Part shown: positions 1 through 64,000 of the stretch, piece after piece
How positions within the stretch are numbered: the first letter of the stretch is position 1
Layout of the letters: each line of letters starts with the position of its first letter
Source: Emcibacteraceae bacterium
Lineage (GTDB): Bacteria; Pseudomonadota; Alphaproteobacteria; Sphingomonadales; Emcibacteraceae
Reading direction: 5' to 3'
DNA length: 64,000 nucleotides
Assembly (NCBI GenBank): GCA_021774795.1
Contig: JAJFIR010000053.1
Location: forward strand, 310,001-374,000
Position numbers and translations under genes: made by a program
Notes under the pieces: generated by a model
What the model saw: only the letters and a program-made list of their open reading frames with translations
Told to the model about the DNA's origin: nothing
The model's database searches: none

Positions 1-1500
1 TCTGAAAATGTAATAGCTGTCATTGGTGATGGTGCGATGAGCGCGGGTATGGCCTATGAAGCCATGAATAATGCGGGGGCACTAAACAGCCGTTTAATTG
101 TTATCTTAAATGATAATGATATGTCCATAGCGCCGCCGGTCGGTGCAATGAGTGCTTACCTCGCACGGTTGTTATCTTCCAGATCCTATTTAAACTTAAG
201 GGATTTTGCGAAAAACATTGTTAAAAAGTTTCCTCGCCCCATTAGCTCTCGTGCAAAAAAAGCAGAAGAATATGCTCGTGGTATGGCGACAGGTGGAACT
301 TTGTTTGAAGAATTGGGGTTTTATTATGTTGGCCCTGTCGATGGTCATAATATGGAACATCTTTTGCCGGTCCTTGAAAATGTCCGCGATGCTACCGGTG
401 GTCCGATATTGGTACATGTGGTCACCAAAAAAGGAAAAGGTTATACCCATGCTGAAAATGCAGCAGATAAATATCATGGTGTTTCAACCTTTGATGTTGG
501 TACAGGTGCGCAAAATAAATCGGTACCAAAGGCGCCAAGTTATACTGGCGTGTTTGCCAAAGCACTTATCAACGAAGCCCGAAAGGATGATAAAATTATT
601 GCGATCAATGCCGCGATGCCGTCAGGGACCGGGCTTGATAAATTTGCCGAAGAGTTTCCTGATCGCTGCTTTGATGTTGGAATCGCGGAACAACATGCTG
701 TGACTTTTGCGGCAGGACTTGCTTGCGAGGGTTATAAACCCTTTGCAGCTATTTATTCGACATTTTTACAGCGCGCGTATGACCAAGTTGTACATGATGT
801 TGCCGTTCAAAATTTACCGGTACGATTTGCGATTGACCGTGCCGGTCTTGTTGGTGCCGATGGTCCTACGCATGCCGGCTCGTTTGACGTTACGTATCTT
901 TCTTCTTTACCTAATATGGTTGTAATGGCTGCTGCCGATGAAGCAGAGCTTACCCATATGATTGCGACAGCAGCGGCGCATGATAGTGGTCCCTCTGCGG
1001 TAAGATACCCCCGCGGTGAGGGTGTAGGGATTGAACTGCCAGAAGATGGGATAGCACTTGAAATAGGTAAAGGCCGCATCGTTCGTGAAGGCAAGCAGAT
1101 AGCGATATTATCACTGGGAACAAGGTTAGAGCAGTCATTAAAAGCGGCGGATGATTTAGCAGTTAAAGGTTTGACCTGTACGGTGGCGGATGCACGTTTT
1201 GCAAAACCGCTTGATCATGAAATGATCAGGAAATTGGCGCTTGAACATGAAGTTCTTATAACGATAGAAGAAGGTGCTATTGGTGGCTTTGGCAGTCATA
1301 TTCTCGATTATTTGAGCAACGAAGGCTTAATGGAGCAAGGATTGAAAGTCAGAACCCTTAAATTGCCGGATATATTCATTGATCAGGATAGTCCGGATGA
1401 AATGTATAAAAAGGCCGGGCTTATGTCGTCCGATATAGTAAGAACTGCCCTTCATGCACTTGGGCATAATGATATAAATTCCTCGCAGATTAATGGCTAA
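1..1500 (+). CDS. dxs: 1-deoxy-D-xylulose-5-phosphate synthase (5' truncated by window edge)
   Basis: Thiamine-diphosphate enzyme that condenses pyruvate with glyceraldehyde 3-phosphate, the first step of the MEP isoprenoid pathway, in the cytosol. The frame is open from base 1, so the N-terminal part lies outside the window. The visible part begins in the ThDP/Mg-binding motif ([13 protein letters not shown], then the N-N-A/N-D-N-D-M-S-I stretch). The transketolase pyrimidine-binding domain follows ([15 protein letters not shown], then [15 protein letters not shown]) and then the C-terminal transketolase domain ([12 protein letters not shown]). The product resembles full-length Dxs apart from the missing start. 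The stop codon lies inside the start region of tlyA, an 8-base overlap, which suggests translational coupling. No oddity is seen. Confidence 0.97.
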
Positions 1501-2236
1501 GAAACGCGCAGATCAACTTCTCGTGGAACGCGGTCTTGCCAACAGCAGATCAAGGGCGCAAGCTTATATAATGGCGGGCAATGTATATGTTGGCGAAAAA
1601 AAGATAGAAAAATCAGGACATCAATTAAACGAAGATACCGTACTGGAAGTTCGAGGCAGGGAACATCCATGGGTTAGTCGCGGTGGGCTTAAGCTGGTTA
1701 AAGCCCTGGATGAGTTTGGCATTGATGTTAGCGGCATGACCGTCATAGATGTCGGTGCTTCGACAGGCGGCTTTACGGATGTATGCCTGACAAATGGTGC
1801 ATCAAAAGTGTATGCAGTTGACGTGGGCCACGGTCAACTCGCCTGGAAAATCAGAAATGATGAACGTGTCGTTGTTCTTGAGAAAACCAATGCAAGATAT
1901 TTATCACCTGAACAAATAGACGAACCTATTCAACTGGTTGTGTGCGACGCAAGTTTTATTGGCTTGCAAATTGTGTTGCCGGCTGCCATGTCAATGGTTG
2001 TACCAAGCGGATTACTGGTGGCACTAATTAAACCACAGTTTGAAGTGGGTAAAGGTGAAGTAGGGAAAGGGGGTGTCGTGCGTGAACCTGAACTCCATCA
2101 AGAGGTGTGTGATAAAATCGAAAACTGGATTACCCAGGAGATGGAAGGCTGGAACGCTATCGGTATAACCCAAAGTCCGATCAAGGGTCCGCAAGGCAAC
2201 GTTGAATTTTTAATCGGTGCTCGTTATGAGCCTTAA
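1493..2236 (+). CDS. tlyA: TlyA family rRNA 2'-O-methyltransferase (hemolysin A-like)
   Basis: 247 residues. An N-terminal S4 RNA-binding domain (about residues 5-65, starting with [11 protein letters not shown]) is followed by an FtsJ-like Rossmann methyltransferase domain. The SAM-binding motif [14 protein letters not shown] lies near residue 85, and the [17 protein letters not shown] segment is typical of TlyA. Members methylate 16S/23S rRNA ribose 2'-OH groups in characterised bacteria; the 'hemolysin' name is historical. The ATG start overlaps the dxs end by 8 bases, and its own end overlaps the next methyltransferase, so three genes form one tight transcription unit. The dxs-tlyA order is common in alphaproteobacteria. 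Confidence 0.92.
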
Positions 2237-3482
2237 AGTTACAATTGATGAGCTTGGTGGCCGCGGTGATGGTATCGTTCAGATATCCGGAAAAAGAATT
2301 TATGTGCCTTTTACGGTTTCCGGTGACATTGTTGATGTCAAATATGAAGGCAGCAAAGGCCGGGTTCGCCATATCCATCAAGCTTCCACCCATCGCATTG
2401 ATCCTATTTGTCAGCACTATACAAAATGTGGTGGATGCCAACTACAGCATGTTGAGGATAATTATTACCGGAACTGGAAAACGGGATTAATTGAAACTGC
2501 GCTTGTTAATCAAGGTATTGATGATGCTGATATTTTATCGCTTTATATCAGCCCAATCGGCAGCAGACGCCGTGCCGGTTTCCATGCTATCAGCAGAGGA
2601 GATGGGGAGATTATTTTGGGTTATGCTGAAAAAGGTAGCCATAATCTTATCGATCTGAAAATGTGTCCAATATTAGTGCCTGAAATAGTTAAGTTTATTA
2701 TTCCCCTTAAAAGTTTCTTAAAAAAAATACTTAAAAAGAAACAGAAAATGGCGATCCAAGTGACCAGAGGCGACAATGGGCTCGATGTAGTATTTAAAGG
2801 AAAAGGTGAAGTAACGCTTAATTTAAGGATGGATTTGGCAACTTTAGCAGAAAAAAATAATCTTTCACGGATCAGCTGGTTTGATACTAGTTTGAAAAAA
2901 CCATATTATGAAACTCTCGCAGAGCGACGAAAGCCTTATGTTAAATTCGGTGGGCATAAGGTGTTTTTTCCGGAAGGTTCTTTTTTACAGGCTACGTCAC
3001 AAGGTCAGGTTGCACTTATTTCGACAATGCTTCGGGGAATTAAAGGATGTAACCGGGTCGTGGATTTGTTTTCTGGTTGTGGCACTTTTTCGATTGCAGC
3101 GGCGAATTACGCTAACGTGCATGCGGTCGAAAATAATGAAGATATGCTGACGTCACTTAAAAACAGTGCCAATTTAATTCAGGGAATTAAACAGGTCACT
3201 ACGGAGTTGCGCGATCTATTCCTCAGGCCATTATTGCCGCACGAATTAAATGAGTATGAGGTTGCAATTATCGACCCGCCCCGCGCCGGTGCGCGGCATC
3301 AAATGGTTGAGATAATTAATTCTGATATAAAAAAATTGATCATGGTGTCATGCAACCCGGTTTCGTTCGCCCGTGACGCTCAAGCCTTGATCGGGGCGGA
3401 ATTTAAAATGGGTGCAATACTGCCAGTAGACCAATTTCTATTTTCACCACATCTGGAAATAATAACAGTTTTTGACCGTTAA
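2226..3482 (+). CDS. TrmA/RlmD-type 23S rRNA (uracil-5)-methyltransferase
   Basis: About 418 residues. An N-terminal TRAM RNA-binding domain (about residues 1-55) is followed by a Cys cluster of the iron-sulfur type seen in RumA (CQHYTKCGGCQLQH, with a later C in KMCPIL). The Rossmann SAM site is DLFSGCGTFSIAAA, and the catalytic region is DPPRAGA plus VSCNPVSFARDA, whose Cys is the expected nucleophile. The family forms 5-methyluridine in rRNA or tRNA; the exact uridine cannot be told from sequence. The ATG at 2226 was chosen because it starts the TRAM domain and overlaps the tlyA end by 11 bases. A GTG at 2217 would add three residues. Confidence 0.9.
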   Translation: MSLKVTIDELGGRGDGIVQISGKRIYVPFTVSGDIVDVKYEGSKGRVRHIHQASTHRIDPICQHYTKCGGCQLQHVEDNYYRNWKTGLIETALVNQGIDDADILSLYISPIGSRRRAGFHAISRGDGEIILGYAEKGSHNLIDLKMCPILVPEIVKFIIPLKSFLKKILKKKQKMAIQVTRGDNGLDVVFKGKGEVTLNLRMDLATLAEKNNLSRISWFDTSLKKPYYETLAERRKPYVKFGGHKVFFPEGSFLQATSQGQVALISTMLRGIKGCNRVVDLFSGCGTFSIAAANYANVHAVENNEDMLTSLKNSANLIQGIKQVTTELRDLFLRPLLPHELNEYEVAIIDPPRAGARHQMVEIINSDIKKLIMVSCNPVSFARDAQALIGAEFKMGAILPVDQFLFSPHLEIITVFDR

Positions 3483-3590
3483 CTTTTTCAACATCATTTT
3501 GCCACAGTTTTATTTTATTTATATAAATAAGGCGTCGAGGAAGTCGGCATTTTTTGTTATATTGAAGTGCAGAATGTGCCGAAGTTTATG

Positions 3591-3621
3591 GTTAACAAAT
3601 CATTAATATCCTTTTGTTAAC
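3591..3621 (+). promoter_or_regulatory. CtrA-like box within an inverted repeat, upstream of a sigma-54 promoter
   Basis: TTAA (3592-3595), seven bases, TTAA (3603-3606) matches the alphaproteobacterial CtrA full site TTAA-N7-TTAA. The same segment is the left part of a perfect 9-base inverted repeat, GTTAACAAA (3591-3599) and TTTGTTAAC (3613-3621), with 13 bases between. Its centre is about 96 bases upstream of the start predicted from the sigma-54 promoter at 3676, a usual distance for an enhancer-binding activator. The sequence match is direct; the identity of the bound protein is inferred. Confidence 0.5.
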
Positions 3622-3675
3622 AGTATGTTAGTATTTGAGTAAGGAAAACAAAGGAGAAATAAGGGAAAAAGGGTC

Positions 3676-3691
3676 TGGCACGGTCCTTGCA
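3676..3691 (+). promoter_or_regulatory. Sigma-54 (RpoN) promoter
   Basis: TGGCACGGTCCTTGCA matches the -24/-12 consensus TGGCACG-N4-TTGCA exactly, with GG at 3677-3678 and GC at 3689-3690. The predicted transcript start is near 3702, leaving a leader of about 35 bases before the ATG at 3737. Its position decides the start of the downstream gene, because a TTG at 3635 would place codons upstream of the promoter. Confidence 0.85.
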
Positions 3692-3736
3692 GTTATGGTT
3701 GCAAGAAATTGTAATTTATCTGTAAGGGATAACATA

Positions 3737-4204
3737 ATGAATAGCGTAAGAGCCTATAATATGAACTTAAATGAACTTATCCAGCCAAGTAATAATCGTG
3801 AACTTATTCGCGATCAATCCCCTCTTTTAAATGACGTTAATAAACCCGCTCAAATAGACGACAATCTTGTTTCTGCAAATCAAAATGATGCTGACGATTC
3901 CGTTAAAGTTGACATTTCACCTGTCTGGAAAGAAGCCGCCGGTAAAATTAATCTTGGAAGTGCCACCGCCGATGAAGTTGCAGTTCTTAGCACAAGCCTA
4001 TTCAACGCCAATGCCATTACATTTGAAGATCATATCAATTTGAATTTTCAAACAAACTCAAAAGATGGTGATAAAATCGACTTCATAGAATATTGGAATA
4101 CACGTCAGGAAGATGCAATTCACCAAGGAGCGGCGCATTCTGAGCTTAATGATATTGTAAGAATTCAATCGATTTTGAGCTATGTAGATAGCTTGAGAAA
4201 ATAA
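3737..4204 (+). CDS. Conserved-type hypothetical protein under sigma-54 control (possible flagellar/cell-cycle gene)
   Basis: 155 residues, not recognised. The chosen ATG follows a GTAAGGG ribosome-binding sequence by 8 bases and lies downstream of the sigma-54 promoter; the frame runs open upstream to a TTG at 3635, but that region is the promoter. The protein is acidic and soluble, with no signal peptide or membrane segment. Residues 1-60 are Asn/Asp-rich and look disordered. The C-terminal half (from about VDISPVWKEAAGKINLGSA) is predicted to be helical and amphipathic. In alphaproteobacteria the pairing of CtrA and sigma-54 sites is typical of flagellar class II/III genes, so a flagellar accessory role is plausible, but no flagellar gene is next to it. 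It converges with aroC with only 14 bases between. Confidence 0.75.
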   Translation: MNSVRAYNMNLNELIQPSNNRELIRDQSPLLNDVNKPAQIDDNLVSANQNDADDSVKVDISPVWKEAAGKINLGSATADEVAVLSTSLFNANAITFEDHINLNFQTNSKDGDKIDFIEYWNTRQEDAIHQGAAHSELNDIVRIQSILSYVDSLRK

Positions 4205-4218
4205 GTTCTATTCTTCAG

Positions 4219-5289
4219 TTATTTGCACTGTGCTTTATGGCGTAATACATGATCAGCGAGTACGCAAGCCATCATCGCTTCACCTATAGGTACTGCTCTT
4301 ATCCCGACACACGGATCGTGACGACCTTTAGTGAATATTTCTGTTTCTTGATTATTTACATCGATCGTATCTCTTGGAGTGAGAATAGATGAAGTTGGTT
4401 TAACCGCAAAACGAGCAACAATATCCTGTCCAGACGAAATCCCTCCTAATATACCGCCGGCATTATTACTATTAAAATGTGGGGCATCATTTTTTATACG
4501 AATTTCATCAGCATTTTCTTCGCCTGTGAGCGCGGCACTGGCAAACCCCGCACCAATCTCAACACCTTTAACAGCATTAATACTCATCATTGCGCTTGCA
4601 ATATCTGCGTCGAGCTTTCCGTAAATCGGCTCGCCTAGTCCGGCAGGGACGCCGCTGGCTCTTATTTCTATGACTGCACCAATTGAACTTCCGGATTTAC
4701 GAATTTGATCAAGATAAGTTTCCCATTCCGACACCATATTACCGTCAGGACACCAGAATGGATTTTGGCAAATTTGGTTGTCATCCCAATTGTCGGCGTC
4801 AATTGTTTTTTCACCCATCTGGATCATCGCACCGGCAATTCGTATGTTGTCGCCCAATATTTTACGCGCCACGCCGCCGGCAGCTACGCGCATCGCTGTT
4901 TCACGAGCAGACGACCTTCCGCCGCCGCGATAATCGCGTATACCGTATTTTGCTATGTAAGTAAAATCTGCGTGTCCTGGACGAAACTTATCTTTAATAT
5001 CACCGTAATCTTTCGACTTTTGGTCCTTATTATCAATGATTAAACTAATGGGGGTGCCCGTCGTCACTCCTTCGAAAACACCAGAAAGTATTTTCACCTG
5101 ATCGGGTTCTTGTCTTTGGGTGGTAAAACGGTTTTGTCCGGGTTTCCTTTGATCAAGAAATGGCTGAATGTCATCTTCAGATAATGCAATCCGTGGCGGT
5201 ACTCCGTCAAGAACACACCCAATGGACGAACCATGACTTTCGCCCCAGGTTGTAACCCGGAACAATTTACCAAAGGAGTTATCGGACAT
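4219..5289 (-). CDS. aroC: Chorismate synthase
   Basis: 356 residues, the usual length for the bacterial enzyme. It uses reduced FMN to convert 5-enolpyruvylshikimate 3-phosphate into chorismate, the last step of the shikimate pathway. Family signatures are present: [19 protein letters not shown] near the N-terminus, [18 protein letters not shown] in the middle, and [11 protein letters not shown] followed by an [17 protein letters not shown] segment. The ATG start at 5289 is 7 bases downstream of the fabI stop, so the two genes are very probably cotranscribed. This pairing is common in alphaproteobacteria. Confidence 0.97.
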
Positions 5290-5296
5290 TAATGTT

Positions 5297-6115
5297 TCAT
5301 TCCTTATTCAAGGTCAAATCCGGCGCGTCTTCCCGTTTCATTCCCATGACATGATAACCGGCGTCTACATGATGATTCTCACCCGTTACACCGGATGATA
5401 GATCGCTGACGAAATAAACGCCTGCATTTCCGACTTCTTCGATACTGATGTTTCTGCCAAGTGGCGAATTAAGCTCATTCCACTTTAAAATATAACGAAA
5501 ATCACCAATACCGGAGGCGGCCAAAGTTTTAATGGGGCCAGCTGAAATACTGTTTACTCGGATGTTTTTAGGGCCAAGGTCGCGGGCTAAATATTTTACA
5601 CTTGTTTCTAAAGCCGCCTTAGCAACTCCCATGACGTTATAGTGCGGGATTACTTTTTCAGCACCGTAATAACTTAACGTAATCATGCTACCACCATCGG
5701 TCATTAACTTCTCTGCCCGCTGAGCGATTGCGGTGAAAGAATAACAGGAGATGTGCATGCTTTTGGTAAAATTATCGAGACTGGTGTCGACATACCTACC
5801 GGTAAGCTCATTTTTGTCTGAATAAGCGATAGCATGAACAAGAAAATCAAGCTTGCCCCATATTTTTTCGAGTTCTGCAAATACAGCATCTATAGAAGCT
5901 GGATCTGATACATCACAAGGTAAAACGATATCAGAACCAACGCTCGCGGCAAGGGGGCGAACACGTTTTTCAATGGATTCGCCTTGATACGTGAAGGCGA
6001 GCTCAGCACCTTCGTCGCTTGCTCTTTTGGCGATGCCCCACGCTATCGACCGATTGTTGGCAGCGCCCATAATAATGCCACGCTTACCTGAAAGAAGGCC
6101 TTTTTTACCAGTCAT
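5297..6115 (-). CDS. fabI: Enoyl-[acyl-carrier-protein] reductase (NADH)
   Basis: 272 residues. It reduces trans-2-enoyl-ACP in the last step of each type II fatty acid elongation cycle. It is an SDR-fold protein with the FabI-type nucleotide motif [13 protein letters not shown] near residue 17, and the catalytic YNVMGVAK (Tyr-x6-Lys) preceded by SYYGAEKV. The C-terminal part has [14 protein letters not shown] and a [14 protein letters not shown] tail. The Tyr-x6-Lys spacing separates it from ordinary SDR ketoreductases, which have Tyr-x3-Lys. About 98 AT-rich bases separate it from the upstream membrane protein gene, so it may have its own promoter. It precedes aroC closely. Confidence 0.96.
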
Positions 6116-6213
6116 TTTTTATTCCTCTGGGTGTATTTCCCAAATGCTCTTATTATGAAATTTTACACAAAAATTAATCTACTATATCCTACACAATATT
6201 GCATCAAATTCAA

Positions 6214-7074
6214 TCACTTGGCTCTTTTTTTTTCAATTTCTATCACTCGATCATGATAAAGTGCAGCGTTGACTTCTGCGCCGACAATAAAACCAACACT
6301 AATAAAATAGAAGAATACCAACGCAATGATTGCGCCAGCTAGACTGCCGTATGTCACATCATAATTCCCGAAATATTTCAAATATAAAGAAAAACTATTG
6401 GCAACAATCATCCAAAGGACAATAGCAGCGATGGCACCGGGCGCAACCGGCCCGGGCATTTTCAAGCTTCGCGGCCTTAATACAAAATAAGCCAGACAAA
6501 GTGCTCCAAAAATAAGGCCAAAACTCACCGAAAGTCGGATCAGATTCCAAAGAAAATTCCAGTCTGCGTTTATCGGACTATATTTAATAATTGTTTGCCA
6601 GATTACCGGGCCAAAAACCAATGCGGTCATGCCTAAAATAATGCTACTTGCAGAAAGTATAACGAGTAACAGTCCTTCTGCTCTGCGGCGTAGGTAGGGC
6701 CGACGCGTTACCGTCGAATATGCTCTAACGATAGCGAGCCTCGCCGCATCAATTGCAGATGAGGAAACCCATAAAGCACCAATGATACTAAAAGTCATAA
6801 TACCTTTGTTGGATGTGGAAACCATTTGTTCAATTGGTCCGCGTAATACAATGGCGACATCCTGCGGCATGCCTTCGAACATAGCTGAAAGAGCGTCGGT
6901 ACCCGCATCTGACTGTCCAAACGTACCGGCGAGTGACACAAGAAATATTATAAAAGGAAATAGCGCGAGCATACCGAGAAACGCGAGATGGCCTGCCATC
7001 ACCATACCGTCGTGCTTATTAAAGTTAGCAATGGATCCAATTATAAATTTCAGGAAAGATTTTAATGGAGCCAT
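6214..7074 (-). CDS. YihY/BrkB family inner-membrane protein
   Basis: About 286 residues from the ATG beginning MAPLKSFLKF, one base after the stop of the upstream DnaJ-type gene. An in-frame start at 7107 would overlap that gene by 32 bases. About six hydrophobic segments are visible, including GHLAFLGMLALFPFIIFLVSL, a segment near SIIGALWVSSSAIDAARLA, and C-terminal GSLAGAIIALVFFYFISVGFIVGAEVNAAL, the family's conserved end. The last residues are charged and cytoplasmic. The family was once called 'ribonuclease BN', but that assignment is wrong for YihY. Its function is unknown; a transport or envelope role is likely. Confidence 0.88.
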   Translation of the reverse strand: MAPLKSFLKFIIGSIANFNKHDGMVMAGHLAFLGMLALFPFIIFLVSLAGTFGQSDAGTDALSAMFEGMPQDVAIVLRGPIEQMVSTSNKGIMTFSIIGALWVSSSAIDAARLAIVRAYSTVTRRPYLRRRAEGLLLVILSASSIILGMTALVFGPVIWQTIIKYSPINADWNFLWNLIRLSVSFGLIFGALCLAYFVLRPRSLKMPGPVAPGAIAAIVLWMIVANSFSLYLKYFGNYDVTYGSLAGAIIALVFFYFISVGFIVGAEVNAALYHDRVIEIEKKRAK

Positions 7075-7075
7075 A

Positions 7076-7999
7076 TTATTCCATGTGCTTTCGGATATTT
7101 TTAGCATTATCTGATTTCAGATTAGAAGACCATTTCTTGATACTTTTTTCCAGATCACTGTCAATTTCGTCAGGTAACATTACCATTAATTTAACCAATT
7201 GATCACCTTTTTTCTTTGTTTTTGGGTCTGCCGCTCCTTTTCCCTTAAGGCGCATTATTTTTCCGGAACTAGAATTTTTCGGGATATTTAGAGCGATTTT
7301 TCCCGAAATAGTAGGTACCGTAACTTTTCCACCAAGAGCAGCTTCTTTTAAAGTAATCGGCAGGTCCATGTATATATTATTGTTTTTTATAGAATAATAA
7401 GGATGTTTGTTAATGTGCACTTCTATTAACGCATCGCCGCTTGCACCGCCTGCTGTTCCTGCCATGCCCTGACCTTTAAGTCTAATCTGTTGGCCTTCTT
7501 TAACATTTTCCGGGGTAGTCACATTTAACGTTTTACTATTTTCCAATTTGACCTGTTTTTTAGCTCCAAGCACAGCATCAAGGAAGTCAATTTTAATTTT
7601 GTATGTTTTGTCCGCGCCGCGTTTTCGCGCTTGGGACTGGCGCCTGTTCGTTCTGCCACCACCAAAAAGGCTTGAAAATAGATCTTCGGCATCAAAACCC
7701 GCGCCAAATCCGCCCCCGCCGCCGAACGGGTTACCGCCAGTACCAGCCTGCTGTTGATAATTGGCGAAACCCTTTTCACTGCCGTCAGGGTTGATTTCAC
7801 CGCGATCATATCTGGCTTTCATTTTTTCGTCACTGAGCAAGGCGTAAGCGGCTGATACTTCTTTAAATTTTTCAGCTACTTTTTCGTCACCTGGATTTTG
7901 ATCAGGGTGAAGCTTCATTGCAAGTTTTCGGTAAGTTTTCTTTAAATCAGCAGCACCGGTGTTTTTTGATACGCCAAGTACTGTATATGGATCTCTCAT
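7076..7999 (-). CDS. DnaJ C-terminal domain co-chaperone (CbpA-like, type II J protein)
   Basis: 307 residues. The N-terminal J domain (about 1-65) carries the HPD motif in MKLHPDQNPGDEK, which stimulates DnaK ATPase. A Gly/Phe-rich linker follows (about 75-110, FGGGGGFGAGFD), and then two beta-domains of substrate-binding type (from about KTYKIKIDFLDAVLGAKKQV). The CxxCxGxG zinc fingers of true DnaJ are absent, so it is a CbpA/DjlB-type protein rather than DnaJ. It probably follows the lipoprotein gene in one transcript and touches the BrkB-like gene downstream. The same arrangement near pdxH and fabI is seen in other alphaproteobacteria. Confidence 0.9.
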   Translation of the reverse strand: MRDPYTVLGVSKNTGAADLKKTYRKLAMKLHPDQNPGDEKVAEKFKEVSAAYALLSDEKMKARYDRGEINPDGSEKGFANYQQQAGTGGNPFGGGGGFGAGFDAEDLFSSLFGGGRTNRRQSQARKRGADKTYKIKIDFLDAVLGAKKQVKLENSKTLNVTTPENVKEGQQIRLKGQGMAGTAGGASGDALIEVHINKHPYYSIKNNNIYMDLPITLKEAALGGKVTVPTISGKIALNIPKNSSSGKIMRLKGKGAADPKTKKKGDQLVKLMVMLPDEIDSDLEKSIKKWSSNLKSDNAKNIRKHME

Positions 8000-8045
8000 A
8001 TTTTAATTCTTAAATAAATAAATTTGTTGGTTTATATTAATATAG

Positions 8046-8513
8046 TTAGCTGCTTGTTATTTTCCAAGTGCCGTCCGGTTGGCGGCAGGCGGTTCCGTAT
8101 GCAGTTTCCGGCTCGCCTCCGATGGTTACGGTCTGCTGATATTCGCGGCAATATTGACCTTCATTATTTGTGTATGAAGGTTGTGGGGTTACTGAGCCGG
8201 CATGGCCATTGTCAGGATTGTGCCATTGACTTGTTGTACCGGATACCCCGGTTTCAAGAGCATTCTGTGTTGTCGTGTACATTCTCTTGCGGTCATCTTC
8301 ATCTAGCTGATTTCCGATCCTGTTACCAATTATCGCGCCGGCCAATGTGCCAATTACGATGCCATTACCGCTGCCATCAGATACAGCACTTCCGACGAGC
8401 GCGCCGCCAACTGCACCGAGCAGAGTACCTGATTCTTCTTTAGTACAGGATACCAGTGAAAAAATCAGTGCAAATATTAAGATGATTTTTGTAAATAAAA
8501 TTGAATTTGGCAT
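8046..8513 (-). CDS. Glycine-zipper outer-membrane lipoprotein (17 kDa surface antigen type)
   Basis: About 155 residues from the ATG of MPNSILFTK. An in-frame start at 8534 would add seven residues. The signal peptide ends in a lipobox, SLVSC, with the lipidated Cys at residue 23. A Gly/Ala-rich zipper follows (LLGAVGGALVGSA, then GIVIGTLAGAIIGNRIG), typical of the rickettsial 17 kDa antigen / RT0821 family. A C-terminal domain contains YCREYQQTVTIGGEPETAYGTACR with two cysteines and ends in a PDGTWKI motif, usual for this group. It is probably anchored in the outer membrane. Its exact role is unknown. It is transcribed divergently from pdxH. Confidence 0.85.
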   Translation of the reverse strand: MPNSILFTKIILIFALIFSLVSCTKEESGTLLGAVGGALVGSAVSDGSGNGIVIGTLAGAIIGNRIGNQLDEDDRKRMYTTTQNALETGVSGTTSQWHNPDNGHAGSVTPQPSYTNNEGQYCREYQQTVTIGGEPETAYGTACRQPDGTWKITSS

Positions 8514-8602
8514 ATTATATCCTCTATCTTCCACTATAGATATTTTCTAATATATAACATATAATTAATAACTGAACAAAGCGATATAAGTTTAGGAATA
8601 AT

Positions 8603-9178
8603 ATGCAAAACCCGTTTGAAAGATTTGCGAAGTGGTTTGAAGAAGCAAATAAATCAGAAGATATGGCAGAAGCCATGTCTGTAGCCACGGTTGATAATGA
8701 AGGAAGGCCGTCTGTGCGAATGGTTTTGTTAAAAGATCATGGCCCTGGGGGGTTTACTTTCTACACAAATTTACAAAGCCGCAAAGGGCAGGAGCTAAAG
8801 AACAATCAGAATATGGCCTTTTGTTTTCACTGGAAAAGTTTAGCTCGCCAAATTCGCATAGAGGGCGAGGTAAACCCGGTGAGTGACGCGGACGCGGACG
8901 CGTATTTTGCCAGTCGCGCCAGGGACAGTCAAATTGGGGCATGGGCGTCGAAGCAAAGTCAGCCGATGGAAGGGCGTTTTGAATTTGAAGCGCGGATTTT
9001 GAAATACACGACCCGATTTGGTATCGGCAAAGTGCCGCGACCACCATTTTGGTCAGGCTATAGAATGAAACCACGCCGCATCGAATTTTGGCAGGACCGA
9101 AAATTCCGACTTCACGACCGACATGTTTATGTTCGCAATGCAAGCGATGATTGGGACACAGAAACGCTTTACCCATGA
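8603..9178 (+). CDS. pdxH: Pyridoxamine 5'-phosphate oxidase
   Basis: 191 residues. This FMN enzyme oxidises pyridoxine or pyridoxamine 5'-phosphate to pyridoxal 5'-phosphate. Visible signatures are RMVLLKDHGPGGFTFYTN (FMN/substrate site), SRKGQEL, CFHWKSLARQIRIEGEV, an SRARDSQIGAWASKQSQPM segment, and the C-terminal PRRIEFWQDRKFRLHDR with the conserved Arg-Leu-His substrate-binding triad, ending in LYP as in most members. A short tandem GACGCG run near 8884 encodes SDADADAY, a harmless loop expansion. Its TGA overlaps the ATG of the cation efflux gene (ATGA), implying translational coupling. Confidence 0.96.
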   Translation: MQNPFERFAKWFEEANKSEDMAEAMSVATVDNEGRPSVRMVLLKDHGPGGFTFYTNLQSRKGQELKNNQNMAFCFHWKSLARQIRIEGEVNPVSDADADAYFASRARDSQIGAWASKQSQPMEGRFEFEARILKYTTRFGIGKVPRPPFWSGYRMKPRRIEFWQDRKFRLHDRHVYVRNASDDWDTETLYP

Positions 9179-10080
9179 CGAACAATCAAATCGATACAGC
9201 ACATGCAGAAAAGCTTCTAAAACGGGCGACTACGGCATCTGTTAGCGTTGCAATCACACTTATCATACTCAAGACATGGGGATATATTGAAAGTGGTTCA
9301 GTAGCAATATTCGGCACGTTACTTGACTCCGTTATGGATAGTTTGTCATCAATTATTATATTCGCCGCTGTCCGTCTCTCAATCGTACCGGCGGATGAAG
9401 ATCATAGATTTGGACATGGGAAAGCGGAAGCGATCGCCGGATTACTACAGGCATTTGTTATAAGTGCGACATCACTTTTGCTGCTTTATGAGGTCGTGGA
9501 TAAAATAATAAACCCGGTGAGAATAGTTCAGGCAAATCTTGGGATCGGGATTGTGGTCGCCTCTATAATACTCACGATCATACTTGTTGCTTACCAAAAA
9601 CATGTTAAACGCGAAACAGGCTCGGTAGCCATTGAAGCCGATGCTATGCATTATTCCGGTGATATCTTTCTAAATCTGGGTGTGGCAATCTCTTTGTTGC
9701 TCGGTAGTATGTTTGAAATGACTTATGCAGATCCCGTGTTTGGAGCGGTCGCAGCTATATATCTTCTCTATAGTGCGTATCAGGTATTTATTTCCAGCAC
9801 CGACATACTAATGGATAAAGAGATGAATGAGGAGGAACGAAGCAAGATAGAGGAAATTATCAATACCCACCGTGAAGTAGTGGGAATTCACGAGCTGCGT
9901 ACAAGACGATCCGGTCTGAATATTTTTATCCAGTTTCACATGGAACTCGAACAGGGCATCAGCCTTCAAACTGCTCATGATATTTCGGATCAGGTAGAAG
10001 ACAGGATAATGGAAACTTATCCAAATGCAGAAGTTTTTATCCACGCTGATCCTTATAATGATGAACATAGTAATATTTAG
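9175..10080 (+). CDS. Cation diffusion facilitator (FieF-like Zn2+/Fe2+ efflux)
   Basis: About 301 residues from the ATG that overlaps the pdxH stop. An upstream in-frame GTG at 9151 lies inside pdxH and is less likely. About six transmembrane segments are seen, with the CDF metal site DSVMDS in TM2 and HYSGD in TM5 (Asp-x3-Asp / His-x3-Asp). The DEDHRFGHGKAEAIAGLLQ loop and the C-terminal cytoplasmic ferredoxin-like domain with HELRTRRSG and VFIHADP are family features. It exports divalent metal by proton antiport across the inner membrane. The metal cannot be fixed from sequence alone. Confidence 0.92.
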   Translation: MTNNQIDTAHAEKLLKRATTASVSVAITLIILKTWGYIESGSVAIFGTLLDSVMDSLSSIIIFAAVRLSIVPADEDHRFGHGKAEAIAGLLQAFVISATSLLLLYEVVDKIINPVRIVQANLGIGIVVASIILTIILVAYQKHVKRETGSVAIEADAMHYSGDIFLNLGVAISLLLGSMFEMTYADPVFGAVAAIYLLYSAYQVFISSTDILMDKEMNEEERSKIEEIINTHREVVGIHELRTRRSGLNIFIQFHMELEQGISLQTAHDISDQVEDRIMETYPNAEVFIHADPYNDEHSNI

Positions 10081-10082
10081 AT

Positions 10083-10862
10083 ATGAAAAATAGAATAGAA
10101 GTAGTTGATGGTGCATTATTGCGAATAGTTGGTCCGGAAGATGCTCCAACTCTAATGTTGCTTGCAGGCTTTCCTGACAGTGGTTATTTATTTGAGACAC
10201 TATTTTCAACAGAGCTCTCAATGCGGTACCGGCTAATCACGATAGATTTATGGGGTTTTGGAGCTTCTCCTAGGCGAAATGATAGTAAAACAGTCAACGA
10301 TTATGGAATATCTTTAGCTGCACTAATAAAAGATTATGTTCCAGATCAACGCGTTGGTCTTGTTGGTCATTCTATCGCCGCTCCAATATGGGTGGAAACG
10401 GCTAGCGAATTGGGAGAAAAAATAATCGGTTTATTTTCGATAGAGGGAAACTTGACACCGGAAGACGCATTTTTTACGGGGAAAGCTGCAAATTTTGATG
10501 ATCCATTTGAATTTAAGCAAAATTTTCTAGAGCAAGTATGGGAATTAGGGCAAGATTCTGAAACAATGCGGCGTTATTATTCAGGAGCCGCAGTAGCTGA
10601 TGCAGTGGCGATGTGGAATCTTGGACGCGACGCGAAAAATATAAGTGAGGATGGTGAGCCGGGAAGGTCTTTTAAAGAGATGATTCAACCTTCCTTATAT
10701 TATTGGTCAAAAGAGAGTACGCCTGTGACCACGAAGAAATGGATCGAAGATTCCGGCATAAAAAATCAACTTTATGCAGAGGCAGGGCATTGGCCAACAA
10801 TCGATCAGCCAGAAAATACTGCACGCGCGATCGCCGAGTTTTTTGACGAAATACTTATTTGA
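10083..10862 (+). CDS. Alpha/beta hydrolase
   Basis: 259 residues, soluble, with no signal peptide. The fold is shown by the oxyanion region LLAGFPDSGYLFETLF, an ITIDLWGFGASP strand-loop, the nucleophile elbow GHSIAAPIW (Ser near residue 98), and the catalytic His in AEAGHWPTIDQPENTARAI close to the C-terminus. The layout resembles haloalkane dehalogenase/epoxide hydrolase-type enzymes, but the substrate cannot be assigned. It begins two bases after the cation efflux gene and its end overlaps the next frame, so it is in the pdxH transcription unit. The family is broad; only the class is certain. Confidence 0.85.
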   Translation: MKNRIEVVDGALLRIVGPEDAPTLMLLAGFPDSGYLFETLFSTELSMRYRLITIDLWGFGASPRRNDSKTVNDYGISLAALIKDYVPDQRVGLVGHSIAAPIWVETASELGEKIIGLFSIEGNLTPEDAFFTGKAANFDDPFEFKQNFLEQVWELGQDSETMRRYYSGAAVADAVAMWNLGRDAKNISEDGEPGRSFKEMIQPSLYYWSKESTPVTTKKWIEDSGIKNQLYAEAGHWPTIDQPENTARAIAEFFDEILI

Positions 10863-10909
10863 AAAAATACAATTCAACATTCATGTTAGAGAGTTTTAGA
10901 AAAATCAAT

Positions 10910-11266
10910 ATGATAAAAATTTACGGCATAAAAAATTGCGACACGATGAAAAAAGCATTCAAATGGCTTGACGATAATGATCTTGATTACCAATTTCATG
11001 ATTACCGCAAGGACGGTATAGATGTAGTTTTGGTAAATGATTTTGTTGATGAATTGGGGTTGGAGTTGGTCTTGAATAAAAGAGGTACAACCTGGCGTAA
11101 ACTGCCGGAAGAAATGAAAAATGGCATGGATGAGGCACGCGCAGTTTCACTACTCGTTGAAAACGAGGCTATGATTAAGCGACCTATATTTGATCTGGGC
11201 AATATTCGCGTTGTTGGTTTTTCAAAACAAGAACAGAGCATTCTTGCTGATTTACTCTTAAAATAA
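10910..11266 (+). CDS. ArsC/Spx/YffB family thioredoxin-fold protein
   Basis: About 118 residues from the ATG of MIKIYGIKNCDTMKKAFKWL. An upstream TTG-type start at 10859 overlaps the hydrolase and gives an unlikely extension. The single catalytic-type Cys in GIKNCDT, FHDYRKDGI, and LNKRGTTWRKLPEE match the YffB subgroup of the arsenate reductase family. The Pro-preceded segment IKRPIFDLGNIRVVGF is the glutathione-side motif. Many members of this subgroup are probably glutathione-dependent thiol reductases rather than arsenate reductases, so arsenate reduction is not claimed. Confidence 0.87.
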   Translation: MIKIYGIKNCDTMKKAFKWLDDNDLDYQFHDYRKDGIDVVLVNDFVDELGLELVLNKRGTTWRKLPEEMKNGMDEARAVSLLVENEAMIKRPIFDLGNIRVVGFSKQEQSILADLLLK

Positions 11267-11339
11267 CTATTTTATTTGTTTAAATTTATGCTAGTGTCTA
11301 TTATTTATTAAGAATCATTATTAACAAATGAGATAATTA

Positions 11340-12086
11340 ATGCCCGACCAACAAGATATCAGAAAGACGGTAGTTTTAACTGGCGCGAGCCGTGGCATCG
11401 GCCACGCGACGGTCAAAAGGTTTTCAAGTGCAGGTTGGCGGGTTATTACATGTTCGCGGCACCCTATATCCGAGCATTGCCCGTGGGAAGCAGGCCCGGA
11501 AGATCACGTGGAAATTGATCTCGGGGATCCGGAAAACCGCGCAATTGGTATTGAAGAGATTAAGAAAAGACTGGGCGGCGGCCCGCTGAATGCGCTGGTT
11601 AATAATGCGGGTATTTCACCAAAAGGTGATGATGATGAGCGGCTCAACACACAAAATACAAACGAAGATGATTGGAAAAAAGTTTTTGAAGTGAATTTTT
11701 TTGCTCCTATTATGTTAGCGCGCGGACTTCATGATGAACTTGCTCTTGCAAAGGGAGCTGTTGTAAATGTGACGTCAATCGCAGGTAGCCGTGTGCATCC
11801 GTTTGCAGGGGCTGCTTATGCGACTTCAAAAGCGGCGTTGGCTTCACTGACCCGCGAAATGGCATCGGACTTTGGCCCTGACGGGATTCGCGTCAATGCG
11901 ATTGCACCCGGAGAAATTGACACATCAATCTTATCGCCCGGTACTGAAGACCTTGTTGGCAATATTCCTATGAGGCGACTTGGTAAACCGGAAGAAGTGG
12001 CAAAGACGATATATTATCTTTGTACCGAAATGTCTGATTATGTGACTGGTTCGGAGATTCATATCAACGGCGGCCAACACGTTTAA
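11340..12086 (+). CDS. SDR family NAD(P)-dependent oxidoreductase
   Basis: 248 residues, a classical short-chain dehydrogenase. The cofactor motif is TGASRGIGHATV, the NNAG motif is in ALVNNAGISPKGD, the catalytic Ser is in VNVTSIAGSRVHPF, and the Tyr-x3-Lys pair is YATSKAALASL. The C-terminal GSEIHINGGQHV is usual. Arg-19 region (CSRHP after the first fold) suggests NADP(H) preference. The substrate is unknown. It starts 73 bases after the ArsC-like gene, so it may have its own promoter. Confidence 0.88.
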   Translation: MPDQQDIRKTVVLTGASRGIGHATVKRFSSAGWRVITCSRHPISEHCPWEAGPEDHVEIDLGDPENRAIGIEEIKKRLGGGPLNALVNNAGISPKGDDDERLNTQNTNEDDWKKVFEVNFFAPIMLARGLHDELALAKGAVVNVTSIAGSRVHPFAGAAYATSKAALASLTREMASDFGPDGIRVNAIAPGEIDTSILSPGTEDLVGNIPMRRLGKPEEVAKTIYYLCTEMSDYVTGSEIHINGGQHV

Positions 12087-12127
12087 TTAAGGTAATGATT
12101 TTGGCTCAGTACTGCGGTGATTAAGCG

Positions 12128-12148
12128 GGGGATATCTCCCCATCTTTT
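12128..12148 (+). terminator. Possible weak rho-independent terminator after the SDR gene
   Basis: GGGGA (12128-12132), TATC loop, TCCCC (12137-12141) make a 5-base-pair stem followed by ATCTTTT. The stem is short and the T tract imperfect, so termination efficiency is doubtful. It lies between convergent genes. Confidence 0.35.
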
Positions 12149-12215
12149 AGTAATTCAGGAAAGGTCACCCCAACTTACCGAAATTGGATACTGAATTCCC
12201 GGCGAGTATGCCTGT

Positions 12216-13061
12216 TTAACCTAGATAATCAAGTCCAATATCAACCGCAGGCGCGGATTGAGTAATTCGACCTACAGAAATATAATCAACGCCAGTTTCG
12301 GCTATTTCTTTTATAGTTTTTAAAGTGATGCCGCCAGATGCCTCTAACTTAACTTTGCCCTTGTATTTCTTTACTGCGGCAAAGAGCATATCAACCGTCA
12401 TATTATCGAGAAGCAGGCGATCCGCGCCTGAATTAACGGCTTCTTCCGCCTGTTCCAAATTGTCGCATTCGACGGTGATACCGATAGTGCTATTATTTGT
12501 GCCATAACTTTTTGCCGCTTGAATGGCTTTGCTTACCGATCCTATACCGGCGATGTGGTTGTCTTTGATTAGTATGCCATCATCCAGACGCATCCTGTGG
12601 TTCAAAGCACCACCCATTCGCGCAGCATATTTGGCCAGCTTCCGTAACATCGGAATTGTCTTTCGTGTATCAAGCAAATGGCAATTCGTATGCTCAATTT
12701 CCCTAACATATTGTCGGGTCAGTGTGGCTATCCCGGAGAGATGTTGCAGGATATTTAACGCCGATCTTTCCGCCGTAAGAATATTGCGGGCATTCCCGTC
12801 CAGCCGCATTATGACATTACCCGGTGTTACCTCTGTGCCGTCTTGTGCGAGTATTTCGACCTTAATAGCACTGTCAACAGTATGAATAATTTTTGCGGCA
12901 ATTTCAATGCCGACTATCACCATGGTTTCGCGGGCGTTCATTTCCGCCTTTAGCGTCGCATCGGCCGGTATTGTGGCAAGTGTTGTTAGGTCACCTGTGC
13001 CAATATCTTCGTCAAGGACGGCACTGACAAAATACCTAAGTTCTTCTTTAAAAAGCGGCAC
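12216..13061 (-). CDS. nadC: Nicotinate-nucleotide pyrophosphorylase (carboxylating)
   Basis: About 281 residues from a GTG at 13061, one base after the nadA stop (TAACGTG). The frame is open upstream to 13139, but that extension lies inside nadA and is rich in Cys/Arg/Leu, unlike any NadC N-terminus. It converts quinolinate and PRPP to nicotinate mononucleotide in de novo NAD synthesis. Signatures are DEDIGTGDLTTLA, LNILQHLSGIATLT, HLLDTRKTIPMLR, RMGGALNHRMRLDDGILIKDNH (split here to key residues), ECDNLEQAEEA, LLLDNM, LEASGGI and VDYISVGRIT. It forms an operon with nadA; nadB is not in the window. Confidence 0.93.
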   Translation of the reverse strand: MPLFKEELRYFVSAVLDEDIGTGDLTTLATIPADATLKAEMNARETMVIVGIEIAAKIIHTVDSAIKVEILAQDGTEVTPGNVIMRLDGNARNILTAERSALNILQHLSGIATLTRQYVREIEHTNCHLLDTRKTIPMLRKLAKYAARMGGALNHRMRLDDGILIKDNHIAGIGSVSKAIQAAKSYGTNNSTIGITVECDNLEQAEEAVNSGADRLLLDNMTVDMLFAAVKKYKGKVKLEASGGITLKTIKEIAETGVDYISVGRITQSAPAVDIGLDYLG

Positions 13062-13062
13062 G

Positions 13063-14085
13063 TTAAAATGCTCTGCCGGATTTAGCAGCCGTTGGCACCT
13101 GAGCGGGTGACATCTCAAGCATCTTATTAAGTGGCGCAAGTGCCTTTATACGCGTGATTTCATCGACCTCAATCTCCGGACCAAGGGTATTAAGACAATT
13201 ATATAGCTTTTCAAGTGTGTTAAGCGCCATATAGGGGCATTGGTTACAGTTGCAGTTACCGTCTGCGCCGGGGGCACCAATAAATGTTTTATCTGGGGCA
13301 TTTTTTTGCATTTGATGAAGAATGCCGGGTTCGGTAGCAACCAGGAATTTTTCTGCCGGATTTTCAAGGACGAATTTGAGGATAGAAGATGTTGATCCAA
13401 CATGATCTGCATGACGTAAAATATGTTCCGGGCATTCCGGGTGCGCAGTTACCGGTGCTTCTGGATGTTCCGTTTTTAATTTAATGAGTTCTTTTTCAGA
13501 AAACCGTTCATGAACAATGCAGCTACCGGGCCAGAAAACCATTTCACGGCCTGTTTTCTTCGAAAGATAGGCCCCTAAATGCCGGTCTGGTGCCATCATT
13601 ATTTTCTGATTTTGCGGAAGCTGATTAAGAATATATTCGGCGTTTGAGGATGTAACAATAATGTCCGATTGGGCTTTTACCGCCGCCGAGCAATTGATAT
13701 AGGTCAGGCAGATGTGATCCGGATATTTTGCCCGAAATTTTCCGAACTCATCTGGCGGACAGCTTTCTTCTAATGAGCAGCCAGCGTCCATATCTGGCAG
13801 GACAACTTTCTTGTCCGGGCTTAAAATTTTTGCCACTTCTGCCATGAAGCGCACGCCGCAAAAAACGATAACATCGGCATCTGTAGCAGCGGCTTTTCGT
13901 GATAAATCAAGACTATCACCGACAAAATCAGCGAGATCCTGAATTTCAGAATCCTGATAATAGTGGGCTAGGATCACTGCATTTTTTTCTTTTTTTAAAC
14001 GCGCTATTTCGCTTAAAAGTTCTATTTTCGGCAGCGTTTCACTCGGTACAAGGGGTATAGACATTGTCTCTGGCCATTTCGTCAT
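13063..14085 (-). CDS. nadA: Quinolinate synthase
   Basis: 340 residues. This [4Fe-4S] enzyme condenses iminoaspartate with dihydroxyacetone phosphate into quinolinate. Typical segments are ILAHYYQDSEIQDLADFVGD, VIVFCGVRFMAEVAKIL with a cluster Cys, LPDMDAGCSLEESCP, HPECPEHILRHADHVGSTS, and the C-terminal NCNCNQCPYM where a cluster ligand lies. The ATG at 14085 is used; an alternative Met seven residues on (MSIPLV) is possible. It is transcribed divergently from the ThrE-like exporter, across 170 AT-rich bases. Confidence 0.95.
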   Translation of the reverse strand: MTKWPETMSIPLVPSETLPKIELLSEIARLKKEKNAVILAHYYQDSEIQDLADFVGDSLDLSRKAAATDADVIVFCGVRFMAEVAKILSPDKKVVLPDMDAGCSLEESCPPDEFGKFRAKYPDHICLTYINCSAAVKAQSDIIVTSSNAEYILNQLPQNQKIMMAPDRHLGAYLSKKTGREMVFWPGSCIVHERFSEKELIKLKTEHPEAPVTAHPECPEHILRHADHVGSTSSILKFVLENPAEKFLVATEPGILHQMQKNAPDKTFIGAPGADGNCNCNQCPYMALNTLEKLYNCLNTLGPEIEVDEITRIKALAPLNKMLEMSPAQVPTAAKSGRAF

Positions 14086-14255
14086 TAGTATATAATTTAT
14101 TATGTAAGGTGTCGGGGGAACTCTTTCAAGAATTAATCGTTAAATTCGGCCAACTCACCTGTATGATTAAACTTATTAATAAAGTAATTTGTTTTTCTTT
14201 TTTTTCAGAAATGGCATATCGTGAAAATAATTTTTAACTTAAAGCAACTTAGTCA

Positions 14256-15494
14256 ATGTCACATGTTGATGAACATACTGTAAAATACAGCGTCGCCAGA
14301 CGCTTCATTATTAAGCTTGGTATTATCGCACATGGTTACGGTCCGTCTGCGGCACGACTTGAATCTTATCTTAGCCAAGTTGTTGAAGCATTGGGGTATC
14401 ACGGTGTTTTTCGCTCTACCCGGTCCGAAATTATTTTTTCGTTCTGGAAAGATGACAAGATGGATCAGATCATGCATATGGCGTCTGTTGAAACAGGCAG
14501 CTTTAATATGGCAAAACTTGCCCGGGTCGGTGAGCTTGTCGAAGCGGTGGTTGACGGTGGTGTGTCGCTTCATAATGCCTATGAGATGCTCGATGAAATA
14601 GAAGCATTATCCAATCCGTGGGGACCTGCGGCCAAGGCGGTGAGTTTTATGTTTATTGGCGTTGGGTTTTCCGGACTTATGTCTGGTAATCTTCTGGATA
14701 TTTGTATATCAGGAATTTTGGCACTCATTGTTTATGTTAATGTTTTTTTTGCTCATAAGTTTGGCGGAAGGTTGTTTGAACTCCTCCCTTTTTCCAGCGC
14801 ATATGCCGTTGGTGCACTTGCGGCAGCTCTTAAAGTGTTTATGCCAGAAATTAATTTACCTGTTGTGATATTATCTGCGGTTATTGCAATTATTCCCGGC
14901 TTTACGGTAAGCGCAGGTATTGTTGAAATGGTAAGTAATCATGTGGTTTCGGGTAGCGCGAACTTAATTAGTGGGGTTATTTACTTATTAAAACAATTTT
15001 TTGGTGCTTGGTTTGGCATTGCGACCATCGGGATTTTTTTGCCGTCAAATGGTATTACGAATGCCCCTGCAACAGAAAGTCTTGGCATATGGCTTTTTCT
15101 ACCGCTTCTTTTTATCGGGCTTGGTATTGCTTATCAATCTTTAATAAAAGATTTCCCTTGGGTGATGGCCTGCTGTCTTATTTCCTATATCGCCGTTAGA
15201 TTCGGGAATACCTTCGAGATCGCATACCTCGGAACATTATTAGGGGCCATCGTCGCCACTTTATTTGGAAACTTGTGGGCACGACAATTTAACAGGCCAA
15301 CATCAATTGTTTTGGTACCGGCAATAACGGTTATGGTGAGCGGTAGTGTCGGGTTTCAGGGCTTGCTTATTGCCGCCGGTGGTGAGAGCGATAAAGGCCT
15401 AAATCAATTTTTGCAAATGTTCATTGTTGCACTTGTTATTGCCGCCGGACTGCTTATTGCGAATACGATTGTCAGACCGAAGGTCACGCTGTAG
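14256..15494 (+). CDS. Threonine/serine exporter family (ThrE-like) membrane protein
   Basis: 412 residues. A soluble N-terminal segment of about 130 residues (HGYGPSAARLESYLSQVVEALG, the ThrE/DUF1212 hallmark) is followed by about ten transmembrane helices in two blocks. These include GFSGLMSGNLLDICISGILALIVYV, VILSAVIAIIPGFTVSAGIVEM, and a second half beginning LPLLFIGLGIAYQSLI. It matches the two-module fused form (ThrE plus the DUF3815-type half) of the family, which exports threonine and serine by proton motive force in corynebacteria. The substrate here is inferred. Confidence 0.83.
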   Translation: MSHVDEHTVKYSVARRFIIKLGIIAHGYGPSAARLESYLSQVVEALGYHGVFRSTRSEIIFSFWKDDKMDQIMHMASVETGSFNMAKLARVGELVEAVVDGGVSLHNAYEMLDEIEALSNPWGPAAKAVSFMFIGVGFSGLMSGNLLDICISGILALIVYVNVFFAHKFGGRLFELLPFSSAYAVGALAAALKVFMPEINLPVVILSAVIAIIPGFTVSAGIVEMVSNHVVSGSANLISGVIYLLKQFFGAWFGIATIGIFLPSNGITNAPATESLGIWLFLPLLFIGLGIAYQSLIKDFPWVMACCLISYIAVRFGNTFEIAYLGTLLGAIVATLFGNLWARQFNRPTSIVLVPAITVMVSGSVGFQGLLIAAGGESDKGLNQFLQMFIVALVIAAGLLIANTIVRPKVTL

Positions 15495-15539
15495 ACTGAT
15501 TTTCAAAGAATCAATAAACACATAATCGGGAGAGAAATT

Positions 15540-18500
15540 ATGGGGATCAAATCCGCTTTATTAACTTATTGTATGTCCGGGATCGTCGGAACATGCTTGT
15601 TAGCTGGACCAGCGAATGCTGTTGACGGCATCATTAACGAAGATAATTTAAAAGGCATTGAATACCGGGAAGTAGGCCCATTTCGCGGCGGCCGTGTAAC
15701 AACAGTTGCAGGCGTGGTTGGTGATAATCAGACATATTATATGGGTTCCATGGGCGGTGTTTGGAAAACGTCAAACGCCGGAAACACATGGGAAAACGTA
15801 TCCGACGGGTCGTTCGGCACGGCAAGTGTGGGTGCAGTTGACGTTTCACCGACAGATGCCAATGTTGTTGTTGTTGGTATGGGCGAAAGTCCTTACCGTC
15901 ACGTGGCATCTTCTTACGGTGATGGTGTTTATCTTTCGACGGACGCCGCAAAAACATGGAAACATATAGGTCTTAAAGAAGCGCGCCAGATTTCATCTGT
16001 AAAAGTTGATCCAAAAGATCCTAATACCATTCTTGTCGCTGTGCAAGGCAGCCCTTGGGAGCCGACAGAGATGCGCGGCATTTATAAAACCACAGACGCA
16101 GGAAAAACATGGGAAAGAAAGCTGTTTTCCAATGAAACCAGCGGTGCGATTGATATGAAGCTGGATCCTAACAATTCACGTATTATTTATGCCTCACTGT
16201 GGGATCAGGACAGAAATCCTTGGGGTATGCGTAGCGGCGGCCCTGGTAGTGGTCTTTATAAATCGCTTGATGGCGGTGAAACATGGAAGGAAATTAATAA
16301 CGGTCTTCCGGATTATCTGGGTAAAATGGCCGTCGCGTCTTCTGCGGCGCAGGACCAGTTGGTATATGCGCTCGTAGAAGCAGGTGACGATGAAAGAACA
16401 GGTGAAAAAAGTGGTCTTTATAAATCCACTGATGGTGGCGAGAATTGGACCCACGTGACGGACAATCGTCAGCTTGTATCACGGTCTTGGTATTATATGC
16501 ATCTTTATACTGATCCGAACAATGCGGATACGATATATTCGTTAAACGCACCTTTAATGAAATCTACCGACGGCGGTAAAAACTGGTCTCGTATTGTAAC
16601 GCCACATGGTGATCATCACGGTCACTGGATCAACCCGGATAATAGTCTCAACCAAATTAATGCAAACGACGGTGGTGCAACAGTAACGTTTGATGGCGGT
16701 AAAACATGGTCATCAATTCATAACCAGCCAACCGCACAGTTTTACCGGGTAAATACAGATAATAGCTTCCCTTATCGGATGTTCAGCGGTCAGCAGGATA
16801 ATTCATCGGTGGGCATCGCCAGCAAAGGCGTTTCAGGAGACATGAGCGAAGCAGCCTATATTTCAGTAGCGGGCTGCGAAAATGCGCACGTGGCGATGGA
16901 CCGTGATAATCCGCGCTATATGTACGGCGGGTGTTATCTTGGTCAATTGAATGAATTTGATAGCGAAACCGGGGTGCGCCGTAATGTTGAACCATACAGA
17001 GAACTCGGGTTTGGTGTTAACCCAAATGAACGGACGTATCGTTGGAAATGGAACGCACCTGTTCTGGTATCTACGCATGATCCGAAAGTGATATATCACG
17101 CCAGTAATGTTATCCATAAATCATCGGACCGCGGTGTTACCTGGGAGGATATCAGCCCGGATTTGACCAAAGATCAGGAAGAATATCAACAAGCCCATCC
17201 TGATACGATTACCCGTGAAATCACCGATAGCTATAATGCGCTGCTCGCGGTGACTGAAAGCCCCTATGATGCAAATGTGATTTGGGCGGGTTCAGATGAC
17301 GGTATGCTTTCAAAAACCGAAGATGGCGGCGCGACTTGGGAGGAAGTAACTCCCAGTGCCAATAAAGATGGCATGATCAACTCCATCGAAATATCACCCC
17401 ATGATGCAAATACTGTTTATGTTGCGGCCCCGAGGTATAAATATGATGATCATGAACCCTATATTTATAAAACGACTAATAACGGACGCAGTTGGCAGAG
17501 TATTACCGATGGCATTCCCGAAGGTGCGTTTGTAAGGGTGGTGCGTGAAGACCCGGTTCGTAAAGATATGCTTTATGCGGGAACGGAAACCGGACTTTAT
17601 ATTTCCCTTGATGGTGGCAATAATTGGCAATTGTTCCAACGTAACTTACCCGTTGTTCCGGTCACTGATATTCAAGTGAAAGGCAGGGACCTTGCTATTT
17701 CAACACAAGGGCGGGCATTTTGGGTGCTCGATGATTTGTCACCTTTGCGACAAGGAGCGGAAGACCGCGACGAAGATAAAATGTATCTATATAAGCCGGA
17801 AGTGGCTTATGACGCGCGGGTTGGCAACATGACCATGCAATCGGTCATCTATTATACGCTTGGTGAAGAGCCAGACCTTAAAGAAAGTCCGGTAAAAATG
17901 GAAATTCTTGATGCAGACGGAAATGTCGTGCGCACGATGACATCGGATGCGGAAGTCGGTCATGATGGTGGTGGTTCGGCCAGTGCATATCACCTTCCGG
18001 CAAACAAGGGACTTAACAAAGCGACGTGGGATTACCGTTCAGAGAATTTCCTTGAACTTAAGGACCTTTATGTTCTTTCAGGTGGCGGTGATAATATCAC
18101 GGACGGCCCAAAACAACGTCCTGGAAATTATACAGTGCGTGTTAGCTTTGACGGTGAAGTGATGGAACAACCATTAACGGTTGAGTATGATCCACGCATT
18201 GAAGTGTCCAATGTTGTTTTGGCGGAAAAATATGATCTCACCGACAAAATTGAAGCGTCACTTCGGGACCTTACAGATAGTCTAAAGATGGCCCGCGACG
18301 CCCGTAACCAGGCAAACGCGCAACTTAAGGAAGACGGTAACGATGACGACCTTAAAAAGTTAGCACAGGACATTGTTGATGCGGTGGATGTGTGGGAAGC
18401 AAAAGTGGTGAGTGTTGATCGCACGTATTTTCAAGATACTTTAAACTGGCCCGACATGGTTTTTGCTGATCTTCAAGATATTTACCGCGTCGTTGATGCC

Positions 18501-18665
18501 ATTGTGCCGCCGATGAACCAACGGATGAGCAAGCGATTTAACGATGTTGACGCAAGATGGCAGGCGTTAAAACCGGAATATCAAGCGATACTTTCTGGTC
18601 CGGTCGCCGCCTTCAACGAAGCTTACTTTAACAGGCGCAGTAAAATAATCCTTGCTGGAAATTAA
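15540..18665 (+). CDS. Secreted multi-Asp-box (BNR/sortilin-type) beta-propeller protein
   Basis: 1041 residues with a signal peptide of about 27 residues ending in GPANA. The region from about 35 to 750 contains about eleven Asp-box repeats of form S/T-x-D-x-G-x-T-W, such as TTDAGKTW, SLDGGETW, STDGGENW, STDGGKNW, TFDGGKTW, SSDRGVTW, TEDGGATW, TTNNGRSW and SLDGGNNW, as in sortilin/VPS10 and sialidase propellers. Residues from about 770 form an Ig-like segment and then a helical C-terminal region (about 900-1041). The sialidase catalytic residues cannot be identified, so 'glycosyl hydrolase' is only a fold-level label. Many gammaproteobacteria and Bacteroidota carry close relatives annotated that way. 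It is probably periplasmic or secreted. A strong GGGAGAG ribosome-binding site precedes the ATG. Confidence 0.85.
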   Translation: MGIKSALLTYCMSGIVGTCLLAGPANAVDGIINEDNLKGIEYREVGPFRGGRVTTVAGVVGDNQTYYMGSMGGVWKTSNAGNTWENVSDGSFGTASVGAVDVSPTDANVVVVGMGESPYRHVASSYGDGVYLSTDAAKTWKHIGLKEARQISSVKVDPKDPNTILVAVQGSPWEPTEMRGIYKTTDAGKTWERKLFSNETSGAIDMKLDPNNSRIIYASLWDQDRNPWGMRSGGPGSGLYKSLDGGETWKEINNGLPDYLGKMAVASSAAQDQLVYALVEAGDDERTGEKSGLYKSTDGGENWTHVTDNRQLVSRSWYYMHLYTDPNNADTIYSLNAPLMKSTDGGKNWSRIVTPHGDHHGHWINPDNSLNQINANDGGATVTFDGGKTWSSIHNQPTAQFYRVNTDNSFPYRMFSGQQDNSSVGIASKGVSGDMSEAAYISVAGCENAHVAMDRDNPRYMYGGCYLGQLNEFDSETGVRRNVEPYRELGFGVNPNERTYRWKWNAPVLVSTHDPKVIYHASNVIHKSSDRGVTWEDISPDLTKDQEEYQQAHPDTITREITDSYNALLAVTESPYDANVIWAGSDDGMLSKTEDGGATWEEVTPSANKDGMINSIEISPHDANTVYVAAPRYKYDDHEPYIYKTTNNGRSWQSITDGIPEGAFVRVVREDPVRKDMLYAGTETGLYISLDGGNNWQLFQRNLPVVPVTDIQVKGRDLAISTQGRAFWVLDDLSPLRQGAEDRDEDKMYLYKPEVAYDARVGNMTMQSVIYYTLGEEPDLKESPVKMEILDADGNVVRTMTSDAEVGHDGGGSASAYHLPANKGLNKATWDYRSENFLELKDLYVLSGGGDNITDGPKQRPGNYTVRVSFDGEVMEQPLTVEYDPRIEVSNVVLAEKYDLTDKIEASLRDLTDSLKMARDARNQANAQLKEDGNDDDLKKLAQDIVDAVDVWEAKVVSVDRTYFQDTLNWPDMVFADLQDIYRVVDAIVPPMNQRMSKRFNDVDARWQALKPEYQAILSGPVAAFNEAYFNRRSKIILAGN

Positions 18666-18674
18666 ATCAGAAAG

Positions 18675-18697
18675 AGTGCCCAAGTGGCACTTTTTTT
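18675..18697 (+). terminator. Rho-independent terminator after the propeller gene
   Basis: AGTGCC (18675-18680), CAAGT loop, GGCACT (18686-18691) form a perfect 6-base-pair stem followed by six more Ts. It ends only 17 bases before the next ATG, so it separates, or attenuates, expression of the small membrane protein downstream. Confidence 0.75.
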
Positions 18698-18714
18698 ATA
18701 TACGGAGATTATCA

Positions 18715-18963
18715 ATGTGGGTTTCTATCATTTTGGCGGCATCAATTCCGCTTGTATTGCTCATCGGATATTGGAATAGGAAAGGGGCGACTGACGACAA
18801 AACAAAGGGGATTGGCTGGCAATTTATTCGGTATAATGTGTTATGCATTTCGCTCCCGCTCGTTGGACTCTTGGCGTTAAATAATGTTCTAACAGGTGAA
18901 GTTGCAACGGTTATCGCGGGTATAGTTGGTTTTGCGTTCGGTAAAACGAGCGATAAGTCATAG
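18715..18963 (+). CDS. Small two-helix membrane protein, unknown function
   Basis: 82 residues from the ATG preceded by ACGGAGA at a normal distance. The frame is open to 18652, but that extension would cross the terminator. Two hydrophobic helices are seen (about 1-20, MWVSIILAASIPLVLLIGYW, and about 44-75, LCISLPLVGLLALNNVL with VATVIAGIVGFAFGK), joined by a charged loop with Lys/Asp. No known family is recognised. It may be translated from read-through of the terminator between it and the propeller gene. Confidence 0.6.
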   Translation: MWVSIILAASIPLVLLIGYWNRKGATDDKTKGIGWQFIRYNVLCISLPLVGLLALNNVLTGEVATVIAGIVGFAFGKTSDKS

Positions 18964-18968
18964 TGACA

Positions 18969-19103
18969 ATGAGCGACGATCAGAGCGGCTGGGATTATGG
19001 GTTTATGGGAAATTCAGCCATCGATACATCAAATAATTATGCAGAGCCATTTATTCATATTGGAAAAATCCTTTATCCTTGTATTCGATCAATTATGATT
19101 TAG
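18969..19103 (+). CDS. Possible 44-residue small ORF
   Basis: An ATG six bases after the preceding stop opens 44 codons (MSDDQSGWDYGFMGNSAIDT... ending IRSIMI). No clear Shine-Dalgarno sequence precedes it and nothing is recognised in it. It is listed because it fills most of the gap before the NhaC cluster; it may be chance. Confidence 0.2.
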   Translation: MSDDQSGWDYGFMGNSAIDTSNNYAEPFIHIGKILYPCIRSIMI

Positions 19104-19139
19104 GGTTATAAGAAAATAATAAATTGCTAGGGGAATAAA

Positions 19140-20651
19140 TTGGAAAGTTACGGTTTTTTATCTGTCATACCGCCTGCTTTAAGCGTGTGTCTTGCGATAT
19201 ATACGCGCAACATAATCATTTCCTTAACCGCCGGAGCACTAAGCGGTACTTTAATACTTACAGACTTTAATCCGTTTTTTGCCATTATCACTTTGCTTGA
19301 AGATCACGTATTTGTTCAGGTATCAAGCAGTTCAAACACTCAGGTAATTTTAATTACGTTGTGTATTGGCGGATTTGTTAGAATGCTCGAGAAGTCGGGT
19401 GGTGCTAAAGCTTTTTCGAGTGTGATTGTCAAATTTGTATCTAATCCGGTTCGGGGGCAATTGGCCGCTTGGGTGTCGGGACTTAGCGTATTTTTTACGG
19501 ATACAGGTAATTCACTTATCGTAGGGCCACTTTTTAAGCCCGTGTTCAGAGAGCTAGAAATTTGCCGTGAAAAATTAGCCTATATTATTGATACCACGGC
19601 TGCTCCCGTTAGTATTCTGGTGCCATTTGTCGGCTGGGGGGTTTATATCATGAGCCTCATTGAAAATTCATATAGCGACATAGGGATCGAGGGAGAACCA
19701 TTCGCCGTTCTTCTTAGTGTTTGGCCTTATCAGTTTTACGCGTTTCTGGCTTTGCTTTCGGTTCCGATGATTTTATCAACCGGTAAAGATTTTGGTCCGA
19801 TGGCTGATGCGCAAAAAATATATATGAAAGATTTAGATGAAGGTGTTTTTGATGTTGAGTTCTTGAACGCTGAAACGGAAGCAAATAGTAAGGAAGAGAC
19901 AAAATTAATTGTGGTAGCTTTACCCTTTCTTATCATGCTTGCTACACTAGGCTTTATTTTGATTTATTTTGGCATGACGGAGGGTGTTAAAAGCGTCCAT
20001 GTTAATGCCGGAATATGCACCGCGTATATTTTTGCGTCACTAGCTTGTGCTTATTTGATGAAGCAATATAAGAATATTACTTTTAACACCTCGCTTGATC
20101 AGTTTTTTAAGGGCATGGGTGACCTTATCAGCGTGTGCTGCATTTTAGCACTAGCGTGGTCATTGAGTTCTATTTGTAAAGAATTGCAAACAGGGGAGTA
20201 CCTAGCGACCCTTGTAGGGAACCGCATTGATCCAATATTCTTTCCGGTTGTTGTATTTTTAATTGGTGCTGTAATGTCTTTTGCGACGGGATCATCATAT
20301 GGTACTTTTGCAATCCTAATGGCAACGACACTGCCGGTCGCGCATATTCTTGATGCGTCACTGGTATTGACAATTGCTGCTATTTTGAGTGGCGGTTTAT
20401 TTGGTGATCATACCTCCCCCATTTCCGACACCACGGTTCTCGCATCAATGGGATCTAGTTGCCCGCATATCGATCATGTGACCACCCAGTTTTATTACGC
20501 TGCGCTTACGGGACTTCTGACGATGATTGCATTTATCATAGTTGCGCTCTATCCGTCACCGACGGTTATCATTATCATGCTTGCCGTTCAGTATATTGTA
20601 ATTCGAGCCGTGATGCGTTTTTTTGGTAAAATCAGTGTAGTGGAACGCTGA
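19140..20651 (+). CDS. Na+/H+ antiporter NhaC family, paralogue 1
   Basis: 503 residues. TTG start at 19140, chosen because the following MESYGFLSVIPPALSVCLAIYTRNI aligns with the ATG-started N-termini of the two paralogues. GGGGAATAAA precedes it. About eleven to twelve hydrophobic helices are visible, with conserved NhaC-type motifs: FTDTGNSLIVGPLFKPVF, DTTAAPVSILVPFVGWGVYI, SFATGSSYGTFAILMA and GGLFGDHTSPISDTTVLAS. The family exchanges Na+ for H+ across the inner membrane. A charged central loop (about 235-262) differs most among the three copies. Confidence 0.88.
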   Translation: MESYGFLSVIPPALSVCLAIYTRNIIISLTAGALSGTLILTDFNPFFAIITLLEDHVFVQVSSSSNTQVILITLCIGGFVRMLEKSGGAKAFSSVIVKFVSNPVRGQLAAWVSGLSVFFTDTGNSLIVGPLFKPVFRELEICREKLAYIIDTTAAPVSILVPFVGWGVYIMSLIENSYSDIGIEGEPFAVLLSVWPYQFYAFLALLSVPMILSTGKDFGPMADAQKIYMKDLDEGVFDVEFLNAETEANSKEETKLIVVALPFLIMLATLGFILIYFGMTEGVKSVHVNAGICTAYIFASLACAYLMKQYKNITFNTSLDQFFKGMGDLISVCCILALAWSLSSICKELQTGEYLATLVGNRIDPIFFPVVVFLIGAVMSFATGSSYGTFAILMATTLPVAHILDASLVLTIAAILSGGLFGDHTSPISDTTVLASMGSSCPHIDHVTTQFYYAALTGLLTMIAFIIVALYPSPTVIIIMLAVQYIVIRAVMRFFGKISVVER

Positions 20652-20829
20652 AATGAACTGTGTAGCCGGGTAATACCGCATCCATAATTAAATCATCTTA
20701 TTGCTTTGACTTACCCCTAAGATCATTTAGTGTAAATGAACAAAATATGAATCCCGGTAACAAATAAACTACCCAATGGGTAAAATAATATCGCGGGAAA
20801 CCAATAGTTAAATATAAAAGAGTATCGAT

Positions 20830-22335
20830 ATGGAAGATTACGGTGTTTTATCAATTCTACCGCCTGCTTTGAGCATTTGTCTCGCAATATATACCCGCAA
20901 TATTATCTTTTCATTGGCTCTAGGTGCCTATAGTGGTGCATTAATTTTGGCCAACTTCAATCCATTGCTCGCGTTCGCAGAACTTCTTGAAAAACATGCT
21001 TTCATCCAAGTGTCCTCCGGATCTAACACTCAAGTAATTGTTGTTATGCTGGCGATTGGCGGTTTTATACATATGTTGGATAAATCGGGTGGTTCGCGTG
21101 CCTTCGCGTCGGTGATGGTGACGTTTATTTCTAATCCGGTGAGGGCGCAGCTCGCGGCATGGACGACAGGGTTAAGTGTGTTTTTTACCGATAGTGGAAA
21201 CGCTCTTATCGTCGGGCCGCTTTTTAAACCGGTTTTTCGAGAATTAAAAATATGTAGGGAAAAACTGGCCTATATTATTGACACAACTGCCGCACCGTTA
21301 AGTATCTTAATTCCTTTTGTTGGTTGGGGCGTATATATTATGAGCCTCATAGAAAATGCCTATGGTGACGTGGGACTTACAGACGAGCCTTTTGCCGTGC
21401 TGCTTAGCGTGTGGCCATACCAATTCTATGCCATTCTTGCTCTTCTTTCTATTCCAATGATCCTGATGACCGGCAAAGATTTTGGGCCTATGGCCCGGGC
21501 GCAAACAAGATATAATGAAGCCTTGAGGGAGGGAACGCTTGAAGAAGAACTTATCACCGAAGAGGAAAAAAAGGACGCTCCGCGCATCAGCACTGTCGCT
21601 TTACCGCTTTCGATCATGCTTGCGACGATGGTGATTTATTTAACTTACTTTGTTTATGTAGAACAAGGCATTAAAAGCATACATGTTCGTGCAGGAATTT
21701 GTCTTTCTTATATTTTTGCTTCCTTGGCATGTGCCTATTTGATGAAAAAGCATAAAAAAGCGACTTACAAAGAGAGCATCAATTTATTTGTGCGGGGAAT
21801 GGAAAAACTTGTTTTTATTTGTTTTGTTCTCGTGCTGGCATGGACATTAAGTTCGCTTTGTAGGGAACTGCATACCGGTGATTATCTGGCGACATTAATA
21901 GGGGATAGAATTCAGCCAAGCTTCCTGCCGCTCATTGTTTTCTTCCTTGGGGCGATAATGTCTTTCGCAACTGGATCATCATATGGCACTTTTGCCATTT
22001 TAATGATCATTGTTGTGCCGGTCGCCCATACACTTGATGCGCCTATGATTTTAACAATAGCCGCTGTCTTAAGTGGCGGACTATTTGGTGATCACACCTC
22101 GCCGATTTCTGATACGACGGTACTGGCCTCTATGGGGGCGGGATGTGCGCATATTGACCATGTATCGACGCAGTTTACCTATGCCTTCATTAACGGCGTT
22201 ATGACAATGTTGGCGTTTGTTGTCGCAGGTTTTTACCAGTCACCAATGATCATATTAGGAATGATCATCCTACAGTTCTTTGCAATTAAGTTGATTATGA
22301 ATAAATTTGGTCATAAAGCTAGCGGTGAGGTCTAA
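20830..22335 (+). CDS. Na+/H+ antiporter NhaC family, paralogue 2
   Basis: 501 residues, ATG start. It is colinear with its neighbours from start to end: MEDYGVLSILPPALSICLAI, FTDSGNALIVGPLFKPVF, DTTAAPLSILIPFVGWGVY, SFATGSSYGTFAILMII and GGLFGDHTSPISDTTVLAS are all kept. The central loop here is very acidic (EGTLEEELITEEEKKDAP). A 178-base gap upstream suggests its own promoter. By eye it is closer to paralogue 3 than to paralogue 1 in the RGMEKLV segment. Ion selectivity cannot be read from sequence. Confidence 0.88.
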   Translation: MEDYGVLSILPPALSICLAIYTRNIIFSLALGAYSGALILANFNPLLAFAELLEKHAFIQVSSGSNTQVIVVMLAIGGFIHMLDKSGGSRAFASVMVTFISNPVRAQLAAWTTGLSVFFTDSGNALIVGPLFKPVFRELKICREKLAYIIDTTAAPLSILIPFVGWGVYIMSLIENAYGDVGLTDEPFAVLLSVWPYQFYAILALLSIPMILMTGKDFGPMARAQTRYNEALREGTLEEELITEEEKKDAPRISTVALPLSIMLATMVIYLTYFVYVEQGIKSIHVRAGICLSYIFASLACAYLMKKHKKATYKESINLFVRGMEKLVFICFVLVLAWTLSSLCRELHTGDYLATLIGDRIQPSFLPLIVFFLGAIMSFATGSSYGTFAILMIIVVPVAHTLDAPMILTIAAVLSGGLFGDHTSPISDTTVLASMGAGCAHIDHVSTQFTYAFINGVMTMLAFVVAGFYQSPMIILGMIILQFFAIKLIMNKFGHKASGEV

Positions 22336-22419
22336 AATTAAATAGAATAGAAATTCGATATATGAAAGGTTTGATGATATATTGTGCTTTTCTATGACTA
22401 GGTTTGTTGAGAGTTTAAT

Positions 22420-23925
22420 ATGGAAGACTACGGCATATTATCCATTGTCCCTGCTTCGTTGAGTATTGTTCTGGCAATATATACACGCAATATCATTTTT
22501 TCGCTGGCGATTGGTATTTTTTGTGGCTCGATGATTTTAACGGAATTTAATCCGTTTTTCGCCATAACCGATTTGATGGAAAAACGGATATTTGTGCAAG
22601 TATCAAATGAATTAAATATTCAGGTGATTGTTGTTACTTTGGCCATTGGTGGATTTATCCAGTTACTGGATAAATCCGGCGGTGCGCAAGCTTTTTCGAG
22701 CGTCATAACCAAATTTATCTCAACGCCGGTTCGGGCACAGCTTGGGGCATGGTTTGCGGGTATCAGCGTATTTTTCACCGACACAGGAAACGCTTTGATA
22801 ATCGGCCCTTTATTTAAGCCCGTATTCAATGAGTTAAAAATATGTCGAGAGAAATTCGCGTTTATTCTGGATAGCACCGCCGCACCGGTAAGCATTCTTA
22901 TCCCCTTCGTGGGATGGGGTGTTTATATTATGAGCCTAATCGAAAATTCCTATGCGGATGCGGGACTGCCGGATGACGCTTTTCAAGTACTACTAAATAT
23001 ATGGCCTTATCAATTTTATGCCTTTTTGGCACTTGCATCCATTCCGATGGTATTGTCAACTGGCCGCGATTTTGGTCCAATGGCGAAAGCTCAGGAAAAT
23101 TATAATCTAGCCCTTAAAAATGGAACGCCCGGTGGGGAAGAGCATACACCTATGGAGTCCGAAGCGGAAACGAGTAAGCCAAGAATGAGCGTAGTTGTCT
23201 TGCCGCTATCGGTCATGTTGGTAACCATGGGTGGATACATTATATATTATGCAGCCGTGGAAGGAATGAAAAGCACACATGTAAGGGCGGCAATTGCCAT
23301 TTCTTATTTGCTCGCATCACTTTGCTGTGCGTATCTCATGAAGAAACACCAAAATATTACATATAACCAATCAATGAACCAATTTGTACGGGGCATGGAA
23401 AAACTCGTGTTAATATGTTTAATATTGGCTTTGGCTTGGTCCTTAAGTTCAATTTGCAAAGATCTGCAAACCGGTGATTATCTTGCATCTGTAATTGGCG
23501 ACACGATTGATCCGAATTTTTTGCCGTTAATCGTATTTGTTCTCGGCGCGATAATGTCTTTCGCGACGGGGACATCATATGGGACTTTTGCTATTTTAGT
23601 CGCGATTGTGGTGCCGCTTGGACATGCGTTGGACGCGCCTATGGTGTTGACGCTCGCCGGCGTGTTAAGCGGAGGTTTATTTGGCGATCATACATCACCA
23701 ATATCTGATACCACCGTTTTGGCCTCTATGGGTGCCGATTGCCCGCATATTGATCATGTATCAACACAATTATCTTATGCCCTTGTTTCTGGTTCTATGG
23801 CAATTCTCGCGTTTACGGTGGCGGGTTTTTATCAATCTCCGATGATTATTCTCGCGATGCTGGTTGTACAGTTTTTCGTTCTTCACGTTATTATGAGAAT
23901 GTACGGAAGAATAGCACTGAAATAG
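22420..23925 (+). CDS. Na+/H+ antiporter NhaC family, paralogue 3
   Basis: 501 residues, ATG start preceded by GAGAGTTT. It has the full set of family motifs, with small changes: FTDTGNALIIGPLFKPVF, DSTAAPVSILIPFVGWGVY (Ser for the usual second Thr), SFATGTSYGTFAILVAI and GGLFGDHTSPISDTTVLAS. The variable loop contains GTPGGEEHTPMESEAETSKP. The three copies have equal lengths, motif order and spacing, which points to tandem duplication followed by divergence, mainly in the cytoplasmic loop. The gap to paralogue 2 is 84 bases. Confidence 0.88.
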   Translation: MEDYGILSIVPASLSIVLAIYTRNIIFSLAIGIFCGSMILTEFNPFFAITDLMEKRIFVQVSNELNIQVIVVTLAIGGFIQLLDKSGGAQAFSSVITKFISTPVRAQLGAWFAGISVFFTDTGNALIIGPLFKPVFNELKICREKFAFILDSTAAPVSILIPFVGWGVYIMSLIENSYADAGLPDDAFQVLLNIWPYQFYAFLALASIPMVLSTGRDFGPMAKAQENYNLALKNGTPGGEEHTPMESEAETSKPRMSVVVLPLSVMLVTMGGYIIYYAAVEGMKSTHVRAAIAISYLLASLCCAYLMKKHQNITYNQSMNQFVRGMEKLVLICLILALAWSLSSICKDLQTGDYLASVIGDTIDPNFLPLIVFVLGAIMSFATGTSYGTFAILVAIVVPLGHALDAPMVLTLAGVLSGGLFGDHTSPISDTTVLASMGADCPHIDHVSTQLSYALVSGSMAILAFTVAGFYQSPMIILAMLVVQFFVLHVIMRMYGRIALK

Positions 23926-24094
23926 AGATTTTTTCTATGATTCATAGAGAAAGCACACATTTTTAGTCAATCTCCACGTATTCTACATCGTAAATTCATC
24001 TATTCATCAAGCACGTCTTTTTTACCTAATCTATTAATTTGGTCATAAGTAAATAATATTTTCAGATTTAATATAAACCGAAAAGGACGACAGA

Positions 24095-24454
24095 ATGACA
24101 ACCGAAAAATATTTAATTAATTGCCAGGAAGGCGCGGGACATGTGGAACGTGCCACCATTTCATTTATTTTAGCAGCGACAGCATCCAAGACTGCTGATA
24201 CAGCCGTATTTCTAACATCTGATGCAGCCGTACTTTGCACAAAAGGCGGTGCTGATGGAATGGTCGCTGAGGGGTTAGAGCCTCTCTCCGATCTTATAAA
24301 TCAGTTCGTCGGAAATGGCGGCAAACTTTGGTTATGCCCGGTCTGTGCAAAAACGAAGGGTATTACTGAGGAAGACTTAATTGAAATTGCTGAAATTGCT
24401 GGCGCGCCAAAGACAATGGCCTTTCTTGCTAGCGGTGCAAAATTATTAGCGTAA
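24095..24454 (+). CDS. DsrE/DsrF-like family protein
   Basis: 119 residues, soluble. It begins MTTEKYLINCQEGAGHVERATISFILAATA and has VFLTSDAAVLCTKGGADGM, with a Cys in the usual DsrE position, and LWLCPVCAKTKGITEEDL with a CPVC pair. DsrE-fold proteins take part in sulfur relay or sulfane-sulfur handling. It precedes the cysteine synthase-glutaredoxin fusion by 23 bases, so a common sulfur or redox role is likely. The exact function is unknown. The ribosome-binding sequence AAAGGACGA is at a normal distance. Confidence 0.85.
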   Translation: MTTEKYLINCQEGAGHVERATISFILAATASKTADTAVFLTSDAAVLCTKGGADGMVAEGLEPLSDLINQFVGNGGKLWLCPVCAKTKGITEEDLIEIAEIAGAPKTMAFLASGAKLLA

Positions 24455-24477
24455 CTAAAATAATCCGGAGATGAGAC

Positions 24478-25968
24478 ATGGATAAAATTTATAACAATAT
24501 AGCCGAAACAATTGGTAATACACCGGTGGTTAAACTTAACAATATTGGACCAAAGAACGTCAATATATACGCCAAGCTAGAATATTTTAATCCGCTTGGT
24601 TCAGTTAAAGACAGACTTGCTTTAGGTGTAATTGAGGATGCTGAACGAAAAGGTGACCTAAAACAAGGGCAAACCATCATCGAAGCGACCAGCGGGAATA
24701 CCGGTATTGCCCTTGCCATGGTATGCGCACAGCGCGGTTACCCGCTTGTCATAACAATGGCAGAAAGTTTTAGTGTCGAGCGACGGAAATTAATGCGTTA
24801 TTTAGGCGCAAAGGTCGTGCTCACGCCAGCCTCTGAAAAGGGTTCGGGTATGGTTGCAAAAGCCAAGGAACTAGCTGAAGAACACGGATGGTGGCAATCA
24901 AAGCAGTTTGAAAATCCTGCAAATGCCGATATTCATGCGAAAACAACAGCTATCGAAATTCTTGATGACTTTGATGACGTTGGCCTTGATTTTTGGGTTT
25001 CGGGATTTGGGTCTGGTGGAACAATCAGCGGTGTTTCTCGTGTTTTAAAGGAAAAAAGCCCCGGTACCAAAATCATCGCCTGTGAACCGGATAATGCGCA
25101 GCTATTAGCGAGCGGTATTCCGCAAGCGCGTAATGCTGACGGTTCAAATGCGCAAAGCCATCCGAATTTTAGGCCACATCTTATGCAGGGTTGGTCACCG
25201 GATTTTATTCCCAAACTAACTGAGCAGGCAGTACATAACGGTGCTATAGACGACCTTATCGCAGTTGACGGTAAATTCGCTCTGGAATGCTCGAAAAACT
25301 TAGCGCAGAAAGAAGGCATATTTGCCGGTGTGACAGCGGGCGCTACTTTGGCCGCTGCGCTTGAAATCGCTAAATCCGCACCTGATGGCTCTAATATACT
25401 TGTGATGATCCCCGACACCGGTGAGCGTTATTTGAGCACACCACTATTTGACTGGGTCGCAACTGAAATGACCGATGAAGAGAAAGAAATTTCAAAATCA
25501 TCACCCAATTACAGATTTGATGTTGCGTCGGCACCAGCAGTTAAACCGGATGAAGAACAAAAAGTCGCCTTAGATGAGGATGCCGTGAAGGAAGTTGACA
25601 ACGCTGTGAGTTCGAAAGATAAATCTGTTGTAATGTTTGGATTGGAATGGTGCGAGTTTTGTTGGTCGGTTAAGAAGATGTGTGCTGAATATGGAATTAA
25701 TTTTAAATCGGTCGATATAGATGCTGTGGAATATCAGGAAAATAATCGTGGCGGCAAAATTCGAGAAGCTTTAAAAAACAAAACCACATGGAATACATTT
25801 CCTCAAATCTTCATTGATGGGGAGTTTATTGGGGGGTGTACCGATATTTTTGATAATTGTAAAGACGGAAGTTTGCAAAAAAGACTTGCTGATCTGAATT
25901 TTAGCTTTAATGATACGGTGAATAAAGATCCATATAGCTTCCTACCGGGGTGGCTACATCCCAGGTAA
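24478..25968 (+). CDS. Cysteine synthase with fused C-terminal glutaredoxin
   Basis: 496 residues. Residues 1 to about 330 are a fold-type II PLP enzyme of the CysK/cystathionine beta-synthase group: NTPVVKLNN, PLGSVKDRLALG with PLP Lys-44, EATSGNTGIALAM, GSGGTISGVS and VMIPDTGERYLSTPL. An acidic linker (about 345-378) joins a glutaredoxin domain with WCEFC (active-site Cys 392 and 395) and FPQIFIDGEFIGGCTD, the glutathione-binding cis-Pro and GG motifs. It would make cysteine from O-acetylserine and sulfide. The fused glutaredoxin may reduce a thiol or release bound sulfur. Ordinary CysK is about 310-320 residues, so the fusion is the odd feature. It follows a DsrE gene. Confidence 0.9.
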   Translation: MDKIYNNIAETIGNTPVVKLNNIGPKNVNIYAKLEYFNPLGSVKDRLALGVIEDAERKGDLKQGQTIIEATSGNTGIALAMVCAQRGYPLVITMAESFSVERRKLMRYLGAKVVLTPASEKGSGMVAKAKELAEEHGWWQSKQFENPANADIHAKTTAIEILDDFDDVGLDFWVSGFGSGGTISGVSRVLKEKSPGTKIIACEPDNAQLLASGIPQARNADGSNAQSHPNFRPHLMQGWSPDFIPKLTEQAVHNGAIDDLIAVDGKFALECSKNLAQKEGIFAGVTAGATLAAALEIAKSAPDGSNILVMIPDTGERYLSTPLFDWVATEMTDEEKEISKSSPNYRFDVASAPAVKPDEEQKVALDEDAVKEVDNAVSSKDKSVVMFGLEWCEFCWSVKKMCAEYGINFKSVDIDAVEYQENNRGGKIREALKNKTTWNTFPQIFIDGEFIGGCTDIFDNCKDGSLQKRLADLNFSFNDTVNKDPYSFLPGWLHPR

Positions 25969-25974
25969 AGTTTC

Positions 25975-27204
25975 TTGAAATTAAATACTGACAGATTACA
26001 TGAGCGTATCGCGGCACTCGCTGAAATTGGAAAAACTTCTGATGATGGCGCGTGCCGCATTGCTTTAACCGACACCGATAAGCAGGGCAGAGACTTACTT
26101 GTCAACTGGTTCAGGGAAACAGGACTTAAAGTAGAAATAGACGAAATAGGAAATATATTTGCCACTCTTGCAGGACGAAAAAATGGCACCCAAATTATGA
26201 TGGGATCTCATATTGACACTGTTGGAAATGGTGGACATCTTGATGGTTGTTACGGTGTAATTGCAGCGTTGGAAGTTATAGAAACATTCATTGAGCAAGA
26301 TAAAGTCCCACAATATGATTTAACGGTCGCTATTTTTACAAATGAAGAAGGTGTAAGGTTCCAGCCGGATATGATGGGGTCGCTGGTTTATGTGAACGGA
26401 ATGTCCGTAGAAAATGCACATGATACGATTTCAACAGATGGGATAACACTAAAGGAAGAATTAACAAGGACAGGTTATCTTGGTTCCATGAAATGCGGCT
26501 TAATTCGTCCATATGCCTTTCTTGAGCTTCATATTGAACAGGGCCCTATTTTAGAGAAAAAAGGTATTACAATAGGTGCGGTTGATAATGTGCAGGGGAT
26601 ATCATGGACAGATGTGGTTTTTAAGGGCCAATCCAATCACGCCGGCACAACGCCAATGGAAATGAGGCATGATGCGGGGTTCGCGGCATCCAAACTGACT
26701 GTAGCGGTCAGGGAAATTGCGAATGTAGTCGGCTCAGGCCAAGTTGCGACAGTGGGTGTGATTAACCCCAAACCCAATCTTATAAACGTTGTGCCGGGTG
26801 AAGCTCAATTGACGGTTGATTTGCGAAATAGTGACGCTAAGAAACTGAAAATCGCCGAATTTCTTCTTCATGAGAAAATTAAAGAAATTTGTGAAGATGA
26901 GGAGGTAACATGTCAAACCGACCAATTGGTTCGATTTGATCCGGTGAAGTTTGATAGTAGAATTTCTGATTTAATTGCTACTACGGCTAACTATTTGAAT
27001 TTGTCCTGCGTGCATATTAATTCCGGAGCGGGGCATGACGCACAAATGATGGCGCGCATTTGCCCAACAGCGATGATATTTGTGCCGTCACGCGATGGTA
27101 TCAGTCACAACCCAAAAGAATATACTGATCCGGAATTTCTGGACGCGGGACTTGAAGTGCTTTTTGAAACGGTTTACAGGTTGGATAAAGGATATCTGGA
27201 CTAA
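25975..27204 (+). CDS. M20 family Zn-dependent amidohydrolase (hydantoinase/carbamoylase type)
   Basis: 409 residues. TTG start at 25975, six bases after the previous stop and preceded by AGGTAAAG. Two-metal signatures are present: MMGSHIDTVGNGGHLDGCYGV (first ligands), FTNEEGVRFQ (catalytic Glu), LELHIEQGP, NHAGTTPMEMRHDA in the dimerisation domain, and INSGAGHDAQMMA with the last ligand. This set fits N-carbamoyl-L-amino-acid hydrolase / allantoate amidohydrolase / beta-ureidopropionase relatives. The product of the reaction would be a free amino acid or ureidoglycolate with release of ammonia. The substrate is not determined by sequence. Confidence 0.87.
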   Translation: MKLNTDRLHERIAALAEIGKTSDDGACRIALTDTDKQGRDLLVNWFRETGLKVEIDEIGNIFATLAGRKNGTQIMMGSHIDTVGNGGHLDGCYGVIAALEVIETFIEQDKVPQYDLTVAIFTNEEGVRFQPDMMGSLVYVNGMSVENAHDTISTDGITLKEELTRTGYLGSMKCGLIRPYAFLELHIEQGPILEKKGITIGAVDNVQGISWTDVVFKGQSNHAGTTPMEMRHDAGFAASKLTVAVREIANVVGSGQVATVGVINPKPNLINVVPGEAQLTVDLRNSDAKKLKIAEFLLHEKIKEICEDEEVTCQTDQLVRFDPVKFDSRISDLIATTANYLNLSCVHINSGAGHDAQMMARICPTAMIFVPSRDGISHNPKEYTDPEFLDAGLEVLFETVYRLDKGYLD

Positions 27205-27215
27205 TTATTATACGG

Positions 27216-29123
27216 TTATTCCAGGCATTGGAAATCATCACTACTCACCGGTTTACAAATGTCGGGCCAGCCTTCTTTCCGCCAATAATCTACTAATCCT
27301 ATTTGATCTAAATATAATTTGACAGCTGCCTGGTTTAGTAACGGAACAAAAGGAGGGCGAAAAAGGTGCGCGGTCGCGGTGATAGCATCTAAATTATTGT
27401 TTTCAACGAAGCGGATGAATTGCTCGCCATTCAACAAAAGCAAACTTCCAAAAACAGCTTGGAGAAGCCCTTCTTCCATATCTTTGTTTAGAAGTATCTG
27501 TGCATTACTTCGCAATGAAGGGTCAAAATAAGCGTCTACGTAAGTTGCTAAATTTTCAGTTGGAGATTGACCGAATTTGTTCAACACGTTTGAATATTCA
27601 TCGATTGTCCGTTTACTGTCTTTATCAATAAGAGCAAGAGCAGCTTGCTCAATACCAGCGGGCCACCACCCCATTTTTAATGATGTGTCAGTATGTTCTT
27701 TTGCTCTTTCAAATTCTCGCTGCATTAAAAAGTTTCTGCCCAAATTACCGTGATTTATGGCTGAGTTAGGTGCTATTTTAACTGCGTTTTCGTATGCAAA
27801 TTGTGCTTTTTTAAAGAAACCGGAAGAAGTATAACTTGATCCCAACCACATCCATGCGGTTTCGTTATTTGAATCTAGTTCAGTCGCACGTTCCAGTGCA
27901 ATGCGCGCTTCTTTTCTTTTGAGTTCTTTTATATTTATATACCCTTTTATCGCCCATGCTTGGGCGAGGTTCGGTTTTAAAGTTAACGCAGTATCAGCGG
28001 CTTCCAGTGCTTTTATGGAAGCTTCATTGTCATCCATTATTCGGCCGTAGGAATTAATAACAGAATAACTTGCCGCCAGATCGGCCCAAGCTTCAGCGAA
28101 ATTCGGATCAATTTCTATCGCACGGTTATAAAATGCCATGGCGCGTTCTATATTTTCACGATTGCGGTCCAAAAACCATTGATGGCCTTGTAAATATAGC
28201 GTGTAAGCTTCCATATTTCTGGTTGGTGCACTATGGGTAATTTTATTATCGGTAAGTTCCAATTGTAAGGCATCAGCAATAGCATTGCTTATATCGTCCT
28301 GCACTGCAAATATGTCGTCTAACTTTCTATCATATGTTTGGGACCATAAATGTTTATCATTATCCACATCGATGAGTTGAGCTGTAACTCTAATTTGAGT
28401 TCCTGAATTTCTAATTGACCCCTCGACGATATAATTAACATTTAGCTTCGCAGCAATTTCGGGAACTGATAAATTTTGTTTTTTTAGTGAAAAGGCCGTT
28501 GTTCTTGACGTTACTTTGAGTTCGCCTACTGTTGCTAGCAAATTTAATACTTCCTCCGCCATGCCGTTTGCGAAATATTCTTGATCTTTATCAGCACTCA
28601 TATCAGAGAATGGCATGACGGCAATTTTATATTGCGAATTACTTGTCGACGGTACCGCATCGTCCAAATCCGTAGCGAGGTTCTGATTTAAATATAGAAT
28701 GCCCACAATAAGAAATAAAACGAAAATAGCGGCATACCGAAAGGAATATCTTTTATAACTGGTTTTTTCTTTTTCATTGTAGTCTCTTGTCGCTGGATCG
28801 CTTTCTACCTGCTGATTTAATTTCGCTATTGCGAGAAATTGGATGCCACGCCCACGAACGGTTTTGATGTATTTTTGATTCTCGCCGCTGTCGCCTATGG
28901 CTTTTCGGGCAGACTTGATGCAGCTCGATACCGTGGCATCGGACATAATGCGACCGCCCCAGATTTCGTTGATTACTTCATCGCGTGTGATAATCCGATT
29001 TGGGTTTTGAATAAGAAAAAGGAGCAAATCAAACACCAACGGTTCAACATGTTGAACCGTACCATTACGATAAAGTTCAAATCTATCTGCGTCTAATTCA
29101 AAATCTTCAAATTGGTAGTACAT
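27216..29123 (-). CDS. CadC-type winged-helix regulator with TM segment, TolB-like domain and TPRs (copy A)
   Basis: 635 residues. An N-terminal OmpR/CadC-type winged helix (about 1-100, YQFEDFELDADRFEL to VRGRGIQFL) is followed by one transmembrane helix (about 128-146). Next comes a TolB-N-like domain (IAVMPFSDMSADKDQEYFANGMAEEVLNLL, then TSRTTAFSLKKQNLSVPEIA and NYIVEGSIRNSGTQIRVTAQ) and then about six tetratricopeptide repeats to the C-terminus. The layout puts DNA binding in the cytoplasm and the TPR part in the periplasm, as in CadC. Signal and targets are unknown. It lies directly downstream of a close paralogue (copy B), and both probably arose by duplication. Confidence 0.85.
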   Translation of the reverse strand: MYYQFEDFELDADRFELYRNGTVQHVEPLVFDLLLFLIQNPNRIITRDEVINEIWGGRIMSDATVSSCIKSARKAIGDSGENQKYIKTVRGRGIQFLAIAKLNQQVESDPATRDYNEKEKTSYKRYSFRYAAIFVLFLIVGILYLNQNLATDLDDAVPSTSNSQYKIAVMPFSDMSADKDQEYFANGMAEEVLNLLATVGELKVTSRTTAFSLKKQNLSVPEIAAKLNVNYIVEGSIRNSGTQIRVTAQLIDVDNDKHLWSQTYDRKLDDIFAVQDDISNAIADALQLELTDNKITHSAPTRNMEAYTLYLQGHQWFLDRNRENIERAMAFYNRAIEIDPNFAEAWADLAASYSVINSYGRIMDDNEASIKALEAADTALTLKPNLAQAWAIKGYINIKELKRKEARIALERATELDSNNETAWMWLGSSYTSSGFFKKAQFAYENAVKIAPNSAINHGNLGRNFLMQREFERAKEHTDTSLKMGWWPAGIEQAALALIDKDSKRTIDEYSNVLNKFGQSPTENLATYVDAYFDPSLRSNAQILLNKDMEEGLLQAVFGSLLLLNGEQFIRFVENNNLDAITATAHLFRPPFVPLLNQAAVKLYLDQIGLVDYWRKEGWPDICKPVSSDDFQCLE

Positions 29124-29197
29124 ACTTCCTTTAAGCCATGTTTTTCAACTTATATAAAGGGTTAATTTTTTCCTGAAATAATAATATTACAATTAAT

Positions 29198-31153
29198 TTA
29201 CGTTTCACACTCAAAATCACTTTCGCCGATTGCCTTGCAAAAATAGGGAAATTCATTATTTTGCCAATACGTAAGCAATCCTATTTTGATGATAAAGTTT
29301 TTAAAAATATTTTGCTTAAACAATGGGCGCGCAAGTGGATAGTATATCCTGGCTAAATTGAAACCTTTATTCGCGGTTGTTGTCTCATAATTATGGACTA
29401 TCTTTGCCCCGTCCTGCAACATGAACAACCCAAAAGTAGTATCAAATCCGTTGGCAATATCTTTTTTCAGTAATATATTAACCTGATCATGTAATGCAGG
29501 ATCGGAATATGCCTTTGCATATATTTCCAACTTATTAGCAAGTTCCGTACCGGACGTCTGATTATAACTTTTGAAAAAGCCGAGCATTTCTTCTCGAGCA
29601 CGGTCAATATTGTTATTCCAAACGGCAACAAGTGCTCTGTCTGGCCGTCCAGCATCGAATCCCATTTCGATAATTGCCTTATCCATTTTGCCAACTGCTT
29701 TTTCGATTTCTCCGCGTGCATGCGAAATTATTCCGGAAGCACTGTGATTTATAGCAACCGAAGGTGAAATTTTGATTGCTTTTTCAACAGCCTCCATAGC
29801 TTTATCTTGGTTGCCTACGGCTGCGAAGTGTAGTCCTAACCATAGCCAGGCAGTTTCGTTATTGGGGTTTAATTCGGTTGCGCGCAGGATCGATGACTGA
29901 GCATCTTGGAACTGAAACCGGTTTAAATGGATAAATCCTTTTACCGCCCACGCCTGGGATAGATTCGGATCAAGGCTAATGGCCCGATTGGCGGCTTCTG
30001 TGGCTCGCGGTGCTACTTTTTCAAATGAATAGTCTTCATCAAAATAGCTGGGTAATATTATATTACTTGTCGCTAAATCTGCCCACGCTTCGGCAAATAT
30101 CGGATCAAGAGATACGGATTGTTCCAAAAGGTCTATTGCATTTTCCAGATTCTCTATGTTTTTCGCAATATCGTCAGTACCCCGGTTCAGGAATAGTTGA
30201 TGTCCTTGAAGATACAGCGCATATGCCTCCATATTAGTGGTTGGCGCTTCTCGGCCAAGTGAGTTTCCAATCAGCTCTACTTTTAAACTATCAGCAATTT
30301 GTTGACTGATATCATCCTGTATTGCGAAAATATCGACCAATTCTCGGTCATAATTTTCGGACCATAAATGGCTATCGGAATTGGCATCAATCAGTTGTGC
30401 GGTAATTCGAATGCGGTCACCGGAACTCCTAATTGACCCTTCAACGATATAATTAACATTAAGTCTTTCTGATATCTCAGGAACAGAAAGATTTTGCCCT
30501 TTTAGTGAAAAGGCCGTTGTTCTTGATGTAACTTCGAGTCCGTTGACAGCGGTAAGGACATTGAGCACTTCTTCGGAAATACCGTCCCCGAAATATTCCT
30601 GAGTACCATCTGCACTTAAATCTACGAACGGCATAACGGCAATAGTGTATGGCGCACCGCTAAGAATAGTTTCCTGGCTGGTGGAATCATTTATACCACC
30701 GCCAGTTATCGTATATTGATTATAAAGTAGCAAACCTATTATAAATACTAATCCTGTTATGACTAAGTAGGTCACTGTGGATTTATTTATATGTGATGTT
30801 ACTTTTTGATAGTCGGCATGAGGCTTTTGATTGTCCGGCTTTGCATCTGAATTAATAGTACCGACAAACTGGAAACCCCGTCCGCGTGATGTCTTAATAT
30901 ATTTTTGCAGTTCTCCATCATCGCCAAGAATTTTTCGCGCTGATTTTACGCAGCTTGAAATCGTGGTATCGGATACGATACGGCCGTGCCAAACTTTCTC
31001 TATTATCTCGTCACGGGTAACTACCCTTCCATTATGTTGAAGAAGAAAATAGAGAAAATCGAAAACCTGTGGTTCTACATGTTGGGTGATGCCATCCAAG
31101 CGTAGCTCAAAGTTCTCCGCGTCTAATACAAAATTATCGAAGCGATAAAGCAT
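29198..31153 (-). CDS. CadC-type winged-helix regulator with TM segment, TolB-like domain and TPRs (copy B)
   Basis: 651 residues with the same domain order as copy A: winged helix (YRFDNFVLDAENFELRLDG to SRGRGFQFVG), a transmembrane helix near residues 130-148, TolB-like domain (IAVMPFVDLSADGTQEYFGDGISEEVLNVL), and TPRs. The two differ most in the linker after the winged helix and in the C-terminal third. A 256-base divergent region upstream faces the diiron-protein gene and holds the phased repeats described separately, which makes this regulator the obvious candidate to bind there. The gap to copy A is 74 bases. Confidence 0.85.
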   Translation of the reverse strand: MLYRFDNFVLDAENFELRLDGITQHVEPQVFDFLYFLLQHNGRVVTRDEIIEKVWHGRIVSDTTISSCVKSARKILGDDGELQKYIKTSRGRGFQFVGTINSDAKPDNQKPHADYQKVTSHINKSTVTYLVITGLVFIIGLLLYNQYTITGGGINDSTSQETILSGAPYTIAVMPFVDLSADGTQEYFGDGISEEVLNVLTAVNGLEVTSRTTAFSLKGQNLSVPEISERLNVNYIVEGSIRSSGDRIRITAQLIDANSDSHLWSENYDRELVDIFAIQDDISQQIADSLKVELIGNSLGREAPTTNMEAYALYLQGHQLFLNRGTDDIAKNIENLENAIDLLEQSVSLDPIFAEAWADLATSNIILPSYFDEDYSFEKVAPRATEAANRAISLDPNLSQAWAVKGFIHLNRFQFQDAQSSILRATELNPNNETAWLWLGLHFAAVGNQDKAMEAVEKAIKISPSVAINHSASGIISHARGEIEKAVGKMDKAIIEMGFDAGRPDRALVAVWNNNIDRAREEMLGFFKSYNQTSGTELANKLEIYAKAYSDPALHDQVNILLKKDIANGFDTTFGLFMLQDGAKIVHNYETTTANKGFNLARIYYPLARPLFKQNIFKNFIIKIGLLTYWQNNEFPYFCKAIGESDFECET

Positions 31154-31197
31154 TATACCCTCAATGTGCCTAACGTGATTTTTCTTATAATATATTA

Positions 31198-31271
31198 ATG
31201 GGGATTAATCGTCCAGTTGCAATAAATCTGGAGAACATAGACCTTTCAAGCTTTCCCCACCTAATCCCCAT
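31198..31271. repeat. Pair of inverted 10-base elements in the divergent promoter region
   Basis: ATGGGGATTA (31198-31207) and its exact reverse complement TAATCCCCAT (31262-31271). Their centres are 64 bases apart, close to six helical turns. They lie between copy B of the winged-helix regulator and the diiron-protein gene, a position suited to operators bound by one dimer or by two sites brought together by looping. Confidence 0.45.
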
Positions 31272-31273
31272 GT

Positions 31274-31303
31274 AATTTTCACCAATTTTCACGAATTTTA
31301 CAC
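31274..31303. promoter_or_regulatory. Three 10-base phased direct repeats (putative OmpR/CadC-type operator)
   Basis: AATTTTCACC, AATTTTCACG and AATTTTACAC follow one another without gaps at a period of exactly 10 bases. OmpR-fold winged helices generally bind tandem direct repeats spaced 10-11 bases apart. Adjacency to the winged-helix gene supports autoregulation or control of the divergent diiron operon; this is inference. Confidence 0.45.
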
Positions 31304-31410
31304 CTGATCCTCAAGCAACTCTTTTTACGCCAGCTTATAAATATGATCATGAAACAGATCAAATCAGGCATTGAAATACTAAACATAAAACAAAATTAAG
31401 GATTAAGACG

Positions 31411-32361
31411 ATGAATATGATGAATAAAATTATAGCAGAGAAAGAGATCGATATTTCTGCACGCTATGCAAGATGCATTGAAACCTCAAAACGCGTAAGT
31501 TGGGATATCGATCTGGACGTCATTCGTGGACGCCATTTTGATATAAATGAAAAATTTTTACCGGATACTCTTTCACAAGTAGAGGAATTAGATTTTCTAA
31601 GTGAATATGAGAAACGATTTCTCAGCCAGATTCAAGGCCGTACCTACGCCAACATTTTTGGGCTGGTTGAACGATTTATTAACACGAAAATTCTGGAAAT
31701 AGGGCAGGATTACACATTTGGTGATCAAGTTGCCCTGGAAGCTCTTGTAAGGTTTAGTCAAGAAGAACTAAAGCATCAGCAACTATTTCGAAAAATCGAA
31801 AAAATGTGTGCGGAAGTTATGCCGCAGGGGTATATATTTGTGCCACAACCTAATGATGTGGCCCACGCGGTACTCAGTAAATCAACATGGGCAGTGCTTG
31901 CACTTACACTAGATATTGAATTATTTTCACAAGCGCATTATCGCGATAGCATTGATCCCACCAAAAATTTATCTCCGCTTTATAAAGATGTGTTTCTTTA
32001 TCATTGGAAAGAAGAAAGTCAGCATGCGATCCTCGATGAATTGGAGTGGGTACGCCATGATCAGAGTATAACAACGCAAGAGCGTGATCAGGGTGTTGAT
32101 GAGTTTATCGAACTTGTCACTGCCGTAGACGGCATCATTCAGTGTCAGGCCAAGGCAGACACGGTTTATTTCGTTGAGCAAAGTGGTCGTGAATATTCTG
32201 ACGTTGAAGTGGTCGAATTAGAAAAAGGTATATTGGGTGCCTATCGCTACCAATATATCTTCTCCGGGGCCAGTCACGCGCATTTTGGCAAAGTATTAGG
32301 CAGTATGATTACGCCAGATCAGGCAGACCGTATACACGAAGCACTTGGAAGTATTCAATAA
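31411..32361 (+). CDS. Ferritin-like diiron protein (putative oxygenase)
   Basis: 316 residues, all-helical and soluble. Carboxylate-bridged diiron ligands can be read in order: Glu-87 (in IFGLVERFI), Glu-119 and His-122 (EELKHQ), Glu-170 (LDIELFSQ), Glu-202 and His-205 (EESQH). The two ExxH pairs and two extra Glu residues fit ferritin-like diiron oxygenases or oxidases rather than ferritins. It resembles the AurF-type N-oxygenase group only in general layout, and the substrate is unknown. It is the first of three closely spaced plus-strand genes; the next encodes an MddA-like methyltransferase. GGATTAAGACG precedes the ATG. Confidence 0.7.
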   Translation: MNMMNKIIAEKEIDISARYARCIETSKRVSWDIDLDVIRGRHFDINEKFLPDTLSQVEELDFLSEYEKRFLSQIQGRTYANIFGLVERFINTKILEIGQDYTFGDQVALEALVRFSQEELKHQQLFRKIEKMCAEVMPQGYIFVPQPNDVAHAVLSKSTWAVLALTLDIELFSQAHYRDSIDPTKNLSPLYKDVFLYHWKEESQHAILDELEWVRHDQSITTQERDQGVDEFIELVTAVDGIIQCQAKADTVYFVEQSGREYSDVEVVELEKGILGAYRYQYIFSGASHAHFGKVLGSMITPDQADRIHEALGSIQ

Positions 32362-32450
32362 TTCTAAACAATTACCAGAAGAGGGGGCGGTCCAATCCTC
32401 CCGGGGCCAAACCCTTTTCATCTATTATTTCTGTTTTGAAAGGAAAGATT

Positions 32451-33215
32451 ATGACAAAAAAAGAAACATCGGTATTGGCGATCATATTTGGGTTTATTTC
32501 GTATCTCTCATTTTTAATCGTCTTTAATTATCACATAGCGTTTTTAGGTAACTTTTTGGTCCCAGTTAGCGTTGATGCAGCGCGCAATGGTTCTTTGTTA
32601 TCTTCTTTATTCATCGATATCGGATTGGTCGCATTATTTGGAATACAACATACGATCATGGCAGATCCAATTTTCAAAAGATGGATAACACGGTTTATAC
32701 CGCAATATTATGAACGTCCGTTATACGTCGCGGTATCAACAGCGGCGATTGCCTTTTTAATGTGGCAATGGCGCAGTATTGATACAGTTCTTTGGCAAGT
32801 AGAGGCATTGTGGGCAATATCACTTATCTGGGTTTTGTTTGCGGTCGGTTGGGGAATTTTATTTCTTGCAACATTCCTTATTGATCATTGGCACCTTTTT
32901 GGGCTCAAGCAGGCACTTGGTCGTGATTATGATGGCGTAATCCGTTTTGTTACACCTTCACTTTATAAATTGGTAAGACATCCCATGATGACTGGTATAT
33001 TCATATCAATTTGGGCTGCTCCAACAATGACTGTTGGGCACGCGGTGTTCGCGGTTTCAATGACTATCTATCTACTGGTTGGCATTCGTTTTGAAGAACG
33101 CAAGCTCGTGCAGGAACTTGGTTACGAATATAAAATCTATCAAAAAAATGTACCGGCCTTGGTGCCGTCATTTAAGAAGAGCAACAGTGAAATAAACACT
33201 GTTAGTGCTGAATAA
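32451..33215 (+). CDS. Methanethiol S-methyltransferase (MddA)-like integral membrane protein
   Basis: 254 residues from the ATG preceded by GAAAGGAAAG. An in-frame start at 32436 would add five residues. About six transmembrane helices are seen. Motifs FGIQHTIMADPIFKRWITRF, YVAVSTAAIAFLMWQWRSID, HLFGLKQALGRDY and YKLVRHPMMTGIFISIWAAP are those of the MddA branch of the NnrU/isoprenylcysteine methyltransferase superfamily. The RHP-x-M-x-G and C-terminal FEERKLVQELGYEYKIYQK contribute to the SAM site. In characterised MddA the reaction is SAM-dependent methylation of methanethiol to dimethylsulfide. That activity is likely but not proven here. Confidence 0.78.
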   Translation: MTKKETSVLAIIFGFISYLSFLIVFNYHIAFLGNFLVPVSVDAARNGSLLSSLFIDIGLVALFGIQHTIMADPIFKRWITRFIPQYYERPLYVAVSTAAIAFLMWQWRSIDTVLWQVEALWAISLIWVLFAVGWGILFLATFLIDHWHLFGLKQALGRDYDGVIRFVTPSLYKLVRHPMMTGIFISIWAAPTMTVGHAVFAVSMTIYLLVGIRFEERKLVQELGYEYKIYQKNVPALVPSFKKSNSEINTVSAE

Positions 33216-33239
33216 ATTATAAGCTTCCGGAGAAAAGAA

Positions 33240-33449
33240 ATGTTTAAGCTTGTCGAAAATAATAATTTCAAAAATGTTTATGAAGAGATATTATTTGAAT
33301 ACCAGGATATGATAGAGTTTATTTCGTATATATTTGGGGAAAGTTCGGCCATGGGTAACTTTATCGGTTTGCTTAATGATAAATATCAAAACCCGGCGAA
33401 TGATAACTGGCCAATTCGTAAAGTAAATAGGCAGGGTAAAGTTGCTTAA
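33240..33449 (+). CDS. 69-residue hypothetical protein in the MddA-like gene cluster
   Basis: It begins with ATG 24 bases after the methyltransferase stop and has a CCGGAGAAA ribosome-binding sequence. Residues 1-40 are acidic and aromatic-rich (VYEEILFEYQDMIEFISYIF), and the C-terminal part is polar and basic (ANDNWPIRKVNRQGKV). There is no signal peptide and no Cys. It is not recognised. A strong bidirectional terminator follows at once, so it closes the three-gene unit with the diiron protein and the methyltransferase. Confidence 0.65.
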   Translation: MFKLVENNNFKNVYEEILFEYQDMIEFISYIFGESSAMGNFIGLLNDKYQNPANDNWPIRKVNRQGKVA

Positions 33450-33468
33450 TAATTCTTGTATTGTAATA

Positions 33469-33500
33469 AAAATGGTAGGCTCTCAGCTTACCATTTTTTA
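33469..33500. terminator. Bidirectional rho-independent terminator
   Basis: AATGGTAGGC (33471-33480), TCTCA loop, GCTTACCATT (33486-33495) form a 10-base-pair stem with one G-U pair. Ts follow on the plus side and As precede it, so it serves both the plus-strand 69-residue gene and the minus-strand patatin gene ending at 33522. Confidence 0.85.
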
Positions 33501-33521
33501 TTTAAATGTAATCTTTATGAA

Positions 33522-35756
33522 TTAAAATAATTGACCAATATTCAGGAATGCGGCTGTCGCTCCGTTTGATCCTACACCAATACCTAAATATGTTGGGCCC
33601 AGGATCGTATCAATTCCTACAAATACACTTGAACTCCATTTTAGATCGTTAACACTTATGTCTTCGCTGCGGTTCCACACATTTCCCACTTCAAGTGTTC
33701 CGCCGACATATATTGGCATTTCCGTAAGATATTGAGGACCACCTGAAATGCGCCGGTAATAAATGGCACCGACCACGCCACCATGGTTTCCGGTAAGCTG
33801 ACCGGGTGAAAACGCAGTAAGGTTTAGAAATCCGCCAAGAGGAAATAAGTTGGCTTCATCGGGCTTTCCGTTAAATGAAGTTACAAGAATAGTTCTTAAA
33901 GCCAGAGTATTTCTCCCCCAGCTAAAAGGCTTATAACTCGCCACTAGGATTGTATCGACACTGCTATCCCCATTTAAAATCGACATACTGTTTTCATATG
34001 TCACATCGAGATTTATACCGGACGTGGGAAACTGTACATTGTCCAATGTATCGACGCGAAATTCAGCGGTAAAAGTCGTAGCGTCAAACGGTATTTTTTC
34101 TGTATCAGGCAATCCGATACGCCCTTTGAAAGATCCGTGGATACGTTGTAATCCGGCACGCACCGTTCCCCAGTTACCAAGATTTCTACCACCACCAAGT
34201 CGAAATGCCAGAGCAGATATGCGCGTTTGTCCTAATATCGTTCCGCTATTGTCATCGCTTAGAATATTCCTGTTTACTTTTGTACCACTTGCATTTGCGA
34301 ATAGGTAATAATGTTCTTTATAATCTATAGGTTGGTATACTTCGGAGGTAAGGCTAAACTCTTGTCCGACTTTGAACAATGCCTGCCACTCACCGCCATA
34401 TTCATTTATTGCAAGGTTGGTAAATCCGGCGGCCATTTGAAACCCACTTTCCCCCTCAAAGTCTTCCTGTATAGCCAGACCGAAACGTAAGTAATCTTCG
34501 CCATCTTCACGCTGCCGTGTTCGTACTTCTATCCCTGTTTTTCCATTTTCTATTACAGTATTATAATTAACTTCTTCGAAAAGCTCTAAACCGTAAATCT
34601 CAGTTAAATCAGAAGATAGTTCCGCAGGGTCCAATTGATCTCCGGGCTTAAGTGTAAGGCGAGATTTAATTACTTCATCGGAAACATCGGATTTATTATC
34701 AATTTTTATAAAATCGATAATGGGCTGATCTTGTTTTTCCGGTGTGCGGGACGCTATATAAGTTTGCCATTCGTTTGATGATAACCTTAAAGACTGCATT
34801 TTTTCAAGCGCATTTGCAGCCGCTTCAAATCCTCTTGGAACGGCGGCGATGGCATTTTCAAAATCAACAAAGCCAACTTCATCTAAATCAGGCCGTATAA
34901 GAATGTCTTGATCGGTTAACGTGGCTAATTGCGCCGCAGAGGCTTTGTTACTTTGCAGCATGGTAAGTTGATCAATTACCGTTGCGAATGATGTAATTTC
35001 GTCTTTCTTTAAAAGCGGTGTACTGATGTCCACGACGATGACAATATCTGCGCCCATATCGCGGGCAACATTTATGGGAATGTTATTTGCGACACCGCCA
35101 TCCACCAGAAGTTTTCCATCCAGCTCGACCGGCGGAAATAAAGCTGGAACTGTCATGCTAGCCACCATGGCGGAAGCAAGAATACCTTCTTTTAAAATGA
35201 CTTCATTGCCGGTTTCAAGGTCGGTTGCGACCGCGCGAAAGGGTATGGCAAGATTATCGAAATCATCAACTTCTGTTATACTGTTTACCAAATCACCAAG
35301 CGTGAGCCGTAAATTATTTGGTGTGATCAGGCCGCTTGGAAGTTTAAGTTCACCATCTTCAAATCCGATTTTAAATTTAATCAAAAACCCATCGTCATCT
35401 TGTTTGCGACGATATGATTTATATCTTCTAGGGGCACTGTTGGATAATGTCTCCTGCCAGTCTATGTTTTGCAGAATGTCTTCCAGCTCAGTGGCATTAT
35501 ACCCGGCGGCATATAAACCACCGACAATGGCACCAAAGCTGGTTCCGGCGATCATATGTATTGGAATATTATTTTCCTCAAGTACTTTTAAAACGCCGAC
35601 ATGTGCGGCGCCGCGTGCGCCGCCACCAGAAAGAACGAGGCCGATTTTCGGTTTTTCTCCGTCATGAGTTTGTGCGAAAACTGCGCTATCATATTGGAGG
35701 GTAACGAAAAAAATTAAAACCAGCCGGAATATAAAAACAAACCGATTCAAAATCAT
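33522..35756 (-). CDS. Patatin-like phospholipase with POTRA and Omp85-type barrel (type Vd-like)
   Basis: 744 residues. A signal peptide of about 28 residues (ending SAVFA) is followed by a patatin domain (about 36-330). It has GLVLSGGGARGAAHVGVL as oxyanion motif, GTSFG with nucleophile Ser-73, and the catalytic DGG at 219-221 (VDGGVANNIPI). A POTRA-like segment (about 345-420, PIIDFIKIDNKSDVSD onward) leads to a C-terminal surface-antigen/Omp85 beta-barrel ending in NIGQLF. This order matches PlpD/FplA-type autotransporters, which carry a lipase through the outer membrane on their own barrel. Secretion of the patatin part is inferred; it might stay in the periplasm. The monocistronic gene ends at a strong terminator. 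Confidence 0.9.
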   Translation of the reverse strand: MILNRFVFIFRLVLIFFVTLQYDSAVFAQTHDGEKPKIGLVLSGGGARGAAHVGVLKVLEENNIPIHMIAGTSFGAIVGGLYAAGYNATELEDILQNIDWQETLSNSAPRRYKSYRRKQDDDGFLIKFKIGFEDGELKLPSGLITPNNLRLTLGDLVNSITEVDDFDNLAIPFRAVATDLETGNEVILKEGILASAMVASMTVPALFPPVELDGKLLVDGGVANNIPINVARDMGADIVIVVDISTPLLKKDEITSFATVIDQLTMLQSNKASAAQLATLTDQDILIRPDLDEVGFVDFENAIAAVPRGFEAAANALEKMQSLRLSSNEWQTYIASRTPEKQDQPIIDFIKIDNKSDVSDEVIKSRLTLKPGDQLDPAELSSDLTEIYGLELFEEVNYNTVIENGKTGIEVRTRQREDGEDYLRFGLAIQEDFEGESGFQMAAGFTNLAINEYGGEWQALFKVGQEFSLTSEVYQPIDYKEHYYLFANASGTKVNRNILSDDNSGTILGQTRISALAFRLGGGRNLGNWGTVRAGLQRIHGSFKGRIGLPDTEKIPFDATTFTAEFRVDTLDNVQFPTSGINLDVTYENSMSILNGDSSVDTILVASYKPFSWGRNTLALRTILVTSFNGKPDEANLFPLGGFLNLTAFSPGQLTGNHGGVVGAIYYRRISGGPQYLTEMPIYVGGTLEVGNVWNRSEDISVNDLKWSSSVFVGIDTILGPTYLGIGVGSNGATAAFLNIGQLF

Positions 35757-35853
35757 AATCTCCTTTCACTAGTGCAACGAACCATATTATACTTCGAAAG
35801 GTAAAACGTTTTTTGATATATTACGATAAAATAATCTACGTGGACGGGCCAAA

Positions 35854-36105
35854 ATGGCTAAATTTATCGAAAATAACATTTTATCTATCGATATTTTGCG
35901 GGGGTTAGTCATGGTTCTTATAGCCGTCGATCATGCTCGCGATTTTTGGTCATTTACCAGTTTCGCTCCGGAAGATCATACTCAGACTTATGCAGTGCTG
36001 TTTTATGGCCGCTGAATTCACCGGTAAGAGAGTTCCCGGCCGATACCCTGCAATCCCATGGATTGGTGGGGTACGAGCTTGCTAAGGTGGCTTAGCTACC
36101 TTTAA
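35854..36105 (+). pseudogene. Remnant of a DUF1624-type membrane acyltransferase gene
   Basis: The first 53 codons encode MAKFIENNILSIDILRGLVM then VLIAVDHARDFWSFTSFAP, matching the conserved N-terminal start of DUF1624/heparan-glucosaminide acetyltransferase-type proteins (about 370-400 residues), then end at TGA (36013-36015). In the same frame, after a second stop, the last codons read WLRWLSYL and TAA (36103-36105), which resembles the usual WLSYL end of that family. The most economical reading is an internal deletion of some 300 codons plus decay. The region 35757-36107 contains no intact gene. A short inverted repeat, GCTAAG/CTTAGC (36081-36096), is seen near the end. Confidence 0.5.
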
Positions 36106-36107
36106 CA

Positions 36108-38513
36108 TCATTCATAATGTAGTGCATTGATTGGGTTGGTGCGTGCCACGTTATAGGCGTGCATTGCGACTGTTAGCCATGAAAGCATTAATCCACAAAG
36201 ACCAGCGACAAGCAGAAGTCCGTATGGTAGCCCAATTCTTTCTCCGAAAAATTCCAGATATGAATTCGACGCAAGATAAGCAAGTGCAAGAGCGAACGGT
36301 GTAGCCCAAAGAACCGGTTTGGAAAACTGCCAAATCAAGAGCGTAATAATTTGGTTACTGGTTGCACCGAGAACTTTACGAATGCCGATTTCTTTTGTGC
36401 GCTGCTCCGCCATGAACGCGGATAGACCAAACAGGCCAATGAGCGCAAGCACGAGAGAGAATATGGCAAATCCGGTTAAGGTTTTTGCGCTAAGATCAAA
36501 TAATCGATATGCTTCTTCAAAACGCTCATCAAGAAACCTCGCTTGAATTGGGTATTCAGGGATAATGCGTTTCCATGTTTCTTCAATTTCGCGTATCGTT
36601 TTAGGCGTCGCGCTGCTTGATAATTTGATGGATGCGTGTCGGTACCTTGATTGCTTCATCATAAAGGTAAAAGGCCTGATCTCACTTTGTAGTCCATAGA
36701 TGTTTTGATCTTTCACAACGCCGACCACGATGTAGGTTTCAAGTCCATCACTATCATCTTCAAAGAAAACTTTTCCAACTGCTTCTTGCGGCGACGCAAA
36801 CCCAAATTTGTCTGCGGCAAGCTCGTTAATTATCACATTGGTTTGAAATCTACCTTCAGCGTAGCTATCAAGGGCAATCTCGGTTGAAATATTTCTACCT
36901 GCAAGAAGTTCAACATCATAAATATTCAAATATTCTTGATCAATTCCCATTTCATTTATTGGCATAATAGATGATAAATCGGTTGAACTTTTTGAACCTC
37001 TAAACCTACTTGTATAGTCCTCAAAGGGTACTTGTGATGAGAAAGTAAAGTTGTCTACACCGTCAATAACAAGCATTTCATTTCTAATGGATTCGTGGTG
37101 ATTTTTAATTTCAACGACATCTAATCGATCCAGTATATATATTTGATCCTTTGCGAAAATTTTACTACTTTCTACCATGTTTTTGTTTTGAGTGAAGACC
37201 ACAGTAAGCATTGCGAGCATAAACACTGAAATAGTGAATTGAACGCCAATCATTATGCTTCTAACCCAGGTTGCCGACTTTTCTTTGCTTGGGCCATCCT
37301 TTAACGCATCAATAGGGTTGATTTTGGTGATTAAGTAGGATGGGTAGGCGCCTGATATTAATCCCACGACAATTGTGATTAATGCAATCTGCGGTAGCAT
37401 CGCCACGTAGTCAAGCGACATAACTTTGCCAGTTGCGTTATTGAAAAGCGGTATTAGTATTTCCAACGATGCAAGTGTCACAATCATCGCAAAGATAGTT
37501 AGGGTAATGCTTTCGATGACAAACTGCTGCAACAACTGCAAGGGTTGTGCTCCCAACGTTTTGCGAAGGCCGACTTCACGGACTCTACCCATAGATTGAG
37601 CCGTAGCTAAGTTAGCATAATTTAAGCACGCTATGACCAAGACTAGTTGTCCTAACGCGCTTATTATGACGATAGCCGGAATGCCGTAGTTATCCCAGAT
37701 AGCGGTGTTCGCTGCTATTAAAGGATAAACAAGAATTGACTTTACGTATTCTTTGGCATCTGAAGGATAATGTCTTTCGAAAATACCATTCATTTGAAGC
37801 TGCAGCCATTCTTGATTCAATGTGTTTGGCAACATCACATAAGTTACATCATGTCCCTGCATGCTTTGCCAATCTTTGTCAGGATCGTAATTTGTAACAT
37901 ATTCCATCATCTGTATTGGTACAAAAATCTCCAATGGCCTTCCATAGATACTTGAATTAAAGTGTGAATTCTTGGGAACATCATTAATTACCGCTCCAAT
38001 TTGCGCTGAGTGCCTATTATTAAGTGTAATAGTATGACCAAGAGGGTTCTCATCTTTGAAATATTTTTTTGCGATGGAGGCTGTAATCACTATATTTGAA
38101 CTATTGTTCAGAGCACTTTCATTTCCGTAAATAAACTCAAAGTTAAAAATTTCAAATAATTCCGGATCAGCAAACCTTAATGTCTGATAATAACTATTCT
38201 CGTCATATGTAACTAAAATTTCGCGTGTTTTAGTTCGGGCGATTGCATCTAATTCAGACAATTCAGCTTTTATAATAGGAGCGGCAGCGGAAAATATTAT
38301 GGGTAAATTATTACCGTCGATAATTTCAGAACGCAACGTATAAGTTCGATCGTGATTTTTAAACATTGTGCCATGGGAATGTTCATAATCAGATAAAAGG
38401 CCACCAAAGATGTAAAGTGCCAATCCCATGGATAAACCGATTATATTAATTACGGCATAAAGTTTGTTTCTCGCGATGTTGCGAAATGCGACTTTTATAT
38501 AGTTACTTAGCAT
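36108..38513 (-). CDS. FtsX/MacB-type ABC permease 4 of the exporter operon
   Basis: 801 residues. Two FtsX-type membrane modules: an N-terminal helix (NIIGLSMGLALYIFGGLL) plus extracytoplasmic MacB-PCD-like domain and three helices (from about 270), then a second copy of the same plan (helix near 425, domain, three helices at the C-terminus). Each module carries its ATPase-coupling stretch: VREVGLRKTLGA in the first, RTKEIGIRKVLGA in the second. It ends NPINALHYE, the family's C-terminus. It has no ATPase domain. By eye it is closest to permease 3 (same MGL-start, same DALKD/EALRD linker). It is the last gene of the six-gene minus-strand unit. Confidence 0.9.
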   Translation of the reverse strand: MLSNYIKVAFRNIARNKLYAVINIIGLSMGLALYIFGGLLSDYEHSHGTMFKNHDRTYTLRSEIIDGNNLPIIFSAAAPIIKAELSELDAIARTKTREILVTYDENSYYQTLRFADPELFEIFNFEFIYGNESALNNSSNIVITASIAKKYFKDENPLGHTITLNNRHSAQIGAVINDVPKNSHFNSSIYGRPLEIFVPIQMMEYVTNYDPDKDWQSMQGHDVTYVMLPNTLNQEWLQLQMNGIFERHYPSDAKEYVKSILVYPLIAANTAIWDNYGIPAIVIISALGQLVLVIACLNYANLATAQSMGRVREVGLRKTLGAQPLQLLQQFVIESITLTIFAMIVTLASLEILIPLFNNATGKVMSLDYVAMLPQIALITIVVGLISGAYPSYLITKINPIDALKDGPSKEKSATWVRSIMIGVQFTISVFMLAMLTVVFTQNKNMVESSKIFAKDQIYILDRLDVVEIKNHHESIRNEMLVIDGVDNFTFSSQVPFEDYTSRFRGSKSSTDLSSIMPINEMGIDQEYLNIYDVELLAGRNISTEIALDSYAEGRFQTNVIINELAADKFGFASPQEAVGKVFFEDDSDGLETYIVVGVVKDQNIYGLQSEIRPFTFMMKQSRYRHASIKLSSSATPKTIREIEETWKRIIPEYPIQARFLDERFEEAYRLFDLSAKTLTGFAIFSLVLALIGLFGLSAFMAEQRTKEIGIRKVLGATSNQIITLLIWQFSKPVLWATPFALALAYLASNSYLEFFGERIGLPYGLLLVAGLCGLMLSWLTVAMHAYNVARTNPINALHYE

Positions 38514-38533
38514 GTTATTTCCCCTTTTATAAT

Positions 38534-40960
38534 TTATTCATAATGAAGCGCATTAATCGGATTGGTTTTTGCGATGTTAAAAGCATGGGTAGCGACGGTT
38601 ACCCATGACAGAAGTAATCCACCAACGCCCGCGCCAATCAGCATACCGTAAGGCAGGCCAATACGTTCCGCAAAGAACTCGAGATAAGTACTTGATGCAA
38701 AGTAAGCCAGGCCGAGCGCAATGGGAGTTGCCCAAAGTACAGGTTTTGAAAATTGCCAGATTAGTAGCTTTAGGATTTGATTATTGCTGGCACCCAGAAC
38801 TTTCCTAATACCAATTTCTTTGGTTTTTTGTTCGGCCATGAATGCGGCAAGACCAAACAACCCGATTGACGCGAGAAAGAGAGCGAAAATAGCGAACGTA
38901 GCAAGCGATTTCGTTGCCATTTCGAATATTATATAAGTCGCTTGAAATGTTTCATCGAGAAATTTCCCCTGCATGGGGTAGTCTGGATATACATTTTCCC
39001 AAGCATCTTCTATATCTTGTACGACACTTGCGGGCGCATTTTGAGATATTTTAATGGATGCCAGACGGTAAGACGCGTCCCTCATGAAAAAGAAGAATGG
39101 CTTGACCACGTTAAATAAACCCAGAATATTTCGGTCGGCCATTACCCCAACAATAGTGTAGGTAGTGATGCCTCGTTCTCCTTCATCCTCATAAAAGACC
39201 TGCCCGATAGCGTCCTCAGCACTAGCAAAGCCCAGTTCCTTAACCGTCATCTCATTAACAAGTGTATTCACTGCCCCTCGTTCCCTTATGTGCGTATCCA
39301 TAGCGATATCACGGGATATGTTGCGACCAGCGACAATTGGAATGTCGTATGTATCCGCGAAATGATGATCGATGTTCAACTGATTGAATACAATGGTAGC
39401 ATCAAAGTCGTTTAATATTTTGGATGCATTGATGGTTGAGCTAGTTTGCTCGTATGGTACTTGGGAAGAAAAGGTAAAATCTTCCACATAAGGTATATTG
39501 AGTATTTCATTTCTTAAAACTTCATGACGATCTTCCATTTGCTCTACATTCAACCGGTCAAGCGTATAGATTTGATCTTTCGGAAATATATTGCTGCTTT
39601 CTTCCACCTGCTTGTTTTGTGCATAAACCACTAGAACAGAAGCCAATATGCTAACCGATAATGTAAACTGAAAGCCAATCATTGATGCGCGAACCCATGA
39701 TGCGGAACCGCCTTTTCGTGCGGTATCCCTTAGTGCTTCGATAGGATTGGTTTTTGTAATAAGGTAAGCGGGGTACGATCCGGCCAGAACACCAACAATT
39801 ATTGTGGTCATAAGCAGCCAAGGTAACGTGTCTATATAGTTCATCGCTAATATTTTCCCGGTTGCCGAATTAAACAAAGGGATAATCATCTCTAAAACGA
39901 CAAGCGCCAGTGCCATGGCAAAGAAAGTTATAGTTAGACTTTCAATAATAAATTGCGCCAACAGTTGAACGGGACCAGCACCAAGGGTTTTACGAAGACC
40001 CACTTCGCGGGCACGGCCCATGGATTGCGCAGTAGCGAGGTTTGTATAGTTTACGCAGGCTATTATCAGAACCATAAAACCCAATATTTCGACCACAGTG
40101 ATAACAGGAATGCCTAACATATCCCAAATGGCGGTGTTGGCATCAATCATCAAGCGAACAAGGAACCCGTCGAGAAGTTGCCTTTGGTCATCCGGTACAT
40201 GTCTTTCAAAAATACCGTCCATCTGCGTCTGTAGCCATTCTTGGTCAAGTGATATCGGCAATAAGACGTAGGTCAGATCACCCATAGATGTGTTGCCCCA
40301 ATTAGTGTCTGGAACGAAATCCGTAATGCGTTCCATCGCATTCATCGGTACGAGAATGTCAAGGGGTCTGCTCAGAATAATTTGCGAGTTAAAATGGGAA
40401 TTTGCGGGAAGATCTCTGATCTGCGCTGCGACTGTAAGGTCATGCTCATGATCAAGTGTTATTGTTTTTCCGATTGGATTTTCATCACCGAAATATTTCT
40501 TCGCTATGGTTTCGGTAATTACAATACCCGTTGAACTTTGTAACGCAGATTTATCACCATAAACAAATTCGAAATTAAAAATTTCCATTATTTCCGGATC
40601 AGCAAAACGCAGATTTTGATAATAGTTATCTTCGCCCACACTGATCAAAAACTCTCTTATTTTGGTTCTGGCTACATATTCAACTTCATTTAGCTCTGCC
40701 TTAATAAGAGGACCTACGGCACTTTGAACGCCGTCGATCTGGCCGACACCCACATTTGCATCTGAATTCACTTTGCCTCGGATAGTGTAAATTCTGTTAG
40801 AGTTTTCAAAAAATGCGTCGTGGGAATATTCGTAGTCCGCCAGTAATCCGCCAAATAAATATATTGCCAGTCCCATGGATAGTCCCAATATATTTATGGT
40901 GGCGTATAGCTTATTCTTGGCGATGCTTCTGATGGCTATTTTGATATAATTATTAAACAT
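38534..40960 (-). CDS. FtsX/MacB-type ABC permease 3 of the exporter operon
   Basis: 808 residues, two MacB/FtsX modules as in the neighbour. The coupling stretches are AREVGLRKTLGAG and KTKEIGIRKVLGAS. N-terminal helix INILGLSMGLAIYLFGGLLADYEYSH and C-terminus NPINALHYE are nearly those of permease 4, so the two probably arose by a fairly recent duplication. The large extracytoplasmic domains (about 45-270 and 450-680) diverge more than the helices, as expected if they contact different partners. The start is 21 bases from the end of permease 2. Confidence 0.9.
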   Translation of the reverse strand: MFNNYIKIAIRSIAKNKLYATINILGLSMGLAIYLFGGLLADYEYSHDAFFENSNRIYTIRGKVNSDANVGVGQIDGVQSAVGPLIKAELNEVEYVARTKIREFLISVGEDNYYQNLRFADPEIMEIFNFEFVYGDKSALQSSTGIVITETIAKKYFGDENPIGKTITLDHEHDLTVAAQIRDLPANSHFNSQIILSRPLDILVPMNAMERITDFVPDTNWGNTSMGDLTYVLLPISLDQEWLQTQMDGIFERHVPDDQRQLLDGFLVRLMIDANTAIWDMLGIPVITVVEILGFMVLIIACVNYTNLATAQSMGRAREVGLRKTLGAGPVQLLAQFIIESLTITFFAMALALVVLEMIIPLFNSATGKILAMNYIDTLPWLLMTTIIVGVLAGSYPAYLITKTNPIEALRDTARKGGSASWVRASMIGFQFTLSVSILASVLVVYAQNKQVEESSNIFPKDQIYTLDRLNVEQMEDRHEVLRNEILNIPYVEDFTFSSQVPYEQTSSTINASKILNDFDATIVFNQLNIDHHFADTYDIPIVAGRNISRDIAMDTHIRERGAVNTLVNEMTVKELGFASAEDAIGQVFYEDEGERGITTYTIVGVMADRNILGLFNVVKPFFFFMRDASYRLASIKISQNAPASVVQDIEDAWENVYPDYPMQGKFLDETFQATYIIFEMATKSLATFAIFALFLASIGLFGLAAFMAEQKTKEIGIRKVLGASNNQILKLLIWQFSKPVLWATPIALGLAYFASSTYLEFFAERIGLPYGMLIGAGVGGLLLSWVTVATHAFNIAKTNPINALHYE

Positions 40961-40981
40961 TGTATGTTCTCATTTCGTTGG

Positions 40982-43447
40982 TTATTCGCTTTTAAGGGAG
41001 TAAATAGGGTTAATACGCGCTGCGGTCCATGCGCGGGCGGATGTTGTTGCGTATGCTAGAAAGAATGCAATAGTGCCTGCAACAATATAAGGTGCAAGGC
41101 TCATATCAATGCGGTAACTAAAGCCGGACAACCAGCCATCCATCATGAGCCAAGCTACTGGCCAAGCAACGACATTAGCGATGATTACAAGTTTGGACAG
41201 TTCCCAGGAAAGCAACATAACGATGTTCATTACAGATGCTCCAAGGACCTTTCGAATGCCGATTTCTTTGGTGCGACGGTCGGCGATAAAACTCGCGAGA
41301 CCATATAGTCCGATACACGCAATCATCGCTGCCAAGCCGGCAAAACCGATGAACATTCGAAATACACGGCCTTCAACAGCGTAAAATGACGCATAGTCTT
41401 CTTTTAGAAAAGTGCGGCGGATTGGATAAGAGGGTACATGTTGTTGCCATACGTTATCTATCAATTCAATAGCGTCATTAATGTTTCCTTTTTTAACTTT
41501 TACGACCATTACTTTCTGATTATCGCCAAGGCCGAAAGAAAGTGATGCTGGTTCGGATCTAACCGAACTGAAGTGCGCGTCTTCTACGACGCCAACGATG
41601 GTTGAATCAATTCTGTAATCGGTGTTGCCAAAGGAAAATGCGGCGTATACTTGCTGGCCAATGGCTTCTGCGGGATCGTTCCATCCTACTTGTTTTGCTG
41701 CTGTTTCATTTATGACCATGCCACCCGTCACGTGTGGGTTTTCCGGCGAAAATTGCGGGGTTCTATCGGCGGCGAATTCGTCACTTAGTGGACGTCCCGC
41801 GACCATCTTCATTCCCAGCGTGTCGAAATATCCATCATCTGCTGTTATCAGACGCGTGATAAGTTGAAAATCCGGACCTTCACCTTCTTTTGAAAATGAT
41901 GCACCGTCCGATAGGTCCCATGTGGGAATGATAGAACCGGCAGATACATTATCTATGAAAGGGCTGTTTTTTAACTGATCATGCATGGTGCGATATGCGT
42001 TACGAGCTTCACCGTTGTTTAAGCGAACAGCGATTACATTTTCTGGTTCATATCCAAGTGGTTTGTTAAGGGCAAAATCAATTTGATTATTCACGATGCC
42101 GGTGGCCGACATTAATCCAATGGCTATTGAAAATTGCAATACGACGAGCCCGGCTCTTAGTTTCGCAGAACCAATTCCGTCAAATGCTCCGCCGCGAATT
42201 GCTTTTGCAGGAAGGACACCAGACACAAATAAGGCGGGATAAAGCCCTGAGAGAATACCAACCAGTAGTGTCGTGAGAATTAAACCTAATCCGAATTCCG
42301 CTGTATATATTTGATCTGCGGAAAGCGGAACACCCAACATCGAACCAAAAAATGGGGCAAACATCTCGACGATCACCAGTGAAGTTATTAAAGCGATGAT
42401 CGCCATTACCGTCGATTCAATGATGAACTGGCTGGCAACATTATGCCGCTTTGCACCAAGAACTTTTCTAATGCCGACTTCTTTAACCCGGTTGCTTGAT
42501 TGCGCTATCTGCATGTTAATAAAGTTAAAAGTGGCGATGACGAGCGTCAGCAATGCAACAAATCCAAAAATAGAAACGTCTGATCGTTGTCTATGGGGTT
42601 TTGAAAGTCCGGTTATAGTGTCCCTTACACTCATTTCATTTTGTAATTCTGTCATGAAATGTATGTCAGCCAACGGCTGTAAGTAAATATTGATATTTCC
42701 CCCATATTCTTTATCAACATTATTAATTACATAATTCAGGGCTTTTGTTTCAAACTCCGTGGCAGATACATTTGGTGCCAATTTCACATAATGATAGAGC
42801 TGGTCGGAAAAGTTACGTTCCCAAATTGCCGGATCATTCCAGATCACAGGCAGCATTTCCATGTTGATAAAGATGTTGGAGACTTGGTGGCTATCGCTTT
42901 TGTTATTTTCTATTATGGCAGTGACTTGAAAATCATGCTCACCGTCGAGTGTGAATATTTTGCCTATAGCGTCTTCACCGGGAAATAGTGTTGCTGCGGC
43001 TATTTTAGTAAGAACGGCATTATTTAGGTTTATTAAAGAAGACGAAGGGGAACCGGTCTCAAACTTATAAGGAAACATTTCAAAGAAGTTTTCATCCACA
43101 AAGCTGATCGTTTGATACTGTTTTTCATCACCAATGTTTAAAAGTCGTTCGGATAGAGTAATTCGGGTTACCATTTCTACATCGTCGGGGTGCGCGTCAG
43201 CCAATATCGGCGATAAAGGATTAAAGAATGTTGCAAAGCGCGCTCCCGTTTGATCACTTTCCCAATTTAGGCGGTAGACACGTTCGCTATCTGGCACCAC
43301 TTTATCAAATCCAGTTTCATGGCTTACAAACAGGACAATTAGCACGCAAACCGAAAGCCCAACGGCAAGGCCGACAATATTGATTGTGCTATAAAGGCGG
43401 TGTTTAATAATACTGCGTAGAGCCATTCCTATGTGGTTGAGTAACAT
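40982..43447 (-). CDS. FtsX/MacB-type ABC permease 2 of the exporter operon
   Basis: 821 residues, two-module MacB/FtsX layout. The N-terminal helix is INIVGLAVGLSVCVLIVLFVSHE. Coupling stretches are VKEVGIRKVLGAKRHN and RTKEIGIRKVLGASVMN. It ends NPIYSLKSE, unlike the INALxYE ends of the other three, so it is the most divergent copy at the C-terminus. Its start is 9 bases from the stop of permease 1, a close translational spacing. The periplasmic domains are the least like the others by eye. Confidence 0.9.
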   Translation of the reverse strand: MLLNHIGMALRSIIKHRLYSTINIVGLAVGLSVCVLIVLFVSHETGFDKVVPDSERVYRLNWESDQTGARFATFFNPLSPILADAHPDDVEMVTRITLSERLLNIGDEKQYQTISFVDENFFEMFPYKFETGSPSSSLINLNNAVLTKIAAATLFPGEDAIGKIFTLDGEHDFQVTAIIENNKSDSHQVSNIFINMEMLPVIWNDPAIWERNFSDQLYHYVKLAPNVSATEFETKALNYVINNVDKEYGGNINIYLQPLADIHFMTELQNEMSVRDTITGLSKPHRQRSDVSIFGFVALLTLVIATFNFINMQIAQSSNRVKEVGIRKVLGAKRHNVASQFIIESTVMAIIALITSLVIVEMFAPFFGSMLGVPLSADQIYTAEFGLGLILTTLLVGILSGLYPALFVSGVLPAKAIRGGAFDGIGSAKLRAGLVVLQFSIAIGLMSATGIVNNQIDFALNKPLGYEPENVIAVRLNNGEARNAYRTMHDQLKNSPFIDNVSAGSIIPTWDLSDGASFSKEGEGPDFQLITRLITADDGYFDTLGMKMVAGRPLSDEFAADRTPQFSPENPHVTGGMVINETAAKQVGWNDPAEAIGQQVYAAFSFGNTDYRIDSTIVGVVEDAHFSSVRSEPASLSFGLGDNQKVMVVKVKKGNINDAIELIDNVWQQHVPSYPIRRTFLKEDYASFYAVEGRVFRMFIGFAGLAAMIACIGLYGLASFIADRRTKEIGIRKVLGASVMNIVMLLSWELSKLVIIANVVAWPVAWLMMDGWLSGFSYRIDMSLAPYIVAGTIAFFLAYATTSARAWTAARINPIYSLKSE

Positions 43448-43456
43448 GATTTTCTC

Positions 43457-45931
43457 CTATTCATATCTTAAAGCATTAATTGGGTTGGTATTTGCGACAC
43501 GAATACTGTTGCTGGCAACAGTCGCCCATGCGATGAGCAGCGCCGCTACACCTGCTGCAAGACAAAATCCGAGGATGAAAAAACTTTCAATTCGGTAAGC
43601 GAAACTTTCCAGCCACATGGTCATGGTATAGTAAGATACTGGCCACGCGATGAGGTTGGCGATTAGGACTGGCTTGGAGAACTGCCAGACGAGCAATTTA
43701 ACAACATCGAAAACGCTGGCACCCATCACTTTGCGAATACCGATTTCTTTAGTACGCCGTTCGGCTGTAAAGCTCGCTAAACCATATAGGCCAAGACAGG
43801 CAATAAATATTGCAAGGCTGGAAAATGCAGCAAACATGGTCATTTCCCCCTGTTCTGCCTTATACTGTTTATCAACGGAATCGACAGCATGATCATAGGT
43901 AAAGGGGATGCTTGGAACTTCCCGTTCCCATAGTTCGCGGGCCAAATTGACTGTTTCCAGCGGATCTCCACTATAACGAATTGAAATATATTGAGCGTGA
44001 TCAGGTTGAAGTTCAAATATTTCCGGCCGTATTTCTTTCTTTAAGCTGTTCAAATGAATATCGGGCACTACGCCGATGATTAAATGTTCGCGTTCAAGGT
44101 TTTCACCTTCGTTGCCGACACTGCGATACAGAATTTTACCCAAGGCTTCTTCAGGTGTTCCCAGACCAAGACGCCTTAGTCCGGTTTCATTGATAATAAG
44201 GGAACTTGCGTGACCACGACCTTCTCTAATTTCGATGGTCTCAGCGCGTGTGTCATTTTGACTAATGCCGTAAAATCTGCCGGAAAGAAGATCGATATTA
44301 TATGTTTTAAAATATTCATATCCAACACCGCGAACGCCAATAAGACTACTTTCGCTACTGGGCATTTCTGGGGTTCGCATTGAAGTGTTGTTTTCTGTAT
44401 GAATTCCCGGAGCATCATTTGACCAAGTGACGCTTGAAATATTAGGCATCTGGCGGAATTCATTAACTAATAAGGCGAGTTTTATATCTGCTGCGTCACG
44501 ATAAAGATTATTGATAACAAGTAAGTTATTCTGCTCGAAGCCAAGTTTTATATTTTTGGCATATAGCATTTGCCCGTAGACAACGGTGGTTGAAACAAAA
44601 AGTGAGATTGAAGCCGCAAACTGGAAAATTACCAGTGCAGCCCTTAATTTAACGGATGCACTGGTTTCTGCCGACTTGTTTGCCTTAAGAACATCAGCGG
44701 GTCTGAAGCTTGATAATATAAATGCTGGATAAATTCCTCCTAATATCCCTACTGTTGCTGATAATCCAACAATCATTAGCAAGTCGGAAGAACCATAATC
44801 AATTGACAATTGTTTTCCGATAATTTGATTGTAACTCGGTAATGCAAGTTCGACAAATGCCATTGAAACCAGTAGTGCAAACAGTGTGAGGAACACTGAT
44901 TCACCGATAAATTGTGCAACCAGTTTTTGTCTTGAGGCACCCATAACTTTTCGTAAGCTAACTTCTTTTGCTCTTTGGCTTGCACGCGCTGTGCTTAAAT
45001 TCATGAAATTAATACTTGCGATAATCAGAATAAGCGCCGCTACCGCTGAAAAAATGAGCACAGTCGTTATGCTTCCTTTTTCCCGGTGCTCACTATTTCC
45101 GGGTGCTTTTAAATGCAATTCTTCAATATTTTGCGAATTAAGTTCGACAAAGCCTGATACGGCATCACCGCTATCCTGAAGTGGGAAATTTCGGTCTATA
45201 AAAGAGGGCATTTGAGCATTTACGTCTTTAATGTTTGTACCGGGATTTACAGAATAATAAAGATGGGTGTTTACCGAAAACCAGCTGGCGAACATCCATT
45301 CAAGTTCCGACCATTCTTCTTCCACAATTGACACCATTGCGGCTACATTGACCTGGCTGTTTTCCGGCATATTTTCCATTATTGCGGCGACCGTGAATTC
45401 ACGTTCGAAAGCGTCGGCATTAATCGTTAGCGTCTGGCCAATGGCGTTTCCCTGTGGAAAGTATTTATCTGCCAACGTTTTATTTAGGATTAAACTGCTT
45501 TGGTCATCCAGTGCTTTTCCCAAATTCCCGGTTATAGTTTTGAAGTCGAAAATTTTCACAAATGCCGGATCAACTAAACTTATCTGTTCTTCAAAATATT
45601 GATCACCTTTTATAATTGTGGCTCGTTTCCGTGCGACCCTTGCGGCATGTTGAATTTGCGGGAAATCTTTTTTAATTACATGAATAATAGGGCCAGCCAC
45701 CATTGAAAATACCATCGGTGGGCGACCAGAAGGCAAAAAAGTCATATGCATGCGGTAAATATTTTGGGAATTAGCCCAGAAATTATCGTAATTTATTTCA
45801 TGACGAACGAATAGAGTAATTAGCATTACAGCGGCTAACCCGATGGCCAGCCCTAGTATGTTAATCGCACTAAACAACTTATGACGGATTATATTACGCC
45901 ATGCGCTTAAGATATAATTTGTAAGTAACAT
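43457..45931 (-). CDS. FtsX/MacB-type ABC permease 1 of the exporter operon
   Basis: 824 residues, first of four permeases, just after the ATPase gene. It has two MacB/FtsX modules. The N-terminal helix is INILGLAIGLAAVMLITLFVRHE, coupling stretches are AKEVSLRKVMGASRQK and RTKEIGIRKVMGASVFD, and the end is NPINALRYE. The ABC family it belongs to (MacB relatives whose ATPase is a separate protein) works as a mechanical transmitter through the periplasm, often without moving the substrate through the membrane itself. What it acts on is unknown. Confidence 0.9.
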   Translation of the reverse strand: MLLTNYILSAWRNIIRHKLFSAINILGLAIGLAAVMLITLFVRHEINYDNFWANSQNIYRMHMTFLPSGRPPMVFSMVAGPIIHVIKKDFPQIQHAARVARKRATIIKGDQYFEEQISLVDPAFVKIFDFKTITGNLGKALDDQSSLILNKTLADKYFPQGNAIGQTLTINADAFEREFTVAAIMENMPENSQVNVAAMVSIVEEEWSELEWMFASWFSVNTHLYYSVNPGTNIKDVNAQMPSFIDRNFPLQDSGDAVSGFVELNSQNIEELHLKAPGNSEHREKGSITTVLIFSAVAALILIIASINFMNLSTARASQRAKEVSLRKVMGASRQKLVAQFIGESVFLTLFALLVSMAFVELALPSYNQIIGKQLSIDYGSSDLLMIVGLSATVGILGGIYPAFILSSFRPADVLKANKSAETSASVKLRAALVIFQFAASISLFVSTTVVYGQMLYAKNIKLGFEQNNLLVINNLYRDAADIKLALLVNEFRQMPNISSVTWSNDAPGIHTENNTSMRTPEMPSSESSLIGVRGVGYEYFKTYNIDLLSGRFYGISQNDTRAETIEIREGRGHASSLIINETGLRRLGLGTPEEALGKILYRSVGNEGENLEREHLIIGVVPDIHLNSLKKEIRPEIFELQPDHAQYISIRYSGDPLETVNLARELWEREVPSIPFTYDHAVDSVDKQYKAEQGEMTMFAAFSSLAIFIACLGLYGLASFTAERRTKEIGIRKVMGASVFDVVKLLVWQFSKPVLIANLIAWPVSYYTMTMWLESFAYRIESFFILGFCLAAGVAALLIAWATVASNSIRVANTNPINALRYE

Positions 45932-45975
45932 CTTATTATCCTGTTTTTCCCCACTCCCATAGGTCCCAAGATTTT

Positions 45976-46653
45976 TTATGCACGCATGCTTTCAGTTACG
46001 ACGTGACCATCAAGTAAATTAATTGTTCGCCGCGCATAATCGGCATGTGACGGACTATGGGTAACCATAACAATCGTTGTGCCTTCTTCATTTAATTTTT
46101 GAAGCATTCCCATTACTTCCTGGCCGTGGGCCGTATCCAGGTTGCCGGTTGGCTCATCGGCAAGGATCATACTTTGATTGCCGACAACGGCGCGGGCTAC
46201 GGCAACGCGTTGCTGTTGACCGCCGGAAAGTTGGCTAGGCATATGTTTTGCGCGGTGGGCGATCCCAACTTTATCCATAACTGTGGCTACTCGTTCTTTG
46301 CGTTCACTCGCCGGAATATCGTGGTATAGAAGGGCAAGTTCAATATTTTCAGCAACAGAGAGCTCATCAATAAGATTGAAACTTTGGAAGATAAAACCAA
46401 TATGTTGTTTTCTGATTACGCCCAGTTGTGCTTCAGAATATCCTGCAACGTCTTCGTTTTTAAAATAATAATGGCCACTCGTGGGTGTATCAAGCATACC
46501 TACGATATTAAGAAGAGTTGATTTACCGCAACCTGAAGGCCCCATTATGGCAACAAACTCACCATGATCGATTTCAATATTGACATTATTTAATGCCACC
46601 GTCTCCACTTCATCAGTACGGTATGCTTTTGTAAGGTCTTGTAATTTTAGCAT
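45976..46653 (-). CDS. MacB/LolD-type ABC transporter ATPase
   Basis: 225 residues, a stand-alone nucleotide-binding domain. Walker A is GPSGCGKST, the Q-loop is in FIFQSFNLI, the signature is LSGGQQQRVAVARA, Walker B is MILADEPTGNLD, and the switch His is in VMVTHSP. MacB/LolD subfamily features include the LNNVNIEIDHGEFVAIMGPSG start and the FQSFNLIDEL loop. It is the only ATPase in the operon and so presumably drives all four permeases. It starts 31 bases after the adaptor stop. Confidence 0.95.
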   Translation of the reverse strand: MLKLQDLTKAYRTDEVETVALNNVNIEIDHGEFVAIMGPSGCGKSTLLNIVGMLDTPTSGHYYFKNEDVAGYSEAQLGVIRKQHIGFIFQSFNLIDELSVAENIELALLYHDIPASERKERVATVMDKVGIAHRAKHMPSQLSGGQQQRVAVARAVVGNQSMILADEPTGNLDTAHGQEVMGMLQKLNEEGTTIVMVTHSPSHADYARRTINLLDGHVVTESMRA

Positions 46654-46684
46654 TTATTAAATCCTTTTTTAGATTATTTTTAAA

Positions 46685-48034
46685 TTATTCTTGAGTTAGC
46701 TTAAGGCGATCCATGTCCATAAAGCTCGTATATGGAGAGGTGACAACCCGCTCGCCAATTTCGAGACCTTCGACCACTTCTATGAAATTATTATTTTTAC
46801 GGCCAAGTTTAATGTTGCGTTTGACGGCGAATGTACCGTCATCGCTGACAACAAATATCCAGCTACCGCCAGTATCCTGGTAGAATGCACCATTTGGTAT
46901 GAGAAGTGCTTCAGCGGAATCACCCAAAGTCAATTTCGACTGTAAAGTTTGCCCGCGGCGGATGTCCTCTGGCTGCTCTTCCGTGAATACCATGTCGATT
47001 TTAAACTGATTATTTTGGACATCGGGATAGATTTTTTTAATCCGCATATTAAACTCTTCACCATCGCCCGGGCGCACATAAACTCCTGTTTGACCAAGGT
47101 CGACGCGATTTAAATAAAATTCGTCGATATTAACTTCCATTTTAAAATTATAAGGATCATCAATTTGGCCAATTGCCGTTCCCCGACCAACTGTCTGGCC
47201 AAGCTCCAAGTCAAAGCCGGAAAGCTGCCCTTCAATTTGCGCTTTCATATTAAGATTATCGAGACTGGTGCGGGCAATTTCTAGGTTGCGAGCAAGGTTT
47301 GCGCTATCAAGTTTGGACAGTTCAAGCTGTTGTTCCTGCATGCGAGCATCTGTTTCCTGAGATTGAATGGTAATTTCTCTCAATTTTATTTTATAAGCGA
47401 GATCTTCTTCCGCTTCATCCAGTTGGGTTTTCGTAAAATTACCTCTTTCAAATAAAGTTCTATATCGTCCTACATTGCGCGTTAGTTTTTGGATGTCGTA
47501 ATCAAGCGTTGTGATATTTGTAATATGACGAAGGCGGTTCTGCTCAAGTTGAAGTTCCAGAGTACGCATCGCGTTTAACTCACCGGCAACACGCGCTTCA
47601 TTTTCAAATACATTTAGCTGTAATGTTGGGTTTGATAACTCGACTATGGGCTGGCCTTGTTTAACAATGGTTCCGTCTTCTACTAATATTTTTTCAACAC
47701 GACCTCCTTCGGTTGCTGACACAAATACAGTGGTAAGCGGGGTAACTTTCCCGCGGATAGGAATATAATCTTCATAAATGCCGCTACTCACGGTGGATAC
47801 CACCAAGCGACTTTCCTCAACACGAAAAGTGCGACCGCCAGAAGCACTTTCAATTATGAGATAAAGCACTATGACGATTGCAATACCTCCAGCGCCCCAA
47901 AATGCCATTTTAAAGGGGCTTCTCTTTTTTTCAATTTTACGGTCCATGCCCACACCAGCGTGGGCACCTTCTGGCTTATTATGGTCGGTCTTATTATGGT
48001 TATTATCCGTCATCATCTTGTTCATTTTAATCAC
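46685..48034 (-). CDS. HlyD/MacA-type periplasmic adaptor of the exporter operon
   Basis: 449 residues with a GTG at 48034; an ATG at 48025 would shorten it by three residues, and neither has a strong ribosome-binding site. A cytoplasmic His/Asn-rich tail (about 1-43) precedes one transmembrane helix (about 45-64, FWGAGGIAIVIVLYLIIES). Next come a lipoyl/barrel-sandwich half, a long alpha-helical hairpin (about 135-265, rich in Glu/Leu/Arg), a second half (QIEGQLSGFDLELGQTVGRG), and a beta-barrel. It links the inner-membrane permeases to the outer membrane. No TolC gene is present in the window. It is the first gene after the sigma-54 promoter. Confidence 0.9.
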   Translation of the reverse strand: MIKMNKMMTDNNHNKTDHNKPEGAHAGVGMDRKIEKKRSPFKMAFWGAGGIAIVIVLYLIIESASGGRTFRVEESRLVVSTVSSGIYEDYIPIRGKVTPLTTVFVSATEGGRVEKILVEDGTIVKQGQPIVELSNPTLQLNVFENEARVAGELNAMRTLELQLEQNRLRHITNITTLDYDIQKLTRNVGRYRTLFERGNFTKTQLDEAEEDLAYKIKLREITIQSQETDARMQEQQLELSKLDSANLARNLEIARTSLDNLNMKAQIEGQLSGFDLELGQTVGRGTAIGQIDDPYNFKMEVNIDEFYLNRVDLGQTGVYVRPGDGEEFNMRIKKIYPDVQNNQFKIDMVFTEEQPEDIRRGQTLQSKLTLGDSAEALLIPNGAFYQDTGGSWIFVVSDDGTFAVKRNIKLGRKNNNFIEVVEGLEIGERVVTSPYTSFMDMDRLKLTQE

Positions 48035-48070
48035 AAAGCTCGTTGGTTATCATCACTGTTTTATATATGA

Positions 48071-48085
48071 GCAAAGAACGTGCCA
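48071..48085 (-). promoter_or_regulatory. Sigma-54 promoter of the exporter operon
   Basis: On the minus strand the sequence reads TGGCACGTTCTTTGC, an exact match to TGGCACG-N4-TTGC. The predicted transcript start is near 48059, 25 to 34 bases before the adaptor start. The adjacent divergent gene encodes an NtrC-type activator, the protein class required to open this promoter. Confidence 0.88.
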
Positions 48086-48121
48086 ATAATTAAATTGTTC
48101 ATTATCAACCATTTAATGCTT

Positions 48122-48164
48122 TACTGTTCGAAAACGAACAGTATATACTGTTCATTAATGAACA
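48122..48164. promoter_or_regulatory. Two palindromic activator sites between exporter and NtrC-type gene
   Basis: Site 1 (48122-48143) has perfect 9-base arms TACTGTTCG and CGAACAGTA around AAAA. Site 2 (48149-48164) is the perfect 16-base palindrome TGTTCATTAATGAACA. Both share TGTTC/GAACA, and their centres are 24 bases apart. They lie about 73 and 97 bases upstream of the predicted exporter start and about 45-85 bases before the response-regulator ATG. Degenerate further copies are seen at 48096 and near 48178. They fit upstream activating sequences for the adjacent response regulator. Confidence 0.65.
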
Positions 48165-48207
48165 CTTGTGTGCGATATTGAACATTAAGTAATTATAGGA
48201 TTTATAG

Positions 48208-49632
48208 ATGGATAAACAGGGTTCTATACTCATTGTAGACGATGACGAAGACATCCTTGTCGCGGGAAAATTATTATTAAAACGGCATTTTTCAAACGTG
48301 GTGACAGTTGCTGATCCCGATCAAATATCTCGTTTATTAAAGGAGGGGGCATTTGACGCTATACTGCTTGATATGAATTTTGGCCCCGGACAAAGTTCGG
48401 GGGACGAAGGTTTTTACTGGCTATCGGAAATAATGAAAACTGATCCTGAAGCGGTTGTTATAATGATCACAGCCCATGGTGGGGTAAATGTGGCTGTGGA
48501 AGCTATGAAATTAGGGGCTACTGATTTTGTTTCAAAGCCATGGCAGAATGAAAAAGTCGTTGCCACATTATCGGCAGCAGTAAAACTTAGAAAAACAAGA
48601 TTTGAAGCAGCAAATCTTAGGCAGGCAAACCGAACGTTAGTCGAAGCGAGCAGTCCACAAAACCATCAGAAAATCATCGGAAAATCGGACGCGTTGAAAT
48701 CTATACAAACGATGATCCAGCGTGCTGCGCCTACTGATGCAAATGTTTTAATCATCGGTGAAAATGGTACGGGTAAGGAGTTGGTCGCACGTGAATTGCA
48801 CCGTCTTTCTAAAAGAAGCAACGAGATATTTTTAAGTGTCGATATGGGGGGGATAAATGAAAGTTTGTTTGATAGTGAACTTTTTGGTCATAAAAAAGGA
48901 TCTTTTACCGATGCCAAAGATAATCGGGTAGGACGCCTTCAAGCAGCATCCGGCGGTACCTTATTTTTGGATGAAATTGGAAACTTGCCACTTCATTTGC
49001 AAGCAAAACTTTTAACGGTTCTTGAACAAAGAAAAATAACGCCCGTTGGTGCAAACCAATCGATCGATATCAATGTCAGGGTCGTTGCTGCTACAAACCT
49101 TACGCAAAAACAGCTTAAAGATGAAAGCCGTTTCAGGCAGGACTTACTTTTTAGACTTAATACGGTTGAGGTTGAAGTGCCACCATTGCGTGACAGGGCG
49201 GAAGATATTGAAGAAATAGCAAATCACTATATTCAGTTTTATTGTAAAAAGTACGATAAACCGAAAAAAAAACTTCATGATGATGCGCTATCTGCAATTA
49301 AGTCTTATGAGTGGCCAGGCAATGTTCGTGCACTGCGTCATGCTATCGAAAGGGCTGTAATATTAAGTCAGGGCGTCACTTTGACGCCTACTGACTTTGC
49401 ACTGGAAAGTCATCCTGCTCGGGCTGGAGAAATGGAGCAGAAGTTAATCATTAAGACTGATGGCAACGAAGAAATTCACCTTCCCGAAGGAAGTTTGAAT
49501 TTGGAAAACATGGAACAAGCATTGATTGAGCGGTCTTTAAAAAAGCATAGATATAATATTTCACACGCGGCGAAAGAACTTGGTTTAACGCGCGCAGCCC
49601 TATATAGAAGGATGGAGAAATATGGGTTTTAG
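48208..49632 (+). CDS. NtrC-family sigma-54-dependent response regulator
   Basis: 474 residues. Receiver domain (about 5-125) with acidic pocket IVDDDED, phosphoacceptor Asp-55 (AILLDMNF), Thr-88 and Lys-110. An AAA+ domain follows (about 155-390) with Walker A GENGTGKE (184-191), sigma-54 contact loop GSFTDA (231-236) in place of GAFTGA, and Walker B TLFLDEIGNL. A Fis-type helix-turn-helix closes the protein (ISHAAKELGLTRAALYRRM). It activates sigma-54 promoters; the divergent exporter promoter with nearby palindromes is the likely target. The ATG of the kinase gene overlaps its stop by 11 bases. Confidence 0.95.
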   Translation: MDKQGSILIVDDDEDILVAGKLLLKRHFSNVVTVADPDQISRLLKEGAFDAILLDMNFGPGQSSGDEGFYWLSEIMKTDPEAVVIMITAHGGVNVAVEAMKLGATDFVSKPWQNEKVVATLSAAVKLRKTRFEAANLRQANRTLVEASSPQNHQKIIGKSDALKSIQTMIQRAAPTDANVLIIGENGTGKELVARELHRLSKRSNEIFLSVDMGGINESLFDSELFGHKKGSFTDAKDNRVGRLQAASGGTLFLDEIGNLPLHLQAKLLTVLEQRKITPVGANQSIDINVRVVAATNLTQKQLKDESRFRQDLLFRLNTVEVEVPPLRDRAEDIEEIANHYIQFYCKKYDKPKKKLHDDALSAIKSYEWPGNVRALRHAIERAVILSQGVTLTPTDFALESHPARAGEMEQKLIIKTDGNEEIHLPEGSLNLENMEQALIERSLKKHRYNISHAAKELGLTRAALYRRMEKYGF

Positions 49633-50974
49633 AAGATTTAGTCTCCTACTTTCTATCCGGTTAGTATTACTTTTTATGACCGTTTCAAGTCTAGCGTTAT
49701 TGGTTATTAGCCCGGGATTTCTTGCGGCTAGTCTGTTAGTTGCCGGTATTGCCGCCGTGCAAATATTTGAAGTGGTTCGGTTTGTAAAACTGACTAATGA
49801 TGATCTGACGCGATTCCTGAACGCGATGAGATATAGTGATTTCGGACAAAAATTTGATCATGCAGGGATGGGTGCGGGATTTATAGAACTCGGCGAAACG
49901 ATCACGGATATTTTAGAAAAGTTTCGTCAATATCGCGGCCAGCAGGTGGAAGAACTTAAGCATTTGAAAGCTTTGATAGAACATGTCCCTGTGCCTTTAA
50001 TGTCGGTTAAAGGTGATGGGACAATATCTGTCCATAACAATGCAGCGAGACGGTTGTTTGGAACGGCATATGTGGCACGAGCTTCCGACTTGGCTCAATT
50101 TGGTGATGAATTTCGAAAGCGGGTGCTCAGCTTGGAGCCAGGAGAAAGACATCTGGTTACATTTAAAGTTGATGATATGGAACAAACACTCACCATTGCA
50201 TCAACCCAAATCATACTGGCCGGTAAGGTTGAGAAGCTTATATCGCTCCAAGACATCCAAAGTGAACTTGATGTGGCACAATTAAAAGCATGGCAGGATT
50301 TGGTGCGTGTTTTAACGCATGAAATTATGAATAGTATCACGCCGGTTTCATCGCTTGCGAAAACGTCAACGGATTTGGTTGATGACGTAATCAATAAAGT
50401 AGAAGGACAAGAGGCACTTATTGCGGAGCTGACAGACGTGCGTGATGCGGTTGATACTGTTGCACGACGCTCAGATAGCCTAATGCATTTTGTGCAAAGT
50501 TATCGACGCCTTACAAGATTGCCACCACCCGAAAAAGCGCAACTTAGCCTGAATGAAGTTTTTGATAATGTCATAAAAGTAGCGACTGTAGAATGGGACA
50601 AAAAAGGGATTGAAGTAGAAAAAAGTATCTCGGCAAAAGGTCTGGAAGTTTCGGCTGATCCTGAAATGCTGGATCAGTTGTTGATAAATTTGCTTAAAAA
50701 TGCAGAACAAGCGTTGGAAAATAGTGATAAGCCTAAGGTGAAGCTGACCGCGAAATTGAACAAAAGAGGCCGCATCGTGATTGAGGTTTCAGATAATGGT
50801 CCGGGAATATCTGAAGATATTGCCACGAAAATATTCGTGCCTTTTTATACCACGAAGCGGGACGGTTCTGGTGTAGGACTTGCGCTTACCAGGCAAATAA
50901 TGATAGCACATGGTGGATCCGTCAGTTTGTCCAAAACTAAAGGTGGCGGAGCCACATTTATTTTAACATTTTAA
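49622..50974 (+). CDS. Membrane histidine kinase partner of the NtrC-type regulator (NtrY-like)
   Basis: 450 residues. Two adjacent transmembrane helices (about 7-29 and 32-52) have almost no loop between them, so there is no periplasmic sensor domain. A HAMP-like and coiled segment (to about 110) leads into a PAS-like domain (about 112-215). The HisKA site is His-233 in LTHEIMNSITP. The catalytic domain has LLINLLKNAEQAL (N box), DNGPGI and GSGVGLALTRQIM. It probably phosphorylates Asp-55 of the cotranscribed regulator. The lack of a periplasmic domain suggests sensing in the membrane or cytosol. Confidence 0.92.
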   Translation: MGFRRFSLLLSIRLVLLFMTVSSLALLVISPGFLAASLLVAGIAAVQIFEVVRFVKLTNDDLTRFLNAMRYSDFGQKFDHAGMGAGFIELGETITDILEKFRQYRGQQVEELKHLKALIEHVPVPLMSVKGDGTISVHNNAARRLFGTAYVARASDLAQFGDEFRKRVLSLEPGERHLVTFKVDDMEQTLTIASTQIILAGKVEKLISLQDIQSELDVAQLKAWQDLVRVLTHEIMNSITPVSSLAKTSTDLVDDVINKVEGQEALIAELTDVRDAVDTVARRSDSLMHFVQSYRRLTRLPPPEKAQLSLNEVFDNVIKVATVEWDKKGIEVEKSISAKGLEVSADPEMLDQLLINLLKNAEQALENSDKPKVKLTAKLNKRGRIVIEVSDNGPGISEDIATKIFVPFYTTKRDGSGVGLALTRQIMIAHGGSVSLSKTKGGGATFILTF

Positions 50975-50989
50975 TAGGGAAACACGGTT

Positions 50990-51724
50990 TTGTCATCAAG
51001 TGCAGTTCATTTTAAAAACATATCTAAGAAATATGGCGATGTTACCGTCCTGGATAACATTAATCTTAAAATTGCAGATAATGAAACAACAGCATTAGTT
51101 GGGGAAAGCGGAAGCGGAAAAACCACGTTACTACAGATCGTAAATGGTCTTACGCTACCTAGCGGTGGAACAGTTGAAATTTTTAGTGAAGAAATAGATT
51201 ACGAAAATTTACCTGACTTAAGAAAAAAAATGGGATACGCCGTTCAAGGTGCCGGCTTGTTTCCACACATGACGGTTTTTGAAAATATCACCGTCATGGC
51301 AAAATTGGCGCGGTGGTCGGACGACGAAATTAACGAACGTGCCAATTATGTGGTTGAGCTTGTAGATTTGATGAAAGAATTATTGGACCGGTTCCCACAT
51401 AATCTGTCTGGTGGTCAACAACAAAGAGTAAGTTTGTGTCGGGCAATGATGTTAAATCCGCCATTGTTGTTGCTGGATGAACCTTTTTCGGCACTTGATC
51501 CCATCACAAAAAAATATATCCATTCAGAATTTGAGAAATTGCAACGCGCGGAATCCAGAGCAATTTTGTTAGTCACTCACGATATGGAGGAGGCGGTTAA
51601 GCTAGCAGAAAATATTGTTATTCTTAAAGATGGCGAGATTGTTCAATCTGGTGAAACCGTTGAAATAGTAAGAAATCCGCGAAATGACTATGTAAAAGGA
51701 TTGCTGTTGGGAATTGCAGAATAA
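50990..51724 (+). CDS. ABC importer ATPase, quaternary amine/osmoprotectant type
   Basis: 244 residues. The start is a TTG at 50990, 15 bases after the kinase stop. Walker A is GESGSGKT, Q-loop VQGAGLFPHMTV, signature LSGGQQQRVSLCRA, Walker B LLLLDEPFSALDP, and the switch VTHDMEEA. The MTVFENI and PHMT features place it with OpuBA/ProV-like ATPases of the QAT family. Unlike many ProV proteins it has no C-terminal CBS domains. Its presumed partner is the fused binding protein-permease at 54438. It might also belong in the same transcript as the two-component genes. Confidence 0.88.
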   Translation: MSSSAVHFKNISKKYGDVTVLDNINLKIADNETTALVGESGSGKTTLLQIVNGLTLPSGGTVEIFSEEIDYENLPDLRKKMGYAVQGAGLFPHMTVFENITVMAKLARWSDDEINERANYVVELVDLMKELLDRFPHNLSGGQQQRVSLCRAMMLNPPLLLLDEPFSALDPITKKYIHSEFEKLQRAESRAILLVTHDMEEAVKLAENIVILKDGEIVQSGETVEIVRNPRNDYVKGLLLGIAE

Positions 51725-51725
51725 A

Positions 51726-52178
51726 TTATACAGAGCTAAGCAAGATACTTGTTTCGCTGTTTAGTATGCCATCGATGATGCGAACTTCCCTTAATACACG
51801 ATCGAAATCACTTAAGCTGGTCGTCTGAATTTCAGCTACAAGGTCCCACGCGCCATTTGTTGTATGCAGTGTTTTAAGTTCTGGCATACCACGCAATTTT
51901 TTTATGACTTGAGTTGTCGATTTTCCAACCACCTCAACCATCATTAAAGCGCGAATTGAATCGTGCTCATAATCTTTACGAACGCGAACGGTAAAACCAT
52001 GAAGCGTACCGGAATCGAGTAAACGATCCAGACGATTTTGTACTGTTCCACGCGATACATTTAATATATCGGCGAGTTTTGATAGAGGTGCCCGCCCGTC
52101 GTTTCGCAATAGCGCTATTAATTCACGATCCAGCGGATCATACATGTATTTGGGAAATTCATTTTTATTCTTAATCAT
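51726..52178 (-). CDS. Lrp/AsnC family transcriptional regulator
   Basis: 150 residues. N-terminal helix-turn-helix (about 12-70, LDRELIALLRNDGRAPLSKLA and SRGTVQNRLDRLLDSGTL), then the RAM (Lrp effector) domain (about 75-150) with VEVVGKSTTQVIKKLRGMPEL and TTNGAWDLVAEIQT. It binds DNA as a multimer in response to amino acids. It lies tail-to-tail with the ATPase gene and divergently to the ornithine cyclodeaminase gene, so it is likely to control the latter. An alternative ATG 11 codons in (MYDPLDRE) is possible. It is not paired to a known target beyond context. Confidence 0.92.
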   Translation of the reverse strand: MIKNKNEFPKYMYDPLDRELIALLRNDGRAPLSKLADILNVSRGTVQNRLDRLLDSGTLHGFTVRVRKDYEHDSIRALMMVEVVGKSTTQVIKKLRGMPELKTLHTTNGAWDLVAEIQTTSLSDFDRVLREVRIIDGILNSETSILLSSV

Positions 52179-52197
52179 CGGTGATATCCGCTAAAAT

Positions 52198-52270
52198 TGA
52201 CAATATGTATGAAATTTACTGACAATATGATAAAAAAACAATGAATTATTATATATAAATGACATTGTTT
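52198..52270. promoter_or_regulatory. Repeat-rich divergent control region (putative Lrp-type sites)
   Basis: TGACAATATG occurs twice (52198-52207 and 52220-52229), 22 bases apart, about two helical turns. AAACAATG (52236-52243) has its inverted partner CATTGTTT (52263-52270). The AT-rich 170-base gap lies between the Lrp gene and ornithine cyclodeaminase. Repeats at helical spacing are usual for Lrp/AsnC proteins; binding is inferred. Confidence 0.5.
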
Positions 52271-52349
52271 CTAATTTTTTATGTCTATATTCTATGTATT
52301 TCGTAATATGTCAAGTTGTGTAAATGACTAAATTTAACATGAAGTAGAA

Positions 52350-53435
52350 GTGGATATTTCGATGAATAAAATGAATTTTAATGACCTAAATTTCGTGCCT
52401 TTCGTCAGTGTTGATCATATGATGAAAATCATTCTGGAGTTAGGTGTGGAGAATATCCTTACTGGTATTGCAGGTTATATTGAAGAGGATTTCAAAAGGT
52501 GGGAACTATTTGATAAAACACCAAGGGTAGCTTCACACTCTGCGGAAGGTGTTATCGAGCTGATGCCGACCAGCGACGGTCAGGTTTATGGTTTCAAGTA
52601 TGTCAATGGCCATCCAAAAAATACTAAAGATGGTTTGCAAACTGTTACCGCTTTTGGTGTCCTTTCAGACGTTAATACCGGCTATCCCGTGTTGCTTTCG
52701 GAAATGACTATTTTGACGGCGCTTCGCACTGCGGCGATGTCGGCACTGGTAGCTAAGCACTTGATGCCAAAAAATTCCCAGACTATGGCGATGATCGGTA
52801 ATGGTGCGCAGTCCGAATTTCAGGCACTTGCATTTAAAGCCATTGCAGGTATTTCAAAATTACGTCTGTATGATATTGATCCTTCTGCAACCGATAGATG
52901 TGCTAAAAATCTTGCGGGTTTGGGTTTTGATATCGTGAAATGTAATAGCGAACAAATGTCGGTTGAGGGTGCCGATATCATAACGACAGTCACGGCAGAC
53001 AAACAATATGCAACGATTTTGACGGATAACATGGTTGGTTCCAGCGTTCATATTAACGCGATCGGCGGTGACTGTCCGGGTAAAACAGAACTTCATAGGG
53101 ATATTTTGCTTCGTTCAAAGATATTTGTTGAATATCCGCCTCAAACGCGGATTGAAGGTGAGATTCAACAGCTCGATAAAGATTATCCTGTCACCGAACT
53201 TTGGCAGGTAATGAAGGGTGATATTGTTGGTCGTGACAATGATAAACAAATTACATTATTTGATAGCGTGGGATTTGCTATTGAAGATTTCTCTGCCCTT
53301 CGGTTTATTCGTGATCAGCTCGAAAAAACAGGTCAGTATCAAAATCTTGATATGCTAGCAGACCCTGATGATCCGCGAGATTTATTTGGTATGGTTCTGC
53401 GTGCAGCAGAACCGCAATCCGCAAAGGAAGCCTAA
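52350..53435 (+). CDS. Ornithine cyclodeaminase (first copy)
   Basis: 361 residues with a GTG at 52350; an ATG at 52362 would shorten it by four residues and is about equally plausible. It deaminates L-ornithine to L-proline and ammonia using an NAD-bound intermediate. Family features include VINGHPKNTKDG-type substrate loop (here YVNGHPKNTKDG), SEMTILTALRTAAMSALVA, the NAD-fold glycine stretch MIGNGAQSEFQALAF, VHINAIGGDCPGKTELHRDIL, and the C-terminal DSVGFAIEDFSALRFI. The length matches the long, ornithine-specific type. It is followed by a CtlX-type gene one base later. Confidence 0.92.
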   Translation: MDISMNKMNFNDLNFVPFVSVDHMMKIILELGVENILTGIAGYIEEDFKRWELFDKTPRVASHSAEGVIELMPTSDGQVYGFKYVNGHPKNTKDGLQTVTAFGVLSDVNTGYPVLLSEMTILTALRTAAMSALVAKHLMPKNSQTMAMIGNGAQSEFQALAFKAIAGISKLRLYDIDPSATDRCAKNLAGLGFDIVKCNSEQMSVEGADIITTVTADKQYATILTDNMVGSSVHINAIGGDCPGKTELHRDILLRSKIFVEYPPQTRIEGEIQQLDKDYPVTELWQVMKGDIVGRDNDKQITLFDSVGFAIEDFSALRFIRDQLEKTGQYQNLDMLADPDDPRDLFGMVLRAAEPQSAKEA

Positions 53436-53436
53436 G

Positions 53437-54363
53437 ATGGATCGGCATAGCGCACAGGCACCCTCGGCGGTTATTATGATCCGGCCTCATCAGTTCTCAC
53501 CGAATGAAGAAACCGCCAGAGATAATGCATTTCAACAATCAGGTGACGAATATGGTAAGGATAACTTGGCAAAATTTGCTTATGCCGAAGCGACGACTGC
53601 CGCAGAAATTATGGAGAATAATGGCATAAAAACACATGTATTTGAGGATGAAACAAATCAAACACCGGACTCCGTTTTTCCGAACAACTGGTTTTCTACG
53701 CATCCGGGCGGTCATGTAGCGATATATCCGATGTTTGCTGAAAATCGTCGCCGTGAACGGCGGTACGATGTTGTTGAAATGCTAAAAACAGATTACCGGG
53801 TTCAAGATATTATCGATTATTCTGGTTTGGAACCGGATGGACTTTTTCTGGAAGGCACCGGGGCAATGGTATTGGATCATATTGACCGGGTTGCTTATGC
53901 TGTGAAATCAAATAGAACAGATCCCGTTGCATTGGAGCGGTTCTGCACTCATTTTAACTACGAACCGATGGTGTTTGATGCTCTGGACGAAAATGGCATG
54001 CCCGTATATCACACCAATGTTTTGATGTGTATAGCCACAGATTTTGTGATGATTGGCCTAGATATGATTGTCAATCAAGATAGGCGTAATGAAATTACGG
54101 AACGATTTAATTCTACGGGGCGCCATGTCATCCCTTTAACCAATGATCAAATAGCAAATTTTGCTGGCAATGCCCTTGAACTTCAGGGACGGGATGGTCG
54201 CGTTCTGGCCCTGTCCTCGCGTGCGCTTTGTGCATTGACTTCTGAACAAATAAAAACAATTGAAAAAAGTGCTAAACTTTTGCCGCTTGAAATTCCAGCG
54301 ATCGAACTCGCGGGTGGTTCCGTTAGATGCATGCTTGCGGGTCTTCATCTGTTGCCGCGTTAA
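53437..54363 (+). CDS. ctlX: CtlX-type citrulline/guanidino-hydrolase of the amidinotransferase superfamily
   Basis: 308 residues from the ATG one base after the ornithine cyclodeaminase stop; an in-frame ATG at 53368 lies inside that gene. It starts AVIMIRPHQFSPNEETARDN (the CtlX hallmark) and has PDSVFPNNWFSTHPGGHVAIYPM, then FLEGTGAMVLDH with a catalytic His-side motif, YHTNVLMCI, and GGSVRCMLAGLHL with the C-terminal Cys. The fold is that of arginine deiminase and dimethylarginine dimethylaminohydrolase. CtlX proteins hydrolyse citrulline-type substrates, which would yield ornithine for the neighbouring cyclodeaminase. The exact substrate, citrulline or a methylated arginine, is not determined. 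Confidence 0.88.
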   Translation: MDRHSAQAPSAVIMIRPHQFSPNEETARDNAFQQSGDEYGKDNLAKFAYAEATTAAEIMENNGIKTHVFEDETNQTPDSVFPNNWFSTHPGGHVAIYPMFAENRRRERRYDVVEMLKTDYRVQDIIDYSGLEPDGLFLEGTGAMVLDHIDRVAYAVKSNRTDPVALERFCTHFNYEPMVFDALDENGMPVYHTNVLMCIATDFVMIGLDMIVNQDRRNEITERFNSTGRHVIPLTNDQIANFAGNALELQGRDGRVLALSSRALCALTSEQIKTIEKSAKLLPLEIPAIELAGGSVRCMLAGLHLLPR

Positions 54364-54437
54364 TTTGACTTGAGCTTATAAATACTCAATAGTGTTTATC
54401 GAAAAATAAGTAATGAAACGAAGGATATAAGCGGCTT

Positions 54438-55922
54438 ATGAAGAAGTTTCTTCATATAATATATATAATCTTGATTTTGGGGAGTTATCAACATGCAACC
54501 GCAGCGGAAAAGATTACGGTAGGTGGCAAGGTATTTAATGAAGGTTATATCCTTTCAGAGATAATTGCTCAGCTCCTTGAAGATAATGGTTACGAAGTAA
54601 CGCGCACCTTTGGATTAGGGGGTACTTTGGTATGCTCTAACGCATTAAAAGCAGGAGAGATTGACGTTTATCCTGAATATACGGGTACAATATCCGAAGC
54701 GATTTTAGATGAGCCGGTCAATTCTGACGGTGAGCTGCAAACCGCACTGGCCGCGATGGGATTAAAAACATTAAAATCCTTCGGATTTAATAATACTTAT
54801 GCCTTAACAATGAAGCGTGATTTAAGCAATCGTCTTGGAATTCACAAAATATCCGACTTAAAAGAGCATCTCGGTTTAAAATTGGTTTTGAGCCATGAAT
54901 TTCTTAATAGAACTGATGGATGGATTAATCTTAAGGATGTTTATCAGCTTGATTTTGAACCTGTCGGTATCCAGCATGGCCTCGCGTATAACGCTATTGA
55001 TGAGGGGGCAATTGATATCACGGACAGTTATTCGACAGACGGTGATATGGAGCGTTATGCATTGGTGTTGCTAGAGGATGATCTCGATTTTTTCCCTGAA
55101 TATAACGCACTGCCACTGGTTCGAAATGATTTCCCCGAGGCAGCGGCGAAGATTATTAACCGAGTTGAAAATAAGATTGATGAAGAACAAATGATTAAGA
55201 TGAACGCTCAGGTCGTTAACAGAAATATGACTTTTGCTGAAGTGGCAACTGAATTTCTTGTCGCCAATGCGCTTATTAAAAATGATCGTGATGCTCCGGA
55301 CAATGGCCTCATTTCTAGGCTTTTAGTGAATACGACCACCCACATCAAGTTGACGTTCATCGCTCTTTCGTTTGGTTGTTTGTTCGGACTTTCACTTGCA
55401 TTTATAATTTATAGATCCGTTAGAATATCCCGCATCGTTATTTACATTTCTGGGTTGCTGCAAACTGTGCCTTCGATAGCATTATTGGCACTTATGATCC
55501 CGATTATGGGAATTGGGCAGTATCCGGCAATAATCGCATTATTTCTCTATTCATTACTTCCAATATTAAGAAGTGCGATCACTGCATTAACGACAATTGA
55601 TCCTATCTTAAGAAATGTATCAGCGGCTATCGGCATGACAAAAATGCAGCAGTTAAGGCACGTGCTTTTTCCGCTCGCACTTCCAAATATATTGGCAGGT
55701 GTTAAAACGGCTGCCGTTATCTGTATTGGGACGGCCACGCTTGCCGCATTTATAGGCGCTGGGGGGCTTGGGGAGCCGATCGTAACGGGCTTGGCATTAA
55801 ACAATACTAACTTAATTCTACAAGGGGCAATACCAGCAGCCTGCCTTGCAATTCTTGTCGAACTCCTATTTGAATTGTTGGAAAAAATGGTCATACCGGA
55901 GCATATGAGGACTGCCGACTAA
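54438..55922 (+). CDS. ABC importer fused substrate-binding protein and permease (osmoprotectant type)
   Basis: 494 residues. A signal peptide (about 1-22, ending ATAA) precedes an OpuAC-type binding domain (about 25-290) with the usual GGKVFNEGYILSEIIAQLLE start and DVYPEYTGT motif that closes the binding site. A permease domain with about five to six helices (about 295-490) follows, with the EAA loop ITALTTIDPILRNVSAAIGM and LAAFIGAGGLGEPIVTGL. Such binding protein-permease fusions exist in the quaternary amine transporter family. It should work with the ATPase at 50990, 2.7 kb upstream. The intervening genes suggest a citrulline- or arginine-derived substrate. Confidence 0.88.
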   Translation: MKKFLHIIYIILILGSYQHATAAEKITVGGKVFNEGYILSEIIAQLLEDNGYEVTRTFGLGGTLVCSNALKAGEIDVYPEYTGTISEAILDEPVNSDGELQTALAAMGLKTLKSFGFNNTYALTMKRDLSNRLGIHKISDLKEHLGLKLVLSHEFLNRTDGWINLKDVYQLDFEPVGIQHGLAYNAIDEGAIDITDSYSTDGDMERYALVLLEDDLDFFPEYNALPLVRNDFPEAAAKIINRVENKIDEEQMIKMNAQVVNRNMTFAEVATEFLVANALIKNDRDAPDNGLISRLLVNTTTHIKLTFIALSFGCLFGLSLAFIIYRSVRISRIVIYISGLLQTVPSIALLALMIPIMGIGQYPAIIALFLYSLLPILRSAITALTTIDPILRNVSAAIGMTKMQQLRHVLFPLALPNILAGVKTAAVICIGTATLAAFIGAGGLGEPIVTGLALNNTNLILQGAIPAACLAILVELLFELLEKMVIPEHMRTAD

Positions 55923-56136
55923 ATATTAGTATATTGGTTTTGTTATAGCGGGTCTCAAAAATACTATATTGAATATTCCTACGCGTGGATTACACTTATT
56001 TTTGCATAGCTTGCTATGGAGTGCTGGTTGTTTGAACAGGTCTATTAATTTGAACAAGATAAATTCATGAGAGTTTCACTAACGTTGCGCCATTTGTCAC
56101 CCCAACTATCAAAGAATAGTGATTTTAGATATATTG

Positions 56137-56161
56137 AAATAGGGCTTGATGAGTCCTATTT
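56137..56161 (-). terminator. Hairpin overlapping the end of the S1 protein gene
   Basis: Arms AAATAGGGCT (56137-56146) and AGTCCTATTT (56152-56161) pair over ten positions with one G-U, loop TGATG. The stop codon lies inside the stem. Only a weak T tract follows on the minus strand, so termination is probable but not sure. No gene is seen in the 233 bases between here and 55922. Confidence 0.45.
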
Positions 56162-56998
56162 CTTTGCTAATTTGACGCTTTTTTGATGAAAAACAATCTT
56201 TTCTTCTTTGAACAACTTGCCGAGTGCCTTTTTATAATTTGATTTGCTGACATGGAAAATAGCATTTATTTCTTCCGGCGAACTTTTATCTGTAAGCCCT
56301 ATACTGCCGCCATGCTCATTTAAATATGTTAGAATTTTATCTGAAAGTTCGCCGCGCATTTCATGAGCGAGCTTTTGTAGTGTCAAATTAATGCGACCAT
56401 CTTCACGGACGTCGCCAATGTAACCTTTAAACTGGTCTCCAACGCTGATGGGACGCACGATTTCGTTGTTATGAATAAGGCCGACGTGGGTGCCGTTAAT
56501 AATTGCTTTATACCCGAGATCACTTCGGCTGGCCACCAGCAAACTTACTTCCTGACGGGGTTCAAATTCTGCTTCATTTTCTTCCTTGAGATATTTACTC
56601 AGGCGAGAGGTCGCAGCGATGCGGTCGGTTTTATCCATAAAGATATGAACCACATAGGACCGTCCAATTTCCATCGGCACGCGCTGTTCTTTAAAAGGTA
56701 CTAATAAATCCTTGGTAAGCCCCCAATCGACGAAAGAGCCAAATTGACTTTGCCCGACCACAGCCAGAAAGGCACAGTCACCTACTTTTGCATACGGAAT
56801 TTCAGTGGTTGCTATCGGGCGGTCTTCGGAATCAAGATAAACAAATACATCAATAAATTCGCCAACAGCCCACTTTTCTTTATCTTCGGGCAGGTAACGT
56901 TCGGGCAACAATATTTCTTCGTCATCGGCAATCAGGTAAACGCCAAAATCAACATGCTTTAATACTTCCAAAGAATGGTTTTTTCCAACTTCGATCAT
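56156..56998 (-). CDS. CvfB-like S1 RNA-binding protein
   Basis: About 280 residues from the ATG of MIEVGKNHSLEVLKHVDFG, preceded by GGAACC. The frame is open to 57139, but the extra 47 residues do not look like the family. It has successive S1-type RNA-binding domains with the usual DFGVYLIADDEEILLPERYLP start, AFLAVVGQSQFGSFVDWGLTKDLLVP, and RINLTLQKLAHEM, then a winged-helix end (ILTYLNEHGGSIGLTDKSSPEEI). It matches CvfB/YitL in order and length. Such proteins affect RNA metabolism and virulence in staphylococci; the role here is unknown. Confidence 0.88.
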   Translation of the reverse strand: MIEVGKNHSLEVLKHVDFGVYLIADDEEILLPERYLPEDKEKWAVGEFIDVFVYLDSEDRPIATTEIPYAKVGDCAFLAVVGQSQFGSFVDWGLTKDLLVPFKEQRVPMEIGRSYVVHIFMDKTDRIAATSRLSKYLKEENEAEFEPRQEVSLLVASRSDLGYKAIINGTHVGLIHNNEIVRPISVGDQFKGYIGDVREDGRINLTLQKLAHEMRGELSDKILTYLNEHGGSIGLTDKSSPEEINAIFHVSKSNYKKALGKLFKEEKIVFHQKSVKLAKK

Positions 56999-57184
56999 TT
57001 GGTTCCAAAGTGCCTTATTGATAAAAACATCTATTTGACTGCTTCTACAGTCTAAACCATAAAAAGTCGATAGTGATTGGAAAGTTCCGGTAATCAGGCA
57101 ACCTGTTTTACTTCGCTTGCAAATGGGCTTAATAACCATCTCTGCATTGATTTCTCTATTCCATTGTTCCCGGTTAGATAGATA

Positions 57185-57222
57185 TAATCTGGCAGGACCT
57201 TAATATACGACTTGCCAGATTA
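57185..57222 (-). terminator. Rho-independent-type hairpin after ornithine cyclodeaminase copy 2
   Basis: TAATCTGGCAGG (57185-57196) and CTTGCCAGATTA (57211-57222) pair over 12 positions with one G-U, loop 14 bases. The stop codon of the gene is inside the stem. The tail on the minus strand is TATATCTATCT, which is weakly T-rich. Confidence 0.55.
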
Positions 57223-58182
57223 AAATTCGACTTCCTCTGAAAGGTTAAGTTTAATTGCTTCGTCAAGTACGAGTTTAGCGACACATAAATCTTGCAAAGC
57301 TATACCCGAGCTATCAAAAATTGTGATTTGATCGTCGTTCGCGCGGCCCGCATTATCCCCAACTAAAACAGCGCCAATGGCGGTTATATCTATATCAGGA
57401 TTAATGTTAAAGGCGGCTTCATATTCACCGTTTATTATGGATTGCGGCGGATAATCCGCGAATATTGATGCATTCAGCACAAGCTCAACGGGTAATTCCT
57501 GCTTGTTCGGTTTGTCGGCACCCATTGCTGAGATATGCGTCCCAGATTTAATCCAGCCCGCCTCAAACAGCGCGCCGGTCGCATTTGTAACAGTAATTAA
57601 AATATCTGCATTGCGGCAAACGGTTTCCACGTCTGCTCCCTGTGCATTAATGCCAGCCTTATTTAATTCCGTAATTGCGTGGTCTACGGTATCTGCGTTA
57701 CGACTGTGAATAAAAATTTTCTTTATTTCGCGAACTTCACATACTGCTTTTATCTCAAATATTGCTTGGTGTCCGGCACCGAGGGCACCCAATATTTTGG
57801 CTTGCGTCCGCGCTAATTTTTGAGTAGCAACCGCATTTGCCGCGGCTGTGCGAAGTCCATTTAAGTAAGCCGCGCTAATTAAAGCGTGGGGAAATCCGGT
57901 TTTCGCGTCAAGTAGCAATGTGGTTGTACCATGATTAGGCAGGTTAAGATCATGATGATTATTGGGCCAGTATGAACCAATTTTTACACCACATAGTTTT
58001 TGGTCAAGCAAATTTCCGGATTTCATTGAAAAGCCGTCGCCGTCGTTGCACCCTTTTGCATGAACGACAGGGAAAACCTCACCTCTATTTTGATAAGCAG
58101 CGATGAAAGCTTGCGTAATAGCTTTATTAGCCATAGTTGTTGTTGCGATTTTTTTGACGCTTTTTTCAGAAACAAGATACAT
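57220..58182 (-). CDS. Ornithine cyclodeaminase/mu-crystallin family protein (second copy)
   Basis: 320 residues, shorter than the first copy. It has AVVHAKGCNDGDGFSMKSG (substrate side), LISAAYLNGLRTAAANAVATQ, LGALGAGHQAIFEIKAVCE as NAD-binding glycine motif, SAMGADKPNKQELPVELVL and the C-terminal TIFDSSGIALQDLCVAKLV. The short form is found among ornithine cyclodeaminase, alanine dehydrogenase and delta1-pyrroline-2-carboxylate reductase enzymes, so the substrate is open. It follows the Fe-S protein gene by 3 bases, implying co-expression, and a D-amino-acid dehydrogenase gene lies beyond. Confidence 0.85.
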   Translation of the reverse strand: MYLVSEKSVKKIATTTMANKAITQAFIAAYQNRGEVFPVVHAKGCNDGDGFSMKSGNLLDQKLCGVKIGSYWPNNHHDLNLPNHGTTTLLLDAKTGFPHALISAAYLNGLRTAAANAVATQKLARTQAKILGALGAGHQAIFEIKAVCEVREIKKIFIHSRNADTVDHAITELNKAGINAQGADVETVCRNADILITVTNATGALFEAGWIKSGTHISAMGADKPNKQELPVELVLNASIFADYPPQSIINGEYEAAFNINPDIDITAIGAVLVGDNAGRANDDQITIFDSSGIALQDLCVAKLVLDEAIKLNLSEEVEF

Positions 58183-58185
58183 GGC

Positions 58186-59457
58186 CTACCATCTTTTATT
58201 TGTTTTTTTGAGGGCGTCGTTTTTTTCCGTTCTTGCCAATTCGGGCCGCCACCACCAACTGGTTTTAAGACGTCCGCGTTCCATGAACCAGTCGTCCAAT
58301 TTTAAGGCAAATTTTTTGAATGGACTTTTGGCGAGCTTTAACCACCATTGATGAATGCGTTTCGAAAAGTCACGATTATAAGGGCAGGAGCGAATGCAGA
58401 TGATGCAATCGGTATTTTGATTAGACCAGAATTTAAAACATTTCTCCGCAGACGGCGTCCATTTGACTACACCTTTTATATTGCTTTCACTATGCACATG
58501 GTCTGACGGTGCATCAAAAGGTATTGCCTTAGGCGGACACGCTTTGGCACACCTGTCGCAAGTTTGGCAAAATTCTTCAACGCCAAATTTCTTCGGACTA
58601 TTAATTTCAAGCGGCATATCGGTAAAAATTTTGCCGATGCGAAAACGTGGTCCGTATTTTTCGTTAATTAGCATGCCATGCCGTCCTACCTCACCTAGGC
58701 CAGCTTGTAGGGCTAGGGGGATGCATAAAGCACTGTCATTTAATGTGGCGTACGCCCGGTACCCCATGTTTCGAATATATTGCGTTAATGTGATGATCGC
58801 GACACCATCGAACGTGTAGCCTAACCCTGTTGCTGCTCCGGATAGAGCCGATGGTACTGTTTTGATTAACTCTTGATCCATAGGCTCTAGGGTAACAATT
58901 ACATTTGGAATATCTTTTGGGATCTCTTGTGGTTTTTGACCGTTACCCTGCATCGAAAATAGAGATTTATACATCCAGCGTTGGTCGTACTCACACACCC
59001 CTAAATCGCCGACACCGCAAAAACCGGCTATTTTTTTGAGGTCTCTGGTTGCTTCTGCGGCATTTTCATATGGATAGGGATCGGGCCATCCTTCATCATG
59101 TGACGTATAATAATCCCAGAAGCCTTCTTTGCGGATTTCGTTTGGTTTTTCTTTGCGAAATTCACCGGATTTCTCAATATCGCGAATGACATTATTGACA
59201 TGCCACGCTGCATTACGGAAAGCATAATCTTTTTGGCTAAAACCATCCGTTTTTCGCGCCTTTGCATAAGGCATATAGTAGCCTTCGAAAAACTTATCGG
59301 ATTTTTCTGTTTTTATCAGTGGGTCCCACATGGCGCGGCAATAAATATCAAATTTCTGTTCGAATTGTTCAAAGTCGTCCCGTACTTCGACGCCTGATAA
59401 CTCATCAACCGGCATTGTGTGGATGCTTTTTGATTTTTTATTTATCGGATTGCTCAC
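58186..59457 (-). CDS. Cytoplasmic reductive dehalogenase-like 4Fe-4S protein
   Basis: 423 residues. There is no Tat signal or membrane segment, so it is probably cytoplasmic, unlike respiratory RdhA. The N-terminal half (about 1-320) has the reductive dehalogenase-type cobalamin-domain features (GYTFDGVAIITLTQYIR, GLGEVGRHGMLINEKYGPRFRI). The C-terminal half carries two iron-sulfur motifs, CQTCDRCAKACPP and CIICIRSCPYN. QueG, the epoxyqueuosine reductase, shares this fold and Fe-S pair, but QueG is shorter and different at the N-terminus. Substrate and electron donor are unknown. It precedes the ornithine cyclodeaminase-family gene by 3 bases. The two are probably one operon. Confidence 0.82.
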   Translation of the reverse strand: MSNPINKKSKSIHTMPVDELSGVEVRDDFEQFEQKFDIYCRAMWDPLIKTEKSDKFFEGYYMPYAKARKTDGFSQKDYAFRNAAWHVNNVIRDIEKSGEFRKEKPNEIRKEGFWDYYTSHDEGWPDPYPYENAAEATRDLKKIAGFCGVGDLGVCEYDQRWMYKSLFSMQGNGQKPQEIPKDIPNVIVTLEPMDQELIKTVPSALSGAATGLGYTFDGVAIITLTQYIRNMGYRAYATLNDSALCIPLALQAGLGEVGRHGMLINEKYGPRFRIGKIFTDMPLEINSPKKFGVEEFCQTCDRCAKACPPKAIPFDAPSDHVHSESNIKGVVKWTPSAEKCFKFWSNQNTDCIICIRSCPYNRDFSKRIHQWWLKLAKSPFKKFALKLDDWFMERGRLKTSWWWRPELARTEKNDALKKTNKRW

Positions 59458-59630
59458 GCATTAATATCCATAATTAGAGAGAGGTTTTTATACGAGATAA
59501 GTTATGTTTATTTTGCCTCTTGGTCAAATGATAAAGATATTGTCATTTATCTTGTTGATCAAAGCTTCAATGTTGATTATTGGTACTGTCAGTAGAATTG
59601 TAACTTTTTGTAATTTTGGGGTTTTATGTA

Positions 59631-60890
59631 ATGAAGATAACGATCATTGGGGCAGGCATAGTCGGCGTAACAACATCATACTTTTTGGCCAAGCATGGCT
59701 ATGAGGTAGAAGTTCTTGAACGGCAGGAAGGACCAGCGCTTGAGACCAGCTTTGCCAATGCTGGGATGATTACACCTTCAATGGCTGATCCATGGAATTC
59801 ACCGGGTATTCTAACAACATTAGTAAAAAATATTGGCCGAAAAGATAGCGCTTTTCTTCTTAGATTAAATGCCCTTCCGTCGCTAATTGGATGGGGACTG
59901 AGCTTTTTATTAAATTCCAATAAAAAAACTTTTCTCAAGAATACCCACCTTAGCGCGGGACTTTCTTGTTATTCATTACAGGTTTTAAAGGAACTTCGTG
60001 CGGAACTTGGATTGGAATATGAACAACGGGAAACAGGCTCACTTAAAGTTTTTCGGGACAAAGGCAGTATGGATAAATATGCGAAAATTTCATCATATTT
60101 AGAGCAATATGATATGCGCTTTAAAATGGTTTATGGTACTGAAATTCTTAAAATAGAGCCTTCGTTGGAGCCGGTAATTGACGAACTTTGTGGCGCTATC
60201 TTCTATCCTGACGATGAAGCGGGGAATGCTTATAAATTTACCTGCGAGGTTGCAAAAGCGGCAGAAAAAGAAGGTGTAAAATTTCGGTATGGTGTTTCCG
60301 CAGAGAAACTTAATATGGTCGATGATGCGATTTTTGGAATAAGTACAAACGAGGGCGACGTTAAAGCAGATAAATATATTCTTTGTACTGGTAGTTTCTC
60401 CCCGATATTGGCGCAAGGTGTGGGAATAGACATACCGGTGCGACCCGTGAAGGGATATTCAATTTCGGTACCGCTGAATGGCTGGAATAAAGGGCCGATC
60501 ATGCCAATTGTCGATGATGGCTTTCATGCAGCGATCACTCCGCTCGGTAATATATTACGCGTCGCAGGCACCGCTGAATTTGCTGGTTATGATGATCGCC
60601 TTGATCAGGACCGCATCAATAATCTTTACGAATTACTCGAAGAAATTTACCCAAATTTTGGGGCAGCAGTAAAAAGAGAATATGTCAACGAATGGTGTGG
60701 ATTTAGGCCGATGTCTGCGGACGGTGTGCCTTTCATTGGTAAAACGCCAATTGAAAATTTATTCGTAAATACGGGACACGGTCCTCTTGGGTGGACAATG
60801 GCGTCGGGTTGCGCAAAAATGCTTTGCGATATCGTAACCGACGTAACGCCAAAACTGGACCCATATTCATATAGGTTGGGGCGATGTTGA
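59631..60890 (+). CDS. D-amino acid dehydrogenase (DadA-like)
   Basis: About 419 residues from the ATG of MKITIIGAGIVGVTTSYFLAK. An in-frame start at 59616 would add five residues. It is an FAD enzyme with the Rossmann GAGIVGVTTSYF motif, VEVLERQEGPALETSFANAGMITPS typical of DadA, a mid-protein DDEAGNAYKFT, and the C-terminal NEWCGFRPMSADGVPFIGKT with GHGPLGWTMASGCAKM. DadA oxidatively deaminates D-amino acids to 2-oxo acids and passes electrons to the respiratory chain. It converges with the transporter gene, with 4 bases between. Confidence 0.9.
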   Translation: MKITIIGAGIVGVTTSYFLAKHGYEVEVLERQEGPALETSFANAGMITPSMADPWNSPGILTTLVKNIGRKDSAFLLRLNALPSLIGWGLSFLLNSNKKTFLKNTHLSAGLSCYSLQVLKELRAELGLEYEQRETGSLKVFRDKGSMDKYAKISSYLEQYDMRFKMVYGTEILKIEPSLEPVIDELCGAIFYPDDEAGNAYKFTCEVAKAAEKEGVKFRYGVSAEKLNMVDDAIFGISTNEGDVKADKYILCTGSFSPILAQGVGIDIPVRPVKGYSISVPLNGWNKGPIMPIVDDGFHAAITPLGNILRVAGTAEFAGYDDRLDQDRINNLYELLEEIYPNFGAAVKREYVNEWCGFRPMSADGVPFIGKTPIENLFVNTGHGPLGWTMASGCAKMLCDIVTDVTPKLDPYSYRLGRC

Positions 60891-60894
60891 TATG

Positions 60895-62286
60895 TTAACC
60901 AATTAGCCTCTGGATTTGCTCTATTGGGTCGCCAAATATCATCGAATAAACAACTATTCCAATGGCAATTGGGGCAATATATTTGGTGCTGTAATGCCAA
61001 AGCATATAATGGCGACTGCCGATAGGAAACCCTAATTGCTCGCTCACTAATTTCCGGGATAAGGCCCAACCGGCAAATAACCCGATCAACAATGCGTTGG
61101 TAGGCAGTAAAATATTGGCGACAAGAAAATCAATAATGCCAAAAATATTTCTGTCGGCGATAGGTTTAAAATCGGCAATAATATTAAACGAGAGTAAAGA
61201 AAACATGCCGATTGACCACGCAAGGCAGCCTGTCAGCCACGCCATTTTTGGTCGTGACAATCCTTTGTCTTCAAACCACGCTATGATTGGCTCCAACATG
61301 CCGATTGATGATGTAAAGGCGGCAAACGACAGCAATACAAAAAACAGTGTGCCAAAAAGTATGCCGCCCGGCATTTGGCCAAAAGCAATTGGTAGGGTTG
61401 CAAATATTAAACCCGGTCCTTCACCCGGAGTTAAGCCGTACTGAAAAACGATTGGGAAAATTGCAAAACCAGCGAGCAACGCCACAAGAGTATCTGCAAA
61501 GGCAATGATTGCGGCGGAGCGTGGTAATGAAACCCCATCAGGCAGATACGCACCATAAGTAATTAATGCGCCGACGCCAATCGCCAATGAGAATAGGGCT
61601 TGGCCCAGTGCCATTAATATGGCGCTGGCGGTTAGTTTTGAGAAATCCGGATTGATCAGGAAAGTAAATGCTTCGCTGGCACTTCCTGTGACCATTGCGT
61701 ATATTGCAAGGAATATTAAAATTAGAAATAATCCTGGCATCATTATTTTTACGGCTGTTTCCAAGCCATCTTTAACCCCTAGCGACACGACGGCTACGGT
61801 GGAAAACATGTATATCGTAAACCACATGACCAGCAGCAACCAATCGCTTTGCGCTTCCGCGAAGATCGCGCCGGAAGCTGCTGCATCAACACCTGTGAAC
61901 TGACCGGATACTGCTTTAAAAATATACTCGAGCGACCAGCCGGCGATCACGCTATAATATGATAATCCAAGTACAGGTACGATGATGCTAATCCACCCTA
62001 TAAGCATCCAGACGGGGCTGTGTCCACCTTGTTTTATAATTTTTCGCATTGTGCCTACGGCACTTAATTTGCCGATACGACCTACCGCAAGTTCAGACAT
62101 GATGAGCGGTACACCAAGTATTACAACAAATGCAATATAAACCAGCACAAATGCACCACCACCGTTTTCACCAGCTATATAAGGAAACCGCCAAAGGTTT
62201 CCGAGGCCAACCGCGCACCCTACCGATGCCAGTAAGAAAGCAGAACGTGATGTCCAGGTCACTTTTTGTATTTGTGTGTCACTCAT
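60895..62286 (-). CDS. Sodium-dependent transporter, neurotransmitter:sodium symporter (NSS) family
   Basis: 463 residues, about twelve transmembrane helices. The family start is WTSRSAFLLASVGCAVGLGN and then LWRFPYIAGENGGGAFVLVY, where the Na+ and substrate sites lie in TM1. Other family segments are SELAVGRIGK, GALITYGAYLPDGVSLPRSA, and the TM6-8 stretch ending FTSSIGMLEPIIAWFEDK. Members couple Na+ uptake to amino acids, often tryptophan, tyrosine or leucine. The substrate is not determined. With DadA it suggests amino-acid utilisation. Confidence 0.92.
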   Translation of the reverse strand: MSDTQIQKVTWTSRSAFLLASVGCAVGLGNLWRFPYIAGENGGGAFVLVYIAFVVILGVPLIMSELAVGRIGKLSAVGTMRKIIKQGGHSPVWMLIGWISIIVPVLGLSYYSVIAGWSLEYIFKAVSGQFTGVDAAASGAIFAEAQSDWLLLVMWFTIYMFSTVAVVSLGVKDGLETAVKIMMPGLFLILIFLAIYAMVTGSASEAFTFLINPDFSKLTASAILMALGQALFSLAIGVGALITYGAYLPDGVSLPRSAAIIAFADTLVALLAGFAIFPIVFQYGLTPGEGPGLIFATLPIAFGQMPGGILFGTLFFVLLSFAAFTSSIGMLEPIIAWFEDKGLSRPKMAWLTGCLAWSIGMFSLLSFNIIADFKPIADRNIFGIIDFLVANILLPTNALLIGLFAGWALSRKLVSEQLGFPIGSRHYMLWHYSTKYIAPIAIGIVVYSMIFGDPIEQIQRLIG

Positions 62287-62431
62287 CGAAAACTACCCTA
62301 TTTTACGCATTTTTGTTTTGTTATTATTAGAATGAAGCCTAGCGAGAATTTGGCCATAATTCAATGGTTCATTGCAATTTTGAGAAAAACGCATAATAAT
62401 AAAAGAGGGGTGAAATACTAAAGGGTGCTTA

Positions 62432-64000
62432 ATGAATAAAATATTGGGATTTATAATAATCGTGTTTTTCGTAGTTGGATGCGGCGCAGATAACAGTACT
62501 CAAACTGCTGCAAATGACAACGAAGACAATCCAACGGGAGCTGGTGATAACAGACCGAATATAATCCTTATTCTTGCAGATGATTTGGGTTATTCCGATG
62601 TGGGCTCTTTCGGTAGTGAAATATCAACACCGAACCTTGATCAATTGGCGATGTCCGGTGTGCGAATGAGTAATTTATATGCCGCGGTCGCGTGTTCGCC
62701 GACACGTACAATGTTGCTAGGCGGTGCCGACAGTCACCGTGCAGGAATGGGAACAATGTTTGGAGATCAGGCACCCAATCAGCAGGGACAACCGGGCTAC
62801 GAAGGCTACATGAATTATGATGTGGTTTCCATAGCGTCCCTTTTGAAAGATGCAGATTACCATACTTATATGACTGGAAAATGGCATTTAGGTAACACTG
62901 AAGAGTTATCCCCCAAAGCAAGGGGTTTTGAACAATCTTTTGCGCTGCTTCAGGGAGGAGCGGGTCATTTCGATGATACCACCATGATGATCGCATTTGA
63001 AAAAGCATGGTTTAGAGAAAATGGCAAACGTGCGGCACTTCCGGATAATTTTTTCTCCAGCGAATTTTATACAGACAAGATGATTGAATATATAAAATCA
63101 AACGTAGAAGATGAAAAACCATTCTTTGGTTATTTGGCGTACACGGCACCACATTGGCCGCTTCAAGCACCGGAAGAATATATCGATAAATATGCTGGCA
63201 AGTATGATGCAGGATATGAAGTGTTAAAGGAAAACCGTTTGAAGGCGATGGAAGATCTAGGTATCGTTATGCCGGGCGTTCAAATAACGCCGCCGACTTA
63301 CCCCGCTGAAGATAATTGGGACAATCTTAGCGGTGAGCAAAAAAGGATAAAAAACCGTGAAATGGAAATCTACGCCGCTATGGTGGACAATATGGATTTT
63401 CATATTGGCAGGCTTCTGGAATATTTGGAAAGTTCCGGACAAAAAGATAACACCATAATAATCTTTATGTCAGATAATGGTGCATCAGGGGCTCATCCCG
63501 GAAATGCTAGCGCCTTTCCACAAGAATGGATTAATGCAAATTTCGATAATTCATATGAAAATATGGGGAAAATAGGATCATATGTTCATTACGGTCCACA
63601 TTGGGCGGAAGCCAGCACCGCGCCATCTCGTCTTTATAAAGGTTTCCCCACCGAAGGCGGTATCAAAGTACCGGGTATTATTAATTTTGGTGACAAGCTG
63701 GATAATCTGAAAGGGCAATTTAGTGACCAATTCATGACTGTACTTGATTTCGCACCGACTTTTCTTGATCTCGCGGAAACGAAGCATCCGGGGCCTTCCT
63801 ATAAAGGACGCAATGTTTATCCCTATATTGGTACATCAATTATGCCTTATTTAACCGGAGAGAAACCATCCGTCCACAATGAAAATGATACGATGACATG
63901 GGAGCTTCATAACAGGATGGCCGTTCGAAAAGGAGCCTGGAAGCTGGTAAAAATTCCTGCCCCACGCGGAACAGGAGATTGGGAGTTGTTTAATTTAATT
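62432..64000 (+). CDS. Lipoprotein sulfatase (arylsulfatase family, cut by window end)
   Basis: At least 523 residues, open at the window end. A short signal peptide ends in VVGC with the lipidated Cys at residue 17. A disordered linker rich in Asn/Asp (about 18-40) follows, then the alkaline phosphatase-fold domain. Asp-50/51 lie in ILILADDLGYSD (metal site). Cys-88 lies in ACSPTRTMLLGG, the formylglycine signature, with Gly where Thr is usual before the last Gly. TGKWHLG and MSDNGASGAHPG are further active-site segments. It needs a formylglycine-generating enzyme, which is not in the window. It probably removes sulfate from a polysaccharide, but the substrate is unknown. AAGGG precedes the ATG. 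Confidence 0.92.
   Translation, partial: MNKILGFIIIVFFVVGCGADNSTQTAANDNEDNPTGAGDNRPNIILILADDLGYSDVGSFGSEISTPNLDQLAMSGVRMSNLYAAVACSPTRTMLLGGADSHRAGMGTMFGDQAPNQQGQPGYEGYMNYDVVSIASLLKDADYHTYMTGKWHLGNTEELSPKARGFEQSFALLQGGAGHFDDTTMMIAFEKAWFRENGKRAALPDNFFSSEFYTDKMIEYIKSNVEDEKPFFGYLAYTAPHWPLQAPEEYIDKYAGKYDAGYEVLKENRLKAMEDLGIVMPGVQITPPTYPAEDNWDNLSGEQKRIKNREMEIYAAMVDNMDFHIGRLLEYLESSGQKDNTIIIFMSDNGASGAHPGNASAFPQEWINANFDNSYENMGKIGSYVHYGPHWAEASTAPSRLYKGFPTEGGIKVPGIINFGDKLDNLKGQFSDQFMTVLDFAPTFLDLAETKHPGPSYKGRNVYPYIGTSIMPYLTGEKPSVHNENDTMTWELHNRMAVRKGAWKLVKIPAPRGTGDWELFNLI

What the first reader, a model, noticed from the sequence alone, without database searches (positions are those of the whole stretch)
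48071..48164. Exporter operon facing its own NtrC-type activator through a textbook sigma-54 promoter and two palindromes
The gap between the adaptor gene and the response-regulator gene contains an exact TGGCACG-N4-TTGC promoter on the exporter strand, and two perfect palindromes sharing TGTTC/GAACA about 73 and 97 bases upstream of the predicted start. This supports a complete circuit: kinase without periplasmic domain, response regulator, enhancer sites and a four-permease exporter. A dedicated sigma-54 module for a MacB-like exporter is not a routinely named system, so the trigger and the exported or extracted substrate are open questions.
Basis: partly seen in the sequence, partly recalled or inferred. 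Interest (0 to 1): 0.8.

Follow-up and report, generated by a model that had tools for sequence, protein, structure and literature searches.

The report
Sigma-54 switch for a modular exporter
A marine bacterium appears to switch on a multi-part export pump, and the outer-membrane channel it probably uses, through one shared DNA code read by its own regulator; in related species the same code also controls scattered pump parts that have no engine gene beside them.

Summary
TGGCACG-N4-TTGC lies at 48071-48085 (- strand), perfect palindromes at 48125-48140 and 48149-48164. A third site (48169-48184) and an IHF-like box (48103-48115) were missed.

Of 78 regions upstream of this regulator (window plus 77 fetched loci), 73 carry at least two sites (consensus TGTWCG-N4-YGAACA), helix-phased behind a sigma-54-like promoter facing the exporter. 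In 80 genomes (the window's own and 79 relatives) paired arrays occur in 36 of 40 with the regulator and 0 of 40 without; the four exceptions have degenerate arrays.

It is a regulon. The window genome's tolC has a weaker array plus sigma-54 site. In relatives, 42 of 42 off-locus arrays fetched have a sigma-54 site on one side only; 31 face ~800-aa MacB/FtsX permease genes with no ATPase or adaptor gene in the stretch, 6 face tolC.

Best reading: an NtrC-type two-component system, with a kinase lacking a periplasmic domain, co-induces an ATPase/adaptor core, TolC and many permeases. A 2025 paper linked sigma-54 to such permeases statistically; passages seen gave no enhancer code or regulator. 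Signal and cargo unknown; nothing tested experimentally.

The parts
48071..48085 (-). sigma-54 (-24/-12) promoter TGGCACG-TTCT-TTGC of the exporter operon
   Evidence: a strict match on the exporter strand in 51 of 78 RR-upstream regions, 0 of 78 on the other strand
48103..48115 (+). IHF-like box TATCAACCATTTA between enhancer sites and promoter
   Evidence: exact WATCAANNNNTTR (consensus recalled); exact in 21 of 110 promoters against 0.8% of shuffles, with one mismatch 81 of 110 against 17% (single-base shuffles)
48125..48140 (+). enhancer site 1 (promoter-proximal), TGTTCGAAAACGAACA
48149..48164 (+). enhancer site 2, TGTTCATTAATGAACA
   Evidence: same position kept in close relatives
46685..48034 (-). 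periplasmic adaptor (HlyD/MacA-like), first gene of the exporter operon; GTG at 48034, possible in-frame ATG at 48025
   Evidence: PF16576, PF13437, TIGR01730 over cut-off; DarC model below cut-off
45976..46653 (-). ABC ATPase (MacB/LolD/DarD-like)
   Evidence: PF00005; DarD model 273 bits, cut-off 375
43457..45931 (-). permease 1: two MacB_PCD/FtsX halves in one chain (8 TM in the model)
40982..43447 (-). permease 2, paralogue of permease 1
38534..40960 (-). permease 3, paralogue
36108..38513 (-). permease 4, paralogue
48208..49632 (+). NtrC-type response regulator (receiver, AAA+, Fis-type HTH; sigma-54 loop GSFTDA)
49622..50974 (+). histidine kinase, two membrane helices and no periplasmic domain, weak PAS match, H-box HEIMNSITP

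Best explanation
Phosphorylated response regulator (48208-49632) binds the three-site array at 48125-48184. Aided by IHF-type bending, it loops onto RNA polymerase-sigma-54 at 48071-48085 and opens the promoter of the adaptor-ATPase-four-permease operon (48034 to 36108). The same regulator probably co-activates tolC elsewhere in the genome, giving a complete tripartite type VII (MacB-class) exporter; in relatives it also activates orphan duplicated permeases, which would have to borrow the core ATPase and adaptor. The kinase, lacking a periplasmic domain, most likely senses an envelope signal within the membrane or through the transporter. Shown by sequence comparison: the sites, their fixed geometry, the targets, and the co-occurrence with the regulator. 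Inferred: binding, activation, IHF, sharing of the ATPase, the signal, and an envelope-defence or export role.
For: Regulator/kinase facing adaptor/ATPase/permease in 65 of 80 fetched loci; 11 of the other 15 are cut by a contig end. At least two sites in 73 of 78 RR-upstream regions, 0.037 sites per shuffled region. Sigma-54 score at least 19 in 55 of 76, at least 16 in 75 of 76, shuffled 0.1% and 3.2%. Site positions follow a ~10.5-11 bp helical period, R=0.81, n=150 without the proximal site. Array in 36 of 40 genomes with the regulator, 0 of 40 without; the four exceptions have weaker arrays and sigma-54 scores of 21.2-22.2. A 41%-identical second regulator in G064 has no such sites. 42 of 42 off-locus arrays have sigma-54 on one side only; 31 precede permeases, 6 tolC. 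Own tolC: three relaxed sites plus TGGCATAATTATTGCT. rpoN is present.
Against: No expression or binding data. The regulator's loop is GSFTDA, not the canonical GAFTGA (44 of 79 homologues have GAFTGA). Twenty alphaproteobacteria-distant loci, chiefly Colwellia relatives, have weak -24/-12 boxes such as TGGAACGATTATTGG (scores 16.3-18.8). Of the two Bacteroidota loci one has no site and the other one site. One of six orphan permease units in G004 lacks the array. In the window genome only tolC was recognised as a second target, by relaxed matching. Loci and genomes are related, so the counts are not independent; sigma-54 weights and the IHF consensus were set from memory.
Confidence: 0.9

Rival explanations
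1. The sites belong to another DNA-binding protein (for example the Lrp/AsnC-type regulator at 51726-52178, or a repressor), and the sigma-54 promoter is served by a different activator.
For: Palindromes alone do not name their protein; the genome has eight strong Sigma54_activat proteins.
Against: The array tracks this regulator among 80 genomes, 36 of 40 against 0 of 40. The close Lrp neighbour is found only in the nearest relatives, while the array is kept without it in gammaproteobacterial loci. Geometry behind sigma-54 promoters is what an enhancer-binding protein needs.
Confidence: 0.05
2. The array mainly autoregulates the response-regulator gene, and activation of the exporter is secondary or absent.
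For: In the window the sites lie 24-83 nt upstream of the regulator's start codon.
Against: No strict sigma-54 match points at the regulator gene (0 of 78), and 42 of 42 off-locus arrays sit at enhancer distance from a sigma-54 site with no regulator gene of this family found in those stretches, except weak kinase matches in two. Both roles may coexist.
Confidence: 0.05
3. The exporter is a secretion system for an endogenous peptide, like the darobactin exporter DarBCD, rather than a response to envelope or antimicrobial stress.
For: ATPase and adaptor score best against DarD and DarC models; short basic ORFs follow three Kordiimonas arrays.
Against: All Dar models are below their cut-offs. 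No peptide-maturation gene was recognised among the proteins scanned beside the operon. Many permeases under one switch suit several substrates better than one.
Confidence: 0.25

Closest known systems
NtrC-family enhancer-binding response regulators with sigma-54 promoters (NtrC, ZraR, GlrR, PrsR)
   Same: Receiver-AAA+-Fis domains, cognate kinase gene next door, tandem upstream sites, -24/-12 promoter, likely IHF site between.
   Different: Best NCBIfam equivalog scores (PrsR 363.8, NtrC 335.7 bits) are below cut-offs; targets are type VII ABC permeases and TolC; loop GSFTDA.
MacAB-TolC
   Same: Adaptor, ATPase, MacB_PCD/FtsX permease, and a TolC gene under the same type of control region; permease model matches MacB structures.
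   Different: ATPase and permease are separate genes, each permease is an internal duplication, and there are four in the operon.
Darobactin exporter DarBCD
   Same: Best equivalog matches of ATPase and adaptor.
   Different: Scores below all three cut-offs; no darobactin maturation gene recognised in the scanned neighbours.
ADOP duplicated permeases (TIGR03434)
   Same: About 800 aa with two FtsX/MacB halves, found as orphans without an ATPase gene.
   Different: 295 bits at most for the four window permeases against a cut-off of 622; here a core ATPase/adaptor operon shares the orphans' control region. The family's acidobacterial origin is recalled.
BceAB/BceRS modules of Firmicutes
   Same: Kinase with two helices and no extracytoplasmic domain beside a type VII ABC transporter; BceB structures are among the fold matches.
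   Different: NtrC-type regulator and sigma-54 instead of an OmpR-type regulator (recalled); has periplasmic adaptor and TolC. Sensing through the transporter is not shown here.
Sigma-54/COG0577 enrichment (PMC12316311, PLoS One 2025)
   Same: Reports enrichment of predicted sigma-54 promoters at COG0577 permeases in Gammaproteobacteria, Opitutia and Bacteroidia.
   Different: The passages seen name no enhancer site, no cognate regulator and no TolC (TolC: 0 occurrences); Alphaproteobacteria are not in its list for this COG.

Membership tests
sigma-54 enhancer-binding response regulator | receiver, Sigma54_activat and Fis-type HTH domains | tested here: met
   PF00072, PF00158, PF02954 over cut-off
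sigma-54 enhancer-binding response regulator | GAFTGA loop contacting sigma-54 | tested here: inconclusive
   GSFTDA here; GAFTGA in 44 of 79 homologues, GAFTDA 19, GSFTDA 9, others 7
sigma-54 enhancer-binding response regulator | -24/-12 promoter with upstream tandem sites | tested here: met
sigma-54 enhancer-binding response regulator | rpoN in the genome | tested here: met
   PF04963, 166 bits
sigma-54 enhancer-binding response regulator | RpoN-dependent transcription | not testable with these tools
   needs mutants
MacAB-TolC | MacB with fused ATPase and permease | tested here: not met
   separate genes; MacB model 45.9 bits for permease 1, cut-off 966
MacB-class (type VII) ABC transporters | MacB_PCD plus FtsX permease fold | tested here: met
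   fold matches YbbAP, MacB, LolCDE, BceAB
DarBCD darobactin exporter | equivalog scores over cut-off | tested here: not met
   273/375, 195/450 and 151/700 bits
ADOP duplicated permease (TIGR03434) | score over 622.3 bits | tested here: not met
   231-295 bits for the four window permeases
Bce-type module | kinase without extracytoplasmic domain | tested here: met
   model helices 2-29 and 34-70, four-residue turn
Bce-type module | transporter required for signalling | not testable with these tools
   needs mutants

The most novel reading that the evidence does not exclude
One inducible exporter chassis (single ATPase, adaptor and TolC) serves a set of interchangeable duplicated permeases. 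The permeases are linked to it not by gene neighbourhood but by a shared enhancer/sigma-54 code, so each orphan permease adds a substrate or sensor specificity to the same pump. The kinase without a periplasmic domain reads transporter activity, a sigma-54-coupled Gram-negative counterpart of Bce flux sensing. This would explain how orphan duplicated permeases obtain an ATPase.
Probability: 0.35. Interest if true: 0.85.

Novelty: new variant of a known kind. Interest (0 to 1): 0.68.

Why it matters
It gives a readable enhancer code that finds members of an exporter regulon across Alpha- and Gammaproteobacteria and ties orphan permeases, which have no ATPase gene beside them, to a specific ATPase, adaptor and outer-membrane channel. 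It turns a class-level statistical link between sigma-54 and FtsX-type permeases into a defined circuit with regulator, sites and targets. It offers a direct test of whether many permeases can share one ATPase, and of whether transporter-coupled kinases exist outside the Firmicutes.

Tried and rejected
The -24/-12 match alone as proof: rejected, since a second exact match exists in the window and 1.21 one-mismatch matches are expected.

The idea, held, that the regulator serves only this operon in its genome: dropped after the tolC region was read.

ABC ATPase 50990-51724 as part of the exporter: rejected; it scores best with glycine-betaine-type ATPases and an OpuAC-permease protein lies downstream. 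The Lrp gene 51726-52178 was set aside because the array is kept where no such neighbour was found.

my script required the promoter at least 120 nt from the regulator start and a score of at least 17, so 34 of 112 regions failed there, including many Woeseiaceae; repeated without that limit. One search read minus-strand loci in the wrong orientation; redone.

Anti-phage library: only generic AAA/ATPase matches. Paper searches found no description of the regulator, its sites or a tolC/permease regulon; two of them returned nothing, and preprints and most subscription papers are not held.

Dropped rows: L083, L087 and L090 have no upstream DNA; L044 (too short) and L092 (no site) are not in the 76. 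The array lists were cut short, so the 42 off-locus arrays are those listed (33 and 9), not all. L046-L095-type loci from one clade are not independent. In the 45-genome scan, L061-L095 were not included.

Full report
What is there. The 173-bp gap between the adaptor gene (46685-48034, - strand) and the response-regulator gene (48208-49632, + strand) holds a -24/-12 promoter at 48071-48085 pointing at the adaptor, an IHF-like box at 48103-48115, and three 16-bp sites at 48125-48140, 48149-48164 and 48169-48184. The first two sites are the perfect palindromes of the finding; the third (TGTGCGATATTGAACA) was missed. Centre spacings are 24 and 20 bp.

Chance. The promoter match alone is weak evidence: a second exact match exists in the window, and with one mismatch 3 are seen for 1.21 expected. 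Single palindromes occur at 7 places in the 3.93 Mb genome. The strict paired array occurs only here; the reversed control gives 0.

Neighbours. The exporter operon encodes an HlyD/MacA-like adaptor, an ABC ATPase and four paralogous permeases of 801-824 aa, each with two MacB_PCD and/or FtsX halves. A model of permease 1 (mean pLDDT 85, pTM 0.76) has eight long membrane helices and two periplasmic domains; its best fold matches are YbbAP, MacB, LolCDE and BceAB. The regulator has receiver, AAA+ and Fis-type HTH domains. The kinase model (mean pLDDT 81) has N-terminal helices 2-29 and 34-70 joined by a four-residue turn, so no periplasmic domain. rpoN is present.

Conservation at the regulator locus. 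A search with the regulator fetched 80 loci from marine alpha- and gammaproteobacteria and two Bacteroidota. In 65 of 80, adaptor, ATPase and permease lie on one strand and the kinase on the other; of the other 15, 11 are cut by a contig end, three lack a recognisable adaptor (L048, L051, L077) and one lacks the exporter genes (L093). Of 78 regions upstream of the regulator (window plus 77 loci), 56 have two sites, 17 three, 4 one and 1 none; shuffled sequences give 0.037 sites per region. The logo is TGTWCG-N4-YGRACA, nearly always in one orientation. A strict sigma-54 match pointing at the exporter occurs in 51 of 78, pointing the other way in 0 of 78. With a looser score, 55 of 76 reach 19 and 75 of 76 reach 16 of 22.2, against 0.1% and 3.2% of shuffles. 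The weak ones, chiefly Colwellia relatives with TGGAACGATTATTGG and the like, keep the same spacing to the sites. The two Bacteroidota loci do not support the code: one site in one, none in the other.

Geometry. Relative to the T of TGG, site starts cluster at -55, -68, -79, -89 and -100. Without the proximal site they follow a helical period of about 10.5-11 bp (R = 0.81, n = 150), although the sequences are related, so the formal p-value means little. IHF-consensus matches are enriched between sites and promoter, with simple single-base shuffles as control and a recalled consensus.

Specificity. Among 80 genomes (the window's own and 79 relatives), 40 hold the regulator at E <= 1e-100. The strict array is in 36 of these 40 and in 0 of the 40 others; the reversed control is 0 in all 80 (Fisher 2.5e-18, phylogeny ignored). 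The four exceptions (G085, G097, G117, G121) have weaker sites and sigma-54 scores of 21.2-22.2 at the expected place; a 41%-identical second regulator in G064 has none.

A regulon. In relatives of the window's genus and in Kordiimonas, arrays also occur away from the regulator. I fetched the 33 such arrays visible and then 9 further ones as a held-out set. All 42 have a sigma-54 score of at least 19 on one side and none on the other, at gaps of 39, 51-52, 61-64 or 71-72 bp; the held-out set gives 9 of 9. The gene ahead is a permease in 31 (two are fragments at a contig edge), tolC in 6 (one cut by the fetched stretch), in 3 Kordiimonas cases a PlsC-like acyltransferase 0.7-0.8 kb on with a short basic ORF in between, an S41 peptidase in 1 (L116), and a contig end in 1 (L111). 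None of these stretches holds an ORF matching the window's ATPases or adaptor at E <= 1e-3. In G004, 5 of 6 orphan permease units have the array (exception L143); in G005, 3 of 3; permeases inside operons have none.

The window's own genome. A protein search with permease 1 finds only the four operon permeases. Its tolC (76% identical to a relative's TolC) has three relaxed sites - one strict, two beginning with C - followed by TGGCATAATTATTGCT 225 nt before the start codon. So exporter and channel appear to share the switch.

How it most likely works. The kinase detects an envelope signal in the membrane or via the transporter; the phosphorylated regulator assembles on the array, DNA bending brings it to sigma-54 polymerase, and the adaptor-ATPase-permease operon and tolC are induced together. 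In species with orphan permeases, these are induced too and must find an ATPase, most simply that of the core operon. Gammaproteobacterial core operons examined have one permease (L167-L170) or two (L166), K. marina four (L171), which suggests expansion in the alphaproteobacteria. Steps beyond site, geometry, target and co-occurrence are inference.

Prior work. PMC12316311 (PLoS One 2025; passages seen) reports enrichment of predicted sigma-54 promoters at COG0577 permeases in Gammaproteobacteria, Opitutia and Bacteroidia and calls this the first link; the passages name no enhancer site, regulator or TolC. PMC3162934 (term search only) has no match for ABC, efflux, permease or exporter. Ten paper searches found nothing closer.

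Limits. No experiment; related genomes inflate counts; score weights are mine, from a recalled consensus; the regulator's GSFTDA loop departs from GAFTGA, so contact with sigma-54 is presumed.

Noticed in passing
window 3676-3690 (+): A second exact TGGCACG-N4-TTGC (TGGCACGGTCCTTGC) about 60 nt before an ATG at 3737 that opens a 155-aa frame with no Pfam match; probably another sigma-54 gene of unknown function.
   Followed up: partly
L128, L129, L130 just after the sigma-54 site: Short basic ORFs (39, 31 and 32 aa, ending in arginine-rich tails) 100-140 nt after the promoter behind an AGCGAGGAGA ribosome-binding site in Kordiimonas; possible small-protein members of the regulon.
   Followed up: partly
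L116: An array plus sigma-54 site 93 nt before an S41-family peptidase with a signal-like N-terminus, the only non-export target seen.
   Followed up: no
L176 (G121), 366-442 nt upstream of the regulator: A second sigma-54 site (score 22.2) with two sites of one and two mismatches beside the usual one; possibly a duplicated control region.
   Followed up: no
window 33522-35756 (-): Patatin phospholipase fused to POTRA/Omp85 barrel, just downstream of the exporter operon; a type Vd-like autotransporter (name recalled).
   Followed up: no
window 27216-31153 (-): Two adjacent paralogous proteins with Trans_reg_C DNA-binding domains and TPR repeats.
   Followed up: no
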